DNA of 39,717 nt from Verrucomicrobiales bacterium (GTDB lineage: Bacteria > Verrucomicrobiota > Verrucomicrobiia > Limisphaerales > UBA9464). The stretch is from NCBI GenBank assembly GCA_005793375.1, contig SXSK01000271.1, positions 1-39,717 of the forward strand. Reading direction: 5' to 3'. Positions within the stretch are counted from its first letter, which is position 1. The number at the start of each line of letters is the position of its first letter. Below, piece by piece: positions 1 to 39,717 of the stretch. The notes under the pieces were generated by a model. The model ran no database searches, was not told the DNA's origin, and saw nothing but the letters and a program-made list of their open reading frames with translations. The position numbers were made by a program, and so were the translations under genes.

Positions 1-163
1 AGGCTCCTCACCAACAGGTCCGAAACATGCGCGCAGATCCCTGTCCCGCTCTTCAGCCGAAGGTCGCCACGAACTGTTCAAGATTTACTACACCCCAATG
101 CGGACTCCTTGAAACCCATTGGGGTGGTAACACCGTTCGCGGTGCCTAATTCCCGTCCGTTGG

Positions 164-2137
164 TTGAGACAAATGGTTTGGTTGTGGCTTTTGGGCTGGG
201 TGTGCGCCGAAAGGTTAGCATCGGGCAGTGTGACAATTGGCTGGAACGCGAGTCCGGATCCCAGCGTGATTGGTTACAAGATTTATTATGGGACGGAAAG
301 TCGCAACCCCGCGGCATGGGTGGATGTCGGGAATCAGCTGATGGGTTCGGTTGAAGGGTTGACGGCTGGAACGACCTACTTCTTTGCGGTGACAGCTTAT
401 GCGGGCAGCGGCCTGGAAAGCGATTTTTCAGCTGAAGTGAGCACTACCTTGGCGGGGACCGACCCTCCCAGTGTCTCCCTGGTAGCTCCCGTCACGGGCT
501 CGAGCTTTTTAGCGCCAGCAAGTCTAGGGTTGGTGGCATCGGTCACGCCGAATGGTCGGGTCATTCAGCGGGTACGGTTTCTTCAGAATGGCTTGTTGAT
601 TGGGGAGGTAGCGACGTCGCCATACACTTTCACGTGGAACAATGTCGCGGCGGGCAACTATCGACTCCAAGCGGAAGTCGTTTTCGATGGGGGGCAGACG
701 GTGGTTTCGGCCAGCAGTTCGGTCACCGTCAATGCCGCATCGACGTCGCCAACCATAGCGATGGCGAGTTCGTTATCCGAAACGCTTTTTGAAGCTCCAG
801 CGAATGTTCCCCTGGCGGCGCTGGTGGTTGCAGCTGGGCGCACGATCCATCGGGTCCACTTTTACAATGGATCGACTTACCTCGGTGCAGACACGACACA
901 GCCTTACACGTTCGTTTGGACCGGAGTTCCAGAAGGGACGTATTGGGTGAGTGCTCGAATGTTGTATGGTAAATCCAGCGTGTTGGGGTCGGCGTCTGTC
1001 CGAGTTTCGGTGGTTCGATCGCTTCCCCCGCCGCCAGTTGCTCCAACTGTCTCGTTGGTCTCGAATGTGGCGGGGTCCACGGTGACGGCGCCCTATTCCA
1101 CCGAACTGGTCGCGTCGGTGGTGGCCAATGGGCATATTATTTCCAAGGTGCAGTTTTACGACGGGTTGACTCTACTGGGTGAGGATGCTTCCGCCCCCTA
1201 TGAGTTCTCTTGGGTCGAGGTCGCGGTGGGTGAGCATAGCGTGGTGGCGAGAGTCGTCTATGCGACCAATGCTACTTTGGATTCAGAATCCGTCCAATTC
1301 TGGGTGGAGCCTCCACCCCCAACCGTTGTTTGGCAGGGGCCCCTAGATGGCTCGAGTTACTCCAAGATCACCCCCCTACAACTGGGTGCCAACGTGACTT
1401 CGAACGGTCATGAAATCAGTCGAGTTGACTTCTATTCGGGAGAAAGCCTCCTGGGCTCCGATTCCTCGGAACCTTACAGCCTGAGTTGGGCTGGGAACAT
1501 CCTGGGGGTCCAAGCGATGCGAGCGTTGGCGATTTATGGCAATTCACGGGTTGCCGAATCTACCATAGCGACCATCACGATGGGTGAATTGACTCCGCCT
1601 TGGCTGACAGGGGACATTGGAAGTGTGGGGGTGAGTGGTCGCGTGAGTCTTACTGGGGGGGTGCAGGTTGTGGAAGGTGCTGGCGTCATCTTTGGTACGA
1701 GCGACGCGTTTCATTTCCTCTATCAGACATTGAGTGGGGATGGGGAGATTCGCGTCCGATTGAACTCGACGCAATTCTCGGAATCTGGGGGGAGTATTGG
1801 CGTCATGATTCGCGACAACCTGACCAGCGGCTCGAAACACGCGTTCCTGGGCATTTTACCGTCAGGAACCTTGCGGTGGCAACGTCGCACGGATCCTGCA
1901 GGGGCAACGTGGATCGGGCACTATGGAAGCGCGATCCCTCCTTCAATTCGGCTGCGGCTGGTGCGAACTGGGAGCCTGCTAACAGGTTACAGTTCGGTCA
2001 ATGGCCAAGACTGGACCGCAGTTAACTCCCGTCAAATCGAGATGACGGCCAACGTATTTGTCGGATTGGCCGTTGCTTCGGGCAGTAATGCGACCCTGAG
2101 TCGGGCGGTGTTCTCAGAACTGACAGTGGTCCCATAG
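164..2137 (+). CDS. Secreted multidomain protein: N-terminal fibronectin-III-like domain, four tandem Ig-like (Big-type) repeats, C-terminal DUF1349/laminin-G-like domain
   Basis: 657 aa ORF (TTG start at 164, in-frame ATG at 173). FN3-like N-terminus (NASPDPSVIGYKIYYG...LTAGTTYFFAVTAY). Four repeats of about 90 aa sharing xVxFYxGxxLLGxDxxxPYxFxW. C-terminus GDGEIRVRLNSTQFSESGGSIGVMIRDNLTSGSKHAFLGI. Confidence 0.8.
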   Translation: MRQMVWLWLLGWVCAERLASGSVTIGWNASPDPSVIGYKIYYGTESRNPAAWVDVGNQLMGSVEGLTAGTTYFFAVTAYAGSGLESDFSAEVSTTLAGTDPPSVSLVAPVTGSSFLAPASLGLVASVTPNGRVIQRVRFLQNGLLIGEVATSPYTFTWNNVAAGNYRLQAEVVFDGGQTVVSASSSVTVNAASTSPTIAMASSLSETLFEAPANVPLAALVVAAGRTIHRVHFYNGSTYLGADTTQPYTFVWTGVPEGTYWVSARMLYGKSSVLGSASVRVSVVRSLPPPPVAPTVSLVSNVAGSTVTAPYSTELVASVVANGHIISKVQFYDGLTLLGEDASAPYEFSWVEVAVGEHSVVARVVYATNATLDSESVQFWVEPPPPTVVWQGPLDGSSYSKITPLQLGANVTSNGHEISRVDFYSGESLLGSDSSEPYSLSWAGNILGVQAMRALAIYGNSRVAESTIATITMGELTPPWLTGDIGSVGVSGRVSLTGGVQVVEGAGVIFGTSDAFHFLYQTLSGDGEIRVRLNSTQFSESGGSIGVMIRDNLTSGSKHAFLGILPSGTLRWQRRTDPAGATWIGHYGSAIPPSIRLRLVRTGSLLTGYSSVNGQDWTAVNSRQIEMTANVFVGLAVASGSNATLSRAVFSELTVVP

Positions 2138-2149
2138 TTTCCAGACCGT

Positions 2150-3127
2150 TTGCCTATGAATCGAATTTTAAACCATGTCTGTTGGGCCGTGCTGATTGTG
2201 ATGTATGGCGGATGGATTCGAGCGGCTGAATCCAGCAAGGGTTCTGGGGCTGCCGGCATGGTTTTAGATGACGTGTTCGCCAGCCCAATCTCCGCTCTGG
2301 AACTGGAGGCTCTGCGGACGATTGGTTCGGTCGGTTTGTCCTATTCGGTGGCCACTGATGACGATTTGGACGAAATTGTCGGCGAAATTTCGACTTATTC
2401 CTTTCGACGCGATGCGACCCAAATCGTGCGACTGGGATGCTGGGGAGACGGTACATTGCACGCGCACCTGATGGATCGATGGATGATGTTGCAGCCGGTG
2501 GAAGTGCTGGAATGGTTCGATGGGCTTCGACCTGAGGAGAAAACCTCGACATTGATAAAGCAGGTGGGTATCGCAGGGATCCATGTGAATTCCCGATGGG
2601 CTGTGGAATGGTTGGTTTCAAGACATCAAGCCGGAGAGACAACCAACGAAGACTGGTTGACCCAGTTGTATGAAGCGACACGGTTCGAGCCTAGGCGGGT
2701 CGCCGAGTTGGCCCTCGAATTGCAGGAAGGCGCTGAACGCGACGCTTTGGTAGAACATGCAGTCCAGGAGTGGGCGGGCAGAGAACCGAGTGCTGTGGAC
2801 ATTTGGGTCCGTGGGTTCGAAGAGAGCCCTTTGAAGCAGCGGTTGATCGCTGCGCAAGTGTTGGGTATGGCGGCCCTGGACATACTTCAAGCAACCACGA
2901 TGGCGGCGACACGATTGAATCCGGGCTCTTTACAAAACCGTGTGGTCATCTCACTGGTGCAGCGTTGGGCTCAGAACGCCCCAATGGCAGCGGGTGCCTG
3001 GGTTTTGGCATTTGAAAATTCGACGCTCCGAAAACTCGCAGTGGGTCAGCTCTTGGAGCAGTGGAAGCTGATGGATCCAGACTCTTCGGCTCGGTGGGCT
3101 CTTATCCATACACCTCTAAGCCACTGA
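2150..3127 (+). CDS. Hypothetical secreted alpha-helical protein
   Basis: 325 aa ORF directly downstream of the previous gene; hydrophobic N-terminal signal-like segment; Ala/Trp-rich helical repeats (e.g. VISLVQRWAQNAPMAAGAWVLAF). Confidence 0.65.
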   Translation: MPMNRILNHVCWAVLIVMYGGWIRAAESSKGSGAAGMVLDDVFASPISALELEALRTIGSVGLSYSVATDDDLDEIVGEISTYSFRRDATQIVRLGCWGDGTLHAHLMDRWMMLQPVEVLEWFDGLRPEEKTSTLIKQVGIAGIHVNSRWAVEWLVSRHQAGETTNEDWLTQLYEATRFEPRRVAELALELQEGAERDALVEHAVQEWAGREPSAVDIWVRGFEESPLKQRLIAAQVLGMAALDILQATTMAATRLNPGSLQNRVVISLVQRWAQNAPMAAGAWVLAFENSTLRKLAVGQLLEQWKLMDPDSSARWALIHTPLSH

Positions 3128-3148
3128 CTGTGCCCCGAGTCTGTGGCG

Positions 3149-4858
3149 TTAGCGATCCATCGGTTCGGCAATCAGATCGTAATCGGTGTGACCGATGATC
3201 CGAACATGGGCGAAATTCCCTGCAGGTAATTCCTCTCGAATGTAGATTCTGCCGTCGATATCCGGCGCATCCGCTTCGCCTCGTGCCACCGAGTAAAGAT
3301 GGCGCTTGGACAGGCGGGTCTTGCTGGTTTCAGTTTGGCGAATCAGGCCGTGTTCCCAGGAACTAACTTGAGCCTTTTGCAAGGCTGAAGCGGAGGCCCG
3401 TCCCTCAACGAGAACCTTCATCGTCTTGCCAACGAAGGACTCGGCCACAGCCACAGCCACCTCATGCTGGGCGGCCATTGCCCGTGTGCGGCGATCTTGG
3501 CGCGTTTTGGCGGCCAACTGACTCTCCATTTTTCCTGCCACCGTGCCATCTTCCTGAGAGTAAGCAAAAATTCCCAGCCGTTCAAACCGAGTCTCGCGTA
3601 TGAACTCCAGCAACGTCTCCACGTGAGCCTCGGTTTCACCGGGAAATCCCACGATAAAGGTCGTTCGCAAGGCAATTCCTGGAATACCAGCCCGTATGCT
3701 ACGGATTAAGTCGCGGATGTATTGGCCGGTGGTTTCGCGGCGCATCCGCTGAAGCAGATCGTCATGGATGTGCTGGAGCGGCATGTCGACATAACGGGCG
3801 ACTTTCTGGCTGCGGGTGATGGTTTGAATCAATGAATCCGTCCAATGCGCCGGATGGGTGTAAAGCAGCCGAATCCAAAAATCGCCTGGGATGGCATTGA
3901 GTTCCTCAAGCAAGGTGCCGAGAGTGGTGGCATCTGATGCCAATGCTCGAGTGGCGGCGTTAAACTTTTCCGGCGAGGAGATGGCCCGCGTATGGTTAGG
4001 ACGCAAATCGAGTCCGTAGTACGTCGAATCTTGAGAAATGAGGTTCAACTCTTTGACACCCTCGCTCACGAGCGCCTTGGCCTCGGCGACAATGTCCGAC
4101 TGAACACGGCTTCGGTGTGAACCCCGCATGCGGGGGATGATGCAAAAACTGCATGGATGGTTGCAGCCTTCCGCGATCTTGACATAGGCGAAGTGTTTGG
4201 GCGTCAACCGAAACCGGGGGGTGTCAAATTGAGGAATGTAGTTGGGTCGGGTATGGACATTGAGGATGGGGCTTGAGTGGCTTTCGGGCTTCGTGGTGAG
4301 GACCGTTCTAGTTTTGCCGAACTGCTGCGTGCCTCGGAGGTCCGGCTCATGGCTGTGAGGGACGTCACCCCTTTTTTCATCCACGGCTGCGAGTCGAGCT
4401 TTGACACTCGATTTCTTAGGCCTGGGCGTGGCGCCGTAATTCGCGATCATATCCGACCGCCTTTGGATAGCCTCTTCAATGATCCCTCCCACTTGTTCCA
4501 CTTGGTCGATTCCCATGAAGACATCCACCTCCGGCATTAGTTTGGGAAGTTCCTCGCGAAATCGTTGAGGAAGGCATCCTGCGACGATAACTGCCTGGCC
4601 GGGCTTGTTTTGACGACGCAACTCAGTGGATTCCAGGATCGCGTCGACGCTTTCCTCTTGGGCGGCATCAATAAACGAGCAGGTGTTGACAATCACCGCA
4701 TCGGCCATGGTGGGATCGTTCACTATTTCAATCCCCGCTTTCAGGAGCGATCCCAGCATAATTTCGGCATCGACCAGATTCTTGGCGCAGCCGAGGGAGA
4801 TGAGGCCCACTCGGCGCGAGGATGACTTTTTTTTGCTGGTGGTCGTAGAGTCGGTCAC
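3149..4858 (-). CDS. rimO: Ribosomal protein S12 methylthiotransferase RimO (radical SAM), with extra insertions
   Basis: VGLISLGCAKNLVDAEIMLG, VIVNTCSFIDAAQEES, radical-SAM motif EGCNHPCSFCIIPRMRG, TFIVGFPGETEAHVE, C-terminal TRAM-like domain. Confidence 0.92.
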   Translation of the reverse strand: MTDSTTTSKKKSSSRRVGLISLGCAKNLVDAEIMLGSLLKAGIEIVNDPTMADAVIVNTCSFIDAAQEESVDAILESTELRRQNKPGQAVIVAGCLPQRFREELPKLMPEVDVFMGIDQVEQVGGIIEEAIQRRSDMIANYGATPRPKKSSVKARLAAVDEKRGDVPHSHEPDLRGTQQFGKTRTVLTTKPESHSSPILNVHTRPNYIPQFDTPRFRLTPKHFAYVKIAEGCNHPCSFCIIPRMRGSHRSRVQSDIVAEAKALVSEGVKELNLISQDSTYYGLDLRPNHTRAISSPEKFNAATRALASDATTLGTLLEELNAIPGDFWIRLLYTHPAHWTDSLIQTITRSQKVARYVDMPLQHIHDDLLQRMRRETTGQYIRDLIRSIRAGIPGIALRTTFIVGFPGETEAHVETLLEFIRETRFERLGIFAYSQEDGTVAGKMESQLAAKTRQDRRTRAMAAQHEVAVAVAESFVGKTMKVLVEGRASASALQKAQVSSWEHGLIRQTETSKTRLSKRHLYSVARGEADAPDIDGRIYIREELPAGNFAHVRIIGHTDYDLIAEPMDR

Positions 4859-5064
4859 AGGAAGAGGACACTAGTCTGCTCTTATGGGCTTGGGCAATCT
4901 CGGACGCTGGACCAATGATGCGGTAGCCAGGTATTTCTACGGACAAGCCTGAATAACGTGGCAACTCTATTTTGTTGGGGATGGACAAGAAATGGCTAGC
5001 GTGCGACAAAAGGGAGGAAGCGCGAGGCAAGATTTGGGTAGAAGTTAAAAACAGTTAGCAAATC

Positions 5065-5985
5065 TTGGCAAAACAAGTTCAACAAACAACGACTAGATCT
5101 GGTATGAACAACCCCGATTCCATGCTGCAGACTTTGGTAAAATCACCGCTGTATCAGGCGTACGAGAAGGCGTTTGGCGATGCGACGGGATTGCCGTTGA
5201 CGTTGCGTAGTCCGCACGCCTGGGAAGTGGCGCACGCTCGAAACCACCACAAGAACCCCTTCTGTACGTTTATGGCCAAGCAGAGCCGGACCTGTGCGGC
5301 GTGCCTTCGTGTCCAGCAAGAATTGTCTGAGAACGCGCAGACCGAGCCCTACACGACCACCTGTTTTGCAGGACTATGTGACAGTGCCGTACCGGTGAGG
5401 TTGGGCGACCAGATCCTGGGTTTTTTGCAGACGGGGCAAGTCATGTTGCGTAAGCCCTCTGAAGCGCAGTTCAATCGGTTGGAAGAGCAACTGAACGAAT
5501 GGAAGATTCCGCACGCGACGGAAGAATTGCGGGCGGCGTGGTTGCAGTCGCCAGTAATGAACAAGAAAGGGTATGATGCCGCTCTGGGTTTAGTGAAGGT
5601 TTTTGCTGAGCATTTGTCGATAGCTAGCAACCAGTTGGCCATCCGGGCGGAGAACACGGAACCGCCGGCGATCAAACGGGCTCGAGTGTTCATCCAGGAG
5701 CATCTTGGGGAGCGGTTGTCGCTCAGCATGGTAGCCGGAGCCCTGCATATGAGCACATTTTACTTCTGCAAGATGTTCCGAAAGAGCACGGGTCTCAATT
5801 TTACTGACTTTGTGGCTCGGGAACGGATCGAGCGGGCCAAGAATCTGCTGCTGAACCAAAATCTTCGCGTGAGTGAGATTGCTTACGAGATTGGATTCCA
5901 ATCATTGACTCACTTCAATCGGATCTTTCGGCGCATTGTCGGGCGTACGCCCACGGAGTTCCGCGGCCGCAATGTCACCGGTTGA
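5065..5985 (+). CDS. PocR ligand-binding domain / AraC-family transcriptional regulator
   Basis: PocR-like N-terminus with Cys pattern (NPFCTFMAKQSRTCAACLRVQQ...TTTCFAGLCDSAVPVRLGDQILGFLQTGQV). AraC HTH C-terminus (RLSLSMVAGALHMSTFYFCKMFRKSTGLNFTDFVARERIERAKNLL...IAYEIGFQSLTHFNRIFRRIVGRTPTEFR). TTG at 5065 or ATG at 5104 as start. Confidence 0.88.
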   Translation: MAKQVQQTTTRSGMNNPDSMLQTLVKSPLYQAYEKAFGDATGLPLTLRSPHAWEVAHARNHHKNPFCTFMAKQSRTCAACLRVQQELSENAQTEPYTTTCFAGLCDSAVPVRLGDQILGFLQTGQVMLRKPSEAQFNRLEEQLNEWKIPHATEELRAAWLQSPVMNKKGYDAALGLVKVFAEHLSIASNQLAIRAENTEPPAIKRARVFIQEHLGERLSLSMVAGALHMSTFYFCKMFRKSTGLNFTDFVARERIERAKNLLLNQNLRVSEIAYEIGFQSLTHFNRIFRRIVGRTPTEFRGRNVTG

Positions 5986-6114
5986 CTGGTTCCGGACGTC
6001 GGGGTTTGAGTTGGCAATGAAACTCCGGATAGTGATGTCCGGAATTGCCATGTTGGAATCCTTGGATCATCCTCTTGGCGCACCACAATGGCGCGTTAAC
6101 TCATCACACTCAAT

Positions 6115-6750
6115 ATGGCTCTGAGACTTGGGGATATTGCCCCTGATTTTACGGCGGACACCACGGAAGGTTTGATTCGATTTCACGAATGGCTGGGGAA
6201 TTCGTGGGGAGTCCTATTCTCACATCCCGCTGACTACACTCCGGTTTGCACGACAGAACTCGGTACTTTGGCAAAGCTCAAGGCCGAGTTTGCCGGGCGA
6301 AACGTCCAGGTGGCAGCAATCAGTGTGGATCCCATCGAAGCGCATCGAGGCTGGGTGGGTGACATCAATGAGACTCAGTGCACGAGCGTCAATTTTCCCA
6401 TCATCGCCGATCCTGAGCGCAAGGTGGCCATGTTGTACGACATGATCCATCCCAACGCCGACGATAAGTTCACGGTGCGGTCGGTTTTCATCATTGGTCC
6501 CGACAAGAAGGTCAAACTGATGATTACCTACCCGGCATCTACAGGTCGGAACTTTGTTGAGTTGTTACGCGTATTGGATTCTCTCCAATTGACGGCGAAG
6601 TATCGTGTGGCCACTCCAGCCGACTGGAAAGACGGCGATGATTGTATCATTACGCCTGCTGTCAAAGACGACGAAGCCGTCACGCTGTTTCCGAAGGGGA
6701 TTCGAAAGGTTAAGCCGTACCTGCGGTACACACCGCAGCCGAATCGCTAA
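6115..6750 (+). CDS. Peroxiredoxin, AhpC/TSA family, 1-Cys Prx6-like
   Basis: 211 aa; LGDIAPDFTADTTEG, peroxidatic motif HPADYTPVCTTELG, Prx6-like C-terminus (ATPADWKDGDDCIITPAVKDDEA). Confidence 0.93.
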   Translation: MALRLGDIAPDFTADTTEGLIRFHEWLGNSWGVLFSHPADYTPVCTTELGTLAKLKAEFAGRNVQVAAISVDPIEAHRGWVGDINETQCTSVNFPIIADPERKVAMLYDMIHPNADDKFTVRSVFIIGPDKKVKLMITYPASTGRNFVELLRVLDSLQLTAKYRVATPADWKDGDDCIITPAVKDDEAVTLFPKGIRKVKPYLRYTPQPNR

Positions 6751-6751
6751 A

Positions 6752-6770
6752 AGCGCGGGCAGACCGCGCT
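6752..6770. terminator. Putative hairpin terminator between convergent genes (peroxiredoxin and aldehyde dehydrogenase)
   Basis: AGCGCGG-GCAGA-CCGCGCT, 7-bp perfect stem 2 nt after the peroxiredoxin stop; no strong U-tract. Confidence 0.4.
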
Positions 6771-6909
6771 CGATTTGACCTGCAAACGCCAGTTGCCCGC
6801 CACCGATCTAACGCAAGATCTTGGCGCCGAAGTCGTTTGCTTGGTTGGCACACCACGGGCAATGCTGGGGAAACAGCGACATCGAACTGCCGCGCTCTCA
6901 CCAGGGTGC

Positions 6910-8352
6910 TCACCAAGCCCGCTCGATACTCCGGCGCTGCCAAAGGAATTCGAACATGTTGCCCTCGTGGGGTTGATCCCACGAAATTTTCATCGTGGAT
7001 ATCGGTCCGATATTGAGTCGGTCGATATCGGAGAAGGCTTCCAGTTGTTCGATGAATCCCTGGTCTTTGGTGATGGCGGAGCAGGCAAGGGTGTAGCCGA
7101 TTTTAGAGAGCATCTCGCTTTGGGGGCAGGTGACGACGCTCGCAAACGGGCAAAGATACTCTCGATTGGCCAATGGATGGGCGAAGGAATCGCAACGCAC
7201 GATGGTCGGCCGCATGTAGGTTCCACCCTCGAACACTACCTTGCGTGGTCCTTGGCGATATTTTGCCGTGACATCTTCCACGCCGGGTACCTTAAGTCCG
7301 TCCTCAATCTGGGTGTCGATGAAATCAGCCATCTTGGGATTGGCGAACCCTGAAAGCCGGGCGGATTCGTCGTCGGGTCTTGTGGGAACGAACGGCCCGA
7401 GCTTTTGAGCCAGCGCGTCGGCGATTTCCGCCGCATACTTCGAGACTACCACGGCACTGGCGTTGATGCATGATCGCCCACCGTTGTCACTGATGGCACC
7501 AGCGATCGTATCGATGTACTCAGGCCAGTTCTCGATGCAATCATCGCCGATTAGAAACTTACTCCACCCTGGCCCGTGAACCTCGATGGCCGGGTTGTTG
7601 GCGTACTGATCGGTGGTGCTCTTGTCACCAAAGATCAACGCGCGGCCGCAGCTGTTTAAGATGGTGGCGGCGCCGTCGTGATCGGTCGGGTAAAAGCCAA
7701 ACGCTTCGGCCGGAACTCCAGCGGTGATAAAGGCTTGGATCAATCGGAAGGGAGTCCAAGGCTCTTCTTTGCCGGGCTTAATGATCACCGGGGTCTTGAG
7801 AGCGACGGCCGGGAGCCAGAGTGAGTTGACCGCCGGGGAATTGCTCGGCATGACCAAGCCCAAGGCCTGGCAGGTGGGAAAGAAGCTTAGTTTGGTGCCA
7901 AATTGCTCGCCATAGCCTCGGTCGATAATGGTGAAATCGAGACCCCGAGACAATCCATTCAGTATTTCAGCGAGATGAGTGAGCGCGTAGTGCAGTTTAG
8001 CCATGTTCCGCCGAACCATGACGTGCGGCAGACCTGAAGTGAGGCTGAGGGTTTCGACGTACTGTTGTGGCGACTGAGAGTGGCCACGGTCCCCGAGCGG
8101 TAGCGTACCCTCCAGGAAAAGGGCGCCGGCTTTGGCGGAGAGGTCCACCAATTCGGCGACCGTAAACTTCTTGAGCGCTGCTCGTGCGGCTCCCAGCCTG
8201 CTGAGGTCCCGCTTCAGAATGCCACTATTCACCTGGGAAACCAGGGCTTTGACTTCGCCTGATCGGTGGTCTTTGACCTCAATCTTGTCGAGGGAGTCGT
8301 AGGCGCGGCCGAGACGCAGCGTCGGGAGATGCGGGATATCGCTCATGCTCAA
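6910..8352 (-). CDS. Aldehyde dehydrogenase family protein
   Basis: 480 aa; ALDH-fold motifs LGLVMPSNSPAVNSLWLPAVALKTPVIIKPGKEEPWTPF and catalytic-Cys region DNGGRSCINASAVVVSK. Confidence 0.8.
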   Translation of the reverse strand: MSMSDIPHLPTLRLGRAYDSLDKIEVKDHRSGEVKALVSQVNSGILKRDLSRLGAARAALKKFTVAELVDLSAKAGALFLEGTLPLGDRGHSQSPQQYVETLSLTSGLPHVMVRRNMAKLHYALTHLAEILNGLSRGLDFTIIDRGYGEQFGTKLSFFPTCQALGLVMPSNSPAVNSLWLPAVALKTPVIIKPGKEEPWTPFRLIQAFITAGVPAEAFGFYPTDHDGAATILNSCGRALIFGDKSTTDQYANNPAIEVHGPGWSKFLIGDDCIENWPEYIDTIAGAISDNGGRSCINASAVVVSKYAAEIADALAQKLGPFVPTRPDDESARLSGFANPKMADFIDTQIEDGLKVPGVEDVTAKYRQGPRKVVFEGGTYMRPTIVRCDSFAHPLANREYLCPFASVVTCPQSEMLSKIGYTLACSAITKDQGFIEQLEAFSDIDRLNIGPISTMKISWDQPHEGNMFEFLWQRRSIERAW

Positions 8353-8428
8353 ATTATCTGCGCTAAAATGTTACGTCTGCGTAGTGATGGCAACGGAAAG
8401 ATTCGGATTCGTTCTGTCCATTGAGTCG

Positions 8429-10399
8429 CTATCGAAACCGCCAGCGTTCGTCAAAGAATCCGGCTGCGATGATTCCCTGGGGTGCCTGCCTCGGGTTGAT
8501 TTCACGGACTGCCCAATCAGGGAGCCAGGGTGTTTGGCGAGCATTGGTGCCTTTCCAAGCAGCGAATGTGTGGCCGCTGTTTAAAACAATGTAACGTTTG
8601 GGGTTGAGTGGATTCGGGTAAATCATCATTGGAACATGTGTGGACGCTGGGATTTCGATTCGTCCAAGCACGACACTCCGCCGATTCCATTGGAGGGGAA
8701 GTTTGCGCAAGATTTGTTTTAAAACGCGATTATTGCCTGGGTCACCCCAAAGGATGAGATGGTTCTCGGCGACATCCGAGGCTGTGAGGTCTTGGTCGTT
8801 TCGAAGCCGCAGGTCGGCGCGGAATTGTCCGCGCCAATCTTCGATAAATTGTTGGAGCGCCGCTTCGGACCAGGTTCCGACGGCGGGATTCCAAGCCGTT
8901 CCAGTGGGGCGCACGACGAGGAATCGATCCATGAACGCATCATCCATCGGCCCTTGCAGACCGGGTTGTTTACGGAGCGATGGGAGGGAGGAACCCACTC
9001 GCCAGCGGCCGTTCTTCAAGGTGAATTGAACCGTACCTGGGGATTGGCGACGGTGGTTTTCTTGGACATCGAGTGTCTGAGAGCCGATCTGAATGTGCCA
9101 GGTGCCGAGCCCGAGTTCTGGTGGATCCATCAGTCTGAACGCCGTGATGTTGGAAAGACTGAGGCGAACCTGGGAGGGCGGATCCAAATCCGCATGAACT
9201 CGGGCAGGTTTCCAGTGGTTCTCCAGAGCCAGGATCTGGAACCAAGCCAAGCGCGCTCCCTCTGGGTATCTTAATGTCGGCGTGCTGAAGTTGAGACGCC
9301 TCGGATAAGCATCCTTTGGCGTCGCCATTAGAGTGTCAAACGACTCGGCGAGACGGGCCTTGGCGCTGGGTTCAAAGCGATGTTCCACGCCGGGACCGAG
9401 GATGTGATGCAGGGAGATACCCTCCGTTTGCATGGCCGCTGCCATGGTATCGGCGGCAAGTCGTTGCCGATCCAGTTCACCGCTATACGCAATGACATCG
9501 AGGTGCTGGAAATTGGCGGCGTAACCCGGGACATCATAAAGCTGCCATAAGGTTTGTTCCCAGGGAGCAATCTGGATCGGTTGCTTCAGGATGCCAGTGT
9601 AACCTGCGGTATCGACAAAACCGGCACCGGGATTTGCGGCGCGCCAAAAGCCTGGGTGATGTGCGGCGAGATGCCAAGTGCCGGCGCCCCCCATGGAAAA
9701 CCCGCGGATGGATCGTCGGCGTGGATCGGTTCCGTAGGCCGTTTCGGCATGCGCTACTGCCTCAAAGACATCGGTCTCACCTGCGAATTTGTAGGCATTG
9801 CAGTATCGGCCGTAAGGATGGAGCACGATGCTATTAGCGGGGGAGAATTCGCCTCGGGAGCGGAGGCGTTCGCCGAGAAACTTGAGCTCCGTCCGTTTCT
9901 CGTCGCGACCGGCGAGCCAGACGTCGAGGCGGAGCGATGGGGACGTCTTAGACGAATTCGTTGGAATAACGACACCGTAAGGTTGGATGGAGTCATCGAT
10001 CCTGGAACGGAAACCGCGGATGACGAGTCCTGTTTGCTGTGTCCACGGGGCGATGCCGGACCGCAACTGAGCGGCGCGTTCGTGGCCGAGGTTCAATAAT
10101 TGATCCGCGAGGGCGAATTGATTGGTGTGATGAAATTCATTATAGGTGAGTGCCCAATGGACGGCTTTATGGAGTATCGCCACATCTGGCAAGAGTTCTT
10201 GGCAGAGGATCTCTGGGCGGGTGCGGAGTTCGGTCAATTCCGCTTCGAGTCTCGCCGAACGATGCTCGAGATCCGAACGGATGAATGGCGGCACCTCGAT
10301 TCCGCGAGGTGGGACCAGACCCGCGCTGAAGAGTGAGTGGAATGATGGCGGAGCCCAGAAGGTCAGCAATGCCAAGCCGTGTATCCAGAGCCGGTTCAT
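8429..10399 (-). CDS. Secreted alpha/beta hydrolase (prolyl-oligopeptidase / esterase-like)
   Basis: 656 aa; nucleophile-elbow RRRSIRGFSMGGAGTWHLAAHHPGFW; N-terminal hydrophobic segment; start overlaps the upstream GNAT stop by ATGA. Confidence 0.72.
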   Translation of the reverse strand: MNRLWIHGLALLTFWAPPSFHSLFSAGLVPPRGIEVPPFIRSDLEHRSARLEAELTELRTRPEILCQELLPDVAILHKAVHWALTYNEFHHTNQFALADQLLNLGHERAAQLRSGIAPWTQQTGLVIRGFRSRIDDSIQPYGVVIPTNSSKTSPSLRLDVWLAGRDEKRTELKFLGERLRSRGEFSPANSIVLHPYGRYCNAYKFAGETDVFEAVAHAETAYGTDPRRRSIRGFSMGGAGTWHLAAHHPGFWRAANPGAGFVDTAGYTGILKQPIQIAPWEQTLWQLYDVPGYAANFQHLDVIAYSGELDRQRLAADTMAAAMQTEGISLHHILGPGVEHRFEPSAKARLAESFDTLMATPKDAYPRRLNFSTPTLRYPEGARLAWFQILALENHWKPARVHADLDPPSQVRLSLSNITAFRLMDPPELGLGTWHIQIGSQTLDVQENHRRQSPGTVQFTLKNGRWRVGSSLPSLRKQPGLQGPMDDAFMDRFLVVRPTGTAWNPAVGTWSEAALQQFIEDWRGQFRADLRLRNDQDLTASDVAENHLILWGDPGNNRVLKQILRKLPLQWNRRSVVLGRIEIPASTHVPMMIYPNPLNPKRYIVLNSGHTFAAWKGTNARQTPWLPDWAVREINPRQAPQGIIAAGFFDERWRFR

Positions 10400-10863
10400 C
10401 TGAGGACAAAGTCCCGCTCCAACACTTCGTAACCGGCGGGCTGGAGGCCCAACTTGAGGTATGTTCGTCGGGCTGGAGCGTTGTGATGATCCATGTACAG
10501 GCGCAATCCGCAGACTTGTTCAGCATTCTTTGCGAGAGTTTCCACATGCCGATAGAGCGCCCGAAAAACACCTTGTCGTCGGACCTCGGGTAGCACATAG
10601 ACACTCTGAATCCACCAAAACATTCCATTTCGCCAATCGCTCCACTCATAGGTCACCATGAGTTGGCCGACAATGGATCCGGAGTTTTCGGCGACGAAAT
10701 AGGATCCTTTGCTGGAATCTGAAAGCACCGCATGCACACCAGGAATAATTCGTCCTGGGTCAAGTTCCCGGCCCTCGGTTTCGCGTGCGAGAGCCCGGTT
10801 GTACTCCGCGATGGTCGCGGTATCGGCTTCGGTGGCCTTGCGAATATTGGATGACGTCGACAT
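10396..10863 (-). CDS. GNAT family N-acetyltransferase
   Basis: 155 aa; GSIVGQLMVTYEWSDWRNGMFWWIQSVYVLPEVRRQGVFRALYRHVETLAK...NAPARRTYLKLGLQPAGYEVLE. Confidence 0.88.
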   Translation of the reverse strand: MSTSSNIRKATEADTATIAEYNRALARETEGRELDPGRIIPGVHAVLSDSSKGSYFVAENSGSIVGQLMVTYEWSDWRNGMFWWIQSVYVLPEVRRQGVFRALYRHVETLAKNAEQVCGLRLYMDHHNAPARRTYLKLGLQPAGYEVLERDFVLR

Positions 10864-10945
10864 GAGTTATGATGGGGCGACATCGACGAACTCAACCGGT
10901 CGCAGATGGACCCGTGATGTAGTGACGGCACTCCGATGGCTCTGG

Positions 10946-12229
10946 TTACCGATTCCCGATGCACCAGAGTGTCTTTTCGGTGCGGATGAACACCTTGCCC
11001 TCTGAAACAGCCATGCTGGCTTGAGCGCGTTCGCCATTTAGTGAATTGCGAGAAAGAATCCGGAATTCAGGCCCCTCTGCGACGACGGTGGTTACGCCGT
11101 CCTCCGCCAGGAAGTAGATCCGGCCATTGGCGTAGAGCGGTGATGTGCAAAAATTGCCTCCCACACGTTCGGAGTAAAGGATTTCCCCAGTCGTCGCCCG
11201 ATAACAATGGGCGATGCCTCCGTCAGTGATGGTGTGGAGATGCGGTTTGAGGTGAAGAAGAGCGGGTTGAGTGGGGCAACCTTTGCGTTGTTCCCAGGCT
11301 ACGTGGGAAGCACTGACATCGCCTTCGCCGCCGAGTTTGAAGGCACGCAATGTGGTCTTTTCAAATCCAGAAGATGTGAACAATAATCCGTCTCCAAGGG
11401 CGGGATTGGGTGTGACGCCTTCGCCTTGGTTGTAGGCGGTCCATATCCGCGCGCCGGTCTTCAAGTCAAAGCCTTGAGCGGCGTCGCCGGCGCAGCTGAT
11501 GACCTGGGTTTTGCCCTGTTCCGTCACGAACAACGGGGTGAGGTGTGAGACTCGTGACTTGCCCCGAGGGGTGCGCCAGAGCTCGCGGCCTGTTTTGGCA
11601 TCGACACCCACGACGAAGGCTTTATCCCAAGGAATCTGCCAGCCGAGTTTCTCATCGTTCGACACGTTGGGGAAATTACCTGCGGCAGTCACCCGATTGC
11701 TGCCGTCATAGGCCATGACAAGGATGCCATCGCGCACGACCGGTGAGGAACTAAGCCCATGCCGGCTGTAAAATTCGACGGAGCGATGGGTCCAAACCAC
11801 GCTGCCCTTGAAATCCACGGCAACCATGCTGCCATCTCCAAAAACGCTGTAGATTCGTTCACCATCGGTCGTTGGCGTTGGCGTTGCGTAGGAATTTTTA
11901 CCCTCTTTGCGCCGGGTCACCTGATCGAAAACATGGGTATCCCAGATGACACTGCCTGATTTGGCATCGAGGCAGAGGACATGGCAGGAGGCACCGGCGG
12001 CGCGAGTGCCCGTGAGAAATACGCGATTGCCCCAAACAATCGGGGAAGACCAGCCATCTACGCCGGTTTGCACCTTCCAAACCAAGTTGGAGTCGGAACT
12101 CCATTGCCAGGGGACGTGAATCTCTGAAGAATGGCCTTGTCCGGAAGGGCCGCGATATTGCGGCCAGTTTTCGGCGGAACAGCAGGACACAGCGAGGAGC
12201 GTTAGGAACGACCAAAGTACAGGCTTCAT
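10946..12229 (-). CDS. PQQ-like beta-propeller repeat protein, secreted
   Basis: ORF opens at 12382; a signal-peptide-like start MKPVLWSFLTLLAVSCCSAENWPQYRGPSGQG lies at 12229. PQQ-like blades (VWKVQTGVDGWSSPIVWGNRVFLTG; FVVGVDAKTGRELWRTPRG). Confidence 0.85.
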   Translation of the reverse strand: MKPVLWSFLTLLAVSCCSAENWPQYRGPSGQGHSSEIHVPWQWSSDSNLVWKVQTGVDGWSSPIVWGNRVFLTGTRAAGASCHVLCLDAKSGSVIWDTHVFDQVTRRKEGKNSYATPTPTTDGERIYSVFGDGSMVAVDFKGSVVWTHRSVEFYSRHGLSSSPVVRDGILVMAYDGSNRVTAAGNFPNVSNDEKLGWQIPWDKAFVVGVDAKTGRELWRTPRGKSRVSHLTPLFVTEQGKTQVISCAGDAAQGFDLKTGARIWTAYNQGEGVTPNPALGDGLLFTSSGFEKTTLRAFKLGGEGDVSASHVAWEQRKGCPTQPALLHLKPHLHTITDGGIAHCYRATTGEILYSERVGGNFCTSPLYANGRIYFLAEDGVTTVVAEGPEFRILSRNSLNGERAQASMAVSEGKVFIRTEKTLWCIGNR

Positions 12230-12420
12230 AAGCGAACTTTGACCCGAGAACCTCAACCTGCGCCAGCACGATTCAATCTGGAAACCCAGCGTCGGCTGAC
12301 ACGGGTCCCAGGCTCGATACATTATTTGTGGAGGCGACGGATCCGAGTTCTGTCGCTTCCAAGGGAATTCCAACAATCCCATAATCCACTATCCAGTGGT
12401 CATGGTTCTCGCGAGACTAG

Positions 12421-14001
12421 GTGCCGCGCATGGTCGCTGATTTCGATTTGGTGGTGGTTGGCTCTGGGTTCGCTGGGTCTTTGATCTCAATGATTGCCTG
12501 CCGATTGGGGTATCGTGTTGCCTTGGTGGAACGGGGCAGGCATCCACGGTTTGCCATCGGAGAATCGACCACTCCATTGGCTAACCTGATTCTGGAGGAA
12601 CTTTCGCTGACATACGACTTGCCGGCTTTAATACCGCTGACCCAATGGGGTTCCTGGCAACGAGTTTATCCGGGTTTGGGATGCGGACTGAAGCGCGGGT
12701 TCAGCTTTTTTCATCATCGCGCTGGGTCGCGGCGGACATTCGGTGCCAACCGCGAACACCAGCTAATGGTTGCCGCTAGCCCCCGGGATGAAATTGCGGA
12801 CACACACTGGTATCGGGCAGATCTGGATCACTTTTTGTCACTGGAAGCCCAACGATCGGGTGCCGAGTACCTGGAGGCTTGGCAACCGACTGGATTGGAG
12901 TTAGGGCCGACCGGTGGCGTACTGGTTGGCGAGTCGCATGGACACGTGCAGCGACTGAGTTTTCGACGATTGATTGATGCCAGTGGCGGGGGAGTGGGCG
13001 GCAGTTGTGTGACACGACTGCTGCAACTAGGCGTGGATCCTCTGGAGGGATTTCCTGTCACACGGACGCTCTATGCCCATTTCCGAAATATCCCGCGTTG
13101 GTCCGAGTTGCATCCGTCGTCCGAACCCACCCCCTATCCCGTGGATGATTCGGCGATGCATCATGTGTTTGATGAGGGTTGGTTTTGGGTCCTGCGTTTT
13201 GCCAACGGCCTCACGAGTGCGGGTGTGGTGATGACTGATGCTGCGCCTCTGGCTCCGGGGCTCAAGCCGACCCACAGCTCCTGGACGGAACTACTGACTC
13301 GATTCCCTCAGATATCCGAACACCTGGGACCGGGCATTCCTGAGGGCGCCTTTCATCAGCAATCGGTAGTGGGGTTTCGAGGGCGACACGCCGTTGCAGG
13401 TCCCTGCGTGTTGTTGCCGTCTGCGGTTGGGTTTGTGGATCCGATGTTTTCAACGGGGTTTCCGCTGACGCTTTTGGGCGTGGAACGACTGGCAATGGCA
13501 ATCTCTGGAGGGGGCCTTGGCAGCGAGTTCGAGGGAACTCTGGGGTGTTACGAACGTCAAACCGTCTCGGAATTGAACCTCACCGCAAAGTTCATGGGAG
13601 CGGCCTATCGGTTGTTTCCAGATTTTGATTCGTTCCGATCCCTCTCCATGCTGTATTTCACTGCGGCGATTTACTCCGAAACCGTGCGACGCCTAGGCAA
13701 GCCTGAGTTGGCTTCAGGGTTTCTGCTCGCGGATCACCCCGTATTTGGGAGAGCATTGGCACACTGTCTTGAAATCGCCGGAACCGTTCCACCACGAGTG
13801 TTTGCAGACCAAGTGAGGCGAGCCATAGAACCGTTCGAACTAGCAGGGCTGATGAACCCGGAGGCACAGCATTGGTATCGGGCTTCGGCTCAACCGATGC
13901 TGGAAGGCGCGGCCAAGGTGGGTGTATCTCCTGATGAGATGCAGTCGATGTTGGAGCGTGTCGGATTCCATCAGGCGCATGGGGTGAATCCCCCATTGTA
14001 G
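12421..14001 (+). CDS. FAD-dependent oxidoreductase, tryptophan-halogenase-like / geranylgeranyl-reductase-like
   Basis: GTG start; Rossmann motif DFDLVVVGSGFAGSLISMIACRLGYRVALVERGRHPRFAIGESTTPL; DEGWFWVLRFANGLTSAGVV; VGFVDPMFSTGFPLTLLGVERL. Confidence 0.82.
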   Translation: MPRMVADFDLVVVGSGFAGSLISMIACRLGYRVALVERGRHPRFAIGESTTPLANLILEELSLTYDLPALIPLTQWGSWQRVYPGLGCGLKRGFSFFHHRAGSRRTFGANREHQLMVAASPRDEIADTHWYRADLDHFLSLEAQRSGAEYLEAWQPTGLELGPTGGVLVGESHGHVQRLSFRRLIDASGGGVGGSCVTRLLQLGVDPLEGFPVTRTLYAHFRNIPRWSELHPSSEPTPYPVDDSAMHHVFDEGWFWVLRFANGLTSAGVVMTDAAPLAPGLKPTHSSWTELLTRFPQISEHLGPGIPEGAFHQQSVVGFRGRHAVAGPCVLLPSAVGFVDPMFSTGFPLTLLGVERLAMAISGGGLGSEFEGTLGCYERQTVSELNLTAKFMGAAYRLFPDFDSFRSLSMLYFTAAIYSETVRRLGKPELASGFLLADHPVFGRALAHCLEIAGTVPPRVFADQVRRAIEPFELAGLMNPEAQHWYRASAQPMLEGAAKVGVSPDEMQSMLERVGFHQAHGVNPPL

Positions 14002-14034
14002 CGACCGCTCTTGAGTCGCGGTTCCCGAAATGTT

Positions 14035-14051
14035 GGCTCTCGACAAGAGCC
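14035..14051. terminator. Possible hairpin terminator downstream of the FAD oxidoreductase
   Basis: GGCTCT-CGACA-AGAGCC perfect 6-bp stem 34 nt after the stop, in the convergent intergenic gap; no U-tract. Confidence 0.3.
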
Positions 14052-14100
14052 CACGGTCTTGAGTCCTGAAGGGATTGAGGAGTTGTCGAGGCGAGAGCGC

Positions 14101-14622
14101 TTATGGGATATCGCGATAAGGGCGACTGGACTCGTTAGGGTTTTTCTTGATCCCGCCTCGTTCGATGGCGGAGCGGTTTTTGAGAAATTTTTCGAAAGCA
14201 GGAAGTTGTTCCTGAGTTAACACCTCTTCTTGGATCTGGCGTTTCAAATCTCGTAAGACCCGTTGAGCCTCAGGTGCGACGGGCTGCCATAAATCGTGCA
14301 GGCGAGTCTCGGTCTGGTCGACCAGTTGACCGATCCGTTCCCGTTGGGAAGGTGTCAGGTTCAAGGACCTATCCAAGCGTCGAAACACTTCTAACCGCGC
14401 GATCCCTGGGGCTGATCTGGGTGGCATTGGCTGATCAATTCGAGAAATTGGGTTGGAGAGGTTGTTTGGGATGACAGGCTGAACCAACTCTGGACGAAGG
14501 CGGCGCTCAGACGGTTTTCGTTTTGAGAAACTGTTGGCGAGGCCAAGACTCAAGGCACCCGTCATGACGCCCGTGGCGAAAATCAGCAGTGATGCGGTGA
14601 CGATTTTCCAGGTGTTTACCAT
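14101..14622 (-). CDS. Membrane-anchored Spy/CpxP-like periplasmic protein
   Basis: N-terminal TM (WKIVTASLLIFATGVMTGALSLGLA) and Spy/CpxP-like helical core (LDRSLNLTPSQRERIGQLVDQTETRLHDLWQPVAPEAQRVLRDLKRQIQEEVLTQEQLPAFEKFL). Confidence 0.65.
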   Translation of the reverse strand: MVNTWKIVTASLLIFATGVMTGALSLGLANSFSKRKPSERRLRPELVQPVIPNNLSNPISRIDQPMPPRSAPGIARLEVFRRLDRSLNLTPSQRERIGQLVDQTETRLHDLWQPVAPEAQRVLRDLKRQIQEEVLTQEQLPAFEKFLKNRSAIERGGIKKNPNESSRPYRDIP

Positions 14623-14954
14623 GAGTCACCGGAGTCGAGTGTATCGAGCATGACCAGTTCCAGTTCGTCCGAGGTGGAGTTGGAGTCGCCCGATAAGTCT
14701 GGAGTGATGGAGATTTGGAAGTGAAGGAAGCTGGCGACACCCAGGAGTACAACACTTGGCAGAACGGCTCGCCAAAGGCCCGCGGCCCAGAACTCTATTG
14801 GGTCGGGAACGCCTGCGGAGCGGATCCGGGTCATAACACGTTGCTCGAAGGCAACAGGAACCCGATCCGAGGGCGGTTGACCTCGAACGGCCGCGATCAG
14901 TGATTTTCTGAGATCCTCTGGATTCATTGGCTCATCGAGTTCGACGAACGGCAA
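14616..14954 (-). CDS. Small single-pass membrane protein, candidate anti-sigma factor
   Basis: 112 aa; soluble N-terminus (NPEDLRKSLIAAVRGQPPSDRVPVAFEQRVMTRI), one TM (VLPSVVLLGVASFLHF), located between the ECF sigma and Spy-like genes; short overlap with the downstream gene. Confidence 0.5.
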   Translation of the reverse strand: MPFVELDEPMNPEDLRKSLIAAVRGQPPSDRVPVAFEQRVMTRIRSAGVPDPIEFWAAGLWRAVLPSVVLLGVASFLHFQISITPDLSGDSNSTSDELELVMLDTLDSGDSW

Positions 14955-14964
14955 CCATTTGGGG

Positions 14965-15741
14965 TTACAGATATTTTTTCGTCGTCATTCGTTGTATGAT
15001 TCTCCGCATTTCAATGCGGGCTCTGAAGGCTCGAACCTTGACGAGAGTTGCCGACCACCCGGTGAGTTCAGCAACCTCTTTGACACTCCGATCTTCGATC
15101 TCCAGGAGCGTGATGATCAAACGGTTGGGTGCCGACAGTTGTTCGAGCACTTTGTCGATGAGCGTTTTTGCGGCTCCGACATAATTTCCTGGAGGCGCCG
15201 ATTCCACAGATTGGGTTTCGAGCCAATCGCGCTCATCGTCGGACAAATCGGTCATAGAGTGCTCACGATTGCGTTGATGGCGCCTCAAGAAATCGTAACA
15301 GGTGTGGATGGCCAATCGCATGAGCCAGTGCTCAAAGGGGGCATCCCCGCGGAAACCACTGAGGTGATGAAAGGCTTTCAAGAAGACCTCCTGGAAGACA
15401 TCCTCCACCTCCTCTTCGCGTCGGGAATGGCGCCGTGCCGTGGCAAAAACCTTAGACTGATACCGCGTTACCAACTCTCCGAACCGCTCGACATCGCCAC
15501 GGCGAACGGCGGCGATCAGATCGGCATCAGAAGGCTGGAAATCCACACCCGTGAGGCTCGCACAAGTCCCCGGCTCGACGGAAGCTCTGGGTTCCTTGGA
15601 ATTCTCCACGATCGACGTCCTATCACGGTCGCTATCACTGATACTGGCAGGCTCCTCGCCAACAGGGCATGCATTTGATGAAACCAATCCAGGATGCCAC
15701 ACCGCTGGAAATTGTCCGACCTGCCAGTAAGCGTTCATCAT
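14965..15741 (-). CDS. RNA polymerase ECF-type sigma-70 factor
   Basis: Region 2: DADLIAAVRRGDVERFGELVTRYQSKVFATARRHSRREEEVEDVFQEVFLKAFHHLSGFRGDAPFEHWLMRLAIHTCYDFLRR. Region 4: LIITLLEIEDRSVKEVAELTGWSATLVKVRAFRAR. ATGA overlap with the upstream gene stop (15738-15741). Confidence 0.9.
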   Translation of the reverse strand: MMNAYWQVGQFPAVWHPGLVSSNACPVGEEPASISDSDRDRTSIVENSKEPRASVEPGTCASLTGVDFQPSDADLIAAVRRGDVERFGELVTRYQSKVFATARRHSRREEEVEDVFQEVFLKAFHHLSGFRGDAPFEHWLMRLAIHTCYDFLRRHQRNREHSMTDLSDDERDWLETQSVESAPPGNYVGAAKTLIDKVLEQLSAPNRLIITLLEIEDRSVKEVAELTGWSATLVKVRAFRARIEMRRIIQRMTTKKYL

Positions 15742-16337
15742 TCCTTGGCAGGTGGAGTTACGGCAGACTCCGCATCGGTGGGGTTCTTCCGCTTTCTTTC
15801 AACCGGCGACGGGTTCTGTGAGCCGTCTCCACGAACGGGAAAACGCTCGGCGAGCGTCAGATCTCCGCGCAACGATTTAAGGCGCGCCAATTGCGCGGCA
15901 CTCAATTGAGGTCGCAATGCGTCGATCATCTTGGCGCGTGCCACGGCGACATCTCCTTCGAGTTGGCCCCATTCGGCGGCTTTCGATTGGATGAGTGCTG
16001 TGTCGATGGGGGTGGCAAAAACGGCATCCTCAAGTTCTCGTCGGACGCGGTTTGATCGTTCGAGCAGAGACCGGTTCTCTCGACGAAATGATTCAAACGC
16101 CTTTTGTACCAACTGTCGCTGTTCTGCGGTCAACGACTGGTCCCCCTGCCAAAACGTTGGACGTTCTCGTCGCGAGTTGTTGCCTGTCTTTGCAGAGGTA
16201 GGGTTGGATGCCGACTCGAGAGATGGGGAGGATTTTTGGCCCGACGAATCGTCGGAAGCGACCACCACCGGCGACAGGCAAATGGCGACAACGACGATCC
16301 GAGAGAATCGGCGGAGGGACAATTTCACGGAGTTCAT
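15738..16337 (-). CDS. Periplasmic Spy/CpxP-like protein
   Basis: 199 aa with signal-like N-terminus; QSLTAEQRQLVQKAFESFRRENRSLLERSNRVRRELEDAVFA...AKMIDALRPQLSAAQLARLKSLRGDL resembles the Spy/CpxP heavy-metal-resistance helical fold. Confidence 0.6.
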   Translation of the reverse strand: MNSVKLSLRRFSRIVVVAICLSPVVVASDDSSGQKSSPSLESASNPTSAKTGNNSRRERPTFWQGDQSLTAEQRQLVQKAFESFRRENRSLLERSNRVRRELEDAVFATPIDTALIQSKAAEWGQLEGDVAVARAKMIDALRPQLSAAQLARLKSLRGDLTLAERFPVRGDGSQNPSPVERKRKNPTDAESAVTPPAKE

Positions 16338-16396
16338 ACAATCTCAGCCTGAAATGGGGCGCAGCATCCAACCCCATCCAACTCGACTCAAGACAT

Positions 16397-16744
16397 TTAC
16401 TTTGGCTTGGCGCCGTCCTTTTTTTGTCGGCGGGCAGAGCCGTCCCCACGCTCTTTTTGACGCTGCTCGATTCGTTCGAGGTGCTTCTTCTCCGCGTCCG
16501 TCAAGGTTCCAGCCTCTTTCTTGGCCTTGAGTTCCTTCAGGCGATCTTGGGCCTTTTCTCGGGCGGCTTTGCGCTCTTCGGGCGTGAGTTTTTCTTTTTC
16601 TGAACGAGCGCGACGTTTGTCTTTATCCACGGTTTCGACCTTGCGGCCCTCCGTGCTGGGTGTCGCGGGAGCGTCTTCGGCTCGCAGAGCACTCGCACTC
16701 AGTAGGATCAAACCAGCCAGCCCATATTGCATCAATGTTTTCAT
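16397..16744 (-). CDS. Small secreted highly charged (Lys/Glu/Arg-rich) protein
   Basis: 115 aa; signal peptide MKTLMQYGLAGLILLSASALRAEDA followed by KEKLTPEERKAAREKAQDRLKELKAKKEAGTLTDAEKKHLERIEQRQKERGD. Confidence 0.6.
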   Translation of the reverse strand: MKTLMQYGLAGLILLSASALRAEDAPATPSTEGRKVETVDKDKRRARSEKEKLTPEERKAAREKAQDRLKELKAKKEAGTLTDAEKKHLERIEQRQKERGDGSARRQKKDGAKPK

Positions 16745-16845
16745 GGTGTGTCTGTCTCAACCCGGTTTTTCGGGTATACCAATCGAGACGTTCCCATGGA
16801 GGCTCTGGTTACGGGAATCGTCGAGAGGATTCTAGAGAGAATCAC

Positions 16846-17133
16846 TCAATGTTCCTGAGCCAACACGACCTCGCCCTTGTCCAGAGTGACGCAGCATGTG
16901 AGTCGATATTTTTCTGGATCCTTGTTCCATTGATCGAGAACGTCCAGTTCTTCGTCGGACGGTGGGCTGAGGTTTTCCATGCCGCTGATGACTCGAGCCA
17001 CACAGGTTCCGCACGAGCAATTAAAGCAGCCAGCTTCCATCTCCACCCCGGCCTTCTCTCCGGCGTCGAGCAACTTCGTTCCAGGGTCGACCTCTGCTGA
17101 AACATTGGCTGGAAGTATGATGATCTTGGGCAT
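16846..17133 (-). CDS. 2Fe-2S ferredoxin
   Basis: 95 aa; AGVEMEAGCFNCSCGTCVARVISGMENLSPPSDEELDVL...YRLTCCVTL; plant-type C-x4-C-x2-C plus distal Cys. Confidence 0.88.
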   Translation of the reverse strand: MPKIIILPANVSAEVDPGTKLLDAGEKAGVEMEAGCFNCSCGTCVARVISGMENLSPPSDEELDVLDQWNKDPEKYRLTCCVTLDKGEVVLAQEH

Positions 17134-17375
17134 GATGCGACGATGTAATGAGCTGGCGCGTATCGACTCACTCCGCTTATAGCTCCAAGCGGGTTTGTGT
17201 CAAAGATCGGCCGGCGCATGGATAAGACGCCTCGCCTTAAGACTATCGATAACTCATCGAACAATCGGTTCGAACAAGGAGGTCAAGACGTTAGGCTTTG
17301 GAGGTTCCCAGAGTCTCAAAAGATCTACGAGACACAGGTTGCTCTGATTTCGTGGGAAGCCCTAGTATGTGATCC

Positions 17376-19445
17376 ATGCAACCTGCATCGGTTCGCCGTC
17401 TGTCGCTCTCGATTTTTGTGGCCGCTGGCCTTTTTGAAGCCCTAACCGCCAAACCCATGAGCTTCGACGATTTGCTCGCGTGCCAACGGTTGTCGGAACC
17501 CAAGGTCTCTCCCGACGGAAACTGGATTGCGTATGTCATCGCGGTTCCCGACAAAACGGAGAATCGAGTCAATTCCGACATATGGTTGGTGCCATCCGCG
17601 GGCGGCGAACCACGTCAACTCACACGTTCCCCGAAGCACGATCGACATCCAACCTGGTCCCCGGATTCACGGTGGATCGCCTTCGAATCGAATCGCGATG
17701 GGGGATTTCAAGTTTATGTTTTGCCAACCGACGGAGGGGAAGCGCGGAAGTTGACCTCCATTTCCACGGAGGCCACTCAGCCTGTGTGGTCACCCGATGG
17801 TCAGCATGTGGCGTTCTTGTCGTCGGTTTTTCCCGAGTTCTCCGAGAAACCCTTTGCGGAATCGGACAAACTGAACCGGGAAAAAAATGAAGCTCGGGAC
17901 AAGAGCAAGGTGAAAGCTCGAATCATCACGCGATTGCTTTATCGCCATTGGGATTCATGGGTGGATGACAAGCGTCAACACCTGTTTGTGCAGCCGGTCC
18001 AGGGCGGTGTGGCTCGAGGAGAACCCCGAGATCTCACACCGGGTGATCGCGACGCAGTCCCCACGTCCAGCACATTTTCGGCCGGGGATGACTTTGCCTT
18101 TTCGCCGGATGGCCAGGAATTGGCTTACACGGCGACGCCGACTCCGGCACGGGAAGAGGCCTGGAGCACTAATCACGACATTTGGGTTGTGGATTTGAAA
18201 TCGGGACAGCGCCGCGTGCTGACGACTAATCCTGCGGCGGATGCGTACCCAAGGTATTCGCCTGACGGGCGCCTTATCGCCTATCGTGCTCAAGTACGTG
18301 CTGGGTTCGAAGCGGATCGTTGGCAGCTTATGGTGGTGGACCGCAAGGGAGGAGTACCGCGCAGCCTGACTACTGATTTTGATGCCTCCGTGGAGCAATT
18401 TGTGTGGGCTTCGGATGGGCGGACTCTGGTGATTGAAGCAGAACGTCAAGGGACAAGACCGCTGTGGAGACTGTCTACGAATGGTGATTCACCGGAGGTT
18501 CTGACGATTGGTGGTGTGGCGGGCGAACCGGAATTGATGCCGGATGGGGCCACCGTTGTATTCACTCGGAATCGGATGACGGGACCGGTTCAGTTGGAGC
18601 GCCTGGGTTTGGTTGGTGGGGAGTCCAAGGTGCTTTTGGATCCGAACGCCACTCGGACCCGCGAGTTGAGTTTGGCGGCGCCCGAATCGGTGACGATACG
18701 GGGTGCAGGTGGTGTCCCAATCCAACTGTGGATCTTGAAGCCACCGGGGTTCACAGCGGATCGGAAATGGCCCTTGGTGTTCTGGGTGCATGGCGGTCCT
18801 CAAGGTGCTTTTATGGATTCCTGGTCCTATCGGTGGAATCCCCAATTGTGGGCCGCACAGGGTTACGTGATCGCGATGCCCAATCCGCGGGGGTCGACCG
18901 GATTTGGACAAAAATTCACCGACGAAATTTCCGGGGACTGGGGTGGGAAGGTTCAGACGGATCTGATGGCGGCGCTGGGGTATCTCGAAAAGCAATCCTG
19001 GATTGATACGAGGCGGATGGCCGCGGCGGGGGCCTCGTTTGGCGGCTACGTGATGAACTGGTTCCAGGGTCACACCGACAAGTTCCGTACGCTGGTAACG
19101 CATTGCGGGGTGTATAATTTCGACACCATGTACGGCACCACGGAAGAGTTGTGGTTTGATGAATGGGATCACGGGATTCCCTGGGAAAATCCTAAGTTTA
19201 GCAAACATTCCCCACATCGTTTTGCGAAGAAATTCAAAACGCCGAATTTGGTGATCCACAATGAGCTGGATTTCCGCGTGCCAATCGCCCAGGGATTAGA
19301 CCTCTTCACTGTGCTCCAACGGAAGGGAATCCCTTCCAAGCTGCTCTATTTTCCGGATGAAGGGCATTGGGTGTTAAAACCGCAGAACAGCGAACTGTGG
19401 CATCGGACGATTTTTAGTTGGCTGGCGGAGTATTTGAAGGAGTGA
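17376..19445 (+). CDS. S9 family (prolyl oligopeptidase / acylaminoacyl-peptidase-like) peptidase
   Basis: TolB/WD40-like propeller (RHPTWSPDSRWIAFESNRDGGFQVYVLPTDGGEARKLT), catalytic GASFGGYVMNW, NPRGSTGFGQKFTDEISGDWGGKVQTDLMA, C-terminal DEGHWV. Confidence 0.93.
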   Translation: MQPASVRRLSLSIFVAAGLFEALTAKPMSFDDLLACQRLSEPKVSPDGNWIAYVIAVPDKTENRVNSDIWLVPSAGGEPRQLTRSPKHDRHPTWSPDSRWIAFESNRDGGFQVYVLPTDGGEARKLTSISTEATQPVWSPDGQHVAFLSSVFPEFSEKPFAESDKLNREKNEARDKSKVKARIITRLLYRHWDSWVDDKRQHLFVQPVQGGVARGEPRDLTPGDRDAVPTSSTFSAGDDFAFSPDGQELAYTATPTPAREEAWSTNHDIWVVDLKSGQRRVLTTNPAADAYPRYSPDGRLIAYRAQVRAGFEADRWQLMVVDRKGGVPRSLTTDFDASVEQFVWASDGRTLVIEAERQGTRPLWRLSTNGDSPEVLTIGGVAGEPELMPDGATVVFTRNRMTGPVQLERLGLVGGESKVLLDPNATRTRELSLAAPESVTIRGAGGVPIQLWILKPPGFTADRKWPLVFWVHGGPQGAFMDSWSYRWNPQLWAAQGYVIAMPNPRGSTGFGQKFTDEISGDWGGKVQTDLMAALGYLEKQSWIDTRRMAAAGASFGGYVMNWFQGHTDKFRTLVTHCGVYNFDTMYGTTEELWFDEWDHGIPWENPKFSKHSPHRFAKKFKTPNLVIHNELDFRVPIAQGLDLFTVLQRKGIPSKLLYFPDEGHWVLKPQNSELWHRTIFSWLAEYLKE

Positions 19446-19600
19446 GAGGTCAAGGTAGGTTTGAGTTCCCCATCTCTGAGTTCATGCCCTGACTGGCCAC
19501 TCTGGCTCGAGTCGAGGTTCTCTTCGTGGACGCAACGAATCTCCAACCATGGATGAGACACGGCACTGGAAATATCACGGGGAATAAGAGAGCATGCCGT

Positions 19601-20461
19601 ATGCGTTTCCTATCCATACTGATCTACTCGTTGAGTGCATCACTGCTAGCGGCTGAATTCTCAACGCCAAAGAAGCAGCCGCTTTGGGCGCCGGATGCGC
19701 CGGATGGATCTGGAGGTCGCACCAGCCCTGAGCAGTCGGGGATAACCGTTTATCCGGCTCCCAATCCTAATGGTATGGCTGCCGTTATTTGTCCGGGCGG
19801 TGGCTACGGAGCGTTGGTGACTGGGGCTGAAGGCCATGGGATTGCCAAGTGGCTGAATGAACATGGAATCACGGGTGTCGTGTTGGAGTATCGACTTCCG
19901 GCGGGGCGCGCGCGAGTGCCATTGCTGGACGCCCAGCGCGCCATTCGAATGACTCGATCTCGGGCTGCTGAACTGAAGGTGGACCCCGCCAAAATCGGCA
20001 TTGTTGGGTTTTCTGCGGGAGGGCATCTCGCGGCTACGGCAAGCACACAGTTTGACTTGGGATCGACGGAGGCGTTGGATCCCATGGATCGACTGAGTTG
20101 TCGCCCGGACTTTGCCATCCTCGTCTATCCCGTGATCACTTTAAACGAGTTGATCCCTGTAAGTCTGCGAGACCGACTGCTCGGAGCGAATCCTTCCGCT
20201 GACCTCGTGCGTCTGTTTTCCTGCGACCGGATGGTTTCCGCCCGTACGACGCCGACTTTTTTAGCGCACGCGGTGGATGATAAGGGTGTGGTGATCGAAC
20301 ACAGTCGGCTCTACGCGGCCGCCCTGAAATCCAAGGGTGTCTCCCACCGTCTCCTGGAACTCCCCGATGGTGGACACGGATTGAACGGTTACAAAGGCAC
20401 CTCGTGGGATGCTTGGCAACGCGAATCGATGGTGTGGCTCAAGGCCCTCCGGCCTGAGTAG
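19601..20461 (+). CDS. Secreted alpha/beta hydrolase (acetylxylan-esterase / BD-FAE-like)
   Basis: Signal peptide at ATG 19601 (MRFLSILIYSLSASLLAAEF); AVICPGGGYGALVTGAEGHGIAKWLNEHGITGVVLEYRLP; IGIVGFSAGGHLAATAST; C-terminal LPDGGHGLNGYKG. Confidence 0.88.
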   Translation: MRFLSILIYSLSASLLAAEFSTPKKQPLWAPDAPDGSGGRTSPEQSGITVYPAPNPNGMAAVICPGGGYGALVTGAEGHGIAKWLNEHGITGVVLEYRLPAGRARVPLLDAQRAIRMTRSRAAELKVDPAKIGIVGFSAGGHLAATASTQFDLGSTEALDPMDRLSCRPDFAILVYPVITLNELIPVSLRDRLLGANPSADLVRLFSCDRMVSARTTPTFLAHAVDDKGVVIEHSRLYAAALKSKGVSHRLLELPDGGHGLNGYKGTSWDAWQRESMVWLKALRPE

Positions 20462-20477
20462 AGCCATTCTGTCTGGG

Positions 20478-21227
20478 TCAATGGATTCCCAGGCCTTCGC
20501 TGTTCAATACGAGGGTTTCGTAGCGAGAGACACTGGACGATTGACGTCGCAAGAGCGCAGCCTCAATGGTCTTGCCGGCGAGATTTGCCTTCCATCCGGA
20601 CTGACGTTCCGATTCGGCTGGAGTCGTCGGCGGAAAACTCATTCCTTCCTTGAGACACCACCAAGTCTGGAGCAGGAGGTCGGCAATGGCCTCCAGCGAA
20701 GTCCGGGATTCGATCTCCCGCCTCAACCATTCCTGGGCGGCAGACTCGGCCTCGGTTTCCGGCGCGACGATGCAGACGCCGCCGGACTGCGTCACAAAAC
20801 TGCCATCAAAACGAAGGCGCACCAGATGATCGTGAGCCGGTGTGTCTCCTAGTTCCGCGAACACGAACTCACCCAACACGGGGGCGGTGAAGAGTTGTTC
20901 GAAGTTCTGTTTCACTTGGGCACTCAAGCCAAAACCGACGAGTCGACGGAGACTGACGTCTTGGGCGGCCCGTGTAAACGCTTCGATGTGAGCTGCATCA
21001 ATGGCGGTTTGACGAATACGTTCGATATCGGCTGGATGGCCGAGGCCTGCCATAGCGTGGCGATCGTGGAGTTCGAAGACTTTGCTGGAACCGGAACCGA
21101 CACCGAGGAGGAGGATGCCGGCCGGCATGCTCACGGCGAAAGCGGGGCTGCCACCCTTGAGTTGTTCCCGGACGTAGTCGCGCCGGTTCGCGATGGCTTC
21201 CAACCAGCGATAGGGTTCGTCGGTCAT
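20478..21227 (-). CDS. prcA: 20S proteasome alpha subunit
   Basis: 249 aa; PYRWLEAIANRRDYVREQLKGGSPAFAVSMPAGILLLGVGSGSSKVFELHDRHAMAGLGHPADIERIRQTAIDAAHIEAF resembles actinobacterial PrcA; last gene of the mpa-dop-pup-prcB-prcA order. Confidence 0.88.
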   Translation of the reverse strand: MTDEPYRWLEAIANRRDYVREQLKGGSPAFAVSMPAGILLLGVGSGSSKVFELHDRHAMAGLGHPADIERIRQTAIDAAHIEAFTRAAQDVSLRRLVGFGLSAQVKQNFEQLFTAPVLGEFVFAELGDTPAHDHLVRLRFDGSFVTQSGGVCIVAPETEAESAAQEWLRREIESRTSLEAIADLLLQTWWCLKEGMSFPPTTPAESERQSGWKANLAGKTIEAALLRRQSSSVSRYETLVLNSEGLGIH

Positions 21228-21278
21228 GGCTAAAGTGCTGGGGCGATTGTTAAAAGGGTGAGTGAGTCAGACTTGGTT

Positions 21279-22073
21279 TCAACCAGCGTTGGCATTGGGA
21301 TCGGTGGCCAATGCGGCGGCTTGGTCCGAGTCGGAGACCGTTTGGATGCCGCTGCTAGTCAGGATCTTGAGTGTGGCAAATTGGTTGCTGCTCGGATCCA
21401 CGCCACCGGTGGCGGAATCCAGTTCCGATGCCGTCATGAGCAACCGCAGTGCAAAACGCGTGGCTTCAAGTCGATTCATTTCTGAAGGACGTGGTGTTCC
21501 GTGGCGTTCGTGAAAGGCGAATATGCTTCGAATGCTGGCGCTGCCGCTGCCGCTGGCAGCGTGACCGACGGCCTGAAACTGAGCGCCCAAGGGATCGTAG
21601 AAATAGATGTGCGGCGCGGGAGATTTTTCACTGAAATCGACGCCAGCGAACAGCGGGACGACAATGCCAACACCCTGCATGGTCATGGGGAGATTATCGC
21701 GCAGTAGTCGGGCGAGGGCGCGGACACGGGCGGCGAGGCTGAGCGGTTGCAGTTGGCTCCGGCGATAATACTCAAACGATGTTTGAAGTACCCGGGCCAT
21801 TTCGAATGCCGTTGCGGGCACCCCAGCGATGGCGAGCAACGACGTGGCATCGATCTCCAAAATCTTTTCGATTTTGTCGGTGACGATCAAATTCCCCGCG
21901 GTGGCGCGTCGATCGCCCGCCATCAAGACGCCTTCGGCGAAATGAAAGGCGAACACCGTTGTCGCCTGGGTTTGGTTCGGCATTGAGCCGATGGGGTGCT
22001 GGGCGAAGAGGCGTGTTTCATGCTGTGCCAGGAGCGACAAAAAGTCTCCGGCGATGGCGGTGGTTTGGGTCAT
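21279..22073 (-). CDS. prcB: 20S proteasome beta subunit (Ntn hydrolase) with propeptide
   Basis: 264 aa; ATTVFAFHFAEGVLMAGDRRATAGNLIVTDKIEKILEIDATSLLAIAGVPATAFEMARVLQ; predicted catalytic Thr38 after a 37-aa propeptide (7 aa if Met31 is the start). Confidence 0.93.
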   Translation of the reverse strand: MTQTTAIAGDFLSLLAQHETRLFAQHPIGSMPNQTQATTVFAFHFAEGVLMAGDRRATAGNLIVTDKIEKILEIDATSLLAIAGVPATAFEMARVLQTSFEYYRRSQLQPLSLAARVRALARLLRDNLPMTMQGVGIVVPLFAGVDFSEKSPAPHIYFYDPLGAQFQAVGHAASGSGSASIRSIFAFHERHGTPRPSEMNRLEATRFALRLLMTASELDSATGGVDPSSNQFATLKILTSSGIQTVSDSDQAAALATDPNANAG

Positions 22074-22127
22074 GCTTGGACGGAAATGTGGACAGATCGG
22101 AGAGCCCAGGTCTGGGAGCCAACCCGC

Positions 22128-22310
22128 CTATTGGCCGGTGCGTTGACGGTACCGTTTGGCTTGGTCTGGATCGACCTTGCGCATGCGTTTGAGCAGTTCC
22201 TGCACGTTCGGTTTGTCCAATTTGGGTGAGGCTGGACCGTCTCCACCCCCACCCCCAGGCGCGGGAACGATCGAGCGCGGTTTTTGAAATTGTTCCGGCA
22301 TGAGTGTCAT
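22128..22310 (-). CDS. pup: Pup / UBact-type protein modifier ending in Gly-Gln
   Basis: 60 aa: MTLMPEQFQKPRSIVPAPGGGGGDGPASPKLDKPNVQELLKRMRKVDPDQAKRYRQRTGQ; disordered Gly-rich N-terminus, helical C-half, C-terminal GQ; ATGA overlap with the dop stop and placed just before prcB. Confidence 0.9.
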   Translation of the reverse strand: MTLMPEQFQKPRSIVPAPGGGGGDGPASPKLDKPNVQELLKRMRKVDPDQAKRYRQRTGQ

Positions 22311-23818
22311 AAGTTTAGGAGTGTTCTTAATTCATCAGGACTGGAAGCCTGTTCGATGCACGCACGATAACGGAGAACCTCCGATTCTGCGAACAAATCC
22401 AACAACGAGATCTTCCAGACGCCGGTCTGTGATTGCAAGGTGACATGATCCCATTGAGCGGAGAGTACGGCGCTTGGAAATTTGCGAATGCAGCCACCAC
22501 GGATGGCTGCACGCGTGGTCTGGGGTGCTTCATTCATGGCTCGATGGATGTCGGATTCATTGGGGACACCTTGAAACGCTCCGCTTTGTTCCAATCCAGA
22601 GAACAGGCCTTCAGTGGGATCTAATAAATGGTAGGCCAAATCCAGGCTTCGCACCCAGGGGTCGTTTTCGGGGACGGTTTCTGTCTCCATAAACTCCCGG
22701 ATTAACGCATGCTTGGCAACCCAATCCAATTGATCGCGACAGCTCAACGGATCCTGGGCCAAGTCGTTAAGTATCGCCGCCCAGTCGTGGACGAGTTGCT
22801 GTCGGTTTGGTTGATGGAGGTCGCAATAATCCCGGACAGCTTTCAGGTAGGCGTGTTGAACCTCGAAGGAGTCTGAGATCAGACGGCTGTCTGGAGAGCC
22901 ACCGCGAACCCAGCGTGGATCGCGCGACAGTTCTTGGAGTAATGAGAGTGGGTGCTCGAGCAGGGGCAACGTTCGGCTCAGATCGGGATTCGCGACTAAC
23001 GCTTCCAGAACCAACGCCGTGGTGCCGACTTTAAGGCGGGTGGCGAACGGGCTCATGTTGGCGTCACCAAGGATCACATGGAAGCGGCGCCAGCGGTTTG
23101 GGTTGGCGTGCGGTTCATCACGGGTGTTGATGATGGGCCGCCGCTGCATGGTGTCGACGCTCTGAAGTTCCGTGAAGAAATCCGCCCGCTGCGATATTTG
23201 AAAGGCGCTGTTGAGGAATCGATCCTCCTCCTCGGTGGCGAATTTGCCGGCCCCCGTGAACATCTGGCGTGTGACGAGGAATGCCTGGATACCGCGCACC
23301 AAAGTCTCCCAGGGCAGAGAACGGGGCAGCAGATAATTCTCGTGGCACCCATAGCTGTGGCCGCGAAAATCGGTGTTGTTCTTGTAGAGGCGGACTTTTC
23401 CGGGACCGGTTTCACTCAAATGTTCGGCGCATGCAGCGGCCATCCGTTCGCCAGCGCGATCCTGAACCACCAACTCGTCGGCGGTCGCGCACTCCGGTGT
23501 GCAATACTCCGGATGGGCATGATCGTTGTAGAATCTGGCACCGTTCCCGAGAATGAGATCACTCTTGATCTCGCTAAACGAAAGCGGACGTGACGCGTCC
23601 TGCTCAAAATAATTGGCCTCGTCCGTGTCCTGGCGGAGTTCCGAGACTCGAAACCCGCGGGCGTCGATGTGGGGATCTTCGCAGGAATAGTCCCATCGCA
23701 TGCGCACCCCAGTCTCGCGGGCGGCACGGACCAATGCGATGGATTCCGCCACGACATCGATGGACTCTTCCGTGTCTCGAGTGATGCCAAATTCCGTCTC
23801 GAGCCCGAACAAGATCAT
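22307..23818 (-). CDS. dop: Pup deamidase/depupylase Dop
   Basis: Likely ATG at 23818 (ORF opens at 23947): MILFGLETEFGI, MRWDYSCEDPHIDARGF, NGARFYNDHAHPEYCTPEC, RLYKNNTDFRGHSYGCHENYLLPR, FQISQRADFF, IINTRDEPHANPNRWRRFHVILGDANMS. Confidence 0.93.
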   Translation of the reverse strand: MILFGLETEFGITRDTEESIDVVAESIALVRAARETGVRMRWDYSCEDPHIDARGFRVSELRQDTDEANYFEQDASRPLSFSEIKSDLILGNGARFYNDHAHPEYCTPECATADELVVQDRAGERMAAACAEHLSETGPGKVRLYKNNTDFRGHSYGCHENYLLPRSLPWETLVRGIQAFLVTRQMFTGAGKFATEEEDRFLNSAFQISQRADFFTELQSVDTMQRRPIINTRDEPHANPNRWRRFHVILGDANMSPFATRLKVGTTALVLEALVANPDLSRTLPLLEHPLSLLQELSRDPRWVRGGSPDSRLISDSFEVQHAYLKAVRDYCDLHQPNRQQLVHDWAAILNDLAQDPLSCRDQLDWVAKHALIREFMETETVPENDPWVRSLDLAYHLLDPTEGLFSGLEQSGAFQGVPNESDIHRAMNEAPQTTRAAIRGGCIRKFPSAVLSAQWDHVTLQSQTGVWKISLLDLFAESEVLRYRACIEQASSPDELRTLLNL

Positions 23819-23888
23819 TGGGGTCTCGGGGTTCCAGGAGCTTGAGCAACGTTCCATCCAGGTTGAGGCGACTGGGTTGAGACCGGAT

Positions 23889-25601
23889 CTAAATGATGCC
23901 GGATTTTTCGGTTTTTCTCGGTCGGATCTGACCGAGGCGGACGACATTATCGGGATCGAAATCTGTGAGCTTCAGCCAATCTTCAGTCAGGTCGGTGGAT
24001 GGGAACAAATCGTTCTCCTGATGCTCCAGCTTGAGGGATTCGAGCAAGTCTTCACGGGTCAGAATCCCACCTGATTTCTCGCGGATGGCACGTTTGATGG
24101 CGAGTCCTTTGGCACGTTCTACGACGGCAGCGATGATGGCGCCGCTGGCGAGATCTCCGCGGTACAGGACATCCCGTTTGCCACTGCGGTAGCCGACCTC
24201 CAGAAATTCGTTCTCAGGAATTCGGGCGAAGTGGGCCTCGGTCACCGCTTGGACGAGGAGTTCGCGGGGTTCGGCGAGCGGAAGAGACGTGTGAAGGTAA
24301 ATTTCGTAAATGCGTTGTGCGCCGGCTTTGTCGGGGCGGCGTACCCGGATTTTGCGATCGATACGCCCGGGACGCAGGATTGCGGGGTCGATGAGATCGG
24401 CGCGGTTGGATGCGAGAATAACGACAACATTAGACAAAGGTTCGATGCCATCCATTTCCGTGCAGAACATGGGTACCAGGGTGGATAAGATGCTCGGGAC
24501 GCGCCCACCGCGACGGGTGCCTAGAATGCTTTCGGCTTCGTCGATGAAGAGGAAAGCGAGATGTCCGGTGGCGGCGCGTTCTCGGCATTGGGCAAAGAGA
24601 TCCCGAACCTGGCGTTCGCTTTCGCCGACCCACATGTTAAGGACCTCTGGGCCCTTGACGTGCAGAAAGAACTCCTGCCGGTCCTCGCCGGTTTGTTGGA
24701 GGATTTGTTGGCGGAGGTTGTAGGCGGTGGCTTTGCCAAGCAGCGTTTTGCCACAGCCGGGGGGGCCGTGGAGCAAAAATCCTTTGGGCACTGAATGACC
24801 AAACTTCCGAAACAAGTCCTGGTGGAGAAACGGCAGTTCGATGGCATCGCGAATCGCCTGAACCGCGTCGTCTTGTCCACCGATGGCAGTCCATGGGAGC
24901 GTGGAAACGCTTTCGATGGATCGATCGGTACGCCGGCCTTCAGCCAGGATTTCCAGGGCAACCCGGCTGTTGGAATCCAAACGGACCTCGAGTCCTGATC
25001 GGAGCTTGTCCTTGGTCAAGAGGAGCGATCGGATGACGATACTCCCGGACTGACCACTCTCGTTGCCCAATCGTAGACGTCCGTCGGGCAGAACTTGGTC
25101 AATCCGTGAAATGGGCCCGCTCAGGTCGTAGTCCAAGCAACGCACCACGGCGAATGCCTCATTGCACAAGACACGTTGGCCGGTCTCCAGCGAGAAGACG
25201 GGAATGGTCGGATCGACGCGGCAAACATAGTCGGTGCCGCCGATGCAAACCTGGGCTTTGTCCCGATCCACCGCTGTGATAAAAGTGCCGACGCGAAAGG
25301 CAGGCGACCGCAACTTCTCCACAATGCCGTCCATTTTTTCGAGCGCTTGGCGTGCGGCATCCTGCATGTTTTCCAGTTGCTCGACCCGTTCCCTTAGATA
25401 GACCAGATCCAGGAGGGCGGGGTGGCGTTGCGGGAGTTTTCCGGCGATAAGATCCAGTATCTGAAGAGTGCTAAGGCGATCCAAATCTTCGGAGGAGAGG
25501 AGGTCGCGTAAACTGCTGGTCTGGCCAGGGTCGGCCTGGGAAGTCGCGGGTTCGAAGAATGGTTGCCCGGCGTTTTGGGGCTTCTTTTTTGGCTCACCCA
25601 T
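23889..25601 (-). CDS. mpa: Proteasome-associated AAA+ ATPase (Mpa/ARC)
   Basis: 570 aa; N-terminal coiled coil (LVYLRERVEQLENMQDAARQALEKMDGIVEKL), OB domains, AAA+ core LPWTAIGGQDDAVQAIRDAIELPFLHQDLFRKFGHSVPKGFLLHGPPGCGKTLLGKATAYNL, LAFLFIDEAESILGTRRGG, RPGRIDRKIRV. Confidence 0.93.
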   Translation of the reverse strand: MGEPKKKPQNAGQPFFEPATSQADPGQTSSLRDLLSSEDLDRLSTLQILDLIAGKLPQRHPALLDLVYLRERVEQLENMQDAARQALEKMDGIVEKLRSPAFRVGTFITAVDRDKAQVCIGGTDYVCRVDPTIPVFSLETGQRVLCNEAFAVVRCLDYDLSGPISRIDQVLPDGRLRLGNESGQSGSIVIRSLLLTKDKLRSGLEVRLDSNSRVALEILAEGRRTDRSIESVSTLPWTAIGGQDDAVQAIRDAIELPFLHQDLFRKFGHSVPKGFLLHGPPGCGKTLLGKATAYNLRQQILQQTGEDRQEFFLHVKGPEVLNMWVGESERQVRDLFAQCRERAATGHLAFLFIDEAESILGTRRGGRVPSILSTLVPMFCTEMDGIEPLSNVVVILASNRADLIDPAILRPGRIDRKIRVRRPDKAGAQRIYEIYLHTSLPLAEPRELLVQAVTEAHFARIPENEFLEVGYRSGKRDVLYRGDLASGAIIAAVVERAKGLAIKRAIREKSGGILTREDLLESLKLEHQENDLFPSTDLTEDWLKLTDFDPDNVVRLGQIRPRKTEKSGII

Positions 25602-25695
25602 GCCTGTGAGGGTACGCCGGAGTAACCAGAAAGCAATCGCTCACCCGTTTATCCGAAGGTTTTGAGACGACACTTTTCGGCGTTTCGACCACGCA

Positions 25696-26739
25696 TCAAC
25701 GTCGCCGAATCAGGCTCAGTCCTTTGAGCAAATCCAGCGCACGCCCCAGCACCGGATCCCGAACCGCTCGCGATTCTGTCGATGCAGACGGCTTCTCGGC
25801 CTGCAAGGCGGTGTCATTAGTGTCCGAGCGTTTCCCGGCTTTCAGAGCGCGAACCAGCTCTGCTTCATTCACTCGACGACGAACCGAGACCGCCGACACG
25901 AGCTTGTTCGTGGCTGACAAGGAATTTGTGGCGGCGGCGACTGCAGTAAACGGATCATCGAGCCAAGCCTTGTCGTGCTCGACTCGCGTGACCACTTCGA
26001 TGTCGGGGGCCAATCCTTGCTGTGGCAGCACTTCACCAGCCCCGGTTTTCACCGGCGACACGGGTAATTGAAGGCGCTCCCCAGTGGAAAGTGGGAACTC
26101 CTTGAGCCTCCCCGATTTTCCTGCGGTGCGCCTGCCGATGACCAATCCGGAAGCGGTCTCACGCAGCACCGCGGCGAGCGCTTCGGCGGCACCAGAGGTT
26201 TCTTGGTTGACCAAGACCGCAATTGGCAGGGACCACGCGTGATTGGTGGTGGATGTCGATGTGATCAAACCATCCCCCCAATCCAGGAGGGGTTGACCAG
26301 GTGGAGCAAACAAACCCGCGATCTTTGCGGCTATAGCATAATCGGTGCCCTGGGCAAAACGAAGGTCCAGAACCAACCCACGCGCCGAGCTCATGATGTT
26401 GGTATCAGCAAGGTATTCAGCAAGAGCCTGGTCCGTTGAACCACTCAGATGGCCCAGGCGCACATAAGGATAGTGGCGATCGTACGTTGCCCGGTGCACG
26501 ATGCCGGTTTCGGCAAGTTCCTTCCGGATTTCGTTGGCTGCGATAACAGAGCCCCCAAATTGTTTTAGCAGGGCTTCCGTTGCCTGATGCTCGAATCCGG
26601 AATTTCCAAGTCCGACGAGGTTCGTTCGGAGAATCTCAAAGACTTCGAGAAAGGGAGGAAGTGCGGCCTGAACGACGGTTAGGCTCTGACTTGAAAGCCA
26701 CATCAGGGAGGCGAGTAGAATGGGACAAAGGCGTGTCAT
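25696..26739 (-). CDS. Secreted S41 (C-terminal processing peptidase)-like protein
   Basis: 347 aa; signal-like N-terminus; ARGLVLDLRFAQGTDYAIAAKIAGLF, IAVLVNQETSGAAEALAAVLRETASGLVIGRRTAGKSGRLKEFPLSTGERLQLPVSPVKTGAGEVLPQQGLAPDIEV. Confidence 0.75.
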   Translation of the reverse strand: MTRLCPILLASLMWLSSQSLTVVQAALPPFLEVFEILRTNLVGLGNSGFEHQATEALLKQFGGSVIAANEIRKELAETGIVHRATYDRHYPYVRLGHLSGSTDQALAEYLADTNIMSSARGLVLDLRFAQGTDYAIAAKIAGLFAPPGQPLLDWGDGLITSTSTTNHAWSLPIAVLVNQETSGAAEALAAVLRETASGLVIGRRTAGKSGRLKEFPLSTGERLQLPVSPVKTGAGEVLPQQGLAPDIEVVTRVEHDKAWLDDPFTAVAAATNSLSATNKLVSAVSVRRRVNEAELVRALKAGKRSDTNDTALQAEKPSASTESRAVRDPVLGRALDLLKGLSLIRRR

Positions 26740-26801
26740 CTTGACCAGGTCGATTCAGGGGTTGAGAACGGACTTTAGGCGCAATGAGTGGATGCCAAGT
26801 T

Positions 26802-28100
26802 TCAAGAAACTGCCAGCGCTTTCGACGCGATGTCTTTTCTATAGTGCATTCCGGCAAAGTAGAGTCGATTGACCGCCCCATAGGCCCGGGCCCGGGCAAT
26901 GGCGATCGAGTTTCCAACGGCAGTCACCCCTAACACCCGCCCACCATTCGTGACAATGTCCTCACCGGAACTGGCTGTGCCGGCATGGAAAACGCGGACG
27001 TCCGGTATGGATGCGACATCTCCAAGTCCAAAGATCACCCGGCCTTTGGGTGAATTGCCCGGGTAGCCTTCAGAGGCGAGGACCACACAAACGCTGGCCC
27101 GCGAAGACCACTTCAGTTCATGTGGTGCCAGTTCCCCTTGAGCGCTGGCGATCAACAACTCCACGAGATCGTTTTCAAGTCGAGTGAGGTAGACTTGAGT
27201 TTCCGGGTCACCAAAACGGGCATTAAATTCCAGGACTTTGGGGCCATTTTGGGTCAGCATGACTCCCGGGTAGAGAATGCCGCGGAAATCGATGCCTTCT
27301 TCCCTGCAGCCGCGGAGCCACGGCTGGAGGATCTGATCTCCGACGCTCGCCAATTCGGCAGCGTCAAGGACTGGGGCAGGGGAATAGGTGCCCATCCCGC
27401 CGGTGTTCAGACCTTGGTCACCTTCGAGGGCGCGCTTGTGGTCCTGGGCGGTTGGAAAGAGTTTGGCAGTGCGACCATCGCAAAGGGCGTGCAGGGAAAT
27501 CTCAATGCCCTCGAGTAATTCCTGGATGACCACGCGATCTCCGGCGGCGCCGAAGGAACGGCGCACCAGGATGTCCTCTACCGCGGTTTCCGCTTCGGCG
27601 ACGCTGTGAGTTAGCAGTACCCCTTTGCCCAAGGCCAACCCGTCGGCCTTGACCGCGCATCGTCCGTCGAGTGATGCCGCGAAACGTCGCGCTGCATCGA
27701 CGTCGGTGAAACTCCCGCTTTTCGCCGTCGGGATGCCATGCTTCTCCATGAAATTTTGGGAAAAGGCTTTGGACGCCTCGAATTGGGCCGCGCGCTGGTT
27801 GGGGCCCCAAATGAGGAGACCCGCCGCCTGGAACCGATCCGTGATGCCCGCGGCGAGGGGATTGTCCGGGCCGACCACGGTCAAATCCGGCTTCTTGTCG
27901 GCGGCGAATACCAGCAGGGCGTCGATGTTGTCCGCAGCGATCGGGAGGTTGGTCACGGTCTGACCGTTCTTGGAAAGCCGCTCCAGTTGGGTGCCGGCGT
28001 TCCCTGGAGCGCACCACATTTGAGTGACGTGGGGCGATTGGGCTAATTTCCAAACCAGGGCGTGTTCACGTCCGCCAGAACCAATCACAAGCAACTTCAT
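26802..28100 (-). CDS. purD: Phosphoribosylamine--glycine ligase
   Basis: Start at ATG 28100 (ORF opens at 28199): MKLLVIGSGGREHALVWKLAQSPHVTQMWCAPGNAGT; VVGPDNPLAAGI; AVKADGLALGKGVLL; NTGGMGTYSPAP; RFGDPETQVYLTRLENDLVELL. Confidence 0.97.
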   Translation of the reverse strand: MKLLVIGSGGREHALVWKLAQSPHVTQMWCAPGNAGTQLERLSKNGQTVTNLPIAADNIDALLVFAADKKPDLTVVGPDNPLAAGITDRFQAAGLLIWGPNQRAAQFEASKAFSQNFMEKHGIPTAKSGSFTDVDAARRFAASLDGRCAVKADGLALGKGVLLTHSVAEAETAVEDILVRRSFGAAGDRVVIQELLEGIEISLHALCDGRTAKLFPTAQDHKRALEGDQGLNTGGMGTYSPAPVLDAAELASVGDQILQPWLRGCREEGIDFRGILYPGVMLTQNGPKVLEFNARFGDPETQVYLTRLENDLVELLIASAQGELAPHELKWSSRASVCVVLASEGYPGNSPKGRVIFGLGDVASIPDVRVFHAGTASSGEDIVTNGGRVLGVTAVGNSIAIARARAYGAVNRLYFAGMHYRKDIASKALAVS

Positions 28101-28168
28101 GTCACGCGGAGTGAACCAAGTCCGCTTTCCTAACTGAAAGCTCTTTTTGGAAGCGTTTTTGCGATTGG

Positions 28169-28480
28169 TTGAGCTACTTAAACGAAGCGACGTGTCCATT
28201 CAGTGGTGCGTTGTGGGTGAATGACGGCGAGTTTTACCTCATCGAACGGTTCCCAAAGTTCGGAGTTTTGGTGCACTCTGACGTTGAGCCGCTTCGAATG
28301 TACGAATTTCAGTCCACCACCAATTTGGCGGCGGCAACTGGAGTTGCCGAAGCGCCAACGAATGCGTGGCGAGTACTTTATCGCATGGATGCTTCCCCGT
28401 TCTCCCAGCACTACATTCTACCCAATTATTTTACGAACACGACCGCGCAATTGTTCTATCGATTGAAAGTATTTCTGTGA
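28169..28480 (+). pseudogene. Possible remnant of a secreted-protein C-terminus
   Basis: 103 aa ORF with TTG start; the C-terminal YEFQSTTNLAAATGV...TNTTAQLFYRLKVFL resembles C-termini of large secreted verrucomicrobial proteins; no signal peptide or upstream domain. Confidence 0.35.
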
Positions 28481-28523
28481 TCCACCGCAACCGTCCCCCC
28501 ACAGAAAAAATGAATCGCGGTCC

Positions 28524-28976
28524 TTGGCAGTGCTGCTCGCCAATTGGGGCGGCACTCATCGGTTGTGGACCGACGACGGCATTTTTGCCGGGGCATCGAA
28601 TGCTCGCTGGCGCCGGGCCTTCTTCAACGCGCAGTTTCAGTACTACCTGCGCAGCGAAGGGGCGGGTAGTTATCAGAATGCGAACGACTTAATGGTGAGT
28701 GGTGGTCCTGGAATATTCTTATGGGTGTCCAACCGGTCGACGTTGAGCACCCAATGCCAGATGGCTTATGAAACCTCCGGCTGCGACGAATTGTTGGATA
28801 GCGCCAGTACTCACATGGGCATGACGGCGTGGTACATGGGCCCGATTCTGGTATGGACCTGGAAAAGTCATTTTAGCCGGTTAGCTGGAGCTGAACTCCC
28901 CGTGCGCATTGCCAGCCGAGGCTTCCAGAACGTGGCCATTTACCGCGTGAATTTGAGCGAAACCTACCGATTTTGA
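28524..28976 (+). CDS. Hypothetical protein, possibly an N-terminally truncated gene
   Basis: 150 aa ORF beginning at a TTG inside an apparently structured segment (AVLLANWGGTHRLWTDDGIFAGASNARWRRAFFNAQFQYYLRSEG); an ATG at 28510 is in another frame. Confidence 0.4.
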   Translation: MAVLLANWGGTHRLWTDDGIFAGASNARWRRAFFNAQFQYYLRSEGAGSYQNANDLMVSGGPGIFLWVSNRSTLSTQCQMAYETSGCDELLDSASTHMGMTAWYMGPILVWTWKSHFSRLAGAELPVRIASRGFQNVAIYRVNLSETYRF

Positions 28977-29119
28977 TCTCGTGTTTTCGAGGATGCGGAT
29001 TCGGGATTGGTGAAGAATACTCCCCAGCGACTTGCCTCGGATTTCGACGGAACCGTTCGATGATCTGGAGAGGCTAGAAACTGCCGGATAGATCTAGCAA
29101 CGGGTTGATGAGTCGGTGC

Positions 29120-29149
29120 TTGACATTCTGGAGCCTTTTGAAACTTATA
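29120..29149 (+). promoter_or_regulatory. Possible sigma-70-like promoter upstream of the PEP-CTERM gene
   Basis: TTGACA (29120-29125) - 18 nt - CTTATA (29144-29149) in a noncoding gap of about 300 bp. Confidence 0.35.
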
Positions 29150-29280
29150 TTAGTCGCGTGCTCGCAGTCATTTAGCCGACGCGATATCGGCAAATGAAGG
29201 TAGGTACGCGACATCTGACGGTGACAGTTGGTTAAAATTTAGTACAAGAAGGGGTCATCAAGACTCCTCGCTGAACGATT

Positions 29281-29958
29281 ATGATACTTCAAAAATTGCC
29301 ATGGGCTCAAATTACGGCTTCGGTAATTGGTGTTTCGGCACTCGGTTTTAGCCAAGGCCAAGCTGCCGTGGTTGTTTATACCGACCGTGCGACCTGGAAA
29401 GCGTCGTGGGGCGGTGGGACAGGCGACATTCAGGACGCTTTCACTTCTGGGACAACTACCCGTGCGGCATTTACGATCACCACGGGGGCGCCCTCTGCTT
29501 TGGGAGAATTTCCGGCACCTGATCCTGATTCCCCTGCTGAGCTGAATAATTCCGTGGATGCATCTCCTTTTCTGCTGGCGTACATCACGAGCACATCCGG
29601 CCACCAAGTGACCTTTACGTTTAACACAGCAATTCAGACCTTTGGGTACGACCTGAACCCGCGGTCAGCCAGCGTTGGTGCCACGGTTAATTTCGCTGTA
29701 GGTGCAACTGTCGGTGGGCTCGCTGCCGCAGGGTCCTATAGTCTGCCCGGTACGGACGTTACCGGGTTTCGCGGTTTCTACTCGGACACGCCGTTCAAGG
29801 TGTTTAGGATTACTACGGCTGCCGCTAATGCGTACCACGGCATCGACAATCTCGAAGGTTTCACGACGGTGCCTGAGCCCGCCGAAACGGTTGCGGTTGG
29901 GGCGGTCGCGCTCGTGGCTTTTGGCATCATCCGCCGTCATTCTCGATCCAAAGTTTGA
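29281..29958 (+). CDS. PEP-CTERM sorting domain-containing secreted protein
   Basis: 225 aa; signal peptide (ITASVIGVSALGFSQGQAA); C-terminal VPEPAETVAVGAVALVAFGIIRRHSRSKV (PEP motif, TM, basic tail). Confidence 0.88.
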   Translation: MILQKLPWAQITASVIGVSALGFSQGQAAVVVYTDRATWKASWGGGTGDIQDAFTSGTTTRAAFTITTGAPSALGEFPAPDPDSPAELNNSVDASPFLLAYITSTSGHQVTFTFNTAIQTFGYDLNPRSASVGATVNFAVGATVGGLAAAGSYSLPGTDVTGFRGFYSDTPFKVFRITTAAANAYHGIDNLEGFTTVPEPAETVAVGAVALVAFGIIRRHSRSKV

Positions 29959-30170
29959 TGGATGGGTTGGGTGTCCACGACACTTTTTGTATTTGGGCCG
30001 TTTTGGTTTTTCTGTTGAAACTGAAACGGCTTTTTCATTTTCCATCTCGACTTGGTGCGCTTCTCCAAGTTGGTGGACATTCGGAGCTAGGTCGTCTCGG
30101 GAATTCCCCAAAAGCGATGGAGGGCGCGCTCCAAAGACGCCGTCCTTTTTTGAGAGACCTCTGCCGCTTT

Positions 30171-30180
30171 CCCCCCCCCC
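30171..30180. repeat. Homopolymeric C10 tract
   Basis: Ten consecutive C in the gap between the PEP-CTERM gene and the Tat-type oxidoreductase. Confidence 0.9.
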
Positions 30181-30276
30181 AGCAATCAATGCGGCGCCGG
30201 TACCTCGGAGATGCGTCCTTTGACACACAACGATACAACCAGAGCTTGTCGATGAAAGGCTTTCAGTACAGACTGT

Positions 30277-31656
30277 TTGCCAATCACCAGTCACCCAATT
30301 ATGAGCCCTACATTCTCCAAAAGCTATTCGCGCAGAGAGATCCTCGGCGGCGCTGCCGCTGCTACGTTTGCTTTCAACTTTTTACCGGCGCGCGTTTGGG
30401 GTGCCAATGAACGATTACGATTCGCTGGCATTGGAATTGGGGGCAAGGGATCCGGGGACATCGATCAAGCGGGGGCTCTGGGAGATGTCGTGGCACTGTG
30501 TGACTGTGACGACAAGCAGTTGGACGCCAAATTGAAGAAGTTTCCTGGAGCCAAGACATACCACGATTTCCGCAGGATGCTGGACGAGATGGAAGGGAAG
30601 GTGGACGCCGTAACCATCAGCACGCCGGATCATACGCACGCCTTAGCGGCGGCCATGGCGATCAAACGTGGCATGCATGTGTATGTTCAAAAACCGCTGA
30701 CACACGACGTGTGGGAAGCGCGCTGGCTGCGAGACCTTGCTCGGAAGCACAAGGTGGCGACACAGATGGGTAACCAGGGAACGGCTGAGGATGGGTTGCG
30801 ACGAGGGGTCGAAGTGATCCGTTCAGGGGCGCTTGGGACCGTTCGCGAGGTGCATGTTTGGACCAATCGCCCGGTCTGGCCCCAATCCCCCAAGGTGGTT
30901 TCTCGCCCAACCGACACGCCGCCCATCCCCGCCAACGTCCATTGGGAAGAGTTCATCGGGCCTGCTCCCATGCGACCTTACAACCCTGCCTATCATCCTT
31001 TCAGTTGGCGCGGATGGTGGGATTTCGGTACGGGGGCCATCGGCGACATGAGTTGTCACACGGCCAACTTGGCGTTCATGGGGTTGGAATTGGACTATCC
31101 GACGTCCATTCGTGCCGAGAGTGAGGCGCCGAATCCCGAGACATTTCCGGGATGGGCCACGGTGCACTTTGAATTCCCGGCACGTGGCAATCGTGCCGCG
31201 GTCAAACTGACTTGGTATGAAGGCAAACTACCCAATGGCACCAAAAACCTGCCTCCGCTGGATCTGTTCCACGGAGAGAAGCCGGTGGACAGCGGTTCGC
31301 TGACAGTGGGGGACAAGGGAGTGATGTATTCCCCATCCGATTATGGGGCAAATTGGAAGCTGTTGCCTGGAGACCGATATGCGGGTTTTGTTCCGCCGTC
31401 ACCGACCCTGGCCCGGAACGGGAAGGGCGATCAAGGCATGAAGAACGAGTGGGTCACCGCAATACGCGGGGGTCCCAAAGCCTTCTCGAATTTCGATTAT
31501 GCCAGCATGCTGACGGAAACGTTCCTCCTTGGGAATGTGGCCATCCGTGCCGGCGTTCCTCTGGGTTGGGATGGTCCGCGGTTTCGGCTCACCAAAGGCC
31601 GCAAAGAGGCCAAACAGTACCTTCGCCGCGAGTACCGCAAAGGTTGGTCCGCGTGA
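30277..31656 (+). CDS. Gfo/Idh/MocA family oxidoreductase with Tat signal
   Basis: Twin-arginine signal SRREILGGAAAATFAFNFLPARVWGA; ALCDCDDKQLDAKLKKFPGAKTYHDFRRMLDEMEGKVDAVTISTPDHTHALAAAMAIKRGMHVYVQKPLTHDVWEAR. Start 30277 or 30301. Confidence 0.93.
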   Translation: MPITSHPIMSPTFSKSYSRREILGGAAAATFAFNFLPARVWGANERLRFAGIGIGGKGSGDIDQAGALGDVVALCDCDDKQLDAKLKKFPGAKTYHDFRRMLDEMEGKVDAVTISTPDHTHALAAAMAIKRGMHVYVQKPLTHDVWEARWLRDLARKHKVATQMGNQGTAEDGLRRGVEVIRSGALGTVREVHVWTNRPVWPQSPKVVSRPTDTPPIPANVHWEEFIGPAPMRPYNPAYHPFSWRGWWDFGTGAIGDMSCHTANLAFMGLELDYPTSIRAESEAPNPETFPGWATVHFEFPARGNRAAVKLTWYEGKLPNGTKNLPPLDLFHGEKPVDSGSLTVGDKGVMYSPSDYGANWKLLPGDRYAGFVPPSPTLARNGKGDQGMKNEWVTAIRGGPKAFSNFDYASMLTETFLLGNVAIRAGVPLGWDGPRFRLTKGRKEAKQYLRREYRKGWSA

Positions 31657-31833
31657 ACTGCGGTTGGACGATGAGTGGTCGCTCAGCTCGACGGCCTCGC
31701 TGCTAGGTCGACAGATTTAAGAATTGGCAGCATCACGAGTGTCGCCGCAGTTGCAGGACGAGTTCACAATCGGTTTAAATTGTTACCGAATGATCATTGC
31801 CTTTGCTGGTTTCAGTTCGTCTATTGGCAGGCA

Positions 31834-32985
31834 ATGACCGAACCTTCCTCGCGGGTTTTTCCGGAGTTCAGCCTCGCGCGACTCCTGAAGACCGTTTTCG
31901 AACCGAAGCCGGGCCAGCGCATCGGCATCTTGATAGACTTGGCCGATCCCAAGCAGATCGAGGGGTTCGCTTTTTTGAAGGATCCAACGCTCACGATTCA
32001 ACGTCATGCCTACGATGTTTTCTATCAGGGATTGCGGAATGGGGTGATGGCGGAATTGAGTCTCTGCGGCGGCGACCTATTTGCCTACCAGATCACTGGT
32101 GGCAGCAATCTGGATTTACCGGACGTCGCTTGGACACCCGAAGGTGTGCAGGTCAGCCTGGAGAAGTCAGTGTATCCCCATTTTGATATTCTGCTGTGTA
32201 TCTCGACGTATTCCGCTACCGCACCGCTCACGGCCTTCGCGAAGCAATTTGGATTTCGCGGAGCGACACTTCACGGGATCAATCCGATCATTCTTCGGAC
32301 CGGGCTTTCGGTGGATTATAACGAGGTCAGTTGCCAAGCGGAAAAGCTGCGTCTCGCCATGACCCGTGCTGAGTCGTTTGAGATTGATTTCGAAGTTTCC
32401 GGCCAGAAGGCCACGTTGAAACTATTCTGCGATCGTCAGGAGGCGCAGAAGAGTCATGGGCTCTGCCGGGGTGACAAGCCCGATGTGGCGAATCTCCCTG
32501 CGGGCGAGGTCTATTTTGTGCCGACCGGAGCGGAAGGACAATTCCCACGTCTGTATGAGGACGGGAGTCTTGGGATGTTGGAGGTGACGGGTGGGCGCAT
32601 TCGCAAGGCCACATGGATTTCTGGGAACCAGGAGACCATCGACGCACAGAATCAGTTGTTTGCGACGGATCCAGCCACCGGCGAATTGGGCGAACTGGGA
32701 TTTGGCACCCAGGATCTCCCGGCGTCTGGTCGTGACATACAGGATGAAAAGATTCTTGGAACCCTGCACGTGGCCACTGGCCGCAGCGATCATCTGGGGG
32801 GACACCTCACGCCCAACCAGTTCAATGTGGCCAAGAATGCCACCCACAACGACATCTTATTCTCCGCGACCAAAACGCCCTGCATCCAAGTGCCACAAGC
32901 TCGCATGTTCCGCGATGGCAAGATGGAGGTGGTGATCGAGGATTACCGGCCTGGGGCCTACCTCCAACATGCCTTGAACTCGTGA
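31834..32985 (+). CDS. M29-type aminopeptidase-like protein
   Basis: ATG at 31834 (ORF opens at 31675); NLPAGEVYFVPTGAEGQFP, ILGTLHVATGRSDHLGGHLTPNQFNVAKNATHNDILFSATKTP resemble thermophilic-aminopeptidase (M29) metal-site segments. Confidence 0.6.
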   Translation: MTEPSSRVFPEFSLARLLKTVFEPKPGQRIGILIDLADPKQIEGFAFLKDPTLTIQRHAYDVFYQGLRNGVMAELSLCGGDLFAYQITGGSNLDLPDVAWTPEGVQVSLEKSVYPHFDILLCISTYSATAPLTAFAKQFGFRGATLHGINPIILRTGLSVDYNEVSCQAEKLRLAMTRAESFEIDFEVSGQKATLKLFCDRQEAQKSHGLCRGDKPDVANLPAGEVYFVPTGAEGQFPRLYEDGSLGMLEVTGGRIRKATWISGNQETIDAQNQLFATDPATGELGELGFGTQDLPASGRDIQDEKILGTLHVATGRSDHLGGHLTPNQFNVAKNATHNDILFSATKTPCIQVPQARMFRDGKMEVVIEDYRPGAYLQHALNS

Positions 32986-33046
32986 TTGGGGTTGGCACTG
33001 GAACTTGCCTTTGCGGGTTGCGGAGGGTGAGTCAATTCTATCTCGG

Positions 33047-33811
33047 ATGAGCGCGTACGATTTTTATCAGACAGACCGGGCTCAGTCGGAATATCTGCTC
33101 TTCCACTACGGATCCCCGGCTCAAACGATGCCTTGGGGATTTGGCCCTTTGGAGGCGCTCGATTATCCCTCGCGTTGCGTCTCCGAGTGTTTGGACCGGT
33201 CACGTCTGCCGAGCCAGGCACGCGCATTGGACTTGGGTTGTGCGGTGGGACGATCGACGTTCGAACTGGCACGGTGGTGTTTCGAGGTGATCGGCATTGA
33301 CTATTCACATCGCTTCATCGAGATCGCCCAACAACTTCAGCAATGTGGCTCAGTTTCCTATGACTACGTGGAAGAAGGTCGACTCACCACCCCAGCGACC
33401 GCTGAAGTGCCAGCTGGGATAGACCGACAGCGGGTCCGGTTCGAACAGGGTGATGCCCAAGACTTACGTTCGGATCTGGGACAATTCGATGTGGTGCTCA
33501 TGGCCAATCTGGTGGATCGCCTGCGAGATCCTAAGTCGTGTTTGGACTCCTTGCACTCCTTGGTGCGGCAGGGGGGGCAACTCATTCTGACGACGCCGTG
33601 CACTTGGCTCGAGGAGTACACCCCTCGGTTGCAATGGCTGGGTGGATTCGAACGGGACGGGCGTGTTATCAAAACGTTGGAGTCACTTCGGGCAGTTCTC
33701 GATCCGCAGTTCGCCCTGACGCGAACGCTCGACATGCCCTTTTTGATTCGCGAGCATGAGCGAAAGTTTCAGTGGAGCGTCGCCCAAGCCACAATTTGGG
33801 TTCGGCGATGA
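33047..33811 (+). CDS. Putative 4-mercaptohistidine N1-methyltransferase (OvoA C-terminal-type, stand-alone)
   Basis: ATG at 33047; YQTDRAQSEYLLFHYGSPAQTMPWGFGPLEALDYPSRCV, SAM motif ALDLGCAVGRSTFELAR, VLMANLVDRLRDPKSCLDSLHSLVRQGGQLILTTPCTWLEEYTPRLQWLGGF. Confidence 0.83.
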   Translation: MSAYDFYQTDRAQSEYLLFHYGSPAQTMPWGFGPLEALDYPSRCVSECLDRSRLPSQARALDLGCAVGRSTFELARWCFEVIGIDYSHRFIEIAQQLQQCGSVSYDYVEEGRLTTPATAEVPAGIDRQRVRFEQGDAQDLRSDLGQFDVVLMANLVDRLRDPKSCLDSLHSLVRQGGQLILTTPCTWLEEYTPRLQWLGGFERDGRVIKTLESLRAVLDPQFALTRTLDMPFLIREHERKFQWSVAQATIWVRR

Positions 33812-33875
33812 GGCGAGTCGGCGCATCGGGTAGGCGCTGTTGCCACCGGGTGCCACTGGCGCGGTTGGGTTACCT

Positions 33876-35519
33876 ATGAACCGAACACGAACCATAATTT
33901 CGTTGGTTGGATTCCTCGCCACCGCAGTCTGGTTGCTGGTGCCGGATATCAAAACCAGCCCGGCGGTGCTCTGGCCTAGCGTGCTGGCGGTGGGGCTGGC
34001 GTTTGTCACTCGGGACATTTATCTATCGCTCTTTCTCGGGGCGTTCAGCGGCTCGTTGCTGTTGCACGGCGGGAATCCGTGGACTGCGTTTGACGACCTG
34101 CTCATCAACCGCCTGATTCCGTCGCTGACAGATCGCTGGAATATCAGCGTCTTGATCTTTACGCTCCTCATGGGTGGATTTGCCGAGGTATTGACGCGCA
34201 ACGGTGGTATGACAGCACTTTCCTCGAGGGTCATGGGGCAATCGAGAAGTCCTCGTCGTGCGGGGCTTGGGGCATATCTCATGGGATGGCTCGTATTCTT
34301 CGACGGTTTGGCGAGTTCGGTGCTGGTCGGAAAGACCATGCGTCCCATCGCCGATCGAGCCGGGCTCTCTCGCGAGAAGCTAGCATTCATTGTGGATTCC
34401 ACATCGGCACCCGTTGCTGGGCTCTCCTTGCTCTCGACGTGGGTGGCTTACGAGATGTCGGTCATTCGTCAGGGTCTTACGAATACTGGGGATCCGACGC
34501 TAGTGGACGCCGTTGCTCCGTTTTCATGGCTCGTGTTGAGCCTGCCGTTCCGATTTTACAACTGGTTCATGCTGCTTCTGGTGTTCCTGCTGATCTGGCT
34601 GATGCGCGACTGGGGATCGATGCGCGCTGCGGAACGGTTCAGTCGTTTGGCTCCGCGCTCGGAAACGAGCTCGAGTGAGACCTCGGTCACGGGATCTCAT
34701 GCCGCGTTAGCGCTGGTGCCGTTAGCGGTGTTGGTCGTTGGGGTTTTTGGAGGATTGTACATCGGCGGTGGTGGCCTGGAACGAGCCTTCAGTTTTCAGA
34801 ATCTTGTGGAGGCGATGGGCAAAGCGGACGCGGCAGCGGTATTCGTTTTGGCCACAGCGCTGGCTTCGGCAGTCGCACTGGGCGTCACCGCGGTGTGGCA
34901 CGGGGCGGTGCCAAGCCCGTTGGCCCGTGAGAGTGGAACCCAGACTTTTCTGCAGGGCATGCAACAGATGTTTCTTCCGACGCTGATTCTAGTCTTCGCT
35001 TGGATGCTGAACAGCGTTATCAAGGAACTCGGCGCGGCGAGTTATCTAGTTTCCTTGCTGGGGGATCGGTTGCCCGCGGCGTGGCTGCCGGCCCTCGTGT
35101 TCTTGCTGGCGTCGGTGATTTCGTTCAGTACGGGCACTTCTTGGGGTACCATGGCGATTGTCATGCCGCTGGCCATTCCCTTGGCGGTAAAGCTGACCGC
35201 GTTTCATGCCGGTATGACTGAGGGCCCGATTCTCGTGGCGACGGTGGGTGCTGTGTTGGCAGGGGCGGTTTTTGGCGACCATTGCTCCCCGATCAGCGAC
35301 ACGACCATTGTGTCCGCTTTCAGCAGCGATTGTGAGGTGATGGCCCACGTCCGGACGCAGTTGCCTTATGCGATCACCGCCGCGTTGATAGCCACGCTTG
35401 TGGGTTATCTTCCGGCCGGCTATGGAATCGCACCCGGTTGGTTGCTAGCGGCTGGTGGCGTGATTTGCTGGTTACTCGTGCGTTATCGAGGCAAAACTGT
35501 GGAGGAATCGCCTCGGTAA
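33876..35519 (+). CDS. Na+/H+ antiporter NhaC family membrane protein
   Basis: ATG at 33876 (ORF opens at 33840); about 12 hydrophobic segments; GLGAYLMGWLVFFDGLASSVLVGKTMRPIADRAGLSREKLAFIVDSTSAPVAGLSLLSTWVAYE; SFSTGTSWGTMAIVMPLAIPL; GAVFGDHCSPISDTTIVSAFSS. Confidence 0.9.
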   Translation: MNRTRTIISLVGFLATAVWLLVPDIKTSPAVLWPSVLAVGLAFVTRDIYLSLFLGAFSGSLLLHGGNPWTAFDDLLINRLIPSLTDRWNISVLIFTLLMGGFAEVLTRNGGMTALSSRVMGQSRSPRRAGLGAYLMGWLVFFDGLASSVLVGKTMRPIADRAGLSREKLAFIVDSTSAPVAGLSLLSTWVAYEMSVIRQGLTNTGDPTLVDAVAPFSWLVLSLPFRFYNWFMLLLVFLLIWLMRDWGSMRAAERFSRLAPRSETSSSETSVTGSHAALALVPLAVLVVGVFGGLYIGGGGLERAFSFQNLVEAMGKADAAAVFVLATALASAVALGVTAVWHGAVPSPLARESGTQTFLQGMQQMFLPTLILVFAWMLNSVIKELGAASYLVSLLGDRLPAAWLPALVFLLASVISFSTGTSWGTMAIVMPLAIPLAVKLTAFHAGMTEGPILVATVGAVLAGAVFGDHCSPISDTTIVSAFSSDCEVMAHVRTQLPYAITAALIATLVGYLPAGYGIAPGWLLAAGGVICWLLVRYRGKTVEESPR

Positions 35520-35566
35520 ACGATCTGATCCAGTCGCTGTGAGTCCCGCTGCTGGTTTGAAATCGT

Positions 35567-37105
35567 ATGAAGAATACTTCAATTAGACGGGAATATTTCT
35601 GGAAGCATCTGCTAGAGCAGGCTTCGGATGCCCACTTTTTCGAGGCCAACGCGGACGTGTTTTCGCGCCGAGGCATGCTTCAGAAGTGTTTTAACGGCAT
35701 GGGGACACTGGGCTTGGCGGCAGCATTGACTCCGACAGCGACGGCCGGCGAAATGATTCAGAAAGAAGGTAGGCCACTTTTCCCCAAAGCTGGACATCGT
35801 CCGGCGACAGCCAAGAGTGTGATTCACCTATGGATGAATGGCGCGCCCTCCCAGGTGGACACATTTGATCCCAAGCCGGCATTGGAACGTCATGCCGGCA
35901 AGCGTCCCGAAACCACCGTCCAATTGACTACAGAAAATGTCACTGGGGGTCTCATGCCATCGCCCTTCCGGTTTTCGAAACACGGCCAGGCTGGGATTGA
36001 TGTGAGTGATCTGTTTCCCGAGGTAGCCCGGTTTGCCGATGACTTGTGCGTGATTCGGTCCATGCAGACCGATGTGCCGGTGCATGAATCTTCCAACTGG
36101 ATGATGTTTACGGGCAGCATCCAACCGAATCGGCCGTCATACGGCTCCTGGATGCTTTATGGGCTAGGGAGCGTGAATGAGAGCCTTCCAGGATTTGTGG
36201 TGCTGGGAGAACCAGGGCAGCCGGTTAATGGCCCATCCAATTGGAGTAGCCGATTCCTTCCGGGTATTTATCAAGGTTGCCAGATTGCCTTGCCCAAGGA
36301 TTACAGCTCACACGATGTGATTCCATTTCTTCAGAACTCACAGCTGACACCTGCCACGCAACGTCGGGAGCTCGATTTGATTCAGCGCTTGAATGCAATG
36401 CACCAGGAACGTCGGGGTGCTGAGAGCGCGATGAATGCCCGTATCCAGTCCTTGGAAATGGCATTTAGCATGGAGAGCTCCGCGGCGGAGGCCTTTGATA
36501 TACGTCAAGAGTCTGAGGCCACATTCGCGGCCTATGGCTTGACCGGGCCTGAGGCGGATTTGGTGGCCACCAGTTCGGATGGGGGGTTCAAACGATCCAC
36601 TTATGCTCGCAATTGTCTGCTGGCGCGGCGACTGGTGGAACGTGGGGTGCGTGTTGTGCAGATCTATTGCGGCAAAAGTCAACCGTGGGATCATCACGAC
36701 AAGAACAGTGAATCCCATCGAAATCATGCCCGTGTCGTTGATCGTCCCATTGCGGCGCTGCTAGGCGACCTGAAACAGCGTGGACTCCTTGATGAGACGT
36801 TAGTGTTGTGGGGCGGCGAGTTCGGTCGGACTCCGACCTCCCAAGGCAATGATGGACGCGATCACAACCATCATGGGTTCACGGTTTGGATGGCTGGGGG
36901 CGGCGTTCGGGGTGGGACCATTTATGGGGCCACGGACGAGTTCGGCTTCAAAGCGGTGGAGAATCCCGTTCATGTGCATGACTTGCACGCCACCATGCTC
37001 CATCTCATGGGGTTGGATCACGAGAAGCTTACTTATCGGTACAGCGGCCGTGATTTTCGGCTGACCGATATTAATGGGCGTGTTGTGAATGAGGTGATCG
37101 CATGA
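35567..37105 (+). CDS. DUF1501 domain-containing protein
   Basis: 512 aa; FSRRGMLQKCFNGMGTLGLAAAL (Tat-like), AKSVIHLWMNGAPSQVDTFDPKPAL, WGGEFGRTPTSQGNDGRDHNHHGFTVWMAGGGVRGGTIYGATDEFG. Confidence 0.93.
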   Translation: MKNTSIRREYFWKHLLEQASDAHFFEANADVFSRRGMLQKCFNGMGTLGLAAALTPTATAGEMIQKEGRPLFPKAGHRPATAKSVIHLWMNGAPSQVDTFDPKPALERHAGKRPETTVQLTTENVTGGLMPSPFRFSKHGQAGIDVSDLFPEVARFADDLCVIRSMQTDVPVHESSNWMMFTGSIQPNRPSYGSWMLYGLGSVNESLPGFVVLGEPGQPVNGPSNWSSRFLPGIYQGCQIALPKDYSSHDVIPFLQNSQLTPATQRRELDLIQRLNAMHQERRGAESAMNARIQSLEMAFSMESSAAEAFDIRQESEATFAAYGLTGPEADLVATSSDGGFKRSTYARNCLLARRLVERGVRVVQIYCGKSQPWDHHDKNSESHRNHARVVDRPIAALLGDLKQRGLLDETLVLWGGEFGRTPTSQGNDGRDHNHHGFTVWMAGGGVRGGTIYGATDEFGFKAVENPVHVHDLHATMLHLMGLDHEKLTYRYSGRDFRLTDINGRVVNEVIA

Positions 37106-39573
37106 AGCGGGTCCTCCTTTTCTGGATCTCCCTGATAGGAATCGGCGCCGCGGACGACGCGGTAAAAATCCCAACCCAACAAACCGTTCAATTGGGTGTG
37201 GAGGTTCCACTGTGGGCGTTTCAACCGCCAAGGCTTCACGCGTTACCAGTTGTTTCAGCGACTCACTGGCCGAAGCGTGCGTTGGATTATTTTGTGCTGG
37301 CGGCTCAGGATAAGCGGAAACTCCGCCCGGTCCGTGCCGCTACCAAGGCTGAATGGATCCGTCGAGCCACCTTCGATTTGATCGGTCTGCCGCCAACTCC
37401 CGGAGAGTGCGAGGCGTTTGAGAGGGATACCGGTTCGGATGGGTTCGCCAAGGTCATTGATCGCTTATTGGAGTCGCCCCACTACGGGGAGCGTTGGGGC
37501 CGATACTGGCTGGACATCGCACGTTACGCAGATGATCAAGGCAACTCTTTTCTGACGCCGACTCCGTCCGCTTATCTGTATCGTGATTGGGTGGTGGAGG
37601 CTCTCAATCAGGATATGCCGTACGACGAATTTGTGCGATTACAGATTGCCGGCGACGAGGTTCCTGGCCCGGCTGTGGATTATGTGAAGCGACTGGCTGG
37701 GCTCGGTTTCCAAGGCCTCGGACCTCAATTTCGCAAAGGCGCTGCCGGTGAAGCCAAGGCCAAGGCGGATGAATTGGAAGATCGAGTGGACACCCTGACG
37801 CGTGGAATCCTGGGTCTGACGGTCTCGTGTGCGCGGTGTCATGACCACAAGTTTGATCCGATTCCTACCCGGGACTATTACTCGTTGGCAGCTGCGTACA
37901 ACGGCGCGGAGTGGTCCAGTCGCATGCTGGCCGCTCCCGAGATCGTTGAAACCCACAAGAAATGGGGGGAGCAAGTTGAGCAGAAGAAGGCTGCTTTGAC
38001 AGCATGGTCCGAAGCTCAGGCGCGTCAACTGGGACGAATGGCGTTGAGCAAGACCGATATCTACGCCTTGGCTGCGGTAAAGGTATTGGTCCTTCGGCAT
38101 CAAAAAGTGCCCGTCGATATCACTGCGTTGGCCAAGCAGGAGGACCTGGAAGTCTACTTCCTCAAACGCTGGGTGGAGATCCTCGATAAACCTGGGGATG
38201 AGCCGATTCTGAGGCCGTTGCGTGAGAGTGCCAAGAAATCGAACGGGTCTGGCATCACCATCACGTCCCATGAGCTGCGCCTACAGGGTGAATCTCTCAA
38301 GAACCTTGCCATGGCTGCGCTCGCTGCACTGACCGTCAGCGAGGAGGTCCCAAGTGGTCCGTCAAAGAAGGCACCGGCACTTCCACCGGACCATGACAAA
38401 CTCCTCAAAACACTTTGGAAGGACCCTAAAGGGCCATTCTTTGTTTCCGAAAGCGATCGGGCGGGTTTGTTGGATGAAATCCAGAAGCAACATTTCGCCA
38501 GGCTTCAAAGTGACTTGGATGCCCTGTCAAAAACCCCGCCACCATCCGGTCCCCTGATGCCCAGCTTGCAGGGTGGGGGACAGGCTATGAAAGTGTTCGT
38601 GCGAGGTAATCCTGAAAAACTAGGTGAGGAGGCGCCGCCGGGTTTTTTACGGGTGCTAAACCAAACCGGCGATTCGTCCAATGGAAGACCGTTCACCCGA
38701 TTGAATCTCGCCAACGCGTTAGTGAGCCGAGAAAATCCATTGACGGCCCGAGTCTTAGTGAATCGCGTATGGCACCATCATTTTGGGCGTGGGATCGTCC
38801 CGACACTGAGTAATTTTGGAAGACTGGGCGCCCCACCCACTCACCCGGAACTACTGGACACCTTGGCGGTGCAGTTCATGGAGCATGGTTGGTCGATCAA
38901 ATGGTTGCATCGTGAAATCATGCTTTCGGCTACTTACCAACTCAGCAGTGTCCAAGACGCCAGCAACATCGCTTCAGATCCTGGCAATGAGTATCTCTGG
39001 CGCATGACGCCCCGGCGCCTGGATTTCGAAGCGTGGCGCGATGCGTTGCTCAGCGTTGCGGGCCGCTTGGATGCCCAGGTAGGAGGCCCTTCCATCGACC
39101 AAACCACACCTGGAATCAAGGAGGTTCCCGGCTTCAATTTCTTTACCCGCTTGAATGGGTTTGAGGCGGACAATCCTGAGGGACGGCGGCGTACACTCTA
39201 CACGGTGATCAGCCGTTACTATCCCAACCCCACGCTGACACTCTTCGATTTTCCCGAACCCAACGTCACGAGCGATCAACGCAACGCCACCACGATACCT
39301 CAGCAACAGTTATTCGTGCTCAACAGCCCGTTTATCATGGAACTGAGTCGGGGGTTCGCGAAACGGCTCGAAGCGGGGGCTGCAAACGTGGAAGCGAGGC
39401 TCCAGTTGGGATGGAAACTCGCCTACGGACGGCCTCCGACCATGAATGAACTATCCCTGGCGCTGGAATTTATTGAAGCCCCATCTAGCTCCTCTGCTGG
39501 GGATCGTTTGAATCGTTGGGAGCAGTTGGCCCATGCATTGCTGGCCAGTAATGAGCTTCTGTTCCTGCCGTGA
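37102..39573 (+). CDS. DUF1549 / DUF1553 domain-containing (planctomycete cytochrome-c-associated) protein
   Basis: 823 aa; AEWIRRATFDLIGLPPTPGE, CxxCH in LTVSCARCHDHKFDPIPTRDYY, NPLTARVLVNRVWHHHFGRGIVPTLSNFGRLGAPPTHPELLD, DQRNATTIPQQQLFVLNSPF; ATGA overlap with the DUF1501 gene. Confidence 0.93.
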   Translation: MKRVLLFWISLIGIGAADDAVKIPTQQTVQLGVEVPLWAFQPPRLHALPVVSATHWPKRALDYFVLAAQDKRKLRPVRAATKAEWIRRATFDLIGLPPTPGECEAFERDTGSDGFAKVIDRLLESPHYGERWGRYWLDIARYADDQGNSFLTPTPSAYLYRDWVVEALNQDMPYDEFVRLQIAGDEVPGPAVDYVKRLAGLGFQGLGPQFRKGAAGEAKAKADELEDRVDTLTRGILGLTVSCARCHDHKFDPIPTRDYYSLAAAYNGAEWSSRMLAAPEIVETHKKWGEQVEQKKAALTAWSEAQARQLGRMALSKTDIYALAAVKVLVLRHQKVPVDITALAKQEDLEVYFLKRWVEILDKPGDEPILRPLRESAKKSNGSGITITSHELRLQGESLKNLAMAALAALTVSEEVPSGPSKKAPALPPDHDKLLKTLWKDPKGPFFVSESDRAGLLDEIQKQHFARLQSDLDALSKTPPPSGPLMPSLQGGGQAMKVFVRGNPEKLGEEAPPGFLRVLNQTGDSSNGRPFTRLNLANALVSRENPLTARVLVNRVWHHHFGRGIVPTLSNFGRLGAPPTHPELLDTLAVQFMEHGWSIKWLHREIMLSATYQLSSVQDASNIASDPGNEYLWRMTPRRLDFEAWRDALLSVAGRLDAQVGGPSIDQTTPGIKEVPGFNFFTRLNGFEADNPEGRRRTLYTVISRYYPNPTLTLFDFPEPNVTSDQRNATTIPQQQLFVLNSPFIMELSRGFAKRLEAGAANVEARLQLGWKLAYGRPPTMNELSLALEFIEAPSSSSAGDRLNRWEQLAHALLASNELLFLP

Positions 39574-39717
39574 TTTAAGTTGAACCCGGCAGTGTTGGGA
39601 CCAAGATTTCTGCGGTTGGTCTTAGCACTACAGCGACAGTTCACTTAAAGTTTGGAAGATGAAGGGGAAAAGCGCCGTTCTTGGCGCGACGGCTGGAAAG
39701 CTGTCGATCGCACCCGA

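Follow-up and report, generated by a model that had tools for sequence, protein, structure and literature searches.

Pup-proteasome gene neighbourhoods were reported from verrucomicrobia in 2008, with Methylacidiphilum as an example of a Pup-bearing organism (Iyer, Burroughs and Aravind, PMC2588565). The report of a gram-negative bacterium with an actinomycete-like proteasome dates from 2007 (cited in PMC3511204), and the name UBact was given in 2017 by Lehmann et al. (cited in PMC5751360). The UBact system of gram-negatives (Lehmann et al., 2017; PF20513, NF033388) comprises a modifier ending in RQRTG[E/Q], Dop, PafA, an Mpa-type ATPase, PrcB and PrcA. Our literature search found no biochemistry of the UBact pathway. 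As verrucomicrobial loci have been on record since 2008 and the name UBact since 2017, the system analyzed here belongs to a known type. It has the same components and the same modifier end as the UBact system and differs from it in that PafA is detached in the present genome; otherwise it is an ordinary member, of the same kind as the verrucomicrobial neighbourhoods of PMC2588565. The Pup-proteasome system of M. tuberculosis (Mtb) shares with it the component set, the Dop-loop and active site of Dop, the Thr1 beta subunit, the length of the gate tail and the alpha lysine. In contrast to that system, the modifier has the UBact end RQRTGQ instead of the GGQ of Pup, PrcA is highly divergent and the ATPase lacks GQYL. 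The nucleophile region of PafA reads NGGRxYxDMGHxE, whereas it is NG[AS]RLYLDVGSHPE in the actinobacterial system.

The window, that is the whole stretch of 39,717 nucleotides that was analyzed, was originally predicted to carry five consecutive minus-strand genes for an Mpa/ARC-type ATPase, Dop, a Pup-like modifier, PrcB and PrcA. All five open reading frames were found in place (Table 1), and Pfam and NCBIfam profile searches, in the case of PrcA a structural model and Foldseek, agree with the families proposed. The frame of Dop is open up to position 23947, but its homologues favour an ATG at 23818 (MILFGLETEFG); this codon and position 22301 for UBact, 5 nt past the Dop stop codon, are most likely the corrected starts, as judged from the sequences. 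The genes are separated by 70, 5, 54 and 51 bases, and they therefore likely form one operon. Scans of the locus for promoters and terminators gave no signal above chance. Directly upstream of the ATPase gene lies an S41-peptidase-like gene, in whose product the usual S41 serine is apparently substituted (NQETSGAAEAL), so that it is perhaps a pseudo-protease. This gene and a PurD gene (together 25696-28199) were not found at the loci of relatives and were therefore placed outside the system.

Table 1. Positions of the features discussed in the text, with the evidence for each assignment.
Feature	Location	Strand	Evidence
Mpa/ARC-type proteasomal AAA ATPase, 570 aa	23889..25601	-	PF17758, PF16450, PF00004; TIGR03689 E=1.4e-123; PDB 5kwa Mpa E=6e-92
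Dop, UBact deamidase/deconjugase (predicted)	22307..23818	-	PF03136 E=1.5e-141; TIGR03688; PDB 4b0r Dop E=2e-94; tree
UBact modifier, 57 aa	22128..22301	-	PF20513 E=7e-22; NF033388; 14-homologue alignment
PrcB, 20S proteasome beta subunit	21279..22073	-	PF00227 E=7e-25; TIGR03690; alignment to Rhodococcus mature beta
PrcA, divergent 20S proteasome alpha subunit	20478..21227	-	TIGR03691 E=5e-13 (below cut-off); PDB 1q5q alpha E=6e-6; 48-sequence alignment; AlphaFold2/Foldseek
S41-peptidase-like gene	25696-26739	-	PF03572
PafA orthologue	G000:C117:12888-14177 (L050 7736-9184)	-	Pup_ligase match, NCBIfam, tree
Eight-gene operon, relative G011	L070 (G011:C62) 2406-12131
Eight-gene operon, relative G061	L167 (G061:C3) 3139-13508

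The modifier scores 77 bits against both UBact models, for which the cut-offs are 27.8 (Pfam) and 35 (NCBIfam). Its C-terminus, RQRTGQ, is the G[E/Q]-type end of the UBact family. An alignment of 14 homologues contains 24 invariant columns and is nearly invariant in the C-terminal half; of 79 distinct sequences, 59 end in Gln and the other 20 in Glu. That the modifier is an actinobacterial Pup, with a GG[E/Q] end, was ruled out by this tail together with the result that the Pup model PF05639 has zero matches across the genome. The neighbouring enzyme matches the NCBIfam Dop model TIGR03688 (E=9e-122) better than the PafA model TIGR03686 (2e-93), and in the tree it falls into a clade apart from PafA. 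When aligned to the Dop structure 4b0r, it retains the Dop-loop including its Trp (RMRWDY...DARGF) as well as the nucleophile and active-site stretch, NGARFYNDHAHPEY. The roles of the Dop-loop and of the residues W47, R90, Y92 and H95 have been described from Dop-Pup structures (PMC8599861).

PrcB, which matches the NCBIfam model 20S_bact_beta (TIGR03690) with E=9e-45, has a 37-residue propeptide. The mature Rhodococcus beta chain aligns from T38, and the equivalents of the catalytic residues are intact (Thr1=T38, Asp17=D54, Lys33=K70). By sequence, PrcA is the weakest of the five calls. It has zero Pfam matches and its score with the NCBIfam model 20S_bact_alpha stays below the curated cut-off, which is why its structure was modelled. 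The AlphaFold2 model, built on an alignment of 48 homologues, has a mean pLDDT of 92.4 and a pTM of 0.90. In a Foldseek search it recovers the 20S structures of Mtb and Rhodococcus with the alpha chains on top, the best E being 4.5e-13 and the TM-scores on the target reaching 0.84; the identity to the Mtb alpha subunit in structural alignments is about 16-18%. According to the model, PrcA is thus a 20S alpha subunit, predicted to fold like its mycobacterial counterpart. It starts with a short tail, MTDEPYRW, followed by helix H0, and its Lys49 is invariant in 48 out of 48 PrcA sequences; the equivalence of this residue to K52 of the Mtb alpha subunit comes from an alignment by eye.

The ATPase contains the AAA domain and both proteasomal-ATPase OB domains, matches the NCBIfam family pup_AAA, and has kept the Walker A (GPPGCGKT), Walker B (FIDE) and pore loop (WVG) motifs. 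Its C-terminus, ...EKSGII, is without the penultimate Tyr of GQYL/HbYX. Among verrucomicrobial ATPases, 42 distinct C-termini were compared and the same tyrosine was found in none; they all finish with a short hydrophobic tail whose last two residues are small or hydrophobic (e.g., GIV, AII, GVV and STI). Despite the missing motif, the assignment to the Mpa/ARC family stands on the sequence of the remainder of the protein. In Mtb, Mpa docks via its C-terminal GQYL motif with the penultimate tyrosine (PMC8755798), and the C-terminal motif of activators is thought to form a salt bridge to a conserved lysine of the alpha subunit (PMC12288473). Since all 42 ATPases lack the Tyr while the PrcA lysine is invariant in all 48 sequences, a Tyr-less mode of docking to the alpha ring is likely, but unproven. 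As a broader and more tentative proposal, towards which we lean slightly less than away from it, the UBact proteasomes of Verrucomicrobiota may use a Tyr-less hydrophobic ATPase tail, [GSA]-[IVM]-[IV], for 20S docking and gate opening. Such a mechanism would be unlike the HbYX/GQYL mechanism of archaeal, eukaryotic and actinobacterial activators, and the co-diverged alpha ring would have kept only the carboxylate-binding lysine.

The single Pup_ligase gene within the window is that of Dop, and no PafA gene was found there, an absence that the original prediction had passed over. A profile search of the contigs of the same genome recovered a second Pup_ligase gene on contig C117, with about 9 kb between it and the closer end of the contig. 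Its product scores 253 bits with the NCBIfam PafA model and 241 bits with the Dop model, both below the curated cut-offs; its best alignment is to PafA of C. glutamicum, it is without a Dop-loop and it carries the verrucomicrobial PafA signature NGGRxYxDMGH. In the tree, in which two PDB reference rows were taken from pairwise alignments and may hold small errors, it clusters with the PafA proteins of its own family, and the PafA tree mirrors the Dop tree. Judged by profile, motif and tree, the C117 enzyme is a true PafA orthologue. Its presence in the same genome rules out a system without a ligase and makes the pathway complete even though PafA is unlinked. The gene stands alone, with a radical-SAM gene on one side and a type III pantothenate kinase gene on the other, both named from reading their frames. 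An unlinked PafA recurs in relatives: in G009 and in G038 the gene is on a different contig, and in G189 a distance of about 596 kb separates two ligase-family genes of one contig. A single relocation of PafA in the common ancestor of G038 and the present genome was rejected, as the genes flanking PafA on C117 were not found at the G038 locus; the one weak match there, to CoaX, falls where the query frame overlaps PafA in antisense. According to PMC2588565, Pup and the homologues of PafA are encoded next to each other in every lineage, whereas PafA is separate here and in several relatives. The detached ligase is therefore a small departure from the described arrangement.

The locus very probably encodes a working UBact conjugation system together with a 20S proteasome, a reading in which each biochemical step is modelled on actinobacterial homologues, whereas the genes with their families, the preserved catalytic residues, the operon-like spacing, the conservation and the co-occurrence are observed. 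Dop would deamidate UBact at its C-terminal Gln, which would yield Glu, and the detached PafA would join UBact-Glu to substrate lysines in an ATP-driven reaction. A hexamer of the Mpa-type ATPase would then bind the disordered tag, use its WVG pore loops to unfold the substrate, and thread it into the 20S core of PrcA and PrcB, where the tagged substrate would meet the Thr1 protease. Dop would also strip UBact off again. The likely variation on this scheme is the Gly-Ile-Ile tail of the ATPase, hydrophobic and Tyr-less, which would still form a salt bridge to the conserved alpha lysine. Three observations speak against this reading: the ATPase has no GQYL/HbYX tyrosine, the residue by which known activators dock to the 20S core; PrcA has a low identity to the Mtb alpha subunit; and PafA of this genome is not co-transcribed with the other genes.

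How widespread the system is was surveyed in 59 genomes of relatives. UBact, Dop/PafA and the proteasome co-occur all-or-none in them: UBact was found in 16, Pup_ligase in 18 and the proteasome in 17. The two genomes with Pup_ligase and without UBact are G050, in which PrcB lies at the contig end, where UBact would be expected, and G011, which has a different operon. The order Mpa-Dop-UBact-PrcB-PrcA-PafA is seen in 27 of 106 loci, and most of the others, many of them cut by contig ends, contain contiguous parts of it; in relatives from the same order the six genes mostly stay together. In G009 the system is spread over at least three places (L053, L054 and L055), with Dop alone, UBact-PrcB and PrcA-PafA, so that the proteasome subunits are unlinked. 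In genus g9 (G010 and G030; L056 and L059) the operon order is permuted, the ATPase gene following PafA and not preceding Dop. One scan of representative genomes yielded 197 relatives of UBact; of the 80 that were kept nearly all are titled Verrucomicrobiota, several of the titles evidently being misnamed bins. A Pup-ligase-family enzyme, mostly as a Dop/PafA-like pair, occurs in about one fifth of the sampled genomes of the class. Thus, the original prediction was right in regarding the locus as a variant of the known UBact system and not a new class, but with 197 relatives and this share of the class the system is less rare than it had held. Within the window's own family its presence is patchy, and the Dop of genus g2 of this family is placed among other families with full support. 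Both observations suggest that within the phylum the system was transferred or differentially lost.

Three other explanations were weighed. The gene order resembles the actinobacterial core, as it would if the contig were an actinobacterial contaminant or the result of a recent actinobacterial transfer; the g2 Dop also speaks for transfer, within the phylum. However, the modifier is UBact and not Pup, with PF05639 unmatched in the genome, and both Dop and PafA lie in verrucomicrobial clades, away from the actinobacterial references. Moreover, the named homologous loci are almost all from Verrucomicrobiota (Limisphaerales/Pedosphaera and similar), in line with the host of Verrucomicrobia/Planctomycetes type that had been predicted. 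Because of the tree and the type of modifier an actinobacterial origin is refuted, and we give it practically no weight. A window without PafA would also fit a degraded remnant, in which, for want of an adjoining ligase, UBact could not be attached and the genes were drifting. Yet every frame is open, the catalytic residues are retained, and an unlinked PafA is also found in other complete systems, such as those of G009, G038 and G189 above. The intact PafA on C117 largely refutes this idea, which we regard as very improbable.

Somewhat less remote, but still improbable, is that UBact tagging is mainly non-degradative, serving signalling or reversible inactivation, and that the ATPase and the 20S particle act separately as the docking Tyr is missing. 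The absence of this residue from all 42 ATPase C-termini is consistent with such a function, given that GQYL mediates docking in Mtb (PMC8755798), and regulatory, non-proteasomal roles have been proposed for Plesiocystis and Rhodopirellula (Iyer et al., 2008, PMC2588565). Against it, the genes of the ATPase and of the 20S proteasome share one operon or one genome throughout, the hydrophobic dyad at the ATPase end is conserved, and the alpha lysine does not vary among the 48 PrcA sequences. We favour a working conjugation system coupled to the 20S proteasome.

A separate operon of eight genes, in the same order, was noticed in two relatives from different families of the class (Table 1). The first gene encodes a ThiF/E1-like protein, and the product of the second contains the E2-like motif HPNIRPPFIC. 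The third product matches no family, and the fourth is a ubiquitin-like protein of 90-95 aa whose C-terminus consists of AG and a short tail. Next come a JAB peptidase, in which HSHPGKF is found, and an Mpa-like ATPase. The last two genes code for Pup-ligase-family enzymes, of which the second has TPRs. The pairwise identities between the two genomes for genes 1-8 are 41, 53, 28, 49, 38, 39, 48 and 35%. In G011 neither UBact nor the 20S proteasome was matched. A JAB search at the level of the phylum (E<=1e-15) gave no matches, a result to which we attach no weight. By its gene content the operon appears to be a hybrid in which ubiquitin-type machinery is joined to machinery of the pupylation type. 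A literature search found no description of it, which is a weak negative; it is possibly undescribed and potentially newer in kind than the system of the window.

The UBact pathway has been predicted in many gram-negative bacteria. For this pathway, the locus and its relatives supply a full parts list and a clear assignment of PafA despite the detached ligase. The Tyr-less tail points to an unusual, and testable, way in which the motor may contact the proteasome, and it bears on how far gate opening by proteasomal ATPases needs the HbYX tyrosine.

Follow-up and report, generated by a model that had tools for sequence, protein, structure and literature searches.

The window, the whole stretch of 39,717 nucleotides of Verrucomicrobiales DNA that was analysed (contig SXSK01000271.1), contains a genuine gene for UBact, an already described ubiquitin-like tag, and is to be regarded as an ordinary new example of it, not as a discovery. 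UBact, a small protein that certain bacteria presumably join to other proteins and so direct these to the proteasome, was reportedly named by Lehmann et al. in 2017 (as cited in PMC12751074). The gene is accompanied by the enzymes and proteasome subunits expected of such a pathway, and this Verrucomicrobia genome very probably encodes a complete UBact-proteasome system in which the protein would act as a tag for proteasomal degradation.

UBact gene and proteasome operon

Translation of 22128-22310 on the minus strand gives MTLMPEQFQKPRSIVPAPGGGGGDGPASPKLDKPNVQELLKRMRKVDPDQAKRYRQRTGQ followed by a stop codon, a product of 60 aa with the last residues KRYRQRTGQ. The ubact gene itself was placed, on the basis of PF20513, NF033388 and the alignment of relatives, at 22128..22301 (minus strand), where it would encode a modifier of 57 aa with the RTGQ end, starting from a conserved Met4; its alternative extent is 22128-22310 (minus strand, 60 aa) if the upstream ATG serves as start. 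The ORF matched the Pfam UBact family PF20513 with 77.3 bits (E = 7.2e-22; cut-off 27.8 bits) and the NCBIfam UBact family NF033388 with 76.8 bits (E = 1.1e-21; cut-off 35 bits), and its RTGQ terminus conforms to the UBact ending R-(T/S)-G-(E/Q). Both matches lie far above the cut-offs and bear out the sequence-only reading, which had taken the ORF for a Pup-like modifier with the UBact ending; the linker that it had described in the N-terminal half, a Gly/Pro-rich stretch, was likewise confirmed in the translation. Its remark that a gene this short is easily missed by annotation no longer holds, as curated UBact models now exist in both Pfam and NCBIfam.

For the last 30 codons of ubact, comparison of 86 distinct relatives gave a mean pN of 0.146 versus a pS of 0.728 (pN/pS ~0.2), and the two shifted frames gave the opposite pattern; the ubact frame is thus that of a protein under strong purifying selection. 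AlphaFold, run with 31 relatives, returned a model of low confidence (pLDDT 69, pTM 0.25) with a disordered N-terminal half and two helices, 33-42 and 47-55, in the C-terminal half. A 2008 paper (PMC2588565) predicted a two-helix (bihelical) core for Pup, and the modelled C-terminal half of UBact would, at low confidence, be in line with it. The profile of relatives found no related protein among solved structures, and scanning for promoters and terminators yielded no more candidates than shuffled sequence did.

The genes for Mpa/ARC, Dop, UBact, PrcB and PrcA follow each other on one strand in this order of transcription, as in the canonical UBact-proteasome operon, and the tag gene is thereby linked to a Dop/PafA-family enzyme, a Mpa-type ATPase and 20S proteasome genes. 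The order Mpa-Dop-UBact-PrcB-PrcA-PafA recurs in many relatives. The mpa/arc gene (23889..25601, minus strand) encodes a proteasomal AAA ATPase (TIGR03689 pup_AAA, 413 bits) with AAA and proteasomal-ATPase OB domains. The 20S proteasome beta subunit is encoded by prcB (21279..22073, minus strand; PF00227, 7e-25; TIGR03690, 153 bits) and carries its motif, the catalytic Thr1 being residue 38 (TTVFAF) and D17 and K33 being present. The product of prcA (20478..21227, minus strand) is very divergent as an alpha subunit: it scored 49 bits against the bacterial alpha model TIGR03691, below the cut-off of 139, and the Pfam search gave no match, while the position of the gene after prcB is conserved in relatives.

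The dop gene (22307..23947 as the longest ORF, minus strand; PF03136, 472.8 bits) encodes a putative deamidase/de-conjugase of the Pup_ligase family. Its product scored 407 bits with the Dop model TIGR03688 versus 314 bits with the PafA model TIGR03686, the former value being below the NCBIfam Dop equivalog cut-off of 492, which is unsurprising in a distant lineage, and its best matches among solved structures were Dop (PDB 4b0r/5lrt, 2e-94). Alignment also revealed the Dop-loop, the segment of about 40 residues that is missing in PafA according to the definition in PMC7947786, whereas the second paralogue of the genome has no loop. These three lines of evidence support the identification of the neighbour of ubact as Dop rather than PafA, as had been proposed from the sequence. 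The longest dop ORF runs into mpa, and alignment with relatives places the true start probably near 23818 (MILFGLETEFG).

The second Pup_ligase paralogue was located on a different contig of the same genome (G000:C117:12738-14315) and scored 253 bits with the PafA model versus 241 bits with the Dop model. In the operons of many relatives pafA comes immediately after prcA, whereas in the source genome, a draft MAG (94% complete, 426 contigs), it is unlinked to the operon. The active-site motifs (GhExE and the catalytic-Asp region) are retained in both the window Dop and PafA.

In a profile search UBact was found above the cut-off in 10 of the 388 genomes of the phylum and in 10 of 38 near relatives, both sets including the source genome. 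Full-length Pup_ligase-family genes, two in each case, occurred only in those 10 UBact genomes of the 388, the largest match in the remainder being a 27-residue fragment in one genome, and both paralogues were present in all 19 UBact genomes examined. One genome (G424) has both ligase-family enzymes and no UBact; since its prcB reaches the contig end, its ubact gene probably falls in an assembly gap. Two weak matches in the phylum (G230 and G099) were rejected as UBact: they fell below the cut-off, form part of longer frames (682 and 363 aa) and come from genomes with no Pup_ligase gene. Viral UBact was likewise rejected: 42 viral contigs matched, but the five that were read encode a phage protein of 227 aa that resembles the family by chance along 28-34 residues and lacks a tag-like C-terminus.

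A relative of the same family without UBact harbours a proteasome-less cluster (L133, G398:C62:6000-22000, positions 406-11199) for an E1-like ThiF protein, a JAB-domain protein, a Mpa-like ATPase, a Dop-like enzyme, a PafA-TPR fusion and an M50 protease, with a 66-aa ORF ending SGGQ between two ligase-family genes. The JAB protein was found in none of the others among 50 family genomes.

Terminal Gln, Dop and the proposed pathway

The pathway would begin with UBact produced with a C-terminal Gln, which Dop, encoded just upstream, would turn into Glu. PafA, encoded on the other contig, would link the gamma-carboxylate of this Glu to lysine residues on the targets; the Mpa/ARC hexamer would bind the tag, begin unfolding at the disordered Gly/Pro-rich N-terminus of UBact and pass the substrates to the PrcA/PrcB 20S proteasome; and Dop would additionally strip the tag from targets. 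The analysis itself established the gene and its family, that it is under selection, the operon, the two ligase-family enzymes and their strict co-occurrence with UBact, whereas we infer every catalytic step from mycobacterial pupylation (reviewed in PMC12288473 and PMC8223512), by way of enzyme homology, because UBact and Pup have no significant sequence similarity. Against the scheme count the end of Mpa, which is not a GQYL docking end, and the unlinked pafA in the draft MAG.

A tag that ends in Gln is consistent with deamidation by Dop, and this step can soundly be inferred from mycobacterial Pup. A second reading holds that the terminal Gln is incidental, Dop being kept mainly for tag removal and recycling, and the choice between Gln and Glu being close to neutral since an ever-present Dop can deamidate. 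It does not contradict deamidation, merely ranks it second, and the chances for and against it appear evenly balanced. The ending, whose conservation in close relatives had been put forward as a test, is RTG followed by Q or E in all 19 profile-found UBact genes of the phylum. In a larger set, drawn from a named genome collection, 68 distinct sequences end in Q and 18 in E; as one of the two seeds of that search was the motif RYRQRT and only sequences with a similar ending were read out, conservation of the ending is partly built into this set, but the choice of Q or E is not. On a quick PrcB tree with some long branches the ending switches at least 9 times, with 5 of the switches forced by well-supported branches, and Glu-ending UBact genomes retain both Dop and PafA. 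All three observations favour an incidental Gln, and the same argument was made for Pup: as many species encode a Glu-ending Pup, Dop would there serve primarily to remove the tag (PMC12288473). Gln and Glu are, however, clustered on the tree (none of 500 shuffles was as low), to which near-copies in the set contribute, so the ending is not fully free. Since Dop accompanies RTGE tags too, de-tagging would be the more general role of the enzyme, and deamidation alone does not explain its presence.

Translation start of ubact

The sequence-only reading had placed the start of the tag gene at 22310 and its translation under coupling to dop through an ATGA overlap. The overlap is present at 22307..22310 (minus strand), with the ATG at 22310-22308 and the dop stop TGA at 22309-22307, but its ATG is probably not the start that is used. 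In the alignment UBact relatives begin with MP(D/E)xxQK or similar, which corresponds to Met4 of the 60-aa ORF; the MTL extension that precedes it was not found in those relatives for which the region upstream was inspected; and in L137, the closest relative on the tree, a TGA stands in frame two codons before the equivalent start. By this comparison the start of ubact is most likely at 22301, 5 nt past the dop stop, and the gene probably extends over 22128-22301 with 57 aa. Coupling through the ATGA overlap is accordingly unlikely, even though the overlap exists, visual inspection upstream of ubact shows no obvious ribosome site and gaps of 3-5 nt between dop and ubact occur in some relatives too. 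Where dop precedes ubact in relatives, the two genes lie between 3 nt and several hundred nt apart, a few values being too large because they were measured from a later Met, and tight coupling of the two genes is therefore not general. For the window gene, coupling to dop by mere proximity is plausible from the spacing.

Comparison with Pup and related systems

The possibility that the ORF encodes a Pup of the canonical actinobacterial type and not UBact agrees with its dop, mpa and 20S proteasome neighbours, its similar size, its Gly-rich disordered N-terminal half and its G-Q ending. It is nevertheless very improbable: the ORF matched the UBact models and no Pup model in Pfam at E values up to 1, hhalign against M. 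tuberculosis Pup (a query identical to PDB chain 7px9_G) gave a probability of 0.7%, the profile of relatives detected no Pup chain among solved structures, and the ORF ends in Thr-Gly-Gln, not in the Gly-Gly-(Gln/Glu) of Pup. That the frame between dop and prcB is open merely by chance can be dismissed, for although the ORF is short and GC-rich DNA abounds in small ORFs, the family E-values are near 1e-21, the low pN/pS is reversed in the other frames and the position is conserved in many genomes.

The ATPase may provide a further difference from pupylation. Mycobacterial Mpa ends in the docking motif GQYL (PMC8223512), whereas the window Mpa/ARC ends in KTEKSGII, which is no GQYL/HbYX-type end, and two mostly aliphatic terminal residues with no penultimate Tyr were observed in 35 of 35 distinct C-termini of UBact-linked Mpa (VV in 12, II in 9, IV in 6, TI in 3, VI in 2, and AI, TV and MV). 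It is conceivable, if rather doubtful, that the UBact proteasome docks its ATPase by another C-terminal signal, next to which stands the very divergent PrcA; if true, the docking step would set the mechanism of the UBact system apart from that of mycobacterial pupylation.

With UBact as defined by PF20513 and NF033388 the window gene shares the family, the RTG(Q/E) ending, the Gly/Pro-rich N-terminal half, the mpa/dop/prcB/prcA operon and the two Pup-ligase paralogues, and it differs in nothing essential, its particulars being pafA on another contig, the length of 57 aa and the RTGQ variant. UBact is a recognised, little studied parallel to ubiquitin and Pup, of which this gene is a well-anchored example; its study shows repeated changes between Gln and Glu endings with Dop retained throughout, and indicates a correction of the start site. 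Knowledge of the family is unchanged by it, Pup/UBact in Verrucomicrobia having been published since 2008: the Pup-type tags with G(E/Q) endings reported then (PMC2588565) include a Methylacidiphilum orthologue that likewise has a predicted two-helix core and PafA-family and proteasome neighbours, and differs in genus and in having been named Pup. The Pup of Actinobacteria (M. tuberculosis, PDB 3m9d and 7px9) is likewise a small, disordered, Gly-Gln-ending tag that goes with Dop, PafA, Mpa and a 20S proteasome; it ends in GGQ and has no significant similarity to UBact by hhalign, yet UBact would be expected, by analogy, to work as it does.
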